Shown here piece after piece: positions 1 to 64,000 of a stretch of DNA of 64,000 nt (position 1 is the first letter of the stretch; each line of letters starts with the position of its first letter). The notes under the pieces are model-generated. The model worked only from the letters and a program-made list of their open reading frames with translations, was not told the DNA's origin and made no database searches. The DNA comes from Henricia sp. BOLD:AAB3569 (taxonomy: Eukaryota > Echinodermata > Asteroidea > Spinulosida > Echinasteridae). The stretch covers positions 2,232,001 through 2,296,000 of the forward strand of contig JBBELK010000298.1 in assembly GCA_037783545.1 (NCBI GenBank). The letters run 5' to 3'. The position numbers and the translations under genes were made by a program.

Positions 1-266
1 TTGTTAGCTTAAGATGTAAGGAACAATTCCAAAAAGATTTGGGATGGGCACTCTTACAGTTTTTGAGTTACGATAAATTTAACATTAAATAACATGTAAT
101 TACCATGTAAATACCATGTAAATACATGTACATACACAGTTACATGTTATTTACATGGTATTTACACTGTACCTGTTGTAAATGTTAAAATTATCGTAAC
201 TCAAAAACTGTAATAGTGCCCATCCCAAATCTTTCTGGAAATGTTCCTTACATCTTAAGCTAACAA
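1..266. repeat. Large imperfect palindrome (foldback element)
   Basis: The first bases, TTGTTAGCTTAAGATG, return as their reverse complement at about 251-266. The arms stay complementary inward to an AT-rich centre of repeated TACATGT/ATTTACATGG motifs near 95-165. Arms are about 130 bp. No coding capacity is visible. It looks like a small foldback or MITE-type element; the window edge hides the left target-site duplication. Confidence 0.75.
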
Positions 267-832
267 ATAAAACAAAATTACGCATTTTTTGCAGATCAAG
301 GTCAAAGGTTATAAATTCACATAACTTTTTTTGTGGTACGAGATACAATTTTGATGTTATTTTATAAAATGAAGGCCATTTCAAGAGCTTTAAAATGATG
401 TAAAGTTTAGCTCTGTAGGTCCATTACTTTTAGAGATATAATTGTCCAAACATAGTAGGTCAAGCTAATTAGTCAAAAGTTCGTTGACCCGTATCTCAAC
501 AATTAATTGACCGAATTACATAAAATTTAAGTTCTCGGGGTTTCTCAAGGAGTCTTATCAGCACACTAAATTTCATTTCAATCCGTGATGGTCAGGTCCA
601 AAAGCTCGTTGAATTGACACGGAATGACCCATTACCAGTAACTGCAGATTTACCGTTAGGTCTCGGCATAACGTTAGAAAAACTAAAATTTGGCAGGGGG
701 AAAATAGTATTTTAATTGGAAAAGTAAACATTTCTTCAGCGACCGACAGCGAGGGCAGATTGAATGACGTCAGCCAGTGAAAAGAGCAATTGTTTTTCAT
801 CTCGTGTGCATTTAAAACCTCATGAGTAATCT
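267..832. other. No gene recognised
   Basis: AT-rich sequence without a convincing exon on either strand. It lies downstream of the SLC6 first exon on the minus strand, so it is probably intron 1 of that gene. Confidence 0.4.
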
Positions 833-1400
833 TGCAAATAGATGAATGATTTGGGTATTTTTTCTGTGTACATTAAACAAAGATTTTAATGAAATTACCT
901 CCTGGAATCAACAGATCATCCAATTTTAAGATTACTATTATTATTATTATTATTATTATTTCTTTCTGGTATTCATACCAAGGATTCCTCAATAGTGCTC
1001 ATTGCACTGTAACTCGTAAGCGTGAGGAAACCCATGAAGAATTAAAATTAGAAATGGCCAGAGACACCGGGGAATCCCCTTGCTCTTCACGAAAGAATGC
1101 TCTGGGATCTTAAGAGTGCGTTACCATTACCTAACACACTGGACCAACGGCTTTACATCCCTTCCGAAGGATGGAGCAAGTGTGGTTGAGTGCCTTGCCC
1201 AAGGGCACAGGTACCGCAGCCGGATTCGAACCCGCAACCCAAAGTTTTCACCCATGATTGCGAGTCAATGGCCCCAACCACTGGGCCACGATATACTTCC
1301 CACTTGCACTTCTGTCGGAAATGTTGCATTTCTGAGATAAATATCGTAGAGGGCCCTGTTTTCGACGGTACGCGTTTTCGACGCTTTACCTTTGGCGTAA
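833..1400. repeat. Left arm of inverted duplication of SLC6 intron-1 flank
   Basis: Sequence around 845-918 (TTACCTCCTGGAATCAACAG and neighbours) and 1298-1335 (TACTTCCCACTTGCACTTCTG) matches, in inverted orientation, 2890-3047 just past the SLC6 exon. In the right arm these two blocks are adjacent. In the left arm a SINE of about 380 bp separates them, so the duplication came first and the SINE inserted later. Confidence 0.7.
919..1297 (-). mobile_element. tRNA-derived SINE (family B) with ATT/AAT tail
   Basis: On the minus strand it starts with a tRNA-like head (CCCAGTGGTT A-box region, GGGTTCGAATCC B box near 1228) and ends in an AAT microsatellite, which reads ATT repeats at 930-960 on plus. 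A close relative lies at 25977-26315 and others near 52925 and 61430. Transcription would be by Pol III from the internal boxes. It sits inside the left arm of the inverted duplication. Confidence 0.75.
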
Positions 1401-2879
1401 CGGCACGCGATGTAAACAACTCCCTTATGACATGCTCAAACTTTGATTCTTGTCATGGGTCACTGCTGTTGTCAACCGCCCAAAAATGTGGCAAAAATAA
1501 GGCTCTTCCGATAGGTTACAGTCATAAATTCAAAAATGTGGTTTATTTGGGCGTATTTTGCTAGATACAAAATTGTAAGATGTTGCTGGGCTCCTATTTT
1601 TTTCTATTATTAGCCCCCAAAGGTTCCAATTTGGGTCAATGCGAAGCCCCGAGTATGCAGATTCAGAAAATGCCACGAACTTTGTGGCTCCGCACAGCGG
1701 GGAAATACTACAGAGCTCCTAAAAGAACATGTCGCTTATATTATTTATTTACCGGTTCTAAAAAGCTGCATAATTTCCTGTTTCATGGGGGTTGTATTTT
1801 CCCGTTTAAATCTAAGGAAAGACTAATAAAATTATATGTATAATTTGTTGAGTGTAGTTTTATTGTAAGTAACATGCTTTTTTATTTTTTTTTGTAAATA
1901 GTTTTTTGAGTTTTTTCTTTTTATTTGACAGAGTTGTCCATAACAATCGGGGCACAGCACAAGAACTTTTCTTTAGATGAATAAACTGACGAAAACAGCA
2001 AATGTGTGTTATTTGAATGGCTGTATTTATCGGGCCATGTGTATGTTTCAGGGTTGTGAGATACATGAACTTTTTGTCCATGTTATAAAAAATCGTGTTG
2101 GTTTTGGCGGATTCTGCAAAAACATGTAGATCTTATAGGATAGAAAATGTAATTTGGTGAATTATTCCAACACAATTTAAAAAGTGACCAAGCTGTAAAA
2201 TTGCAAAATGTTTTATTTAATTAATTTTATAAAAAAGATTATTTTTAAATAATACATACATGTGTTTCGATGATAGTTACATGTATGATAACAAAGGGAG
2301 AATACGTCTATCCCAACTTTAGCTGGGGCAAAACAACAAGAATAATACAAGTCAAAAAGTTTCCAACACGTAATCATTCTTAAGGAAAGAGTAGGAGACA
2401 GAGTAGAAAAAAGAACGAAATATGAACCAATAAAAATTTGACACTGAAGGATTTTGTATTGCCACACAAGAGTTTGAAGTCATTACAGACGTTTATTCTG
2501 CACATGGTTTCACTGGGACACCGTACTCAACGCGACCGTCAAAAACAGGTCACGATGATTCCTGTCGGCGCGCTTCGGGCAGCAACAAAAACCAAAGAAT
2601 TTCGCCGCAAAAACGGCAGTGAGCAACATTCACCAAATTTAAACCGTAAGGCTATGGACTTAAGAAGGCAACTGAGACATTGTTTGATGTTTTACTTTCC
2701 TTTATTCTGATAAATTTGAAAACAATGCCTTACATCGTCGAAAACCGGTCACACGAGGATAAATGATAAAATTACTGCATAAAGTAATGCACAAAATTAC
2801 GGTGCGAGCAGTCCGTGCGTAAGCGTGACAACAGAGGGCGCTGCGCACTTGCATGAATGGCTGATCTTGTGCACTAACT
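1401..2879. other. No gene recognised between inverted arms
   Basis: This is probable SLC6 intron 1. I see no exon with splice sites encoding SLC6 transmembrane segments here. Scattered poly-T and AT-rich stretches only. Confidence 0.35.
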
Positions 2880-3047
2880 GAATGCATTTTTTGAAGGAGA
2901 AAATGTAATTTTTCTACAGAAAAGCAACATTTGCGACAGAAGTGCAAGTGGGAAGTATTAAAATTAGATTATCTGTTGATTCCAGGAGGTAAATTCCTTT
3001 AAATCTTTGTTCAATGTAAACGGAAGAAATACCATGATTTGCATTGT
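2880..3047. repeat. Right arm of inverted duplication next to SLC6 exon
   Basis: Uninterrupted inverted counterpart of 845-1340. It begins about a dozen bases beyond the 5' splice site of the SLC6 first exon, so the duplicated segment is the 5' end of that intron. Confidence 0.7.
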
Positions 3048-3058
3048 AAAATACGTAC

Positions 3059-3341
3059 CACCACCACTATCAGCGCACAAGTACGGAAATCTCCATACGT
3101 TGCCAAGGCCCACGGCGTAGCCAACGCAGGCCAGGACAAACTCGGCCTTTCTCCCCCACTGGTCCCGCTGCGGCCTCTCCGTTACCGCGCTGGTCGTCGG
3201 TGGTCCCGACTTGCCGTGCCCGCCGTAGCCATCGTCAACCTCAAGACTAAGAGCGCTGAATTTAACGTCACTGTTCGTCATGTTGTCGCTGAAAATGTAA
3301 CCAGAATTAAAAGGACCAATGTTCAGGAGCTCGGTTTCCAC
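3059..3341 (-). CDS. SLC6-family sodium-dependent transporter, first coding exon (partial gene)
   Basis: The ATG at 3341 opens 94 codons ending in phase 1 at a GTACGT splice donor (3053-3058). Residues 1-60 form a hydrophilic cytoplasmic tail. Residues 61-94 carry the SLC6 TM1 signature: [10 protein letters not shown], then [16 protein letters not shown] and SGGG. A76, V77 and N81 align with the TM1 residues of LeuT that bind sodium. The family moves neurotransmitters, amino acids or osmolytes across the plasma membrane with Na+ and Cl-. The next exon, expected to continue GGGAFxxPY, is not recognisable down to position 1 and is presumably off the left edge. Substrate subtype (glycine, neutral amino acid, GABA-like) cannot be read from TM1 alone. 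The plus-strand frame over the same bases is an antisense shadow. Confidence 0.88.
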
Positions 3342-3555
3342 AGAGACGTATTTCTCTCTACGTCTCTGGTTTCCACTTTAATGAACAAAACCAGAGACCT
3401 CGACCAATAAAAATTATACACATTTTGCGTTGCATGCATGTACGTATGACTGAGCGAAATTATGAAAGTGCGATAGCGCGATCGTTTGCGTATCACCGCG
3501 AGAGGGCGTACCCGTAAGTGAGAAACCCGGCAAAAAGACAGACCCAAAATTTAAA
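3342..3555 (-). promoter_or_regulatory. Presumed 5' UTR/promoter flank of the SLC6 gene
   Basis: Immediately upstream of the SLC6 start on the minus strand. It contains a short repeat of an ACGTCTCT motif at 3345-3370. No clear TATA box or initiator can be assigned, so the call rests on position only. Confidence 0.3.
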
Positions 3556-3800
3556 TTAAAGGAGCGTACCAGATCACAATTTTGAACCCCCGATTTTTCC
3601 CATGGGTGTTGAGATTTTTATACCATATCGTTTGTCATATTTTTCTCATTACCATTCTGAAATTTCGCGTTCTCAGTCCGTATATTTTCAAGGATATCGT
3701 TAAAAAAAACACCAATGCTTTGTAAACTTTATTTTTCCATAAAGTAGTGCAGTAATTACACCAACCCTTATCATAGACTGGTCCCCTGTCCATGTGCACT
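3556..3800. mobile_element. MITE family with TTTAAAGGAGC ends (fragment)
   Basis: Starts near TTAAAGGAGCGTACCAGATC and shares long stretches (CCCATGG near 3599, TTTCGCGTTCTCA, GATATCGTTAAAA, AAAGTAGTGCAGT) with fuller copies at 27293-27698 and 53528-53849. Its other terminal repeat is missing or diverged. Confidence 0.65.
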
Positions 3801-3949
3801 ACGCTGCTCTCGCTATACAAGGACAGGCACACGCCGAGCAATAACCACGGGTGATTGGCCGTTGTATTACCACGCGTGATTGGTCGTTGTATTAAATATA
3901 TGCATGATCTATTTTTAGAGTTTGCTCAACAACGAGTGAATTTCGCAAT

Positions 3950-4465
3950 CGTTAATTTTGTCGCTGGGTTTTGCATATCCTATTCAATCTTTGCCATCCC
4001 TTATATTTATTTAGTAAATTTGGCAGTGGTGTACTCGTCAACGCCTAGGTTTGTACTGATACATTACTTTTTACTTGAAATGGCGCTGTTTGCCGTATTT
4101 TTAAGCCGCCAAACATCAATATCACAGTGCGGCCGTATTTGTTCAAAAAAAGTTTTTCATCGCATAAAAAAACTCGACAAAACATGACAGAAACCCCATC
4201 GAATGATACGAATGACATGGTTGGATATAGAGCTATTTGTTCAACCTTGATTCCCACCGAAACCAGGATGTTTATTTGGTTCTGACGGCAATTTTACAGG
4301 CATATTTTCTGCTGTCGATGTAAAAATACCGCTGCTGCCGCCGCTGTAATTTTCCCAGACATTGATTGCGTAGCGCGCGCGATGCCAAATCGAACGAAGG
4401 CGCGCAACACACTGTATTCTGGGCGCCTGCTTGGCGCTTGCGCAAACCGTGACACAGTCCTTTGA
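3950..4465 (-). mobile_element. Non-autonomous DNA transposon, inverted truncated copy of 23907-24631
   Basis: GTTTTGCATATCCTATTCAA, AGCCGCCAAACATCAATATC and CCGTGACACAGTCCTTTGAA correspond in inverse order and orientation to the element at 23907-24631. The terminal repeat resembling GTGACACAGCCCCTTTAAA is recognisable at 4448-4465. The left end is truncated. Short frames inside it are not genes. Confidence 0.7.
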
Positions 4466-4617
4466 ATTTGCATAAACATCCAGGAATTCCTGGATATTTA
4501 TGCCAAACATGGCGGCGTGTACCTGTCCTCATATACGACGGAGGGGAAGTAAATATGTGGACAAGGGAACCAGTCTACCCTTATCAGTGCTAGCTTCCAT
4601 CATCCATGGAGATTGTG

Positions 4618-5223
4618 TGTTATGTTGCCCCCCGCGGGCGCGCGCGGTGTGAGTCGCGGTTCAAGTGTTATAGCGCCCTCTCGTGATCCGTAGGTTTTTT
4701 TTCTGCTGAGGTTACACCGTTGTTCAAGTCACACCAAATCTTAGTTCATTTTAGTGCCCAGTTTTCCATCATTTCGAGACCACTTTGTTCCAAAGCCTTA
4801 CACCAGAAGACAGTTGGTTGCTGATTTCAGTATTCTAGACCCATAGGCAGTTTGGGGACACTTCATCTTTTGGAGAGTACAGTTCTGTAAGATAATTTTC
4901 ATGGATTGTCTCATGTGACATTTACAATCTCTTAAAGTTGTTTCAAGATGATTTATACATTTACTGTTGCGATGTTTCTTAAGCATGTACATGCATCAGT
5001 TTGACATTACCTTTTTATCTTTGAACTTTTCATTTATATTTTATGTCTTGATTTTTTTGGTATTTAATTTCTAGCCAACCTGTGTAAATTCACGCACGTT
5101 GTTATTTGTACTTAGTGTATTTTCGTTGTAATTGTACTTCTTTCTCTTATAGTTTTACCTCATGTGGTCCACCCACGACTTAGGAATGAGAATAAAGCAG
5201 TCAAAGTTCACAATCCTGTACTA
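4618..5223 (+). repeat. 5' LTR of BEL/Pao element
   Basis: Begins TGTTATGTTGCCCC and ends at the ...CACAATCCTGTACTA shared with the 3' copy. It contains AATAAAGCAGTC near 5192, a likely polyadenylation signal, and a GC-rich expansion (CCCGCGGGCGCGCGCGG) near 4631 absent from the 3' LTR. Confidence 0.85.
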
Positions 5224-5436
5224 GTCAGAGGTTAACTTGTCAGAGAAAGGGGCGCCCTCGGCGCTCCATGTTCGTCACAGTAAAAAGAACTATTCAAGAT
5301 GATCGAAGTACTCGACTGAGACGATGCAATCAGTGCCAGTTCTCAACGAACACAGGCATCTCGTAGAAGCAGCAGAAATTCCCTGAAGTCAAACACGAGC
5401 TCAGCAGCCATCCTTGCTCGTGCTAAAGCCGAATCC

Positions 5437-6790
5437 TTGAAGCAAAAAGTGGAATTCACGCAGAAAGAGGCGGGTCTTCGTCGGCAAGAACAAGATGTCG
5501 CCAATGCACTTCTTCTATTGGGGGCAGAAAAGGAGTATGCGATGGCAAAAGCGGAAGCGGAATTTTTAGAGTCAGTCGCCCTGAAGGAAGGTTCTGCCAG
5601 TATCCAAGAAGATTTGCAGTTGCCAGTTGTTGACTCCGCTGTTCGCACCGGCAGCTATATATCCCACCACTTTAAGAAGCCGGAGACAGAGTTGCCTGAA
5701 AAAGAAAAATCAACGATCAACATTGAAGAAAAGTCCCCACCAGACGTTCAGCCTGCGATATCAGACAAAACGGAGGGTGCTGAAACCAAGCCCGGACTAC
5801 CATCGCAGTCTATCTCCAAAGATAACAAGCTACCGGACTCCCCTAGCCCACCTATCAAGGAGAGTCTCAACTCCATCAGTAACATGTTGGTGAAGAAGGA
5901 GCTGGTAAAGAGTGGAATCAGAAAATTCGGAGGCAGTGCGGGTGACTACCGAGCGTGGAAGTGCAGCTTTCAACAAGCAACAAAGGACCTGGAGTTGAAA
6001 CCATATGAGGAGTTAAACTTGGTCCTGGGTTCCCTCGAGGGCGAGACAAGATCATTTGTCCAAAGGATCTACGCCATCCATGTCGACAGACCAGAAGTGG
6101 GCCTCAAGCGAACATGGGAGTATCTGGAGCAAAAACATGGCTCCCCAGAGGCAGTGGAACGAGATCTCACTGACCGACTAGAGCGGTTCCAAAAGATCCC
6201 ACCTAAGAGCAGCACCAAGTTGGAAGAGTTTGGATATCTTCTCCTTGAGGTCCAATATCTGAAGGAGTCGGAAAAGTTTCCAGGGTTGCTGGCCTTGGAT
6301 TCCTCGAGGGGATTGCAGCCCCTAGTGTAGAAATTGCCAGAGTGGCTACAGAACAAGTGGCGAGAGAACTAGAAGGGGTCAGAATACAAGAAAAAGCATG
6401 CGGTCATCTTCCCACCTTTTGAGGAATTCGTAAAGTTCATCCAGCACCATGCCAGAGTGCAAGGCGACCCGAGCTTCCAGTTTTCCGAAGCTGTCAAGAG
6501 TTCAGCTGAACGGTTTTCGTCAAAGCCTTCCTTCACCGTAAGAAATACTGGGGTAAAGGAAGGGTCGGCAGCAAAGGAGACGGCCGGTTGCCTAGTACAC
6601 AACACAGCACACGATTTGCGGGATTGCCGGGCCTTCCGAAGGAAATCCCCAGATGAGAAGATATCATTTGTGAAAGAGAATCGTCTATGTTTCCGATGTT
6701 TGAGGACCAGCCACACCATTAAAAACTGTAAGACCCAGGTGAGATGCGACATTTGTGGCAAGTCCCATGTCACAGTCATGCACAGGCCCG
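5437..6790 (+). pseudogene. BEL/Pao gag (degenerate), coiled coil plus zinc knuckles
   Basis: The N-terminal frame 5437-6330 encodes an alpha-helical Lys/Glu/Ala-rich region, then a Gag-like core (FGGSAGDYRAWKCSF at about residues 164-178, LVLGSLEGETRSF). After a break near 6330 a second frame carries the Pao-type cysteine array near 6580-6785: CLVH, then LCFRCLRTSHTIKNC and CDICGKSH. Gag would package element RNA. The frame break means no continuous product is encoded here. Confidence 0.8.
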
Positions 6791-6939
6791 CACCCAGTCA
6801 GGAAGTTCCACCAGCGGCAAATCAGACACCCCCTACCGCAGAGTACGACAACCGGCCCCAGGTAATTGTCACACCAAAATGCACCAGAGTATGTGGCAAC
6901 GGTAAAAAAAAGGCCGGTCGTGCGCCAAAATTTGTTTAC

Positions 6940-7360
6940 TTGGAAGAGATTCCGGACCGTGTGATCGCCATACACGTACGTCATCATCGACGACCAAAGC
7001 GATGGTTCCCTCATCAATGGGAATCTTCTTGAGAGATTAGGAGTCAATCAGGAGAAGTCAACGTATGCCGTCAAGACGGTAAATGGCCTCCATGAGGTCC
7101 ATAGCAGAAAATGTGCTGGCCTGGTCATCAAGAGCATGGACGGCACAGTTTCCATTCTAGCGCCTACAGTGTTCGAGTGCAACAATATTCCTGGAGATGT
7201 AGCGGAGATTCCCACACCGGAGGCGGCAGCAGCCTTCGATCACCTAAAGCCTATTGCTTCGATGATACCACAAAGATGCAGAAATAGCAGTACTACTCGG
7301 CAGAGATGCTCCACAGTTCCACAAAGTGAGGGAGGTGATCAACGACAGAGATGATCAGCC
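6940..7360 (+). pseudogene. BEL/Pao aspartic protease region, frameshifted
   Basis: After a frame change near 7000, the segment around 6985-7140 reads like a Pao-type protease: a DDQSDGS stretch followed by GLVIKSMDG. The continuation at 7136-7354 breaks again. The catalytic Asp context is only partly recognisable. The protease would cleave Gag-Pol. Confidence 0.5.
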
Positions 7361-7889
7361 ATGGGCACACCGTCTCGATCTAGGCTGGGTCGTTGTTGGC
7401 GAGGTTTGTTTGAACGGCGCCCACTTCCGGACAGACATCTCCGAGCTCCCCCCCGCAGCAAGACGTAATCAGTACCTACTTTACGCAGGTCTTGAGAAAC
7501 GGCCGCCATTCCGCCCAATTCCAGCCATGCGACCGGGCAGTGCAGGTCTTCCACACCAGTCCTGAAGCAGCTAAAATGTGTTCCTTAGCACCAGTGCTGA
7601 TGAGCGTCTTGGGCCGTCCTCCGACGACAGAGAGTTCATGGAGTTGATCACCAAAGAAACGAAGAAAGACCGAGATGGTTACTGGTGTGCACCTTTGCCC
7701 CTCAGAAAAAAATAGAAGGCGGCTACCAAACAACAAGGCCCAAGCAATATCCAGAATGAAAGCACTGGCCAGTTCCCTGGCTAAAGACGAAAACAAAAGG
7801 AAGCTCTACATCGAGTTCATGAGAAAGATCTTGGAGAAGGGACTTGCTAAGCAGGTTCGAGATGATGCAACCGATGCTGGGGAAGAGGT

Positions 7890-9486
7890 TTGGTACCTCC
7901 CACACTTCTGAGTATACCACCCCAGAAGCCAGGCAAGCTGAGAGTGGTGTTCGACTCCAGTGCTGTCCATTCAGGCATTTCCCTCAATGATGTTTTGCTA
8001 AGCGGACCTGATCTGATGAACCAGCTGCTTGGCGTCCTGATCAGGTTCCGAGAGGAGCCAGTTGCAGTCACCGCAGATATTGAGCAGATGTTTTATGCTT
8101 TCAAGGTTCGAGAAGACCACACAAGATTCCTAAAATACGCTTCCTGTGGTATGAGGACAACAACCCAAACGCAGCCATTGTCACTGCATGACAGTGCATG
8201 TCTTTGGCAACAAGCCATCCCCAGCTGTGGCCATCAGTGGCCTAAGAAAAACAGGTGAAGAAGGTGAAGCAGAGTTTGGAACCGATGTGAAGGAGCTGAT
8301 AAAAAGAAATTTCTATATGGACGACCTATTGAAGTCCTCACCAACCAAGGAAGAGGTAGTCGACGTGCTGAAGAGAACAAAGAATCTCTTGTCCACTGCG
8401 AATATACGTCTGCACAAGTTCGCTTCCAGCGATGCTGATGTCCTGAGTGCATTTGAGCCAAGCGAGTTGGCCCCGAACCTGGCTAAAGCTGACCTCTCCA
8501 GCAGAGATAAATGTACCATAAGGCGCACATTGGGAGTATCCTGGGACCTGAAGTCAGACTCTTTCACCTTTTCCAATTAGCAGAACCGAATGTCAGCGCG
8601 TGCACCAAGAGGGCTGTGTTGTCAGAAGTTTATGGAGTTTTCGACCCGATTGGGTTGGCAGCACCTGTGATCATCAAAGGGAAGATGCTGTTGCGAGAGA
8701 TGACGCAAAATGGTGGTGGCTGGGATGATCCTCTCCCAAAGGACCTGCTCCAAGACTGGGTGAGGTGGAGAAAGTCCCTGATCGCCTTGACGGATGTGCG
8801 AGTTCCTCGCTCATTTGCACCATTCCCGGATCCCAACCACAGGAGCAGTGAGACGAGAGCTTCATACTTTTGGGGACGCTTCAAACAAGGCCAAAGGCGC
8901 AGTCTGCTACCTGAGGACTAGCATCAACGGTGAAGTCCATGTCCAGTTGGTGATGGGTAAAACAAAGCTCGCACCTAAAGCAGCCGTCAGCATACCTCGC
9001 CTTGAGCTCTGCGCATCAGTCTTGGCCACAGAAATCGAAGACTACGTCACTCATGAACTACAGACCAAAGTTGATGATTCAAGGTTCTACACTGATAGTA
9101 AAGTTGTCCTGGGGTACATCACCAACAGAAAACGTCGCTTCCGCACCTACGTGTGCAACCGAGTAAATCAGTTACTCAAAACCTCCAAGCCTGAGCAGTG
9201 GGCGTATGTCCCCTCAAAGAGAAACCCAGCAGACCTAGCTTCAAGATCCATTCCGGCAGCAGAGTTAAGTGGTTCCATTTGGATTACCGGACAAGAGTGC
9301 TTGAGGCAGAAGAACCTGCCCACGAGCTACGAGCAGAGAGAGGTAGAAATTCTTCATTACGACCCAGCGGTGTCTCCAGAGAACATTAGCTGCAACAAGG
9401 TTGTCTTGGCCGATGCATCCCTCGGCAGTGAGAGAATGACCAGATTTTCAAGTTGGGATTCAGCGATAAGAGCCACTACCAACTAA
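7890..9486 (+). pseudogene. BEL/Pao reverse transcriptase and RNase H (broken)
   Basis: The reverse-transcriptase core starts with [13 protein letters not shown] (about 7931) and [12 protein letters not shown] (about 8068), and has the catalytic FYMDDLL box near 8312. A frame change falls near 8170-8190 and stops occur at about 8580 and 8921. The RNase H part in 8794-9486 has FGDAS, LELCA, FYTDSK (about 9087) and ADLASR (about 9230) in the usual order. Key residues survive but the frame does not. Confidence 0.85.
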
Positions 9487-11690
9487 TTGATCCACATTGC
9501 CAACTCATTCAGAGCAGAATCCGGCTGTAAAGGTTGGCATGTCTGTGAGAAGGCGAAGTCCGTCACAGAACGTCTCCAAGCGGAAACCGTCATATTAAAG
9601 AGTGTGCAGAGTGAAGCCTTCGCTACTGAGTTAGCCGAATTTAGAAGTGGAAAGGTGACCAAGAAGAACAGACTGGCCTCGCTCAATCCCTACCTTGACA
9701 GCAACGGTATACTCCGAGTCGGAGGCAGATTGCAGAAAGCTCAACTGCCAGAGGAAACCGCACATCCAGTGGTGCTACCAAAAAAAAACCACGTGACAAA
9801 GCTCATCATCAAGCACTTTCACCAGCAGTGCAGCCACCAAGGTCGGCACATTACCTTGGGTACTGTCGGATGGTGAGAAAATCATCCTCAATATAAATGC
9901 ACTTGTATTTTATGCAGTGTACACAAATAGTGCCTCCATTCTTTAGTCAGAGGCCACCTTAAAATTCTCCCCTGTTTTCGAGACTCAGCACAATATTCTG
10001 CTGACCAAACACAGTCACATATATGTGTAAATGACCTGTGGTTACCCTCTCTAGTACACGTAAACAAGTTTATGTTCTTTGACTCAAGGATAACCTTCTG
10101 GGACAAACTATTTTTAGTAAGCTTATGTCAACTTTAAGGGTCCAAGTAATAAATCTGGCTAGTCCAAGGATCTGAGACCTGTTTTGAGACTCAGCACAAA
10201 ATTCTGCTGACCAAACGGGGAAGTCACATGACTACTAACTTAGGACCAATCAGCAAGTGGCCAAATCACATGATCGCTGAATTCCTAGCCAATGAGGGTT
10301 CACCTCATGAATAAAGAGCAGGCCTTAGAACAATAAATTGATCACATGACCCTTCCACAAGCTTATGGGTGTGGCCAAATTATCTTTATAAGGGCCTGTA
10401 TTTGGCCTGACGGGGATGCCGTTCTGTATACAAGCCGCTATGCTGCTTATCACTTAGCTGAGCCATATTTGGCTATGGCGCTACCTGGAGATGACTGCAC
10501 TAATGTAGTATAAAACACCCCAGCTCCGGTACCCAGGGATCTGGATCCGTATCCGTATAGTATACGTACTCCGTTATGCTATCATCATTATACGACCGCG
10601 TTAATACCCGCTTATGGATTCGTCCACTTTTAGAACTTGATCAACTTTATTTCTAAGTCCACTTGGTTTGTGATCCGTTTACCGCTCGATGGATCTGTTC
10701 ATCATGTTTATCTGTTAGACTGTGTTGTATTTTGTGGTGAGACTGAATAATAACAGTATACAGTAGCGAACCAAGAACTGGACTGTGCGTCGTCTTCCGT
10801 TTATTTGGTCGTGACGATCCCGTATGAACACTCGTACGAAATTTCCCATCATACGACAGTACGATAAGGAACGAAGGCTACTGGGTTCTTGGTGGCCAGA
10901 GGCAGATTACCAATGTGATCCAAGATTGTGTGACATGCAAGAGGCTGAGAGGTAAGCGTCAAGATCAGATCATGGCTAATCTCCCCGAAGAGAGAGTCAC
11001 GGTAGCACCGCCGTTCACCTTCATCGGGGTAGACGTGTTCGGCCCATTTGAAGTCAACAGCAGGACGACCAGAGGATGCACCAGTCGCGCAAAGAGATGG
11101 GCTGCCCTGTTTACTTGCATGGTAACACGGGGTGTCCACATCGAGATCCTGGAAGCAATGGACAGCTCATGTTTCATCAACGCCCTAAGGCGTTTTTTCC
11201 ATCAGAGGTCCAGCCAGGCAGATCCGTTCAGACTGCGGCACCAATGTTGTTGGTGCCTGTAATGAAATCGGACAACGGCTCCAAGACAAGGAACCTATCA
11301 AGAGGTATCTGCTCACCCGGGGCTGTGAGTGGGTTTTCAACCCTCCCCACGCATCGAATATGGGCGGAGCTTGGGAGCGAATGATCGGCATTTCCCGCCG
11401 TATCCTAGAAAGTATCCTGCGAGATGTCAAGCCTAGCCAGCTCACCCACGAGGTCTTTACGACTCTTATGGCATAAGTCGCTGCCGTTATCAACTCCCGA
11501 CCGTTACTACCAGACAGCGACACCCCAGAGCTACCCCTGAACCTGTCGCCCAATATATGCTGCTCACTATGAAGCCGTCGCAGGTGACAGCCCCAGAACT
11601 TAGGGCCATTTGATCCCAAAGATCTCATGAGGAGCCAGTGGAGACGCGTCCAGCACCTATCTAACATGTTCTGGGACAAGTGGCGGAAAG
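9487..11690 (+). pseudogene. BEL/Pao integrase, split by a solo LTR and frame breaks
   Basis: The 5' part (9487-9863) ends within the zinc-binding HQQCSHQGR segment. The 3' part resumes after 10862 with CVTCKRLRGK, then IGVDVFGPFE (first catalytic Asp, about 11020), a frame-shifted SDNGS (second Asp, about 11268) and a GGAWERMIG-type motif (catalytic Glu, about 11360) in another frame. Removing the insertion with one copy of its 4-bp duplication brings the two halves into register, but later breaks remain. Confidence 0.82.
9864..10858 (+). mobile_element. Solo LTR of a second LTR retrotransposon, nested in BEL/Pao
   Basis: The segment begins TGTCGGATGGTGAGAAA and ends TTTCCCATCATACGACA, which are near-perfect inverse complements. 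It is flanked by the 4-bp duplication GTAC (9860-9863 and 10859-10862). It contains a TATA-like TTTATAAGGGCC near 10385, a partly repeated GAGACTCAGCACAA motif (about 9979 and 10187) and no reading frame. Size, TG...CA ends and flanking duplication fit a solo LTR left by LTR-LTR recombination. A TIR transposon is a weaker alternative. Confidence 0.8.
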
Positions 11691-11747
11691 ACTACCTTCC
11701 ACTGTTACAGACCAGAGCCAATTAAGTGGCAGCAGCCGAAGAGAGAT

Positions 11748-11978
11748 ATGAAGGAAGGGGATGTTGTCATCGTCAAAGGTGACTACCAGCGAAACGACTG
11801 GCCACTGGGCAGGGTTGTTGGTGTGGAAGCAAGTGGAGATGGACGTGTCAGGAAAGTCAGCGTGGGGATGGTAGCCACGGACCAGAGGAGCCTGTTTCTA
11901 CGACCAGCCTGTGAGTTGACAAAGAAGACGTTGTTGCGGCCGATAAGGGACTTGGTTCTCTTGATTCCCTCAGAATGA
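11748..11978 (+). pseudogene. BEL/Pao C-terminal integrase-associated domain (DUF5641-like)
   Basis: A 76-codon frame with the beta-rich pattern typical of the end of Pao polyproteins: GDVVIVKGDYQRNDWPLGRV, then RKVSVGM and LLRPIRDLVLL. It is the last coding segment before the 3' LTR and is out of frame with the integrase core. Confidence 0.7.
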
Positions 11979-12172
11979 CGGATCACCGTAGTCCAGCGCG
12001 GGACTCATGAAGCTCGGACTCTACCAGATGCTACTTAGACATGTAGGCACCGCGTATTAAGTGTTTACGAGCTGTTTTCATATTTACTTGTTCTGCTTGT
12101 TATCGACCGCTTTTATTTTTATGCTGTAACTTTATTTTTTGTATCGTGATGATGGTATCACCACGGGGGGAG

Positions 12173-12768
12173 TGTTATGTTTGCCCCTGGCGGTGTGAGT
12201 CGCGGTTCAAGTGGTATAGCGCCCTCTCGTGATCCGCATGTTTGTTTTCTGCTGAGGTTACGCCGTTGTTCAAGTCACACCAAATCTTAGTTCATTTTAG
12301 TGCCCAGTTTTCCATCATTTCGAGACCACTTTGTTCCAAAGCCTTACACCAGAAGACAGTTGGTTGCTGATTTCAGTATTCCGGACCCATAGGCAGTTTG
12401 AGGACACTTAATCTTTTGGAGAGTAAAGTTCTGTAAGATAATTTTCATGGATTGTCTCATGTGACATTTACAATCTCTTAAAGTTGTTTCAAGATGATTT
12501 ATACATTTACTGTTGCGATGTTTCTTATACATATACATATACATGCATCAGTTTGACATTACCTTTTTATCTTTGAACTTTTCATTTATATTTTATGTCT
12601 TGATTTTTTAGTATTTAATTTCTTGCCAACCTCTGTAAATTCACGCACGTTGTTATTTGTACTTGGTGTATTTTCGTTGTACTTCTTTCTCTTATAGTTT
12701 TACCTCATGTGGTCCACCCACGACTTAGGAATGAGAATAAAGCAGTCAAAGTTCACAATCCTGTACTA
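12173..12768 (+). repeat. 3' LTR of BEL/Pao element
   Basis: Direct repeat of 4618-5223, starting TGTTATGTTTGCCCC directly after a purine-rich tract. Shared landmarks are CGCCCTCTCGTGATCCG, CCAGTTTTCCATCATTTCG and AATAAAGCAGTC. Confidence 0.85.
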
Positions 12769-12796
12769 TTTTCTTCCCGGTTATGGATAGTATTCC

Positions 12797-12817
12797 GGGG
12801 GGGGGGGGGGGGGGGGG
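12797..12817. repeat. Poly-G run of 21
   Basis: An uninterrupted homopolymer of G just outside the BEL 3' LTR. Its length may be unreliable in the assembly. Confidence 0.9.
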
Positions 12818-12869
12818 TATTTTATATGTTTTTAGGTTAAAATAAAATTCATGTTCTGGAAAAATCTGG

Positions 12870-13110
12870 CCAAATTCGTGCCACGAATTAAGAAATACGC
12901 AACTCCAGAGCAAATGCACGAAATAATTGGCGCGCGCGCATTGCTGACGAGCCTGTGCCTTTAAAGGAGCTTATTTATAATTTTCTAGTAATAGTCATAA
13001 AAACAACTCCCCAAAATATCCATGGGAAGATCGAAAACACGACATTGCAATATCCAATTTGGATTAATAAAGCTGGCAAAATTCGTTGCGACACAATAAC
13101 TGTCTTATAT
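12870..13110. mobile_element. MITE fragment with TTTAAAGGAGC end
   Basis: GCCAAATTCGTGCCACGAA at 12869 and CCTTTAAAGGAGC at 12958 recur in the same order at 53435-53535. The rest is diverged. Confidence 0.5.
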
Positions 13111-13781
13111 TCGAAATTTAAAGATAGGCCTCAGTTTCGCAAGGTTCGATAGTTATTTTGTGTCATAACTTGTCAACTTAAAAAAAAAATTAAAAAAACT
13201 GTTGCCAGCGTCTTGTTATGAATAAATAATGGATAATCTAGTTTTCCAGAATTTTAAATGCCTTTCTTGCTCCTCTCTTGTCAAACAGAAGACTTTCACG
13301 TTTCAAACAACGTACGAAGCCTGGTGAGGAATGCCGTAGTTCGTTCTAAAGACTGAAATACATGAAATACATGCATTATGTTTTTGTATTAAAAACAAAT
13401 CACATTGATAACAATATTTATTAAACAATCGCTTCATGAAATCAATTTCACCAAGGGATTGAAACCAGACATGGGTTCTTTGGGTTCAAGTTGGCCCTGT
13501 CGTCACGGGGTTCTGCAGGACTCCTATACGGTGTCGCGACAACAAGCAAACAAGGCACTGAATTTGGCTTTAACTTTTTGTATGACCCCTCAACCCCTCA
13601 AAAAAACGTTGGCGCATGACAATATACAAGACCCTTGTGAGGTTATCTACATGTATTTAATTCTAAACATCCATAATGGAACCCCGGCCCCAACCTTATT
13701 TTTTCAGCGGATATTTTTTGGAGGTTATCATCGTGTAGACGAACTTTAAAGAGGGACACCGGTACCCGGGCACCATTGTTG

Positions 13782-13967
13782 TATCGAGTCCATATATCAC
13801 AAGTCCAGAGCCGATAAAATCACAAGTCCGTCCCATTAGACCAGACTGGAAGCAAAGGATGAACACGCACAAGGTAATGCCTTTGTTGGAGTTCATTGAA
13901 TAGTATGTTACTTGAATTAAGACCCAAGAACTTGTGATATGGACTTGTGATGGACTCGACTACAACC
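13782..13967. repeat. Inverted repeat with CGAGTCCATATATCACAAGT arm
   Basis: The left arm at 13786-13805 returns in inverse orientation at about 13933-13960 (ACTTGTGATATGGACTTGTG, then ATGGACTCGAC). Related GGACTCGACTACAACC-like endings occur at 34780, 46650 and 61010. Confidence 0.5.
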
Positions 13968-14309
13968 CTGCCGGGCACACCATTTTTCATCCATCATCAC
14001 ACATGCAGGTTGCGCAAATGCGTTCATTTTAGATGTGACTTTTTTTCGGGTAAATGCGACGCACGTCGCTGTCAGAAAAACCGGGTTGGGGGAGTTTTTA
14101 GTATTTAAAACAAGGCACTGAAATTCACAGAATCGATGAGCGGATTGTGTTTTTGTGACTGGTTTTTAGTGCATCTTTTTAGTCAAAATTCCATCCACAT
14201 CGCTTTTTTTTTCCCAAAGCGACGCTCGTTAAATTTACGCGCGAAAAGGCTCAGTTTGAATCCACCACAGAACTCCATTAAAAGCTAGAACTGAAACATA
14301 ATGGTTTAT

Positions 14310-14645
14310 TGGGACGCATTGGTACGGTGCGGACATAATGTATTTTTTTCTCGGACCGTCAGTGATGCAGATAGCGGTGTTTTTGATATACTACCTGTGC
14401 GGACACACTCGGACACAATGGTGCGAACATTATCATAATGGTTTTTCGGACTCATAGTATACGGACATAATGGTATACAAGCGGACACAATGGTACAAAA
14501 GGACACAATGACACAAACGGACACAATAGTGCGAACTATTTTTAGGGGGTATATAGGGGCCTACATGCACAACGGGGTGGACAACGGTTTTTCGGACACA
14601 ATGGCGCGTGTCTGTGGACACAATACTACAAACGGACAAAATGGC
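14310..14645. repeat. Degenerate short-unit tract built on CGGACACAATGG
   Basis: The motif GGACACAATGG or close variants (GGACATAATG, GGACAAAATGG) recurs about a dozen times at irregular spacing of 12-40 bp. It is not a clean tandem array. No gene is implied by the frames across it. Confidence 0.65.
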
Positions 14646-15222
14646 CCTGTAATGTGCATAAAACCTGAATTTATCAACTTGCACTCGTGGCTTTATTGTC
14701 GTAATCTTGCAAGCTCTCAACATTGGCTTATTTAAAGAAGGTCGAATCCCCAAAGCCTACGCACCTGTTTTCATCTAGACCGGCCGTTGCCGGTTCCATT
14801 TTCTCCTCGCTCTCGTGAAAACCACCGTTGCTCGTTCCCTCCTTTTCCAGGTTTTCCCCAGCTCCCGAGACAATGTATGCAGTTTTTCCCGGTGCCATTT
14901 TTAAATCGATCTCTTTTTCTCTTCTTAACACCTGTCCCTATCAATCCACATTTATGTTTTCGAGTGCACGCGAATTCGGTATGCTCCCTCAATCTGAAGG
15001 GTTCGTCAATGAGGCCAATTCATAGAAGTCTGTAGTCAAGTAGTAAGTATTGATTACTGATTGGCCAGTCTGCGGTTGGTCCGTGGCAAAGCTACCGCTG
15101 CATGTATATTATTGCACATGCGCCTTTGGGCCTGTTTGTTTCACGACAGATCCGAATCCAGATCCCGAGCTATTTTACGCGCAGAAACAAACGTACCGGT
15201 AACTGCTCTCAACTAGGGCCAG

Positions 15223-15354
15223 GGGCGTGTTTGTTTCGGACGAATCCGCCGATCCCGAGATCTGCGCAGATGGTTCAGCTAGATCCAAATATGCATAGCG
15301 CTGACCCATCTGCGCAGATCGGGGTCGGCGGATTCGTCCGAAACAAACACGCCC
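15223..15354. repeat. Palindromic foldback with GGGCGTGTTTGTTTCGGACG arms
   Basis: Arms of about 55 bp. The left reads outward as GGGCGTGTTTGTTTCGGACG; the right ends CCGAAACAAACACGCCC. A short central loop contains ATATGCAT. Typical of a MITE or foldback. Confidence 0.8.
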
Positions 15355-15393
15355 TTAGAATTCAAGTCAAGTGAATTGGATCCGCGGAGATCT

Positions 15394-15824
15394 GGGCTGC
15401 GTTAACGGTTTGTTATTAAACGTTGGCGCCAACGTTTGCTCATGTGGAATGGATTGTTTGCCAAAATACATTGTCAAGATGGCGGCGCCCACAGTCACAA
15501 CAATCGTACCGACGTTGTAATGTGGCTTTCCGCTGCTTTCAATTTTTTTGAGGAAATGTGACACGTTGCTATTGATTGTGTATCGCCAGCGATAAGGCAG
15601 ACAACCACGAAAGGTGCAATTTATTTGTTATTTTCCAATTTGCAAACCATCGTCAGTCGTCTTTCATGTCACATGCGCCATTTTGAAATGCCTCGCGAAC
15701 ATGGCGAACAACTCAAAAGTTTGTTGGCCAACGTTGGTGAACGTTGGTACCGCACACGTTTCACTCAAATTGTTGGCCAACGTTGCCAACGTTTGCAAAC
15801 GTTCGCGTATTTGGAACGCAGCCC
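15394..15824 (+). mobile_element. MITE with GGGCTGCGTT terminal inverted repeats
   Basis: Begins GGGCTGCGTTAACGG and ends AACGCAGCCC. Internal landmarks (CAACGTTTGCTCA, GGATTGTTTGCCAAAATACA, GACAACCACGA) occur in inverse orientation at 59949-60365. It has no transposase, so it is non-autonomous. Confidence 0.8.
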
Positions 15825-16069
15825 GGATGACCATTGTGCTGTTTGGACCTTGATCGTTTGATCCCCAGGTACAGTTCCTTCGATAACATGATATACGACC
15901 CCTATGCAGCTGCACGCAATTAATTATATAACTTTAAAGGGGTTGGAATTTAAGTCTCATCTCAATGACCCAAAATGTTCCTTCTTAGTCGAAAAGAAAA
16001 ACCCGACTAAAAGTATTGATAGCAATGAAAACATTTCATAGCAATGAAAACATCTCATCCATCTCAATG

Positions 16070-16364
16070 TATCTGGTCGGCCAGGCCTTTGTTCCAGGCG
16101 CGATAGTACGCTATTGTCGGTGCCGAGATCTAAGAACACCTCCACCGACAAAGCCTTTGTAATCGCCGGTCCAAAGCCCTGGAACACTTTACCCTCCAAC
16201 ATCAGATCACAGGAGACAATCTTGTTTAAAAAAACACTTAAAAACATACATGTTTCAAACTTCCCGCTGATGTGTCTATTTTTGTTCTTATTGTCTTGTG
16301 TTGCTTAGCGCCATGATCTAGATGGAATGGCGCGTTACAAATACCGTTATTATTATTATTATAC
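16070..16364 (+). mobile_element. LINE 3' end with reverse-transcriptase C-terminal tail
   Basis: The frame to 16308 encodes VPRSKNTSTDKAFVIAGPKP followed by WNTLPSNIRSQETILFKKTL, the conserved tail found after the RT domain of many CR1/L2-type non-LTR elements (pattern GPKxWNxLPxxIR...FKxxLK). It ends in a TTA microsatellite near 16350-16364. It is 5'-truncated, as usual for LINEs. Confidence 0.75.
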
Positions 16365-16559
16365 ATGATTCTTTCCTGTGTAAAATTGTAGAGAAATTGC
16401 CAACTGAAGGTGCTTTAAAAAATCTTTGCAAACACTTTTTACCCTTCATTCAACACAAAAACCAAACTGGGATTTTTAGGGTTTTCTAAAATTAAAAAAA
16501 AACAGTGATTGTAGTGACCTAGTCCAACGGCATCATTCAAATCGTGAATCCATGAGATC

Positions 16560-16837
16560 CAACAAACTCCTCCTAGCAAAGGTTCGTTCCAAGTAATCGT
16601 GGTGAAAGGTCCTTTGCCTCAGCAGCTTCATCCTTGTGGAACAAGTTACCGGAACACATCAAGCTATCGCCATCACTTGCAACTTTTAAAACATCACTTA
16701 AAACACATTTGATGAAATCTCATTAACTGACTAAGCTCCATGATAATGATATTATATTTGTTATGTGTCTCGCTGCGCCATGAGCATCTTTTTTTGATGG
16801 ATACCGGCGCATTATAAATTTCCATTATTATTATTAA

Positions 16838-16865
<28 letters not shown>
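16560..16865 (+). mobile_element. Second LINE 3' end, truncated
   Basis: 16601-16726 reads GERSFASAASSLWNKLPEHI then KLSPSLATFKTSLKTHLMKS and a stop. This is the same class of tail as the element just upstream but not the same family. The 3' UTR has CGCTGCGCCATGAGCATC and ends in an ATT microsatellite at 16825-16867. Confidence 0.75.
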
Positions 16866-16868
<3 letters not shown>

Positions 16869-16999
16869 TATAAACTTGGCCCGAGAATTTCGCCAGGGTG
16901 CCGTTTACTGTCGTGTCATCATAGGCCAAATTCACACACACACTGCTGGCGGATAATGTTCATCCGCGTACGGATGATTTGCGAGATCAACCAACACAA

Positions 17000-17060
17000 C
17001 CTCCCCCTCCCTCTCCCCTCCCTCTCCCCTCCCTAACCCCCCTCCCCCTCCCCCCTCCGT
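17000..17060. repeat. Polypyrimidine CCCTCCCCT tract
   Basis: A nearly pure C/T stretch with repeated CTCCCCTCC units. Its complement is G-rich and could form non-B DNA. Confidence 0.8.
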
Positions 17061-17176
17061 CTTTGTGCTCTAAATGACCTCGTCGTTAGGCAACAGACAA
17101 GCTAGGGAAATGTTCTAGAAAAACAAGCACTGTACTGTACTCTACATGTCTTTTCCAAATTCGACCACTTTAATTG

Positions 17177-17507
17177 GAGCAAGTTCGGGCGGGCGCGGGC
17201 GACTAGACTTAACCACAGTCGATAATGGCCTGGATCAAGTTCGCGCAGGCGACTATAGTTAACTAGACTAACCTACCTCCGGGGCTTGGTTACTCTAGCT
17301 GGTCAGACTAGCTAGTCAAACCACGCAGCGTTCGAGTGACATCTAGATCGACTATTGTTAGTCTATAGTTAACTATAGGCGCCCGCCCGAACTTGCTTTA
17401 TGTCACTCGAACGCTGCGTGGTTTGACTAGCTAGTCTGACTGTGGATGAACTTGAACCAATCACCGGGGGTAGGTTAGTCTATATAGTCGCCCGCCCGAA
17501 CTTGCTC
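17177..17507. repeat. GC-rich nested foldback, GAGCAAGTTCGGGCGGGCG ends
   Basis: Outer arms: GAGCAAGTTCGGGCGGGCG at 17177 and its inverse CGCCCGCCCGAACTTGCTC ending 17507. Inner arms: TAGTCAAACCACGCAGCGTT near 17313 and its inverse near 17405-17425. The interior has many CTAG/TTAACTA palindromes. No frame of note. Confidence 0.75.
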
Positions 17508-20500
17508 TAGAATGATTCACAAAATGACGTGTCATTCAACTTGGCACACGTTGCGTTCACAGGGATTTTATTGTGTGTGATTCTAGTTAACTTTCCTTAA
17601 TCTAGTTTATGTGCAAACAATTTGCACTTTTTGCGTATAGGCCTAAATCCTTCTTGCATTTCTTTGGAAATACGTTGTTCGCAAAAATATTGACCAATAT
17701 TTTGATAATGGCGGCGCCCATACTTGTACTTATACATTCTTGTTAAAGTTCGTATCCGCTTTTCAGTGCATGCATCATTTATTTTGTGTATTTCTTGTGT
17801 ACGCGGCGTTTGCCCTTAACGTTTTCCCCCAACTGGCCAACAGGGCCAGTTGACTTAAATCCTCCCTGGCCCGTCGGCATTTCAAGTGGCCCGCCCGGTT
17901 ACCGTTACAATTTCTGGTTGTTCTTTTTTACACACAGTCCACCTTTAAAGTTTGCAATAACCACATTTTAGTAAATAAATTAGGAAAATTTGGTAGTCAT
18001 AAGGTTTCCCATTAAAAGTTTGAAAATGTGTGGTACATTTTAAAGCTTTCTGGTGAATTTTAGAGCTATTATGGAGTCTTGAAAGGCTCTTTTGTTATAA
18101 ATTTTCAAGGATGCATGTTTTTGTGCAACGGAGAACTGCATATAGGCCTATGCAGTTCCAAGTGTGAGTGTACTCTTGGGAGCAGTTATACATAATTAGC
18201 CTATATAGTACTACCTGCAGGGCAGAGCTGGTCTCTTGACTCTGGAGAAAATGACTTGTGACAAGACTTGGGAAATATTATTGATTTACGACTTGAAATA
18301 AAAACTAGTCATCAAGTCTCCAGCCCCAGAGACATGTAATAAAACTGCAAGTGCAGTCTTTTGCTCCAGGGGAATAAATTGGAACCAGGCCAGCCAAGGA
18401 CCGTATTGAAAGCGGTATTATGGTTGTGGGAGTTTTTTTACGAAAGAAACTGTAGTAAGACATGGGTCTGAATTATTGCAACTGGACAGCAGGACCATTT
18501 GGGGAGCTTTTCAGCTGGCTCGAGACGATTTCAACTGTCATTTGGCCAACGGACCAGTGCTAATTCGAACGCTACTATACGTTGATTGCGTTGTTTAGGC
18601 ACAATATATTTTGTTTCGCCTTTAGTGTCATATTGTCGTACCTTACAAGTTTTGCATAAGATGGGCATTTTAGCCAGTGCAAGATTAATCTCTGAACTTT
18701 ACCCATACACCGATTTTGAATGAACCCTGATAAGTAAATACATCCTCAATATAATGTAAAAAAAAAAATCACAACTGACCGCGCATACGTGCTGTGAGGC
18801 ATTTTATGCAACTCGTTTCCAATGACTGTGCACTTTATATAAATTTGATAACATTGTGCAAAACAAACGCGAGGACACTAAACACACATGTTTGCGACTG
18901 CAGCACAAAGTAAACTTGTGCTTTATTAGTTATTAATATACAAAAGCACATCGAAGTTTTATGCCAACTTCAACCCGCAAATTAAAACAAGAACACGCGT
19001 ATGCAGACCACACCTATAGAGATCAACAATAAACATAAGGACATTATAATTTTTTACAATACTGAAAACTTATTACATTTATTGAACATGACAAATTAAG
19101 AATCTTCTCAGTAGCTTAGACGAAAATGTAGGCAAGTTTGGGGCAGTGTATTTTTGAGTGTAAGGCATAAAACAGTAACGGGGCCACTAGAGTTTACCGT
19201 TTGACGTTATTTTCTAGTGGGAAATGTCACATAACTTACATAAATTTCTCCAGAACTTTATCTGTGTACATATTAAAGCAAATGAACTAAATACACGAAT
19301 ACGCACTGTGCATTGTTTTAGACTATACATAATGTTAAAAATGTCGAGACAAATAACGGCGGTTAAGTCATCAAACGGGTGTTGAACACTCCCATAAATT
19401 ATTACAATCAACATAAATAATTATTAAATAAATTACAAATGGTTTTGACCTAAAACCTGTCTACTTCTGCACCACTGAATAATATAATAAATACAATTGG
19501 TTTTGACAAATAAATTTACTGAAAAAATTCACTTTCGAAACATATTTAGTTTTCGCATGATTTTTCATGTAAAATAAGGTATTTAATAAAATAAAAAAAG
19601 TAAAAATTTCCATCAATTATTTGCTAAAAACTCATCTCAAAGTTATGCTTAAAAATATTTTCAAAACCACGATTGTGCTCGAAATAAGGATATTCGTTGT
19701 ACAACCTTTACAAAAAGTTGTTTCATTCAACAATTAAACGAAATTCAGTTCTGCATCTTGAAGTGATCAGGCTACCGTTGACTCGTGTGTAATTTCAAAA
19801 TATATCCATATAAAAATGATTAATGGCCCTGTCTGCTTTGCAATAACATCCTCAACTGCATGTAGCTGCCCGCCCATGCATCGGGCTGGAACGAACCAGG
19901 CATAAATTCCTCACTTGGCGTAAAATATGAGCCAGGTCATTCATCATCATGTCTTCCAAAATCATCCACTTTATGAGCAGTATTTATACCACATTAAAAA
20001 TGCAAAAGTGGCTTATAATGTCTAAAAAACAAAGGTCCAAAGTTATGGTACAATAAATTACACATGTACCAACTACAATGGGGAAATGTTTGCATTCACG
20101 AAGGGCAGGTGAGTTACGACCGGTGAAACTTGCTGCAATTTCACTTCGCTTAGTTTGAATGCATTGTTTCAAAGAAAATAATTATTAAAAAGGGGAAAAA
20201 ATTGTTTCTATAATTATCTCTGTAGGGACCTATCTGAAAAGCCTAATTTTCAAGCCTGGGTTTTCAGACCTGTCTGAAATGATCAAATTTGTTTAATCCG
20301 AGAGAAAGACATTATTATTGAAACAACCAAACTTGTTTAATTTCGAAGATGACTATATAGGCACCAAATACCAAGAATTGCATTAATATTGCATAAAAGC
20401 TATGCATTTTCAGACATTTTGTGAATTTTAGACTTTTTCAATTGACAATATCATACCTAAATTTATCACACTGTTCTAAAGTGCATTTATCTTTCCCAGT

Positions 20501-21195
20501 TTTGCTCAACCTTTTTTGCATTTATTGGCAGTGGGAACAAAATAAAAGTCCACAGACAAAGAAAAAGTAAACCTCTGCAAAAACCAAAAGTTATGTTTTT
20601 ACTTTATACCCTCCATAAATAGCAGATGGGTACAAAGTGCACATACATCAGATAACCTAGATACACATTGGATCTGTAAGGATGATGTCAGTGACAACCT
20701 CAAACTAAAAAACCCCAAAAATGACAATTGTGCTATCATCTGGGTTAGATACAATCACAGATATCTATTTGCGTCCATCTTTGTCTTGTTCCCCACTGCA
20801 TAGTACGTGTACGTGTCGGGCTTGATCAGTGTGTGTGCGTGTCTGCGCGATAGCGCGTCCAGTCTTCCGTTGTTGTTTTGAGACAATCACTGTCCGCGCT
20901 GCGCGTTTTTTTGATCGCACCGCACGCATGTCATTGTGATGCATACAATGAACATTTTCAACACGGGGCCAAACTATTTTATTTCGGCAAGCCTCGCTTT
21001 GGTAATTTTCATTTTAATAGGGGAAAAGGGAAGATGGCCGCATCGTGATAAAGGTCTATTAAGCAGCCATGACATTTTATGCACAAACTAGGCACTAACA
21101 GAATAGTTTCAAATCAGAATTTGAACTCGGACAGACTCCGACACACCAGGTGGATCCAAGGTCAGAAGGTATTGACCCCTTTCGAACACGTGCGA
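17508..21195. other. Intergenic stretch with no recognised feature
   Basis: AT-rich sequence without splice-bounded coding similarity, SINE heads or clear inverted repeats. Scattered short frames of 60-120 codons lack family motifs. The CCCGCCCGGTT/GGCCAGTTGAC region near 17840-17900 is only locally GC-rich. Confidence 0.4.
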
Positions 21196-21407
21196 ATATG
21201 CCATTTTGGGAGTCAAATAATGCCGAGTCATTGTGGAAGCGATGTGCGTGCGCGTTGTGTCTCTCTCTGGTGGGCGCAACGTGGTTTAGTTTACCAATTG
21301 GAGCCTCAGCATAGCGCGTTACGCGCGCTATGGACACACACAACGCGTATGCACATTGCTTCCACAACGACGTGGCATTGTTTTACTCCCAAAATGACGT
21401 CATTGGC
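21196..21407. mobile_element. MITE with TTTTGGGAGTCAAATAATGCC terminal repeats
   Basis: The left end near 21200 (CCATTTTGGGAGTCAAATAA) is mirrored near 21385-21400 (TTACTCCCAAAATG). The centre is rich in GCGCG and CACACACAACGCG. Related pieces lie at 52605-52690 and 62697-62808. Confidence 0.6.
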
Positions 21408-21758
21408 ACAAGCTCAATACTCTTCAAAATAATAAACAATTTTCTTCAAAAATTCTTGATCAGAACATAAATTTTTTTGAACACAGTGGACTTGGCTGAC
21501 CAAGGCACTGACTGACCAATCACTTTTTAATCGCTTTCAAAACTGTTCTGCTTCAGTGATTTCCTCCAGATCCAAAAGGACCTGTTTGAACAAAGTGATT
21601 TCCTCAGCAACAAAACGCGGATTTTCCGGTTTCTGTGTATATCGTTTAGTTATGAGGTCTCCAAAAACCCATTTTGTTGAGGTTTTTAACCTGATTGAGC
21701 CTGCATGGGAAGAACTGACATCTGGAGCCATGAGTCTCCCAAACATCCTTTAAGTGCA

Positions 21759-21896
21759 GGAGCTCAGGGAGGCACTTCAGGCAGAGTGGTGCTCCCTGCC
21801 TCAGCGGCTGTTACGGCAGCTGATGCAGTTAGCTTTGGCCCAAGAGGTGTTCATACACATTACTGGTCAGATTATAATTTTAGCTTCTATTTTTAA
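21759..21896 (+). pseudogene. Possible Tc1/mariner transposase C-terminal remnant
   Basis: In one frame the bases give ELREALQAEWCSLPQRLLRQ followed by LMQLAL, similar in pattern to the LREALQxEWxxLPQxxLxxL helix near the C-terminus of Tc1/IS630-type transposases. Nothing upstream with the DDE catalytic residues is recognisable. This is a weak pattern-based call. Confidence 0.3.
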
Positions 21897-22378
21897 CCGT
21901 ATAGTATGGTGCCTAGCCACCACTAAATAAACTAAAATATAGGGTATACGTCAACCTGAAATATGGCTTTATAAGCCTCAACTTTGACAGATTTAAGTGT
22001 TCAACGTTGTCAGTTCATAGCAACGGAGTATGTGTGTTTGGAAAGGTGTTTGCTAAAGGGAACGGGGGGGGGGGTGGTTTGTTTAGTTGCTTTACCTGAT
22101 AACAATCGTTATCACTCACTGACACAAACAAAAACAAACACACCTATGTGATCCCCAGACCAGTCAAATAGGAAATACACAAACAACAAAATTTGTGGCT
22201 AAACATTTTCTCCATTTAAAAAATAAATTGTGAAAAAATAAATCAAACTCGTTGTGCATGGCTGCATTGGTTACTGTGCGTATTGCATATAAGGTTTGTT
22301 GCACTTTGCATTAGTTCATTCCCTTGTAGAGCGCTACAATGAGAGTTTAGTGTAGCACACATATTTATCCTGCATTTT

Positions 22379-22600
22379 ATTCCTATTGATCACGTTCACA
22401 GATGCCATCTTCGTAGAAAAAAAATGCTACTGCGTGTTAAACGCCATAAAGCATGCGCACGCACACGCTGGAACATGTTATAAACACGCGCGCATGTTGC
22501 TCGAAATCTGTTCGAAATACGGCGCAACCGATGCGCGTCACAAAAAATACGCTCAAAATCATGATGCACGTGGCAATTTGTAGGAAGTGACGTCATTTGA
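22379..22600. mobile_element. MITE, inverse copy of 27118-27300
   Basis: TTAAACGCCAT, CATGCGCACGCACACG, CACGTGGCAATTTGTAGGAA and GTGACGTCATTTGA recur in inverse order and orientation at 27118-27300. Confidence 0.65.
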
Positions 22601-22659
22601 ACATGATCAATAGCGCTGTTGCCATTATTAGCGCTGCCATCAGGGTATCGTCAGAATCA

Positions 22660-22880
22660 TCTTGCTTCATCTAGGTGGCTGCTCGGCCAAGGCACACAAC
22701 CCATCAGCACTTAATAGACTGTGACATCTCCTAACAGCTTCCCACATTTCAGTTGAGTTAATGAGGTAATTAAGATTAAGTGTCTTGCCCAGGGACACCG
22801 ACATGTTGGCCACAATGGGGTTCAAACCCACGACATTAGGATTGGTTTCATACCCACGAGACCACACATGCTCCCACGAT
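22660..22880 (-). mobile_element. tRNA-derived SINE (family A)
   Basis: Inverse of the family seen at 31915 and 40928: GTGGTCTCGTGGGTATGAAA head with a GTGGGTTTGAACCCC B box near 22830 on the minus strand, then the shared GTGTCCCTGGGCAAGACACT segment. Confidence 0.75.
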
Positions 22881-23035
22881 ATAAACCGTATCGAATAGTT
22901 GCCATCTTGTAGGGCAGTTTGTTTGTTCCATGAGGAGTAGGACATACACGGTTGTGCATTTTGTGCTTACATTGTTGACCTATTTAAATGTCAAAAGTTG
23001 CCCCACAAGATGGCAGCTATTCGATACAGTCTATA
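22880..23035. mobile_element. Short MITE with GTATCGAATAGCTGCCATCT ends
   Basis: The left end ACCGTATCGAATAGTTGCCA is mirrored on the right by TGGCAGCTATTCGATACAGT. Nearly the same element occurs at 29872-30001, and a single end at 29629-29661. Confidence 0.75.
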
Positions 23036-23191
23036 CCTCTTCTGAGGCAGAAAAGGGCATGTGTACAGATCAATTGTATGGTGGCCGCCATGTTCTGGCA
23101 TTATCATAAAACTGAGTTGTCATAACCAAGAAAAAAAAATTAAAAACATTACAAATTTCAGTTACATTAAAACTATACACAAGACAGACAG

Positions 23192-23632
23192 TAGCGGTGT
23201 GCCAAACGAATCGAATATTCAAATATTCTATCTTCCATCGAATGTTCGAATAGCATTTTACCGAATCGAATATTCGGTATGACTTTTTTTTTTCATGTGC
23301 AAACCGGCCCAGATCAAATCAAACATGTCATCCAGTTCAGAAGTGTTTTTATGAATATCCTGTAGGTGAATTACAGGATGTTTTTATTGAATGCAAGTCA
23401 TCCCAGCTGAAACTGGACTCGTGGCTAAAAGCAAATCGAGCATGCAACGAGGCATCGAAGAAGAATAAAAGAATAAAAAACATCCTGCATAGCACCTACG
23501 CAGGAAGTGCACTCGGAACAACATTAGGTTCGGATAACACTGCAAAAAAATGGGCGGAAATTTTTGAAAAAGTTTACAGATCGAATATTGAATATTCGAT
23601 CAACAAAAATTATTCGAAAATGCAGAGGCCTA
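23192..23632. mobile_element. Non-autonomous hAT-like element with 8-bp target duplication
   Basis: Flanked by ACAGACAG on both sides (23184-23191 and 23633-23640). It starts TAGCGGTGTGCC and ends GCAGAGGCCTA, the short TAG...CTA ends typical of hAT transposons. Both ends are rich in GAATATTCGAAT. There is no transposase frame. Confidence 0.72.
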
Positions 23633-23906
23633 ACAGACAGCCATTAAAATTAAAAATACGCCGAGGTTTATAGGTTTAGTACAAATCTTACCCCGGATGC
23701 TTTGCGCGAGATGCACAGTACACAGTGCACAAAAGTACGTCTTGTCGGAAATTCCGAATGGGTGAAATTAATACTTTAATTTCTCGAAAAGATCTTAGGT
23801 TTTTATTACAATAGACCTTTTGCAAGAGGGCCATAGGGGGCGCAATCACATCGTCACTGTGTGATGAATGAGTACTAGGTGCCTTGTAGATCTATTGTCA
23901 CATCAT

Positions 23907-24631
23907 TTAAAGGGGCTGTGTCACATTTTGCGCATGCGCCAAATCCTTTCAATTTTTTACATACCGGTACGTGTGCGCTCAGAAGAATGCAGTGCAATTT
24001 CGTAACACAACGCCATTGGTTCATGTGTGTAAATGTACATCGTGTACTTAGCACGTGCTGCATGGGCAGTGCAGTGTTCGTGAGTGTTTACAATATGCAG
24101 AATTTAACTACATAGTACATCGTGTTGCGTGCCTTCGTTCGATTTATCATCAGTGTCTGACAAAATCGGTACAGCGGCGGCGGCTACGGTGTCTTTCCAT
24201 CGACAGAAGATGTGCTGTAAAATTGCTGTCAGGACCAAATAAGCATACCAGTTTTGGTGGAAATCAAGGTAGAATAAATTGCTGTATGCAACCATGTCAT
24301 TCATATCATTCGATGTCGTTTCTGTCATGTTTTGTCTAGTTTTTTTATGGGATGAAAATACTCTCTTTCGAACGACAACCGCACACCCAGAGATATTGAT
24401 GTTTGACGGCTTAAAAATACGCCAAACAGTGCCATTTTAAACAAAAAAAGTAATGCATCAGGACAACCCGACAGTTGACAAGTACACCACTGCCAGAATT
24501 ACTAAAGAATTATAAGGGATGGCCAAGATTGAATAGGATATGCAAAACCCGAGTGACGAAACTTGAAAAAGTTAGCCTAACTTTTTCAAGTTTTGCTGCG
24601 CATGCGCAAACCGTGACACAGCCCCTTTAAA
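23907..24631 (+). mobile_element. Non-autonomous DNA transposon, TTTAAAGGGGCTGTGTCAC ends
   Basis: Perfect 19-bp terminal repeats TTTAAAGGGGCTGTGTCAC and GTGACACAGCCCCTTTAAA enclose about 690 bp without a transposase. A diverged inverse copy is at 3950-4465. Confidence 0.82.
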
Positions 24632-24835
24632 TACACAATGTACAAAAATCTGTCCCCTGTCATGGCCGCCAGTGCAAAGGGTATATACTGAAATTCACGC
24701 ATCTAATACCCTGCTTACCAACAGTATATCACTGGGCACATAAAGCACTACATAAACAAAACAAAAAAAACTTAATGCACACATGATGAAATCTGATATA
24801 TCAGAAAAATACTTGAAAGATTTAGGTTTGGATAA

Positions 24836-25220
24836 TTTGGGCACAATTTCATAGCACTGCTTGAGGGTGTTTTCTGTCGCAGAAACGTACTAATGTTAGA
24901 CCCATTCCATGAAATTGGGCCCCTGGTCTGAACAAGGCAGCTTTACAAAGGCAGCAACAGTGAAAATTTGTCTTTCTGCAATTAAAGCCCATTACATCAT
25001 TTGCAGTGACCCAAATTGTTTAAACACGACTGAAGTGTTGATAGCAATGGTAACAAACACCACATGATTTTTGTCCTGTGTAAAATAGTACGTTTGTGGA
25101 AGAAATTGCTCACTGAAGGTGCTTTTTTTTTTTTTTAATAGTTGATAAACGATTTTGTTTTAACCATTTATTTAACACAAAAAACCATGCATGATTTTTA
25201 AGGGTTTCTGAAGTGCTACT
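24836..25220. repeat. Dispersed repeat pieces
   Basis: 24840-24925 has GGGCACAATTTCATAGCA and its mirrored CCATGAAATTGGGCCC, a small foldback. 25020-25220 (TGATAGCAATGGTAACAAAC, CCTGTGTAAAATAGTACG, AAATTGCTCACTGAAGGTGC) matches the repeat at 15990-16010 plus 16365-16490, which the LINE tail interrupts. Confidence 0.5.
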
Positions 25221-25476
25221 GGGTCATTCTATAAATTTGGGGTCAAACGTATGACATTTTTCTGTCCCCGTTACACCTGACATACTGCTATTTGCCATAC
25301 AAGTATCATTAAAAATGCCTTCAAACCATATTTTTATGAATTGTATTTTATGTAATCACTCTTTGAAATAGAAGGCATTTAAAGAATATATCCTGAATTT
25401 ACAAAATACATTATTTTACAAGATGTCAGATGTAACGGGGACAGAAAAAGTGGACCCCAAATTTATAGAATGACCC
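25221..25476. mobile_element. MITE with GGGTCATTCTATAAATTTGG ends and TACT duplication
   Basis: Terminal repeats GGGTCATTCTATAAATTTGG / CCAAATTTATAGAATGACCC plus an inner CTGTCCCCGTTACA pair (also mirrored near 25433). TACT lies on both sides (25217-25220 and 25477-25480). It is inserted into the older repeat of 25020-25500. Confidence 0.8.
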
Positions 25477-25976
25477 TACTGCATCTGTGTGGCTGAAATT
25501 TCTAGGAGGCAGTTTATCAACATTATTCTTTAGTTATGTACTGCTATTGTTCCTGAAATTCGTCAATATAAAAAAATTATTTTTAAATCATCTGCAAATA
25601 TAATGGGCCTTTAATGTAAACATGTTACAGAATACTTTGATTTCTATTTATTATTTTTTAGCCTCATTTTTTTTTAGCCTGAACATGGCTGCAATAACTG
25701 TACTTGCACATCATCCCTTTAAATAAACCCCCCATCTCCGTATTCAAAACGGATGACTGCACAGCTTTGTACCACAGGAAGCATTTCCTACCTTTCCTTG
25801 ATTACTTCTGTCCCATGATTTGAAGACACACACACACGCACACACTGTACTGTTCTGAGGTGATCTGTCCATAATTCTGGATCAGAGGAGAGCAGAAAGC
25901 ACAATGCTATAATGCCGTTACCCGAAGCCAGTCAAAGTTTTCAATCTGTAAAAGTGAGAAGAAAAAATAGAGAATT

Positions 25977-26315
25977 ATTATTATTTCTTTCTGGTATTCA
26001 TATTAAGGATTCCTCTAAAGTGCCCATTGCACTGTCACTCACAAGCGTGAGGAAACCAATAAAGAATTAGAAATGGCCAGAGACACCAGGGGAATCCCCC
26101 TTGCTCTTAATGAAAGAATGCTCTGGGATCTTTAAAGGGCGTTACCCTTACCTATAACACCTTGGACCAACGGCTTTACATCCCTTCCGAAGGATGGAGC
26201 AAGTGTGGTTGAGTCCCTTGCTCAAGGGCACAGGTACCGCAGCCGGGGGGAGGTTCGAACCTGCAACCCCAGGTTTTCACCTATGATTGCGAGTCAATGA
26301 TCCAAACCACTCGGC
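25977..26315 (-). mobile_element. tRNA-derived SINE (family B)
   Basis: Same family as 919-1297. The minus-strand head GCCGAGTGGTTTGGATCATT and B box GCAGGTTCGAACCTC lie near 26245-26315. The AAT tail is at 25977. Shared body: CCAACGGCTTTACATCCCTT. Confidence 0.78.
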
Positions 26316-26426
26316 AGTGGGTCTTCAAAACATATAAGAGTCCCAAACATATATGTGCTTGCCAAATTAGTGTTCAGCTTTCAGGTAGACGTCTATTTTT
26401 GGTTTTGACGTTCAGCCACATACTTA

Positions 26427-26879
26427 CACCCTGTTTACACTTTATCCTGAGCTCAGGATCAGCCCCGGATCACAAACTAAGTGTAAACGCTCTCGGGACC
26501 AAATTGGCCCCGGATCAGACCCTGAGATTTTGGTCTTGTTCTAGCGGAGGGTTTGATCCCGAGCTCGGGATCAGTTTGCTGTTAGATTAGCAATTATCCT
26601 TTACCGCATCTGCTCCACGGCTGTAGCGGGGGAAGAGCCTGCGAAATTCAAGTGGCATTGTACACTGTACATGCACAACCCATGCACACATTGATCAGTA
26701 CAACAACAAAAAAATACACATAGAGCATGACCTAGACTGCAACTTCTGGCACCGCGCTCGAGATCAACTACAGAATGTAAATGCGGCACTCAGGATCATT
26801 TCTGTTAACACAATGACGCATTCTTATCAGGGGATCAATCTTGATCCCGAGCTCGGGAGCAATGTAAACACGGTCTTAC
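26427..26879. mobile_element. MITE with CCTGTTTACACTTTATCCTG ends
   Basis: The left end has CCTGTTTACACT...CCTGAGCTCAGGATCA; the right end is GATCCCGAGCTCGGGAGCAA then TGTAAACACGG. Several GATCCCGAGCTCGGGATC palindromes lie inside. A right-half copy is at 57740-57886. Confidence 0.7.
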
Positions 26880-27117
26880 ACATAGTTTTTCAAATCTCAC
26901 TGGGGGGTGGGAGGGGGAGCGTGCATACAATTAGGGATCACAACACTTTTTGGGGGGCACGTGTCGTCCCCCACTCCCCAGCACCCCTCTCTCTCCCTTG
27001 GCAACACCACTGCCCAACTTCTAGGGTGACATTAATTTTCAAAGTCTACATGCAGCAGGTAAGGCATTTGTAAACATTTATTTGATGATTTGGCACTCGC
27101 GCAATTGGAACATCGAA

Positions 27118-27300
27118 TATTTAGGATTTACAAATGCTATTGATCTCTCTCAAATGACGTCACTTCCTACAGATTGCCACGTGCATTAGGATCCAGAGCG
27201 TAAAATTCTGTACGCTCTATTTCAAACAATTTTTTAGCAACACACGTGCGTGTTTGGAATATTTTCTAGGGTGCGCGTACGGGTATTTGATGGCGTTTAA
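27118..27300. mobile_element. MITE, inverse copy of 22379-22600
   Basis: CAAATGACGTCACTTCCTAC, ATTGCCACGTGCAT and TTGATGGCGTTTAAA mirror the other copy. Confidence 0.6.
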
Positions 27301-27698
27301 AGGAGCAAATTTAGATTTTTCCACAATTTCTTTTTTACAACCCATATCATATAAATCATATAAAATACGTCCATAAAATACTATCCATTGTAAGAAAACA
27401 GGAAATTTTCAATCCACAACATGGTTGTGTAAGCAACTTCGGTGTTTTTTTTGTACGTCAAGTTTAGACGTGGAAGCTAAAAGGTTGGTGTAATCACTGT
27501 ACTGCTTTATAGAACCAGATAAATTAGTTTACAAAATATCGGTGTTTTTTTAACGATATCCTTGAAAATATACGGATTGAGAACGCAAAATTTCAAAATG
27601 GCAATTAGAAAAATATGACAAGCGATATGGTATCAAAATCTGGACATCCATGGGAAAAATGGGGGTTCAAAATTGTGATCTGGACACGTTCCTTTAAA
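27293..27698. mobile_element. MITE with TTTAAAGGAGC ends
   Basis: Begins GTTTAAAGGAGC and ends GATCTGGACACGTTCCTTTAAA. The inner part GAACGCAAAATTTCAAAATG, ATATGACAAGCGATATGG and CATCCATGGGAAAAAT matches 53528-53849 and, inverted, 3556-3800. Confidence 0.75.
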
Positions 27699-27776
27699 TA
27701 CATGTGTGGCATGTTGCTAGGCAATTTTTAAATGGGCGGAGCTTACTAGATCGGTCTATTCTGTTGAGTACTGTAC

Positions 27777-34976
<7,200 letters not shown>

Positions 34977-35429
34977 GTCATCAACAGGAAATGAGACCTG
35001 GTCTACATGTAGTCGAGGTTGCAGTGGTCTTGCATTGACTGCACATTGTGCCCTTTGGAAAAAAGAGGAAAAAAAAAGAAACGGACAAATTTATTTCATA
35101 TGCACATCTGCCGTACGTTAAGAATCAAGAAATTGACCATTACTTTTTCCTTGTAACCTTTCAAGAATCAGGATTGTGAATTTCCCGCTCCTTATGCCAC
35201 GCCCAATCACCTTTCAGATAGATACGAGTCCAAGTCCAGGTACGCAAATGAGCCACCCCAAATCCCAGGCACCTGTTTCGAACCTTGCGCGCAGCGCTTA
35301 TCCGTTAACCCACTTTTGTTTAGGCCTGTGTTGACCGTGTACTATGCATGCGTAGGTTATGCGTAGACTGCGCGGGAATCCGTCAAGGCCAAATTTTTGA
35401 TATTCTCTGGAGAAAAAAGGCCTTGCATA

Positions 35430-36850
35430 TTGCTCTTCTCAAAAGATTTGTGTTACCATCAAAAGTGGGCATATTCTGTAATTATCATATCACTGGTGCG
35501 CATAGCTAATGTTACCTTGGCCCTAACTTTATCATGTGGTTATTTCATATATGAAAAAACCACATGATAAAGTTAGGGCTAAGGTAACATTACTTAGCTG
35601 TGGTGCGCATGAGTTTCGAGCCAAAACATTACCAAATTTTCAGTAGAAACATGAGCTTCGGAAACGGGTCAGTGGAGACACTTGCGGCGTATGCAAATGT
35701 TCATGACGTCACTAAATGAGCAGCGCTGTTCGCCTAATTTAAATATTTCAAATTCGCAAATCATGCACGTGTAGTTTACCTAGCCCTACAAATAGGGCTG
35801 TAAATAGCTCGCTTTTCAAATCTGACTTATTACAGTCGCAAATCACAGCCCTACTTTAGGTCCGTACGACAATACCAAGTCTCAAACTGCTTAAATCTGA
35901 CAAAGTTCCACTACAAATATCGTCCGAAGCACATCAGACCAGAGCACTTTCACATATACCATTGCAATCCTGAGAGTCTAGTGTTAAATAAAATAACGGT
36001 AACGCTTACAGAATCGTCAATTTGGCCATATACGATGTCTGGAAACATTGGACAAAATTTCTCCCCACATTACTTTGTCCAAACACTACATCGCCCAAAT
36101 GCCACTTTGCCCCAAAACCACCACAGGCCATGGTTCAGAGCGAAATGGTTCAGGGCGAAGTGGTTTTGGGGCGAAATTACTGCAAACAATTTTTTGCCCG
36201 TTTTCTCAAAAGATTTTTGTTACCATCAAAAGTGGGCATATTCTGTGATTATCATACCACTGGTGCGCATAGCTAATGTTACCTTGGCCCTAACTTTATC
36301 ATGTGGTAGCGCTTCTCGGTCAAGGAGCCCGGCTGTGCAATATGCATAATTCATATTGACGTTCGTGTGTTTATCCCAGCTGGCATGTACGTCACTCGCA
36401 CAGTTCGATAACTGCACTGCGCGCGTGACGTATTGCCAGCTGGGATAAACACACGCGACTTCAATATGAATTATGCATATTGCACAGTTAGCCGGGCTTC
36501 TTGACGTCTCATGATCGAGAAGCGCCAGCATATCAGCTAAAATGGCGTCGCCCAGGGCATGCAGCTCAGAACATTGTCCGAATTTTGTCCAATGTTTCCA
36601 GACATCGTAGATGGCCAAATTGACGATTCCGTAAGCGTTACCATTATTTTATTTAACACTAGACTCTCAGGATTGCAATGGTGTATGTGAAAGTGCTCTG
36701 GTCTGATGTGCTTCGGACGATATTTGTAGTGAAACTTTGTCAGATTTGAGCAGTTTGAGACTTGGTTTGTGATTTGCGACTGTAATAAGTCAGATTTGAA
36801 AAGCGAGCTATTTACAGCCCTATTTGTAGGGCTATAGTGATAGTTTACCA
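35430..36850. mobile_element. Composite of nested foldback elements
   Basis: 35781-36060 and 36581-36834 are inverted copies of each other (CAGCCCTA ends, CTGAGAGTCTAGTGTTAAA, TTCCAGACATCGTA). Inside sit a CGCCCCAAAACCAC repeat (36060-36215), a second copy of 35440-35545 (at 36206-36305) and a palindrome with CCCAGCTGG and TATGCATAATTCATATTGA arms (36315-36520). 35507-35605 is itself a hairpin on ACCACATGATAAAGTTAGGG. A third copy of the inverted arm lies at 48285-48624. Confidence 0.7.
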
Positions 36851-38030
36851 TGTTTACTTGTGATTTGGCCACAGAATGGGGCTAAACAAAATGCAATGGC
36901 TGATGAATAAGATGGCGACCTCACAGACCTAGCGACAATGCCAACATTTACTGGTTAGACAGGCCTGCCCTAGGCCTAGGGCCTACCACTTGACCTTTTT
37001 TTATTTCTGATGAGGTTTACTGTGATGAGAAATGGCGGCGAGTCTTCTGAAAAGACATCAGCAACAAACTGACAAAAAGACCGATAAAATATCCAAGTTG
37101 CAAAAAGAAATTCAATGCACATCAAGTGAAACATTTTAATTGACCTCACCAATAAATTACTTACGGGTTGACTCAGCTCTGGCCGGCGATTTGGACAGTT
37201 AAGATGCAAAATACTGACAAAAATGCAATGCACATTTTACATAGTGCAAACTAAAATTGACAGTACATAACCTAGTAAACTTGAGCAGTCTTTCACAGTA
37301 AAAACAATCATGCACTGCATTGTTGTGCTACAAAAAAAGAAGAAAAAGTAGGTATCTGCTATGTTGCAATGCACATAAAATATTCTTTGTATATATTTTT
37401 AATTCATCATTTTCCCCCTAATTTTTGGGCCTTTTTGTGTCTATAAAAAAAATACATTTTATCTTCTGGGGAAGCGACTGGCAAAAGTTTACTATTGGCG
37501 TGATATAATGCACCAAGAGAGGGCGCTACAGCTTCCTAGCAGTGTAGTGGGCGTGGCGTTGTAGAAAATGTTTAATTACAAACCCTTTTGCTTGTAAAAA
37601 CTGATGAATTCATTTCCCAGATCAATTTATTTTGAGTCCCCTTTAATCCCAGCTGCAACACCTATTGGCCAAAGCAAAGATCGTTGGTCATGGATTTTGG
37701 TTTAAGATCAAGAAATTTACAGGCGCAAAGATTGGAAATGGGGGAGCGTTTTTTTACCCACTTCAAGAATTACGAGACTAACAACAACTTATGATTGTTC
37801 CTTTTTATTGTTTTCTTTTCACCAGCTTGTACACGGCTCAAACAAATTAAAGGAACATACTTTAGGAGAAATTACTTCAAGCAGCATGGTTGGAAATAGT
37901 CTTAATAATATATGCCATTCACTTGAAGAATGATTAATTCATATATTTCTCTTACAGTAACTGGTGTCTAATCACCACAGAAATGAAATAACACAAAACA
38001 GGGTGAGAAAAAAAGTCATATGGTCCCTAT
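36851..38030. other. Intergenic, no feature recognised
   Basis: Between the kinase 5' end and the SKA gene 3' end. AT-rich, no exon with family similarity. Confidence 0.4.
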
Positions 38031-38032
38031 CA

Positions 38033-38175
38033 GGCTTTCAGCCTGAGACCTCTGATACAATGGACAGATGTTCTACCAGCTGAGCGATGAGGTAGTGGTA
38101 TATCCCACAGGTTTCCCCCCCTCCCCCCAAGACCTCTGACACACCAGGCAGATGCTCAACCAGCTGAGCTATACA
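38033..38175 (-). repeat. Two tandem tRNA-like fragments
   Basis: On the minus strand GCTCAGCTGGTTGAGCATCT and GCTCAGCTGGTAGAACATCT are A-box/D-arm-like sequences about 80 bp apart, each followed by a GTGTCAGAGGTCT-like piece. No complete cloverleaf, so probably SINE or tRNA-pseudogene debris. Confidence 0.45.
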
Positions 38176-38651
38176 AGGCACAGTAGTGTACTCTTTGCAA
38201 TACCAACAGCCGATTTCACGAACCCTTACGCACTGCATAAGCCCGCTTGCACACATTTTTATTGTGTAAGCTGCGCAACATTTCTGTGATAATTACACGC
38301 AAGCCTATTAGCCTTTTAGAAGTATGGCGGAACAAAAGGAGAGGACGCAATTTTATTTGGGTATGAATTTTTTTTTAACAATTGTATTTCTGTCCAAAAA
38401 CATGATTTTCATGTTGCATTCTAATACAGAGACAGAATTATAAATAACATAAATAAGTGCAAAGTGAAAAGTGCAGTTATATTCGATTCGATTTTATACC
38501 CACTTCAAAGTGTGCCCTCCTATTGTGTCCGCCATACTTCAAAAAGGCTAATCGGTAATTCAGTGGTCTTGGGTTCAAATCCTGATATGAACCACATGAT
38601 TTTTTTCATACACTCCATGTTCTGATTGTTACAATAGTACAATAATGTTCC

Positions 38652-38657
38652 TTTATT
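38652..38657 (-). terminator. Candidate polyadenylation signal for the SKA gene
   Basis: AATAAA on the minus strand about 310 bases past the SKA stop codon. Chosen by position only. Confidence 0.3.
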
Positions 38658-38967
38658 TTGAGAAGTCTATATCAAGTACTTAATGTATAGTATATCAAAA
38701 TAACACCACAATCTGGTGAATATATAGTTCAAATTTCAAATCTTGAAATTATATTGAAATACTGTCCAAGTTGGCCTTAGAATGCGTGTACAAGTATTAT
38801 AAGCCACACCCTTTCACTACGACGCCACATTTGTAACAGTTACTTGTTTGAGGTCTCGGCAACTCTTCCTGCAATAACTGCAATGAAGGGCACCTCAGAC
38901 TGCCAAGGTGTCGCATTCTACTGAGGCAATGGCAACCAAACGTATTCCTTTGTTTCTCAAGTCACCT

Positions 38968-40836
38968 TCACAGAAGCTTGACCGCTCCAATTTTGGAGAT
39001 CTGTAAAATCTTCAGTGCTCTTAAGACCTGCAAGGGATGAGAAACAAACACTTGGAATTAAGAAGTCCAGTTTAAAGACAAATTATGCCATTTCGCCCCA
39101 AGTTACTTCGTTACATCACCCAAATGTCACTTCGCCCCAAAACCACTTTGTGCACAGGCCGTTGTTCAGGGCGAAATGGTTGAGGGCGAAGTGGTTTTGG
39201 GGCGAAATGACTGCAAACCCTTTTTTGACTGTTTTCTCAAAAGTTAGACGAAGTACAGAGCTGGTTTTCGCTCAGGTTGGTTTTAATCATGCATATCTTC
39301 AATCACACAGGAGGATAAAACTATCTGTAAAAGTTTACCAATCATGTATACTATCTTTAAGCAACAGAGGTAAGCGGCAACCAATGCACTTTTCTTGCTT
39401 TTTTGGCCGGTAAACACTCGAGCCACGTGGGTCATGAAAAATGACACCCAAAATGGTGGATTGAGGGCGTGACATCACCGATAAGCAATCAATACACAGG
39501 TTGGTTTTTATAATACACATCCTGCACACGTGTAGATAAAACTATTTTTAACAGTTTTCTAATCTTGTAATCTATCTAAGATAAACTATCTGGGTGCATT
39601 TCAGTTCATTTAAATTGAGCGAAGACATATGGTCAAATCAGGATTTTAACCTATGATAATGATAATGGCATCTTATATAGCGCACATATCTATCCTGCAG
39701 GTGCTCATGGCGCTTTAGACATTTATCACCCTGGTCATTGGGCACAATTCCCTGGGGAGTACGAAGCCCTGGCAGCCTGCCACGCAAGCGCTCAACGGCT
39801 GCGACCCTTGCAGGTACCCATTTACTCCTGGGTGGAGAGAGGCAACTTATGGCAAAGTGCCTTGCCCAAGGGCACAAAATTACAGGGTGTACTTACTTTT
39901 AACTTGGCCTCTCCAGTGGCTCCTGATATTCTGAGGCCCTTCGTGGTCATGTCTTGAACTGTTAAACTCTCCGTGTTTTTGTTTACTTTAAAGTGCTCAA
40001 AAAGTGTTTTGTACACCTGAAAAAAGGAACAAAAAAAGTAACAATTTGTTTAGAGTTAGGTACTAAACTGGAAAACATGTTGACTTATATAAAGTGTATT
40101 TGGACGCAAATTAAAACTTTTTTTTAAAAATGGTCGGAAAGAAAGTTTGAAAAATATACTTTCATTTGACACTTCAAAAACAAACTTTGCTAGGCTGCCG
40201 ATATCCTGGAGAATTAGGCAGCAAGTGTTTCTCCCCTTCAAAAAGGCAGTCTTTCTGATTTGTAATGTTTGAGAATGTATTTTTTTTATAAATGTAAAAC
40301 AAAACAGTAACCAGGCCTCCATGGTTCGAGGTCTGGTTACTGTTATCACATTGTGTCCTTAGACAAGACACTTTACTCCAGATTGTCTCTCTCCATCTAA
40401 GTGTATAAATTGGTACCGACAAATCTGGTTGGGAAACCCAGATAACTGCTGGAGGTAAACCTGTAATGGACTAGCATCCCGTCCAGGGGGAGTTGCAATG
40501 CTCCAAGTCACTCCATGCCATGAACACTAACGACCAGTTGAGCAAAACCGACTAACTGCTGGGGGGTAAACCTGCAATGGACTGGCATCCCATCCAGGGG
40601 GAGTAGCAATGCTCCTAATCACTTCATGCCATGGAAACTGTTGATGAGTTCCGGCCGTATGAGCCAATTTGTCTTGTGAAATTTCTTTACTTTTACCTTA
40701 TAAAACAAAACTATAATAATAAAAAATCTTACAGCATTGATGTCTGTGAGTTTCGCTCTGCCTTTGATTAATGGAGAGATGGACTGGAATTCCTCTTCAG
40801 ATACCGGTGTGAACTCTCCACTTTGTGCCCGCTTTT
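38968..40836 (-). CDS. SKA gene exons 6-8, candidate winged-helix microtubule-binding domain
   Basis: Exons 40836-40733, 40016-39897 and 39027-38968 encode about 94 residues: TPVSEEEFQSISPLIKGRAK, then DINAVYKTLFEHFKVNKN, LTVQDMTTKGLRISGA and VLRALKILQISKIGAVKLL. The order of an EEF motif, two helices, a short strand region and a final K-rich helix parallels the SKA1 C-terminal domain, but identity is low and the match is by eye. Confidence 0.6.
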
Positions 40837-43800
40837 CTAAAATGATGAATCGGTATATTTTAAAATTGGTCAGAATTGTTTTTATTAAACCACTATACGT
40901 ATTTGTTATCTGACTAGTCGACCATCAATAAGTGTGGTCTAGTGGGTATGAAGCGGGACTCCCAATCAGAGGTTGTGGGTTCAAGCCCTACTATGACCAA
41001 CGTGTCTGTGTCCCTGGGCAAGGTACCTAATCCCAGTTGCCTCGTCAACCCAAGCGATATTTGGGAAGCTGTTAAGGGGTATGCCACAATCTAACTGCTG
41101 ATATAGGGTTGAGCGCCTGGCCAGCAGCCACCTAGTTGAAGCGAAATGGTTCTGGTGATTCCCTGATGGCAGCAGTAATAATGGCAACAGCGCCAGGAGC
41201 ACCCCGCAGGGTGGACACATGTGCGCTACATAAAAATCCACCATTATTATTATTATTAGTAAGTGTAAAAAATTAAAAGCATGTACGCTATATAAGAATC
41301 CACCATTATTATTATTATTATTAGTAAGTGTAAACAATTTAAAGCATATAAAATTGATCAGTTGTCCTACCAGCTTGAGATGGGCTGAAATTGATTTTCT
41401 CTCCTTGGGTGTTCCCTTGACTGGAGGGTTCCTAAAAATGACGAAAACATAAGCAGTTGATGTCGAAGGATGTCTAAACACATTCTGGCAACGTATAGAC
41501 CCTTTGTACCGGCGGCCATGACGGGGGTAGGTTTTCATATGTAAATGTGACAATCGATCCACAAAGTGCCTACTCGTGCATGACACACAGTGACAATGTG
41601 ACTGCCCCCTGTCATGGCCGCCCGTGCAAAGAGTTTATAGTCACAGGGACAGTTGACGAGTTAAAATGTCAGCTTTGCCGCTGTCTTCCACGGTTGACGT
41701 ATCCACCATTCATTTGTACACAGCGTGTTTTTAACTTGAACTTTACGGCTGTGGACGGCCTGTCAGTGAAGCAAATCTCGCTCCGTGGCGGCCGCCTCGG
41801 AGTGTTGCAAAGTATGATCTTTTGGTGAGAAGATTCATACAATGAATGTAAAAATGACACCCAAGGGTCAGTATTTGTGGTGTTTGACCTGTTCTTAACT
41901 TTTGGCCAATCACATTTGCCTTAAAATCTTAAATTTATATTTCTTTCCAAAAATAATCCGTACGCCAACTGGTAAAATTATTTTTATATGAATTATGTTC
42001 ACTATAGAGACGGCAGAAACGCTTCAACTCCCATGAGCCATTAGCTATGATCCACTAGCCACCAGCCTAGCCACACTTTAGCTCAGCCATGTCTTAGCCC
42101 AGCCAAGTTGAGACCAACCCCATGCCACCTAGCTTACTCCCTGATCCCCTAGACCTCGTCAAGCCAAAACACAGCCCAGCCCAGCCTAGCCTAGCCTAGC
42201 CTAGCCTAGCCCACCCCAGCCCGAAGCCAGCCCACCCCAGCCCGAAGCCAGGCCAGGCCAGGCCAGGCCAGCTCAACAACACACCCAGCTCCATCCCAGC
42301 CCATCTCTTCCTACCCCACAACACTGATTCCCAGCCTAATTTTGCCCCATCCCAACTCCCATATTTCCCCCCAGTCAATCTCCTACCTGTATTGAACCAT
42401 TCTCCCTCACACTGCTATCAGTTCTATCCTTGTCACTTTCTGCTGCTGAATCACCAAGTCTCAGACCAAGGATGGAGTCAACCAAGGCTTCCTGTTCACT
42501 ACTGTCCGCAATCTGCAAAACAGCATACATGCATTTAACTGGAGTTGGTAGCCTTGGTGGCCAAATGATGGCCTTATTGTACAAGGGCACTAATGCATAG
42601 TTCCGAGATTGCCCAGTTAACCCCGCCCCTTAAATATTGTTGCTATGCGTTCACAAGCCATCGCAAAAAATGGCGACACACAACGTACAAAGCAACGGGA
42701 CTCGGCATGGAAAGCACAGATTCATTGGAGAAAACTCAAAGGTATTTATGTTTTAGGGTCGACAGTTACCGTAGCACACACTGAGCGAAGGGCTAGTAAT
42801 GCAGGGATGACATATATTCATAAACATGCGCTTTCCTACCTTTGAACAGCGAATCGCCCGACATTGAAACCAAAATTCACCCGGTCACTGGCGCATACAA
42901 CATCGGGTGATTGTGTGATGATTGCATCACTTTGACCTTTGTGGGCGCCGTCTGCTAGCTCTGTTCTGATTGGTCAGCGGGTTCGGCTTGATTGACAGGT
43001 CGGAACTATGCATTATGTGAGCCTTAATGTCCTCGGCTTCCAGTACGAGGCTGTTGTATTCAGGGAAAGCAGTCTAAAGGTTGAACTCACCTGAGCTTGT
43101 GGTGCATTCTCCTGAATGGCTCTGATGGCCGTACAGGCTACCTGAAGCTGAGTTCTGAAGTAGCCAGCCATCTCAGACTGCATGGCCTTAATGCCCTCGG
43201 CTTCCTGTACGAGGCTGTTGTATTCAGGGAAAGCAGTCTAAAGGTTGAACTCACCTGAGCTTGTGGTGCATTCTCCTGAATGGCTCTGATGGCCGTACAG
43301 GCTACCTGAAGCTGAGTTCTGAAGTAGCCAGCCATCTCAGACTGCATGGCCTTAATGCCATCGGCTTCCTGTACGAGGCTGTTGTATTCAGGGAAAGCAG
43401 TCTAAAGGTTGAACTCACCTGAGCTTGTGGTGCATTCTCCTGAATGGCTCTGATGGCCGTACAGGCTACCTGAAGCTGAGTTCTGAAGTAGCCAGCCATC
43501 TCAGACTGCATGGCCTTAATGCCATCGGCTTCCAGTACGAGGCTGTTGTATTCAGGGAAAGCAGTCTAAAGGTTGAACTCACCTGAGCTTGTGGTGCATT
43601 CTCCTGAATGGCTCTGATGGCCGTACAGGCTACCTGAAGCTGAGTTCTGAAGTAGCCAGCCATCTCAGACTGCATGGCCTTAATGCCATCGGCTTCCTGT
43701 ACGAGGCTGTTGTATTCAGGGAAAGCAGTCTAAAGGTTGAACTCACCTGAGCTTGTGGTGCATTCTCCTGAATGGCTCTGATGGCCGTACAGGCTACCTG

Positions 43801-46800
43801 AAGCTGAGTTCTGAAGTAGCCAGCCATCTCAGACTGCATGGCCTTAATGCCATCGGCTTCCTGTACGAGGCTGTTGTATTCAGGGAAAGCAGTCTAAAGG
43901 TTGAACTCACCTGAGCTTGTGGTGCATTCTCCTGAATGGCTCTGATGGCCGTACAGGCTACCTGAAGCTGAGTTCTGAAGTAGCCAGCCATCTCAGACTG
44001 CATGGCCTTAATGCCCTCGGCTTCCTGTACGAGGCTGTTGTATTCAGGGAAAGCAGTCTAAAGGTTGAACTCACCTGAGCTTGTGGTGCATTCTCCTGAA
44101 TGGCTCTGATGGCCGTACAGGCTACCTGAAGCTGAGTTCTGAAGTAGCCAGCCATCTCAGACTGCATGGCCTTAATGCCATCGGCTTCCTGTACGAGGCT
44201 GTTGTATTCAGGGAAAGCAGTCTAAAGGTTGAACTCACCTGAGCTTGTGGTGCATTCTCCTGAATGGCTCTGATGGCCGTACAGGCTACCTGAAGCTGAG
44301 TTCTGAAGTAGCCAGCCATCTCAGACTGCATGGCCTTAATGCCATCGGCTTCCAGTACGAGGCTGTTGTATTCAGGGAAAGCAGTCTAAAGGTTGAACTC
44401 ACCTGAGCTTGTGGTGCATTCTCCTGAATGGCTCTGATGGCCGTACAGGCTACCTGAAGCTGAGTTCTGAAGTAGCCAGCCATCTCAGACTGCATGGCCT
44501 TAATGCCATCGGCTTCCTGTACGAGGCTGTTGTATTCAGGGAAAGCAGTCTAAAGGTTGAACTCACCTGAGCTTGTGGTGCATTCTCCTGAATGGCTCTG
44601 ATGGCCGTACAGGCTACCTGAAGCTGAGTTCTGAAGTAGCCAGCCATCTCAGACTGCATGGCCTTAATGCCCTCGGCTTCCTGTACGAGGCTGTTGTATT
44701 CAGGGAAAGCAGTCTAAAGGTTGAACTCACCTGAGCTTGTGGTGCATTCTCCTGAATGGCTCTGATGGCCGTACAGGCTACCTGAAGCTGAGTTCTGAAG
44801 TAGCCAGCCATCTCAGACTGCATGGCCTTAATGCCCTCGGCTTCCTGTACGAGGCTGTTGTATTCAGGGAAAGCAGTCTAAAGGTTGAACTCACCTGAGC
44901 TTGTGGTGCATTCTCCTGAATGGCTCTGATGGCCGTACAGGCTACCTGAAGCTGAGTTCTGAAGTAGCCAGCCATCTCAGACTGCATGGCCTTAATGCCA
45001 TCGGCTTCCTGTACGAGGCTGTTGTATTCAGGGAAAGCAGTCTAAAGGTTGAACTCACCTGAGCTTGTGGTGCATTCTCCTGAATGGCTCTGATGGCCGT
45101 ACAGGCTACCTGAAGCTGAGTTCTGAAGTAGCCAGCCATCTCAGACTGCATGGCCTTAATGCCATCGGCTTCCTGTACGAGGCTGTTGTATTCAGGGAAA
45201 GCAGTCTAAAGGTTGAACTCACCTGAGCTTGTGGTGCATTCTCCTGAATGGCTCTGATGGCCGTACAGGCTACCTGAAGCTGAGTTCTGAAGTAGCCAGC
45301 CATCTCAGACTGCATGGCCTTAATGCCCTCGGCTTCCTGTACGAGGCTGTTGTATTCAGGGAAAGCAGTCTAAAGGTTGAACTCACCTGAGCTTGTGGTG
45401 CATTCTCCTGAATGGCTCTGATGGCCGTACAGGCTACCTGAAGCTGAGTTCTGAAGTAGCCAGCCATCTCAGACTGCATGGCCTTAATGCCATCGGCTTC
45501 CTGTACGAGGCTGTTGTATTCAGGGAAAGCAGTCTAAAGGTTGAACTCACCTGAGCTTGTGGTGCATTCTCCTGAATGGCTCTGATGGCCGTACAGGCTA
45601 CCTGAAGCTGAGTTCTGAAGTAGCCAGCCATCTCAGACTGCATGGCCTTAATGCCCTCGGCTTCCTGTACGAGGCTGTTGTATTCAGGGAAAGCAGTCTA
45701 AAGGTTGAACTCACCTGAGCTTGTGGTGCATTCTCCTGAATGGCTCTGATGGCCATACAGGCTACCTGAAGCTGAGTTCTGAAGTAGCCAGCCATCTCAG
45801 ACTGCATGGCCTTAATGCCATCGGCTTCCTGTACGAGGCTGTTGTATTCAGGGAAAGCAGTCTAAAGGTTGAACTCACCTGAGCTTGTGGTGCATTCTCC
45901 TGAATGGCTCTGATGGCCGTACAGGCTACCTGAAGCTGAGTTCTGAAGTAGCCAGCCATCTCAGACTGCATGGCCTTAATGCCCTCGGCTTCCTGTACGA
46001 GGCTGTTGTATTCAGGGAAAGCAGTCTAAAGGTTGAACTCACCTGAGCTTGTGGTGCATTCTCCTGAATGGCTCTGATGGCCGTACAGGCTACCTGAAGC
46101 TGAGTTCTGAAGTAGCCAGCCATCTCAGACTGCATGGCCTTAATGCCATCGGCTTCTTGCACGAGGCTGTTGTATTCTGCCTTGACACGTTGTAAACGTT
46201 GCATCATCTCACTGGGGTTGAGCTGAAATGGGTTCCAGAGAAGGACAAAAGCTACAATTCAAGACCATTATACCATTTGCAGATGAAACTTTTACAAATT
46301 CCAAGAACAGCATTGAAACACAACTAAGGAATAATGTCTTTTAAAAATTCCAGCCACATAGATGCAGTAATACTTTAAGAAAACCTTTTGAGAATGTGAA
46401 ATAAATAAATTTCATAATAGCCTGAAATGATTTTTAACACTCTGAACATATTTCATCTCCCAAAGAAATATTCTTTTCAGTCCGACACGAACGTATGAAC
46501 TGCCAGAGATCACAGGCATGATCATTGGCACTCGACAGTAATGCACTTATTGAATGGATTTGGGACTCGGACTGCCGAGGATTTGGATCATGTATGCTGG
46601 ACTCGGACTCAAGGACTCGACTTAAGGATTCCAACTCGGAAAGTGTGGACTCGACTACAGCCCGTTGAAAAGGCTGAGAGATGTAACATTTATTATCAAT
46701 TAGTAACGTGTATGACCACCCCTTGCGACAAGGCTGACTGCACCAGCCTTCATAAGAGCTGCCGAGGCAGGGTGTGCCACTCTGCTTGAAGCATCTCCTA

Positions 46801-48729
46801 TTCTAGCACCGTTTGGGAGAAATGCAGGTCAGATCATCACATACAGGTTCAATCAGATCAAAAATCCAACATAATTTGTTTTCTGAGAGCCCTGGCCTTA
46901 ACTGCACTAAGGATTATCCCGCAAACAGAAAATTTTAAGAATGTTTAATTCCAAAAAAGGGCCACTGAAGTTGCATTCTGCAATTGGTGAAGTATTGAAA
47001 TTATCAGAATTTGGTTTTTTTCCCACTTTTTGTCTGGCAAATCTTGTAAAGTTTTCAACTATTGTTATTAAAAACACGGAATTCACATTGAAATGAAATA
47101 CCTGATTATTTCCACCAATCTGTTGTCTAAATTCGTCCTCCAGCTTTCTAGACATGTACTCCAAGTCAGATTCTGCCTTTCGGAACTGCAAAGAGAAATA
47201 GCAAGACCAGAAAATAGGCTATCTCTGCAGACAGCTGCAGTTGGCTCAATATGTACGGTAAGAGTTGGGAAGTTGATCAGTTGTGCAAATTTGATGGGAA
47301 AACACAAAATTTTAAGTGGGACGAATTTTAGATTGTGTGAGGAAACACTTAGAAAATTATCAGCCTGTCTCATATGCTTTGCACACAAGGTCTGATGAAG
47401 CCATGATCAACTTCCCAATTCTTTCTGTAAAATTGATATTTTCCCCCGTTAATTTTTTCATTTTTACCATAAAATTAGCATTTTCACACGGTTTATACTT
47501 TTAAAGGTAAATCCTGGGTGTCCATGCATGGTAATCCTGCCCTGCGCATGTACTGCTGGTACATACAGTACTCGAAGCATGAAGTGTCGAACGCAAACGG
47601 TGAAATTTGGGTAGAATTCCCACTATTTTCTCGGTAAGTAGGCATCGTATAATACCCTACCGAATGCGCATCTTTTTAGGGTGAGGTAAGGTAACAATAG
47701 TGTGGGTTACGGCTTTCAAAACTGTGTAGTTAAAAAGCACCCATGGTCGGAGTTGTTCGCGAAAGGTCTATATACGCCCCTGTGGCCAAGCATACGGACA
47801 GTAGAGGCGCACGTCCAAAAACGGGGACATCCCCGAATTTCGAGGAAGTACTGGTTTTTCTAGCAGGCTTGTGGGTTTAATACACTATTGACACTAGGGT
47901 CTTTTAAGTGGCCTCATTGGATTTCTTATGAAAAAAATCTTCAAAGCTGCCGTTAAAAAAAAAAAAATATACCGTTTACTTCTCAGGTTACAATTGGAGA
48001 AAAAAACTCGGACATCATTAATCGATACTTTGTGCACAGTTGTCTGCATGTAATCGATACTGGTTTTGTTTACAATATATTCGGTTTGGCATGCTGCATG
48101 TAATCATATTGCGTCACCACCATGTCCCCTCAAACCTGGACAGTCTTGAAAAGGCAGGACAGTTCCATGTCAGTTGTCCCCATAAAATTAAAAGGGGACA
48201 GTCGGTCCTCGAATTCGGGGATATCCCCGTTTTTGGACGTGCGCCCTAGCTAGCTCTACAGACGGAGCCGCAGTGCAGAACATGCATACAGAATGGGGCT
48301 ACTAAACGCGACGCCCAGGGAATGCGGCTCAGAACGTTGTCCGAAATTTGTCCAATGTTTCCAGACATCGTAGATGGCCAAATTGACGATTCCGTAAGCG
48401 TTACTGTTATTTCATGAAACACTAGACTCTCAGGATTACAATGGTGTATGTGAAAGTGCTCGGTCTGATGTGCTTCGGACGATATTTTTAGTAGAACTTT
48501 GTCAGATTTGAGCAGTTTCAGACTTGGTATTGTCGTACATCCCTCAATTAGGGCTGTAAATTTGCGACAAAATAAGTCAGATTTGAAAAGCGAGCAATTC
48601 ACAGCCCTAATTTTAGGGCTACTAAACCCCAAGCCTTACAAGTGCTTCAACTTTGTCTACGCTGTTTGCCATGTCATGGCTGAGCCTTTCACAGTCTAGC
48701 TGCTGATGAACTTGTTGGTTGCCAGCCAT
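38968..48729 (-). CDS. SKA2: SKA-complex kinetochore protein: SKA2-like N-terminus, SKA1-like winged-helix C-terminus
   Basis: Eight exons on minus: 48729-48640, 47185-47102, 46222-46043, 42512-42387, 41431-41371, 40836-40733, 40016-39897, 39027-38968 (stop TGA 38968-38970). Every junction has GT-AG ends and matching phase, giving 274 residues. Residues 24-50 (VDKVEALFRKAESDLEYMSR onward) match, from memory, vertebrate SKA2 ([20 protein letters not shown]). Residues 59-118 (LNPSEMMQRLQRVKAEYNSL onward) continue the SKA2 coiled coil. After a Ser/Asp-rich linker (119-175), residues 176-274 (EEEFQSISPLIKGR, DINAVYKTLFEHFKV, VLRALKILQISKIGAVKLL) resemble the microtubule-binding winged helix of SKA1. 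Vertebrate SKA2 is only about 120 residues and lacks this domain. The SKA complex links kinetochores to spindle microtubules in mitosis. Exon 3 continues into a 164-bp tandem array. Confidence 0.85.
39082..39365 (+). repeat. Dispersed CGCCCCAAAACCACTT repeat
   Basis: Second copy of the family at 31385, in SKA intron 7. It shares TTTTGACTGTTTTCTCAAAA, GAGCTGGTTTTCGCTCAGG and CACACAGGAGGATAAAAC. Confidence 0.78.
39385..39500. repeat. Repeat inversely matched at 58200-58310
   Basis: CTCGAGCCACGTGGGTCATG and AAAATGACACCCAAAATGGT occur in inverse orientation in an LPP intron. Confidence 0.65.
39655..39880 (-). mobile_element. SINE (family C) next to SKA exon 7 donor
   Basis: TATATAGCGCACATATCTAT, CCCTGGTCATTGGGC, GGGTGGAGAGAGGCAA and GTGCCTTGCCCAAGGGCA match 32895-33190. 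It stops about 15 bases from the exon 7 splice donor (39891-39896). Confidence 0.7.
40316..40660 (+). repeat. SINE-like sequence with internal tandem duplication
   Basis: CCATGGTTCGAGGTCTGG is a B-box-like start, followed by TGTCCTTAGACAAGACACTT. Then a unit of about 125 bp is repeated twice (AACTGCTGGAGGTAAACCTG at 40444 and AACTGCTGGGGGGTAAACCT at 40555; GGACTAGCATCCCGTCCAGG and GGACTGGCATCCCATCCAGG). Confidence 0.6.
40928..41262 (+). mobile_element. tRNA-derived SINE (family A)
   Basis: GTGTGGTCTAGTGGGTATGA head, TTGTGGGTTCAAGCCC B box, GTCCCTGGGCAAGGTACCTA body, ATT repeats at the end, then a duplicated tail (AGTAAGTGTAAAAAATT and AGTAAGTGTAAACAATT). In SKA intron 5. Confidence 0.82.
42060..42360. 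repeat. Low-complexity CCAGCCTAGCC / AGGCCAGGCC tract
   Basis: Short tandem CCTAG and CCAGG units and a 24-bp unit containing CCCACCCCAGCCCGAAGCCA repeated twice. It lies in SKA intron 4, 27 bases beyond the exon 4 donor. Confidence 0.8.
42591..43014. mobile_element. MITE with AATGCATAGTTCCGA ends at the edge of the SKA array
   Basis: AATGCATAGTTCCGA at 42591 is mirrored by TCGGAACTATGCATT ending about 43014. No transposase; the inner frame of about 65 codons has no family motif. It abuts the low-coordinate end of the 164-bp array. Confidence 0.75.
43022..46178 (-). repeat. 164-bp tandem array of SKA exon 3 plus intron start, about 19 units
   Basis: Splice-donor copies sit at 46037-46042 and every 164 bp down to 43085-43090, 19 in all including the true exon 3 donor. 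Each unit is 136 bp of exon 3 (from GAATACAACAGCC) and 28 bp of intron (GTGAGTTCAACCTTTAG and 11 more bases). Units differ at only a few sites: GAG/GAT, CAG/CTG and one ACG/ATG. The array ends inside a partial unit at about 43022. Seen on minus, each 17-bp spacer GTGAGTTCAACCTTTAG separates 147-nt open cassettes (45879-46025, 45715-45861, down to 43091-43237) encoding TAFPEYNSLVQEAEGIKAM and on to ENAPQAQ. Confidence 0.95.
46043..46222 (-). CDS. SKA2: SKA exon 3, coiled-coil segment and founder of the array
   Basis: Sixty codons in phase 0/0 with a CATTTCAG acceptor and CAG|GTGAGT donor. LNPSEMMQRLQRVKAEYNSL at its start is unique; the rest is repeated downstream. It aligns with the second half of the vertebrate SKA2 coiled coil. 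It differs from the array copies at LVQEADG, coded by GTGCAAGAAGCC here and GTACAGGAAGCC in most units. Confidence 0.85.
46545..46670. repeat. Degenerate GGACTCGGACTC tract
   Basis: GGACTCGGACT, CTGGACTCGGACTCAAGGAC, GTGGACTCGACTACAGCCC. The ending recurs at 13960-13980, 34780 and 61005. Intron 2 of the SKA gene. Confidence 0.5.
47802..48248. mobile_element. MITE with GGCGCACGTCCAAAAACGGGG ends
   Basis: Left GGCGCACGTCCAAAAACGGG GACATCCCCGAAT; right ATTCGGGGATATCCCCG and TTTTTGGACGTGCGCCCTA. The ends read TAG...CTA like hAT elements, but no 8-bp duplication is evident. In SKA intron 1. Confidence 0.75.
48285..48624. mobile_element. Foldback-family copy abutting SKA exon 1 donor
   Basis: CAGAACGTTGTCCG, TTCCAGACATCGTAGATGGC, CTAGACTCTCAGGATTACAA and AGGGCTGTAAATT match the inverted arms at 35781-36060 and 36581-36834. 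Its end lies about 10 bases from the splice donor at 48634-48639. Confidence 0.75.
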
Positions 48730-49462
48730 TTTTTAAACTGAAAAGTAAAAGTTTTTTCTCGAAAACTGGACGGCAAGCTCAGCTCGTCTCAACTTAGCCA
48801 CAGAGTTTAGCACGTACATTAGCCCACAGAGCTCAGCACTTTGCTTGTCTTGCGCCCTCTTGTGTTTACTACCGATAACCAAAAATCGCGAACCGGACTA
48901 AAATTAACGCGGCAACAGAGGGCGCCGTATAGTTTTTGTAATGTCTTGTTTTCGTGTTATAAATCTCAGATTTTTCCGTGCAAATAGGTAAGAATTGAGA
49001 AATTGATAATAAATATTTTCCCTTTGAAATAACTTATCAAGCATCAGTAAGTGCAGATTTGAAAGAAAAATTGACATTTAGCCGTGAGGAAAATTAAAGA
49101 TTTTCCCAGTAGAAAACCGGCCTTAGGCTTAGCCATGGCCCCTTGGGTTGGCCTTGGCCTTGGGCCCTTGCCTTTGGCAATGCCTTGTTCAACGGTCGAC
49201 CACTGAACTAGCAGACTGGTTTCATGTTTTGTACACAAGTTCTAAGGCCACTTCTCATGTTCTCTGATGTGCTTGTGTGATCAGCTCTTACTGATGGTTT
49301 ACAAAAATGAATAGTCATTTTTTCAATTCTTGCTTACCCAGTTTGTTTACGTTGTCTTTCATTGAACAGGCCTGTGACCGGTGACTGTGTACCTAACCTG
49401 GGGCTGTAGTGTATTTGCATATGTGGCTTGTGCAAAACCAACACACCTGAACACTACTCGTC
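48730..49462. promoter_or_regulatory. Divergent promoter interval between SKA and KIAA2013 genes
   Basis: 733 bp separate the two start codons in head-to-head orientation. No TATA box was assigned for either gene. Contains TGGTTGCCAGCCATTTTTTA at the SKA end and a GGCCTTGG-rich patch near 49140-49180. Shared regulation is inference from geometry. Confidence 0.4.
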
Positions 49463-51397
49463 ATGGGGTCGTCCAGCATAACGATGCGACTATCGGGGTG
49501 GTTTGCCACGTCCCGCAGTCGTAAGCTAATACTCCTCGCTGTTACCATCCTCGTGTTTTTTAGTTACGTGGGACCCTGGATCATGCACCATAACCAAACA
49601 GTCAAAGTGACATTGGGTTGCCTAACGTTACAACTTAAAAATCTTGAAGACGATTTTGCGAATGTGGACGCTTCAATTTACCACGTGGATAAATCAGATG
49701 TTCTCGTTGATCACGTGATTCCGTTTGTCGGCAACGGGAAGATCGGAATCGTGGCCGATGTTTTCAAACCGAAAGGGATTGTGTTGAGAAATGACGAAAT
49801 GTGGATGGGTGTTGCTCAGTATCGTCCCTTGGTGATGGCAAAGTTGACGTCTCTGCAGGATCAAAGTTTAACGGTTCTGAATTACAAAAAAGCAAACGTT
49901 ATACATTACCAGTGTTACTCCGTTGGTGAATCCTGCGTGTTTGTTAAAACTATCACGTTGGTGCACCGCTTTAGGCCGTCGCTGATGTTACAGGAAGTTG
50001 TCGTTGAAAATAACGTGGACCAACCTGTTACGTTGGAGCTGTCTCGAAGCGGTCCGGTGAATTGGAAAAGTGCCAGTACAACAACGGAAGCATTAGTGGT
50101 GGACGGCACAAATTGGGAATATTTACTAACAGTAGGAGATTTGAGCGTTAGTGGAGGCTCTGGAAATGGGCATGCTCAGAAAGTAATTACGGTCGTCATT
50201 GCTGCAACAACGTTCGAGAAGACGATTAAAATACCAGCGAAGTCTGTCCATAAAAAGCAGATTTTGACGTTGGTGAAATACTCGGGTCCTCTCGGTGCCA
50301 GCACAGCGCAGGTGACAGCTGGGTTAGTGGATGAAATTAACGATGAGTTATTCAAAACTTTGCATTTGAATTTTGAGGATTTAGTCAAAGAGCACGAAGA
50401 TGCGTGGTCGATGCAAATTTGGAAGACGGGGTTAATCCAGGAACCCTTGGACCAGAGGGCATCCAAGGATTTTAAGAATCAACAAACTCATAACTCGGCT
50501 GTGCATGTTTTCAACGTCCTAACTACGTCCGTGATGTATTACATGATGTCATCCATCGAGGCGCCGTTCCTTCTGGCTTCGACGACACCACAACGCAAAA
50601 CAAAGTTAATCACCGCATTACAGCATCCCGGATCCTGCTTTAACGGCCAACCAACGCTCTTCGAAGAACTCTTGTGGCATCCCGCTGAAACGGAAAAGGA
50701 ATTGTCGGACCTTTTGTCGCACTGGCAACACGTGCTTTACAAACACGGCTGCCACAATCTGCTGTCAATTGGACTTACAGGAGTCCTGCAAGCTATGATG
50801 TTGAGTTTCCTCGCCGGGCAGTTCACGGAGCGAGAACTCTCATTTCACGCCGATCCCCTTCTCTTCCGTAATAAATTCCATCTTCAGAACATCTACTATA
50901 ACAACTCATTCCTCCGCATCGATATCGACCCAAGCCATGCTCATCAGATATCAATCAGCATCACTGACGCCCAATCTCAAGCAAGTGATACCAGTACAAC
51001 GCCCCTTAAACTCTACGCCTGCGGGACCGGATGCGAAGGCACGCCAATTCTTCTAACGTCCAACGTACAAAAACTCCCTATAAAATGGACCGTCCCGCAG
51101 ACCCCTTTCCTATACATCTCCCACGACCCGAAACACCTCGACTACCTAAAGACAAAAATAATCCACTATAAACACATCTACAAGTTGGACGATTCCGACG
51201 TCAATGCTTTGATGCCAGCCGGTGACGAACCTAAAAACAAGCATCATACCGTGCAACTTCCCGTGATTATCTGGGTCATTATCATTAGTCTCATCATTGC
51301 ATTTCATGCATACCTTATAAACATGGTGTATAAAGAATATTGTTCTGATTCGACCTCGAGTGTATCACGGACCTTGGAGAAAACGAGCACAGCGTGA
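49463..51397 (+). CDS. KIAA2013: KIAA2013 homologue, intronless membrane protein
   Basis: A single 644-codon frame from ATG to TGA, close to the human length of about 634. Residues 22-41 (LILLAVTILVFFSYVGPWIM) form an N-terminal membrane anchor or signal. N44 in HNQT and the NNS near residue 479 could be glycosylated. A second membrane segment is at about 600-620 (PVIIWVIIISLIIAFHAYL), followed by a short cytoplasmic tail after VYKEYC. By memory, LYKHGCHNLLSIGLTGVLQA, LSFLAGQFTERELSFHADP, LKLYACGTGC and FLYISHDPKHLDYLK align well with the vertebrate protein. Its biochemical role is not established, so I give none. Most of the protein would be luminal or extracellular. No introns interrupt it. 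It is head-to-head with the SKA gene; a polyadenylation signal follows at 51592. Confidence 0.92.
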   Translation: MGSSSITMRLSGWFATSRSRKLILLAVTILVFFSYVGPWIMHHNQTVKVTLGCLTLQLKNLEDDFANVDASIYHVDKSDVLVDHVIPFVGNGKIGIVADVFKPKGIVLRNDEMWMGVAQYRPLVMAKLTSLQDQSLTVLNYKKANVIHYQCYSVGESCVFVKTITLVHRFRPSLMLQEVVVENNVDQPVTLELSRSGPVNWKSASTTTEALVVDGTNWEYLLTVGDLSVSGGSGNGHAQKVITVVIAATTFEKTIKIPAKSVHKKQILTLVKYSGPLGASTAQVTAGLVDEINDELFKTLHLNFEDLVKEHEDAWSMQIWKTGLIQEPLDQRASKDFKNQQTHNSAVHVFNVLTTSVMYYMMSSIEAPFLLASTTPQRKTKLITALQHPGSCFNGQPTLFEELLWHPAETEKELSDLLSHWQHVLYKHGCHNLLSIGLTGVLQAMMLSFLAGQFTERELSFHADPLLFRNKFHLQNIYYNNSFLRIDIDPSHAHQISISITDAQSQASDTSTTPLKLYACGTGCEGTPILLTSNVQKLPIKWTVPQTPFLYISHDPKHLDYLKTKIIHYKHIYKLDDSDVNALMPAGDEPKNKHHTVQLPVIIWVIIISLIIAFHAYLINMVYKEYCSDSTSSVSRTLEKTSTA

Positions 51398-51591
51398 TCT
51401 TGCTTTTAGCTGCGTTCACATTGAACTTAGTTTTGTTTGTGTGATTGTTTTAACATTCCAAAGTAATAATCCTGTGCATTCACATTGGGGTTAACTTTAG
51501 CCCAACTAACCGTCTTTCACTGTGAGCGTTCCCAGTACACGTTGCAATATATGTCTATACTGTTCACTATTTGTGGAATAATAGTCTGAAG

Positions 51592-51597
51592 AATAAA
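51592..51597 (+). terminator. Polyadenylation signal of KIAA2013
   Basis: AATAAA 195 bases after the stop codon, followed by a GT-rich stretch (GTTTGCCTGGTTAAG). Confidence 0.55.
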
Positions 51598-51644
51598 GGG
51601 GCAATGTTTGCCTGGTTAAGTTTTCTGCGATTGATTTATAAATA

Positions 51645-51850
51645 ATAAACACAGTTCTTATATAGCGCATTTCAGATCCGACGAATCTATCAATGCGCTT
51701 TCTGCATTATTACCCTGGTCATTGGGCTCAGTAATATCATTCCTTAATCCTTCTCCCTGGGGAGTATACAGCCCCGGCTGCCTATTAGGCGCTCAACAGC
51801 TAATCAAACGCATCAACTTTCACAGGTAGCCATTTTGGGAATAACATTAC
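51645..51850 (-). mobile_element. SINE (family C), partial
   Basis: TATATAGCGCATTTCAGATC, ACCCTGGTCATTGGGCTCA and GGGGAGTATACAGCCCCGGC match 32895-33190. Truncated before the tRNA-like part. Confidence 0.65.
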
Positions 51851-52600
51851 CCCAAAAAATTACACAAGTCTTTAAATTAATAATTCCTTTAACATTTTTA
51901 TTCAGCAATTCTGTCCAAAAATTTTAATAAAAAATTAATTTACACAATGGTAGGAAAATAATTTGGCAAAATTTAAAAACAAAATCAAATCTCATTTCTT
52001 TAGAGCTAAAGATAAATGCATGGGTGCAATAAAACCTTTTTTAATTAGCTTACAATTGATTCATGTGACTCAAGTCCAAAAACAGCATTTTATATACAAT
52101 GTAAACTATTTTTTAGGTACGTTTGCAGTAAATTTTAAGTAAAAATTAAGCCTCAGACACTGATTTCTTCATGACAATGGAATATATAATCTTCCATTGC
52201 TTTTTAGCACAAATACTGCCTCTTTCCATTTTTTCATTTACAATATACAGCAGTATTTAAAAAAAAAAAAAAAACATTTCTAAATTTAAGTAACCTAGTA
52301 ATTTGGCTCTGCCTTAGAAAATATTTTAATACTATATAATAATCAAATATGTTCATTGGTCCTTAAAAACATGAACAATTTGCATAATTTCCAGTATTCA
52401 GAAAAAGAAAACAAAAATCTAAATTAATGGGCAATTTTTAGCAAATTTCAAGTAGGAATGCTTACACATTTGGGAATTTTTACAGTAACTGACGTTTCAT
52501 GTAACATTAGTTACCATAACTAATGTTACAAACCGTGAAAATGCCTATTTACATGTATTACAACTGTACACTTTCCTATAAAATATATATTGACCCCTTG
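51851..52600. other. AT-rich intergenic DNA, no feature recognised
   Basis: Between the KIAA2013 3' end and repeat fragments. Poly-A at 52259-52274 and a small GTAACATTAGTTACCATAAC hairpin near 52501. Confidence 0.4.
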
Positions 52601-52604
52601 CATA

Positions 52605-52690
52605 TACGTCATTTGGGAGTCAAATAATGCCGCGTCTATGTTGAAGCTATGTGTGACTCCTTTATAAGTGCTTTGCGCGCTCCAACCACT
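52605..52690. mobile_element. MITE fragment with GGGAGTCAAATAATGCCG
   Basis: CATTTGGGAGTCAAATAATG matches the end of 21196-21407. Confidence 0.5.
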
Positions 52691-52924
52691 GCTAAACGTA
52701 TCGCGCATGCGTGACGTCAGCCAACACTTGCCACGATTGGCCAGATTCTGTCCCCTGACTCAGTAAATGAATTTACACCATAGCAAAATGCAGTCACTAG
52801 CTTTTGTAATGGATTTGCACAAGTAATTGCATAATCACATGCTAATTATTTTTATTTATTATGTTTATATTGACAACTGGTCTTTGTATATTTTATGTAC
52901 AATAGATTTGTTTTCGAAGGGTTA

Positions 52925-53175
52925 TGCTGTGGGGTACCATGGTCTGGGTCATTGACTCATAACATTCAGGAGTTGGTTTTTTAACGGTCATGGTACTGGT
53001 GCCCTTGAGCAAGGCATTTAACCACAATTGTTCCATCCTTCAGAAGGGATGTACAGCTGTTGGTTTAGCGTGTTGTGTAATGCTTCTAAAAGATCCCAGA
53101 GCTTTCGTGAAGAGTAAGGAGATTTCCCAGTGTCTCTGGCCGTGAGTGGTGCTACTCACCCGTTTAGGTGGAAGA
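52925..53175 (+). mobile_element. tRNA-derived SINE (family B), diverged
   Basis: Plus orientation: GGTCTGGGTCATTGACTCAT head, CCCTTGAGCAAGGCATTTAA, CATCCTTCAGAAGGGATGTA and CCCAGTGTCTCTGGCC, the family B body. Confidence 0.65.
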
Positions 53176-53432
53176 CACTTGTAAGCTCAACGCAATTCAG
53201 CCTATAGGCTGCAAACTGAAGTTCCATAGAGATAGACCCATTCAAAAATACATGTATATAGAATTAAAATAAAGAAATTCTTGATTTACTTGAAATATAT
53301 TAAATGGCAATTAATTACTTTTGCAAATTAACTCATATTTTCTCTTCTAATTTGGTAATATTATATACATGGATGTACAAAGTGTATAAAGAAAATATGA
53401 TAGGTAGAGGCTCGTCAATGCTCGCGTGAGGC

Positions 53433-53513
53433 CAAATTCGTGCCACGAAATACGCAGCTCCATAGCAAAGGCATGGAGCTGCGTATTTCGTGACACAAAT
53501 TTGGCCTCGCGCG
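53433..53513. repeat. Hairpin with GGCCAAATTCGTGCCACGAA arms
   Basis: GGCCAAATTCGTGCCACGAA, then ATACGCAGCTCCAT and their near-perfect complement ending AATTTGGCC, with a loop of about 10 bases. Adjacent to the MITE at 53528. Confidence 0.75.
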
Positions 53514-53527
53514 CGCATTTACGTGCC

Positions 53528-53849
53528 TTTAAAGGAGCGTGACCAGATATTTCGTTCTAACCTAACAATCATATAAAATACCTCCCGAAAATACTATCCA
53601 TGGAAAGAAAACAGGAAATTGCAATTGGATGTGGAAGCAAAAAGGTTTGTGTAAACACTGCACTGCTTTATGTAACCGGATAATTTAGTTCATAAACTTT
53701 GGTGTAATTTTTGACGATATTCCTCCTGGAAATATACATGTATACAGATTGAGAGCGCGAAATGGTGATGAGAAAAATATGACACATGATATGGTGTCAA
53801 AACCTTAAAACCCATGGGAAAAAATGTTATCTGGTCATGCTCCTTTAAA
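53528..53849. mobile_element. MITE with TTTAAAGGAGCGTGACCAGAT ends, most complete copy
   Basis: TTTAAAGGAGCGTGACCAGA at the left and TCTGGTCATGCTCCTTTAAA at the right. Relatives at 3556-3800, 12870-13110 and 27293-27698. Confidence 0.82.
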
Positions 53850-54834
53850 TGGAAATTGTCATCAATATGTGCTGTGCAGAGTTAATATTTTGTTGATCAA
53901 TAAATTAAATATGGTTCTTGGAAAAAAACATCATTAGTAATTTAAAGATCAAATTACGCGGATTCATTGCGACACAGTCTTATAAAGTATAGTACATAAT
54001 GAATGTACAAAAAGGGAACAGGATGAACCTTCAATACCATTTACTATTGTAACGTAGCCGAGCTTCACAAAAAGACTTTAACAAAAAAGATAAGTTTCCG
54101 AACTAATTTTCTGGCAGGTATTTTCTTTTAAATCAAACACTGAAATGGAGACCCTGGCCGATTGTCAATAAAATAACACTACGGGTAAACCCTTTTTACT
54201 AGCGACTGGTCCCCAGGTTAGACGTCGACTTCATTGCATTACGAGTGACGTCCAGGTTACGATGTCTCTAAACAGGGGGAATGAAATTGCACATAATTTT
54301 GAGCTATTTTACCATTTAATGGACGTTGAATTGATGTCCGTATATCACTGACGTCTTCAGTTACAGGAACGGAAGGTTTAAAAACCATGTACATCAAATA
54401 TGATGAAAATATGCTGGAATTTTAAGCACGAACTAACATTAAATTCCAGGGAAAGCTGTTGGTATCATCAACTTTAGATAAGTGCGCGCCACGCGGTGAG
54501 AACAAAAAAACGCACTGCGTGTTTCGAGCCGGCTATATACCTTAAGTGTTGGGAAATTTTGTGTACACTTAGTGCACAATTTAGCGTGACTTTTTGCAAT
54601 TTTCCTCCGGATTATGCAGTTTTGTGCTTTGTAGAGGATTTCAAAACCAAGCAATCCCAGAGATTAGGACACTTGGAACTTTGTCAGCACATTACCGGCT
54701 TCCAGCACAAGGTAGAAATATTGAATTGTTTTGTTACAAAAATTCCCCCCGTTTTTGGAACTTCATACCCTGGACTCTGTACCCATATGTAGTATGCGAT
54801 ACGGAGTCCAACCTGGGCTACTAGTGACTGGTGC
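53850..54834. other. Intergenic, no feature recognised
   Basis: No splice-bounded coding similarity. The frames at 54439-54824 overlap on both strands and lack motifs. Confidence 0.35.
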
Positions 54835-55145
54835 TTTCTGTCTCAGAAAGAAGAAAACAGATTAGACAGGCCATTAGTCCAGAGGGTGCGCCGTACGCTA
54901 CGCATTACAGGCCAAACACGGGAAGTCAGACTTGGACAAGTCTACACCTTGAATTATTGGCGGACCGCCAATAATTCAAAATATTGAAAGTAATTGTTCG
55001 ATAACTAAACGTTGGTGGATTTTTTTTTTCGTTGATGTCTCATTTGAAAGCGAATAACTTTTGTTTCTAAAAAAATATAAATTCAAAATAACTTTTTATT
55101 TTTTTTCGAGGTGCCACACCCAAAATGCACAGACTGTATATATTT
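54835..55145. repeat. Copy of repeat at 28430-28725
   Basis: GAAGAAAACAGATTAGACAG, GTCAGACTTGGACAAGTCTA, CCGCCAATAATTCAAAATAT and GAGGTGCCACACCCAAAATG are shared. The last piece recurs inversely at about 59545-59560. Confidence 0.65.
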
Positions 55146-55297
55146 AAACTTTTTTGGTAATGCATAGGAATGCACATTCAACAGCCATCTCAGCTGTTTA
55201 TACAAGAAAAAAACTCTCCTGGAACAGTTATTTTGCTCAGTGGAAAATGGCCTCATAGGTCATTGGCCTCAAAAACGTCAGTTTAAAGATTAAGACC

Positions 55298-55725
55298 TGG
55301 GGCCAATTTCATAAAACATGTTAGCACTCGATTTTTGATTAAGCAGCACTCTTTCCATTTCATAAAACTGTTTAAGCAAACCAAACCGCATGCTAACCTA
55401 CCGTTTTTTTTCTTCGCCAATTTTGGCAAAATTTGAGACACAGATACACAACTTACAGGTCTTGTTGAAATATCCCAGTCAGCAACAGGCAAGGGTCTTC
55501 TATGGTAGTGATAATCATCCAAAAATGGAAAGATTACCGATGACTTTTCTTGAAAATGTTGACGTTGACACAAGTAAAGCAGACGACAGCATTGCGCGCG
55601 TACTCTCTTCGCGCGCTTAGAACAACAACCTTTATGAAATAGGCCCTTGCTTAAGCGAAAATTTGTGCTATGCTTAATCCAAGATTTCTGATTAAGCGTA
55701 ACATGTTTTATGTAATTGGCCCCTG
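55298..55725. mobile_element. MITE with GGGGCCAATTTCATAAAACA ends just past the LPP stop
   Basis: GGGGCCAATTTCATAAAACATGTTA at the left, TAACATGTTTTATGTAATTGGCCCC at the right. Inner repeats of GATTAAGCA/TGCTTAATC. It ends 44 bases from the LPP stop codon and so probably forms part of its 3' UTR. Confidence 0.8.
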
Positions 55726-55768
55726 GTGTGGTCCAAAAAGTTTAGCATGTTCTCGGGTACATCTTCAG

Positions 55769-58700
55769 CTAAACATTGGACGGTTCCCTCTTGCTACTCC
55801 GGCCTTGCTCATTAGCCACTGTTGACTGGTAGTTTGGCATGTATATTGCAGACATTTCGGTTTCACTAGGCGAGGTGTTAAACTCCTTTGTAGTGATGCC
55901 GTTCGTTTCGGTCGAGGGCGTTTCAGAGAAGTACAAATCGCTGACAAAAAAGGCCTGTAGGAGTTAAAAAAGGTAGTCCAATTTTGTCTGTTATTTTTGC
56001 CGGGGTGTAACGAGTCTCCCTCTGCTCTAGTCCCAAGTCAAGTCAAATGGCCTCCGAGTCCCAAGTCAAGTCAAGTAGTATACTGTATTTGTTTAAAGGG
56101 CCCCTTATTTCGGATTTTTTCAATTAAATCTATGCTTTAAAACCACTCTACTCAGTTAAAGTCATAACAATCCTATTTGGAGCTTGCTTTGGGGGTTAAA
56201 ACAAAGGTTTTTAGTTTTTATGCTAATGAAATATGCATATTCATGACCAAGGTCACTATGTCACAAGAGGCAAACACAGGAAAATGACATTCAACTGTGC
56301 ACAAAAGATTCAACTTTTTTCTAAATTTTCCTGAAACTTTTGTAATCCATGGCTGTTTGAGTTTGTTTTACATTCCATGACAAAACTGGGGGTAGAAACT
56401 GCACTAATTTGCCACAAGTCCAACTTGAAGTCTTATGTTTTTTCCTAACTTTTCCCTTCTGTCTTCCTTATGTGATGCACTCAAAACAGCGCCCTCTGTC
56501 TGTGATTTATTGCAGTGAAATCTTCAAAGTTGAAAAAGGCCACCTTTAATTGATTTTACATCCAAACGAACAATAGTATGTCTTAATTTGATTTTTAGAC
56601 TTGCGTCGGGGAAATTGAATGTTAAGTAAGGTTGTTTTTGCCCTTACCCGACGTAATTATTAACACTGTATACTCAGTATGTCTTGCTGAACAAGTAATC
56701 CGTCATTATGAAGCAAAGCTTAGGCACAAAGTTGTTTAGCATGTCACAGCCCTTTAAGCTAATTTCAAGATGAGTCTAATCCCTGAATCTTGCATTTGTG
56801 TAGGTTATTTTTTTTGTTCTGGCCAACAATGCTCCGTATTGAAAGAAAGCTTTAGTTCTGAAAAACAATTCGGTCCCCAAAATGACAAAAAATGCATAAA
56901 AAGTTCAATTTCATTTTTGGCAGACCCAAGTCAAAAAATGTACAAAGGGTCAAGTCAAGTCATTTGAGGTTCGAGTCTAAACTTCCCAAGTCTCAAGTCA
57001 GACTCATTACAACTCTGATTAAAATGTATGCTCTTAATTAGGCTCAATTTATATATAAACACTATTTAAAGAAACGGCCCCTTGCCAAAAAAGTCTGATG
57101 GGGAACACCACTTTAAAAAACTCACCACAAGAACACCTATGACAGTTCCCAGCAGAAAGCCGAAAGTAACGTCACTCCAGAAGTGCTTATAGTCGGAGAC
57201 TCTCGAGGCTGCGATGAACACAGCACCGGCACCAGCGAGTGTCTGTAGGAACGGCCTTAACAAGTAGGGAGTCTTCCACACCATGCGGAAGTAGAGATAC
57301 AACTGTTTTCAATAGAAAGACGTGTGTAATCTTTAAAGATAGTATACATGATTGGTAAATAGTTTTATCCCCCTGTGTGATTGAAGATATGCATGATTAA
57401 AACCAACCTGAGCAAAAACCAGCTCCGTACTTCGTCTAACTTTTGAGAAAACAGTCAAAAAAGGGTTTGCAGTCATTTCGCCCCAAAACCACTTCGCACT
57501 GAACCACGGCCTGTGCACGAAGTCGTTTTGGGGCTAATTGGCATTTGGGCGATGTAGTGTTTGGACGAAGTAATTTGGGGCGAAATGGCACTTGGGCAAA
57601 ATGGTTTTTCTTATTTTCGAGATTACCAATGATGTATACTGCCTTTAAAGGGCAATTTGGCAATTAAGTGTTCGAACAGATAATAATGTCAGGGGAAAAA
57701 TTACTTGCGAAATTCAGGTGGCCTTACACACTGTACATACTACATACACATATAGAGCGCATGACCTTTGACTGCAACTTCTGGCTCCGCACTCGAGATC
57801 AACTACACAATATAAATCTGGCACTCCGACTCATTCTTAGGGGATCAATCTTGATCCCGAGTTCGAGACCAGTGTAAACATGGTGTTAATCAACTATAAG
57901 TCAGCTCCTTGTTTACTGTACTCACCGAGAAGTAAATAAAAGCACAGGCTGCCTCTGACGCATGGCCTGATGGGAAGGATAACCTGCAAATAGCAAATGT
58001 AAGGACACACTGCTTGTTACAAACAGCGTTATCTCCATGTGTGTATATATACTGTGCATGATAAAAACCAACTTGTGCATAAATCAGCTCCGTACCTCAT
58101 CCACGTTCTGAGAAAATGAAAAAGTGTGTCCATGCTTTCAAGAAATTGTGCACAATCACTGTCCTATTTAGGCTGGTTTTGTGGCTATTGATTGCTTTTT
58201 GGTGACGTCACCCCTTCCATCCACCATTTTGGTTGTCATTTTTCATGACCCACGTGGCTCGAGTAATAACCGGCAAAAAAGCAATAAAAGCGCATTGGTT
58301 GCACTTACCTCTGTTACTTAACCTTGCTTTATATTGTTGCGCCATGGCTGTTATTGTATCGATAAAGATAAAAATATATTTATTCAGGCTAAAAATTGTG
58401 ATCGAGCAAAAGCACTTTCGTTTTTACAAGCTGCAGTGCATGCTCAATAATTTGAACGTATCGCAACGCGCGTGTGCGGCATCTTCGAATGAAAGTGCGC
58501 TGGCGAGTATATTTTACGCGTGCCCATGTGTGTCTAGTGGCGCGTGCGTGTACGCGCGTGACCGTTGACCACCAAACATTCCCGGATGTTCTACGTCACG
58601 GAAAGCAATTAATTGGATGGAAAACGGAGTCATAATACCGCCGTACTATAGCCTATAGTAAGGGGCCTACAGTAAGGGGCACGTGTATTTATCTAAATTC

Positions 58701-61255
58701 ATCTTCATCTAGTTAATGACTTCCCATCCCTGCTTGTGGATACCATAACAATGCCATTACATTGTGTAAAAGTTAATACACGTAGGTATGAATTATGATA
58801 ATTTTGTTTAGGGATTATGAACCGAGGGACCGCCGGGGTGAATAAATTTGATACAGGTGTGGACAAATGTCTATGAGTTTAGGAAATCTGGATGCAGTGA
58901 AAAGCAACTTGGCTCCACCGGGAATCGAACCGCGGACCTTCTGCTTAACGTGCAGATGCCCTACCAATTGAGCTTTGAAGCCAACTGGTGGTCTCGAATC
59001 ACGGTAGTGCAGTTGAGATTGGCTATCACGTGAGCTTAGCAAGCCCTACAGAGGGATAAACTCATGGACATTTTTCCACATTTGTTATATACCTTGCATC
59101 GAGATGTTCAGCTGGGTCAGCATTTTCATCACATGGTATGTCCTCAACGTACAAATATAACCCATTTTCGTCCCTACACCGGTCCTGTATAGCCGTGAAG
59201 TTGGGCCGACACACCGACAGAAAGTGGGGGCGTAGCCTGCCCACCATGAATTTGAGGCCGTTGGTGACAGACAACGTAACCACGCACGCGAAGAGAAATG
59301 GTGCGTAGGCATTGACGACGGCGACAATGTAGCCGTGAACCTTCACGCAGAGGAATTCGGTGCCGTAGTACATGGGCACGTCCCGGGTTAATTCACCGAG
59401 AGCTTTGTAGCGACGGAATAAAAGCCACTCGACAATCCCCATCTGTCAAGAATAAAAATTGCATCACAAGGTGCATTACAAGGCACAAGTTTCGTAAATT
59501 AAGTTACAAATTATGTCAAAGATGTATTGTCCGTACGTTTTTGGTGTGGCACCTCAAACTTTTTTTTATTGAATTGATTTTTTTTAGAAACATAAAAGTT
59601 ATTTGCTTTCAAATGAGAAAAAGAGCAATTGTGACTACGATCAAACAACCGTTTTTGATAGTTTGTCCTTCTTACACTCAGTTTTTACTGAAAGGTGACT
59701 ATGTTAATTATGAAAGTTTTCTCAACGTTTTTCACGCCACTACCACGCGTATGGTACGGTAGCAACGACTGTCAAGTAAATGCGCATGCGCGACGGTATG
59801 CAAACAAACCGGCTGCGATTGAAATGCCGTTCACAACAGTAAAGACAAACAAACATTAGTCTTAGCTAAGACGTCCCAACTTTTGGATATTGCAAGACAT
59901 TTTTCAATGTGTCGTAGCTAAGATGTCATCAATTCAGTTAGGACATATGGGCTGCGTTCCAAACACGCAAATGTTTGCAAATGTTGGCTGCAATTTCGGG
60001 TGGAACGAATTGTGCGCCACTAACGTTGGCCAACGAACTTTTGGATTGTTCGCGATGTTCGCGAGTCATTTCAAAATGGTGTGCGCGACATGAAAAATGA
60101 CAGACGACGGTTTGCAGTTTGGAAAATAACAAATAAATTGCACCTGTCGTGGTTGTCTGCCTTCTTGCTGGCGATACACAATCAATAGCAACGTGTCACA
60201 TTTCCTCAATTTTGGTAAGCAGCGGAGAGCCACATTGCAACGTCCGTACTGCTGGGACCGTGGGGCCGCCAACTTGACAATGTATTTTGGCAAACAATCC
60301 ATTCCACATTGAGCAAACGTTGGCGCCAACGTTAACAAACCGTTTGCGTGTTTGGCATGCAGCCCCGATGTGTCTCAGACTTAAGACGGTTATATTGCAA
60401 TTCACCCCTGTTCTGATCAAGATTTTACATTTATGTAGCATTGGTGCATGCCATGGTTACATTTGAGTCCATCAAGACGTACATAAGTCTAGTGATGATA
60501 AAATCAAAAGTCTATTACAATTAAGCCGTGCCGCATTGGACTTGTTTTACCGAGAAGATGGTAAAATGAAAAATGGCTAAATTTTGCTGCTGTCCGCATT
60601 TGGACTTTTTGACACAGTAAAATTTTACCGAGACCGTGGGAGAGCATGCGCAGTGTCCCTTCACAGTTTGACCTTCACGGCCCGGACATACGCTTCCAGA
60701 GCACTTTTACCGACTCGCTGTGTCCGCATTGGACTTTTTGTCCCTGGAAAAGCTACCTGGGAACTTTTCCTGGGCAGCAGTTGGCCAGTAACCGCTGAAC
60801 TCGGGAAAAGTTCCTGAGAGGAAAACGTCCTGGGCTGTCCACATTGGACTTAATATGGGAAAAGTACCCATCGTCTCGGTAAGTTTTTAAAAAAAAGTCC
60901 AATGCGGACAGGCCTTTAGAAGCAACAAAGGATGAACTTCGACAAAATTTGTTGTTTAAATTAAGACCCATGGATTTGTGGTGGACTTGTGAAGGCTTGA
61001 TTGTGTTGGACTCAACTTGCAACCCCATCCCATTTAATGGATGAAGGGAGCTTGTGTAATTTTTTCAAACCTTATCCACTAGTATACTTACACCAACAAA
61101 TGGAATTCCCAAACACAAGACTATGGCAAGAGACGTGCTGACTGTGTTTTTCTTTAAGGGATAGCGTATGTTCTCATCATTACAGAACATGCCTCGTTGG
61201 AAGGGTGTAGAAGGTGACTTGGCAACTAGCTCCAAGATTACTCCAGGAACAGAGA
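55769..61255 (-). CDS. Lipid phosphate phosphatase (PLPP/LPP, PAP2 superfamily), 5' partial
   Basis: Exons on minus: 61255-61092, 59442-59093, 57983-57926, 57302-57126, 55954-55769 (stop TAG 55769-55771). Splice phases agree. The enzyme removes phosphate from phosphatidate, lysophosphatidate, sphingosine-1-phosphate and similar lipids, with its active site on the outer face of the plasma membrane. The three PAP2 motifs are intact: KFMVGRLRP, PSGH (its own 58-bp exon) and SRVSDYKHFWSD. TPFQRGMFCNDENIRYPLKK is the LPP-specific loop, and NFT in VCRPNFTAI is a candidate glycosylation site. The C-terminal exon gives AFFVSDLYFSETPSTE and a tail ending REPSNV. The first exon (N-terminus and start of TM1) is not in the window; it should lie beyond 64000. 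The vertebrate paralogue (PLPP1, 2 or 3) cannot be assigned. Confidence 0.92.
56092..56760. mobile_element. MITE with TTTAAAGGGCCCC ends in LPP intron
   Basis: GTTTAAAGGGCCCCTTATTT at the left; CATGTCACAGCCCTTTAAGC at the right. Body (TTTATGCTAATGAAATATGC, CATTCAACTGTGCACAAAAG, ACAGCGCCCTCTGTCTGTGA) recurs at 63420-63930. Confidence 0.75.
57335..57610 (-). repeat. Dispersed CGCCCCAAAACCACTTCG repeat, inverse copy
   Basis: Inverse of the families at 31385 and 39082: AACCAACCTGAGCAAAAACC, TTTTGAGAAAACAGTCAAAA, CGCCCCAAAACCACTTCGCA, then TTGGGGCGAAATGGCACTTG. In an LPP intron, 33 bases above exon 57126-57302. Confidence 0.8.
57740..57886. mobile_element. Right-half copy of the MITE at 26427-26879
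   Basis: AGAGCGCATGACCTTTGACTGCAACTT-type body, CACTCGAGATCAACTACA, GGGGATCAATCTTGATCCCG and GTGTAAACATGGTGTTA are shared. Confidence 0.65.
57926..57983 (-). CDS. LPP micro-exon with PAP2 motif 2
   Basis: 58 nt encoding LSFPSGHASEAACAFIYFS after a CTATTTGCAG acceptor, ending at a GTGAGT donor. The His of PSGH is the catalytic acid in the PAP2 family. Confidence 0.9.
58200..58310. repeat. Inverse copy of 39385-39500
   Basis: CACCATTTTGG, CATTTTTCATGACCCACGTG and GGCTCGAGTAATAACCGGCA mirror the other copy. Confidence 0.65.
58912..58986 (-). repeat. tRNA-like sequence, probable pseudogene or SINE head
   Basis: On minus: GGCTTCAAAGCTCAATTGGT, AGGGCATCTGC, anticodon stem-loop with GTT, GGTTCGATTCCCGG and TGGAGCCA. 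The acceptor stem pairs, but the T stem has two mismatches and the base before the anticodon is C, not U. A functional tRNA-Asn is therefore unlikely. Confidence 0.5.
59949..60365 (-). mobile_element. MITE with GGGCTGCGTTCC ends, inverse copy of 15394-15824
   Basis: GGGCTGCGTTCCAAACACGC at the left, GCGTGTTTGGCATGCAGCCC at the right, so the terminal repeat is about 20 bp. Inner GACAACCACGACAGGTGCAA-type sequence and GGCAAACAATCCATTCCACA mirror the other copy. In the LPP intron. Confidence 0.82.
60522..60918. mobile_element. MITE with CCGCATTGGACTTGTTTTAC ends
   Basis: Left TAAGCCGTGCCGCATTGGAC with ACCGAGAAGATGG; right CATCGTCTCGGTAAG with GTCCAATGCGGACAGGCCTT. Several internal GTCCGCATTGGACTTTTTG copies. 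Confidence 0.75.
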
Positions 61256-61429
61256 CTATGGGATCAAAGAAACAGAGAGAAAATTAGGATCTGCCATTGG
61301 TTACAAATTAACATCTCTTTCTGAAAAATCCTGGAACTTCAATTCGCAACTCGTAGGCTAAATTGCATAAAGCTTAAAATTCATCACCCTAATAAGATTG
61401 AGATACAGTAGGAAGGTGGCACCATTGGT

Positions 61430-61680
61430 GTCGAAGACACCGGGGAATCTCCTTACTCTTCAAGAAAAATTGCGCTAGCTGGTAACTTTTAAGCACATTC
61501 CACAATACACTGGACCAACGGCTTTATATCCCTTCTGATAATAATGGAGCAATTGTGGTTAAGTGCCTTGCTCAAGGGCACAGGTACCACGACCAGGTAT
61601 CGAACTCAGAACCCTCAACACCAAATTTTCACCTGAATGTCACAAGTCAATGACCACAACAGCTCGTCAAAGGTACCCGA
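61430..61680 (-). mobile_element. tRNA-derived SINE (family B), diverged
   Basis: GACACCGGGGAATCTCCTTA, GGACCAACGGCTTTATATCC, AGTGCCTTGCTCAAGGGCAC and a GGTATCGAACTC B box. The missing tail segment appears separately at 61856-61950 in the opposite orientation (CCTTGGTATGAATACCAGAA and ATA repeats). Confidence 0.7.
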
Positions 61681-61959
61681 CAAATTTTTGAGCAGGTAGA
61701 ATTTTAAAAAAATTCATACAAAATAGGCCTACCCATCATTTTGCCCTTTAGCCCTCACATCTCACGTACCCTAAATTTTATGTCATGCTTCCCCAATTCA
61801 GCCTCACATTCTACCTTAATCATTTGTGATGTGCCATAATTTGAATTCTTCATGAGTTTCCTCACACTTGCGAGTGACAGTGCAATGAGCACTATTCACT
61901 GCTATTGGGGAATCCTTGGTATGAATACCAGAAAGAAATAATAATAATAATAAACGTTC

Positions 61960-62690
61960 ATGTTAACCCTATGTTATGTCTTCAAACCTTTGCAACAGTT
62001 GAAGACAGTGTAAGAAAATGATAAGAAGATCAAAGTTACATGACACAAGGGTTGAAAAAGAAAGTATAAAAGAGTGTGACGTACATGTACAACGTACGTT
62101 CTGTACATGAAATACGAGTGTGGCATGAAATTAAGACAATACAAGAAGTGAAACTGAGAGGCCAAAGCAAAATTATGCTATAAGGCATCATACAAAATAC
62201 ATGTACAATAATGAATGATTAAAACTGTTGAAAAAAAATCATTTTATTACAGGACTCAAAATCTATAAATTTTACAACAGAATTTGTAGATAAATATTTC
62301 CCGAATAAAAAAAGTCTTAATTTAACCAAAGGCTCAGTTTAAAATAACTAATATTTAAATTAAAGAAAGTGAAATTCACAGAAAATAAGTTATGGTAAAA
62401 AATAAGCTACATTTTTTTTCATTATTGAAAAATTTATGTTTGTTATTGCACTTTTTGTCATTCTGTTCGTGGATTTTTTTGGGAACAAATTTAAATCTCA
62501 TAAGTTCAGCTAACCAAGAAAACCTTCCACATTTTATTTAAATTTATTTTTTAGACAATATATCTTAAACAAAATAAATTTTCAGATTGTTTTTCTTAAT
62601 TTAAACTGGGAGGAGTCCTTTTATTATAGTGTTTCAATCCATCAAATGGAGAGCCAATTGAGCTTGTGCGAACCACCACACGTGAGAAGA
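61960..62690. other. AT-rich DNA, no feature recognised
   Basis: Presumably LPP intron 1. No exon with an LPP first-TM pattern was found here. Confidence 0.35.
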
Positions 62691-62696
62691 CTGAAA

Positions 62697-62808
62697 TTTT
62701 GGGAGTTAAAATTAAGGCATTTCATTGGTGTTTTGCTGTGCGTCTGCGTTTGAAAAGGCGCAAGACGCGCTTAATGCATTGTGATGTGGTTCATTTGACT
62801 CCCAAAAC
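62697..62808. mobile_element. Short MITE with TTTTGGGAGT ends
   Basis: TTTTGGGAGTTAAAATTAAG at the left, CATTTGACTCCCAAAA at the right. Related to 21196-21407. A GCGTTTGAAAAGGCGC foldback lies inside. Confidence 0.65.
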
Positions 62809-63419
62809 AGCTAGCACAGAAAACGCTTGTGTGTGGAGCTCAATTGAGAACAATGTCAATTTCAAGCTGATACACATGTCCTTGGATGACAAAAAAGATG
62901 GTCCTAAATCCATTATCCTGACAGACTATAATTCACTAAAGACCCATTTACACTCAAACACCCAAACTGACTTTGCTGAATCGAAACCCAGCATTTTCAA
63001 AAAAGGCAGTTGAAGCCAGGCAGGTGTATATCAATCAAAACACAAAAGGTAGATTGAAAAAGGCGGATATGACCCATGGTCCCGTTAAAAGAAAACCAAA
63101 GCTCTTGCTGTGAGTGTGACCCAATTTTATAAAATCACTGAGTGAAATATAAAACATTTGGAATCTGTTGACCTTTGGAGTGTGTGTGTTTTTTAACCGT
63201 GGATTCCTCTTTGTATATGCCCAACTCTGAGATTAAAGCATAAAAATGTTCTGTACGTATTTCACCAATAGGCCTATTCAATATCCATGGCACTGTAAAA
63301 TGTTCATAGTACTGTATTAACCAGTTATTGTTGGGGTTAATTTTATTTTAAACATTGCTGTACGTAGGTACGGAAATGGTGTTTTTATCAATGAAATCTG
63401 TGCTATGAAACTAGTCCAT

Positions 63420-63930
63420 TAATTTACAATCATAAAAACCCTACTTGGAAGTTGTTTTGGGGGTTTTTGATTTTTATGCTAATGAAAATTTACATATGCA
63501 TGAGCAAAGTGGTGATGTCACATTAGGAAAACACAGGAAAATCTCATTCAACTGTGCACAAAAGTTTACAATTTTTCTCCAACTTGCTGAAACTTTTGTA
63601 ACCCATGACGGTTTAGGTTTGTTTTACATGTTGCCTGTTGCAAACCATGAAAAAACTATGGCTGGAAACTGCAGCATTTTTCTACAATTCCAGTTTGAAG
63701 TCTTACGTTTTTTCTTTGCTTTTCTGCTGTGTGTTCCTAAAGTGACATGCCCCAAACAGCGCCCTCTTTCTGTGAATTTATGTGATGAAATTTTCAAAGT
63801 TGAAAAATGCCACTTTTTAATCATGGGGCATCAAAATGAACAGTAGTATTGTCTTTTTACACAAGTAATCCTTCATATGCAGCGAAAACTGTGCATAAAG
63901 TTATTGAGCATTTCAGGGGCCCTTTAAATT
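63420..63930. mobile_element. Second copy of the MITE at 56092-56760
   Basis: TTTTTATGCTAATGAAAATT, CATTCAACTGTGCACAAAAG, ACAGCGCCCTCTTTCTGTGA and the terminal GGGGCCCTTTAAATT. The left terminal repeat is not recognisable. The 133-codon frame across it is not a gene. Confidence 0.7.
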
Positions 63931-64000
63931 GAAGCATGGAGGAAGGAAAACAACTGAACTCATTAACCATGTGCAGTGAAGTATAATGTTGATGCACCGT

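Follow-up and report, generated by a model that had tools for sequence, protein, structure and literature searches.

Tandem arrays whose units run across an exon/intron boundary have been described in lancelets as "mirage" minisatellites, in the globin genes BflGb6 and BflGb9 and in Adh3, troponin C and PGBD5 (PMC3087553, PMC3902484). A second group comes from human genes located in segmental duplications, where variable minisatellites lie at exon/intron boundaries and the repeat is often retained in transcripts (PMC2812944). Related segments are known from cases of intron gain in the potato RdRp gene (PMC4974935) and in Drosophila (PMC2891723), where a duplicated segment carries AG|GT.

We analyzed a window of 64,000 nucleotides from the sea star Henricia sp. 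BOLD:AAB3569 (contig JBBELK010000298.1), in which exon 3 of the conserved kinetochore gene SKA2 is followed by a long tandem array. As in the lancelet mirages, its tandem units cross from an exon into an intron, with a splice site duplicated, and its unit of 164 bp is close in length to the lancelet globin units (150-160 and 157 bp). The units at the cluster boundaries of BflGb6 are exempt from homogenisation, which is also similar to the array studied here. However, the host is a sea star and there are 19 full copies with 98-100% identity, whereas BflGb6 has 6 or 3 copies with 81-100% identity; regular splicing (by RT-PCR) and length differences have been studied for the lancelet mirages (PMC3087553, PMC3902484), while the SKA2 array is known from the sequence of one assembly. 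The human arrays also are repeat expansions at a boundary, and new introns can reportedly arise from them via cryptic splice sites, but they average four repeats of a 30-bp unit, some 160 bp altogether, in recent paralogues, in contrast to 164 bp repeated 19 times in an apparently single-copy gene (PMC2812944). SKA2 units contain AG|GT, as do the segments duplicated in potato and Drosophila, and the potato segment crosses an exon/intron boundary too; in those cases an intron was gained, whereas the SKA2 copies would lengthen an existing one (PMC4974935, PMC2891723). The initial annotation regarded an array of this kind as unusual; the published lancelet and human examples show that the kind is known, and arrays are abundant in this genome. 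Among the matches listed in our literature search, which cover lancelets, humans, Drosophila, potato and intron gain in general, among other subjects, neither an echinoderm boundary array nor an array in SKA2 was found.

The gene lies on the minus strand and matches the Pfam family PF16740 with an E-value of 2.6e-14, so that the original assignment to exon 3 of an SKA gene is borne out and specified as SKA2. All 21 matches of the SKA2 peptide in the genome fall at the array locus; a second SKA2 copy was not found in the 740.7-Mb genome. Rfam at the gathering threshold gives one tRNA in the window. A lancelet as the source of the DNA was considered and rejected: the mitochondrial cox1 is read with the echinoderm code, and sea stars rank first among the at least 120 matches listed after scoring of the 7,998 candidates with the most words in common. 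A query with a lancelet-type fluorescent protein gave no match, which taken singly says little. The parts of the gene are the following.

48640..48672, minus strand: predicted SKA2 exon 1 (MANSVDKVEAL), aligned with MEGAADKLETL of Amphiura
47102..47185, minus strand: SKA2 exon 2, 84 bp
46043..46222, minus strand: SKA2 exon 3, 180 bp (Pfam SKA2); no other copy has an acceptor of its own; base 46043 is the last before donor 1
42387..42512, minus strand: SKA2 exon 4 (IADSSEQEALVDS...), whose acceptor would serve donor 1; the 3' end is set only by ACAG|GTAGG
38968..40819, minus strand: putative further exon pieces by homology, at about 40819-40733, 40016-39897 and 39027-38968, ending with VKLL*; joints provisional

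The joint of exons 3 and 4 aligns without gaps to an SKA2-like protein of the brittle star Amphiura filiformis (APQAQ|IADSSEQ versus APDAQ|GADSSEQ; 53% over 127 aa).

Between exons 3 and 4, and partly within exon 3, lie the repeats.

43021..46177, minus strand (sense order 46177 to 43021): tandem array of 164-bp units, 19 of them full, plus 41 bp of a further copy, by TRF and register alignment
43091..45879, minus strand: decoy donors 2 to 19, CAG|GTGAGT, with last exon-like bases 45879, 45715, and so on to 43091

TRF reports a period of 164, 19.2 copies, 99% matches, 0% indels and a score of 6209, which rules out a chance origin of the array. When the unit is used as a genome query, all 20 matches are at the SKA2 locus, and the full copies are 98-100% identical to it. 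The array at SKA2 exon 3 is confirmed as real. Nineteen donors exactly 164 bp apart had been noticed initially, and this observation stands: the 19 donors CAG|GTGAGTTCAACC are identical, and the spacing equals 164 in 18 of 18 intervals from donor 1 (last exon-like base 46,043) to donor 19 (43,091). The coordinates first given, 43022..46178, pointed to the right locus but were off by one base. The register alignment shows that each unit takes 135 bp from exon 3 (180 bp) and 29 bp from intron 3, rather than the 28 bp of intron counted before. The unit junction was correctly placed inside the exon, as the homology begins at GAATACAAC (46,177). At the other end the array does not stop at a unit boundary but 41 bp into the 20th copy (43,061-43,021).

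The choice of donor determines the reading frame in silico. From donor 1 the frame is open through exon 4 and gives 144 aa before it meets a TGA in intron 4, which was left unspliced in the test stretch. From donors 2-19 a premature stop follows in 18 of 18 cases, after 137 aa and 50 to 2,838 nt before the joint with exon 4. Since donor 1 alone keeps the frame into exon 4, only the first copy would work as an exon by this in silico reading, and the extra copies would be intronic. Their description as an exonic repeat is thereby revised: 164 is no multiple of 3 (it equals 2 modulo 3), and read-through meets a stop in copy 2, so the unit is not the in-frame, stop-free unit of a coding VNTR. Nor is a whole exon duplicated with both splice sites, as in tandem exon duplication, because the unit starts within the exon and the exon 3 acceptor lies outside the array. 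The locus does have the sequence properties of a mirage: a unit crossing the boundary, a splice signal repeated 19 times, and one authentic boundary with an open frame. The frame past the donor was also read in three relatives; the junction is absent in two (54 and 57 nt read), and the third, at 33 nt, does not reach far enough to decide.

Six columns vary in the alignment of units, and five of them fall within a 41-bp segment S that is common to both array ends. Outside S, a single base differs among copies 1-19.

46137..46177, minus strand: S1, the 41-bp copy of S that forms the 5' (sense) edge of the array within exon 3, with two private differences at unit columns 18 and 21
43021..43061, minus strand: S2, the 41-bp partial 20th copy at the 3' (sense) array edge, with T20, G30 and a private A32

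Divergence is highest in the two end copies. All four combinations of columns 20 and 30 are present, two of which fit an exchange between both end types. A higher-order period in the order of copy types is not significant (p 0.06 for the best single lag, p 0.30 for the maximum over lags).

Near the 3' (sense) edge there is a transposon-like neighbor.

42591..43015, no strand assigned: MITE-like element of high copy number, whose terminal inverted repeats are perfect over 16 bp (inverted-repeat detection), 5 bp from the array end

A first look at the genome gave 2572 candidates for this element; among the 40 of them that were scored, the 39 others are 90-97% identical to it. We considered the MITE as a cause of arrays, but two of 15 flanked copies at an array edge (the SKA2 one included, and locus L016) are too few for such a claim; the L016 element was probably inserted into an existing array, judging by both its flanks, which resemble the repeat unit. 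We also rejected the idea that an older, decayed copy lies past the MITE: the 79-bp flank has TAAGGCCAT in common with the unit, but the local alignment is not significant (p 0.07 and 0.09 with 3,000 shuffles).

The genome is rich in arrays: seven of at least 300 bp were found in 5 of 14 ten-kb stretches taken from large contigs. We scanned it for three AGGTRAGT motifs at a set spacing against a reversed control motif, counting matches irrespective of exon status. At spacings of 164-194, AGGTRAGT gave 78 matches in 14 loci, where some true periods are near 95-97 and are seen as multiples, versus 112 matches of the control, the 100 listed spanning 17 contigs. At spacings of 133-163 the numbers were 137 and 105. 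Thus no clear enrichment of donor-bearing arrays over the control motif was seen in the genome scan at these two spacing ranges.

An assembler could have unrolled one or a few copies of exon 3 into 19, as was allowed for at the outset. The high identity of the full copies agrees with this suspicion, as does the mitochondrial contig C955 of the same assembly, which looks over-unrolled (cox1 occurs three times, 16,221 bp apart). Yet the contig is 5.3 Mb long and the window has no N, the order of copy types has no significant period, and both end copies have private changes. Usual long reads exceed the 3.2-kb array, which, the read type of this assembly aside, is a further point against an artefact, and we consider it very unlikely. 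Translation of the extra copies, or their use as alternative exons producing SKA2 variants, is extremely improbable given the stops on read-through and the lack of exon 3's own 3' splice site in the units. With ACAACAG|, the acceptor made by the junction, the intron is 40 nt long and a stop soon follows; still, each copy could conceivably supply an in-frame mini-exon of 51 nt with CTTCAG| of a later copy as acceptor, giving a 161-aa product.

Donor strength is judged by the consensus CAG|GTRAGT, which all 18 decoy donors match. They might compete for U1 and reduce SKA2 output in step with copy number via stop-carrying mRNAs; premature stops do arise from all 18, and by analogy with lancelet arrays the copy number is expected to vary (PMC3087553). 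Lancelet mirages, however, are reported to leave regular splicing undisturbed (PMC3087553, PMC3902484), and donor-bearing arrays show no clear excess over control-motif arrays in this genome, which gives no hint that selection favours them; such competition is very unlikely. A very slight chance is left for intron birth at the 19 CTTCAG|GTAGCC sites, one per copy, which provide the duplicated AG|GT of intron gain by tandem duplication. In 17 of 18 cases splicing by this route would leave the mRNA unchanged, and in the remaining case one amino acid would differ; the site has the same pyrimidine count (10/17) as the acceptor of exon 4, and precedents come from potato RdRp (PMC4974935), human paralogues (PMC2812944) and Drosophila (PMC2891723). 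On the other hand, GTAGCC is a poor donor compared with GTGAGT by the general consensus, and with donor 1 in use the array is part of an intron anyway. It is likewise very unlikely that the array acts as a length-variable splice-donor "rheostat" on this essential kinetochore gene, its copy number varying between individuals or cells and setting U1 capture by decoys and the amount of SKA2, and at the same time as a nursery for new introns via silent AG|GT routes. If this were true, boundary arrays would be a widespread source of splicing variation in deuterostomes.

We find it highly probable, as a joint reading that includes origin and splicing, that an exon/intron-boundary minisatellite of the lancelet mirage type sits at the 3' boundary of SKA2 exon 3. 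By exon definition, the spliceosome would match donor 1 to the acceptor that belongs to exon 3 and then join exon 4. A single 3,530-bp intron, which holds the 18 other copies, the partial one and the MITE, would be removed, and a normal SKA2 protein would therefore result. The array is probably harmless and probably has no function, and the extra copies would be tolerated because the first donor is kept. As the repeat is often retained in human transcripts (PMC2812944), a silent SKA2 array is not assured. Concerning origin, one unequal duplication followed by expansion had been proposed. Expansion of one unit agrees with our results, but the partial 41-bp copy and the diverged end copies are left unaccounted for and therefore call for a second step, either truncation or a separate 41-bp copied insertion. 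The array may have started with the copying of segment S, or of a whole unit, to a site behind base 29 of intron 3; unequal exchange or replication slippage could next have used S as a direct repeat. Recent rounds would have homogenised the interior, with older differences kept at the edges.

The kind of array is already known, and a splice-site-spanning minisatellite in an echinoderm is an addition to it. A long and very homogeneous case joins the arrays of lancelets and human paralogues, and it lies across a splice site in a conserved gene from a further phylum. With 19 identical donors in series after one real exon, the SKA2 locus is a clean natural test: the donor used there would gauge the weight of exon definition and of order in donor choice. 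Relatives of this sea star could reveal how boundary arrays start, spread and perhaps seed introns.

A tandem array with a period of 164 bp (19.2 copies, 99% matches, 0% indels by TRF) occupies positions 43,021-46,177 and crosses the boundary between exon 3 and intron 3 of the SKA2 gene on the minus strand. The window (contig C298, 2,232,001-2,296,000) contains no N bases. The following exons of the gene were located:

48,672-48,640, minus strand, SKA2 exon 1 (predicted)
47,185-47,102, minus strand, SKA2 exon 2
46,222-46,043, minus strand, SKA2 exon 3
from 42,512, minus strand, SKA2 exon 4

The peptide of exons 2 and 3 matches the Pfam family SKA2 (E 2.6e-14, improving to 2.1e-19 once exons 1 and 4 are added). 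Among solved structures, the SKA2 chain 4aj5_K is a weak match (E 0.0047). All 21 matches of the SKA2 peptide in the genome lie at the array locus. The SKA2-like protein of Amphiura filiformis (P0124) is 53% identical to the sea star protein over 127 residues. Its alignment passes the joint of exons 3 and 4 without a gap, which supports a working splice from exon 3's own donor (donor 1 of 19 in sense order) to the acceptor of exon 4. Judging by its mitochondrial cox1, the host is a sea star: the gene on contig C2104 gives a good translation under the echinoderm mitochondrial code, in which AAA stands for Asn, ATA for Ile and AGR for Ser, and its best protein matches are the sea stars Meridiastra gunnii (93%) and Zoroaster, Ctenodiscus and Ceramaster (92%).

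Further SKA2 exons follow exon 4. The exon pieces at 40819-38968 (minus strand) match Pfam DUF3161 above the cut-off (E 1.7e-13) and SKA1 (PF07160) below it (E 0.02); the Amphiura protein has a similar tail, in which DUF3161 is below the cut-off. By these matches, echinoderm SKA2 carries a C-terminal extension, which may be an SKA1-like microtubule-binding domain; comparison of the extension with solved structures gave no convincing match.

The unit begins (in sense) with GAATACAAC inside exon 3, at 46,177, and comprises 135 bp up to the donor and 29 bp of intron 3. The donor CAG|GTGAGTTCAACC occurs 19 times on the minus strand, with a spacing of 164 bp in all 18 intervals. Nineteen full units are followed by a partial 20th copy of 41 bp (43,061-43,021), and 5 bp further on by an inverted-repeat element (42,591-43,015). 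Intron 3 is 3,530 bp long; about 113 bp would be left if the element and all additional copies, full and partial, were taken out. When the unit was searched against the whole genome (740.7 Mb, 2,104 contigs), every one of the 20 matches fell at the SKA2 array locus.

The adjoining element is MITE-like, high-copy, with perfect 16-bp terminal inverted repeats. A first look gave 2,572 candidates for its family, 40 of which were scored; no consistent target-site duplication was seen by eye in 15 inspected copies. A second copy, in L016 (another locus of this genome, 1501-2884), borders a 172-bp array (5.4 copies, 93%). Elsewhere in the window are open frames of retrotransposon look (5320-9486, plus strand), one resembling a zinc knuckle by eye, minisatellites with units of 11 to 42 bp (34265-34532, TRF) and a tRNA gene (58910-58982, minus strand, 54.3 bits, Rfam). 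An intronless open frame of 644 aa (49463-51397, plus strand) matches DUF2152 (PF10222; E 9.2e-76 in a search begun at 49457) and is KIAA2013-like; it is divergent to SKA2, with about 0.8 kb between the start codons.

Copies 2-19 differ from the consensus only at columns 20, 30 and 95. Columns 20 and 30, which occur in all four combinations, lie inside the 41-bp segment found at both array ends, and the change at column 95 is confined to one copy. Private changes occur in the end copies: at columns 18 and 21 in the one at the exon, and at column 32 in the one at the far end. The simplest reading would be that two old, slightly differing copies of the segment existed at the outset, one exonic and one intronic; exchange between them would build the array and later homogenise its copies. 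Recurrent mutation may also have produced the four combinations, the variable sites being few. In two of three relatives, the reading frame beyond the donor, followed for 54 and 57 nt, does not contain the array's unit junction; in the third just 33 nt are readable. In all three V follows QAQ, as expected for a GT donor there. That the assembly falsely unrolled one or several copies of exon 3 seems very improbable. The same assembly holds mitochondrial cox1 in three tandem copies 16,221 bp apart on contig C955 (L041-L043; the single copy on C2104 is L044), probably an assembly concatemer, which suggests that false tandem copies can occur in it; however, the order of copy types in the SKA2 array is irregular, the end-copy changes are private and the contig is 5.3 Mb long.

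Among 14 ten-kb stretches of large contigs (hand-picked positions, some adjacent), five contained arrays of at least 300 bp, seven arrays in total, with matches of 80-95% vs 99% in the SKA2 array. Ten-kb stretches of three smaller contigs (L038, L039, L040) are satellite throughout, with periods of 297, 205 and 273 and matches of 95-98%. The whole genome was scanned for three AGGTRAGT motifs at set spacing, with the reversed motif as a control. Spacing of 164-194 gave 78 hits at 14 loci vs 112 control hits (the 100 listed are on 17 contigs), and spacing of 133-163 gave 137 vs 105. Other arrays thus carry the donor motif, without clear excess over the control. As an order-of-magnitude guess assuming random composition, the 14 loci imply somewhat more than 1,000 arrays of this period class. 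Assuming one exon boundary per 1.5-2 kb, as is usual in animal genomes, roughly a tenth of these arrays, again as an order of magnitude, would touch one by chance.

Tandem duplications crossing exon/intron boundaries are described as mirages in lancelet globin genes (PMC3087553): BflGb6 has units of 150-160 bp (six and three copies in two haplotypes, identity 81-100%) and BflGb9 a 157-bp unit at the 3' boundary of exon 2. The units in Adh3 measure 10-72 bp, and RT-PCR results suggested no disturbance of regular splicing. PGBD5 and troponin C are further cases (PMC3902484). The SKA2 array has the structural features of a mirage. No echinoderm boundary array was found in the literature searched, mostly papers free of subscription. 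In human genes within segmental duplications, boundary variable minisatellites may create novel introns, and the repeat is often kept in transcripts (PMC2812944); intron gain through tandem duplication is reported for Drosophila (PMC2891723) and potato (PMC4974935).

Splicing outcomes were read in silico, with intron 4 left in the test stretch. The unit junction forms an acceptor-like site, GCTTTCCCTGAATACAACAG; splicing to it would remove an intron of 40 nt, leave an exon of 124 bp and bring the frame to a stop early. CTTCAG|GTAGCC is present in every copy; excision between two such sites would leave the mRNA unchanged in 17 of 18 cases, and the remaining one would carry the substitution T86M. 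A rough tally of pyrimidines puts the two sites level with the exon 4 acceptor (10/17), and the exon 3 acceptor is higher (12/17). Either event may occur. From donor 1, the frame is open through exon 4, the 144-aa reading being closed by a TGA in the unspliced intron 4. From each of donors 2-19, a stop is predicted after 137 aa, 50 to 2,838 nt 5' of the exon 4 joint. Premature stops of this kind usually make an mRNA open to nonsense-mediated decay and, with the exons that lie further on, mRNAs spliced from donors 2-19 would be exposed to it.
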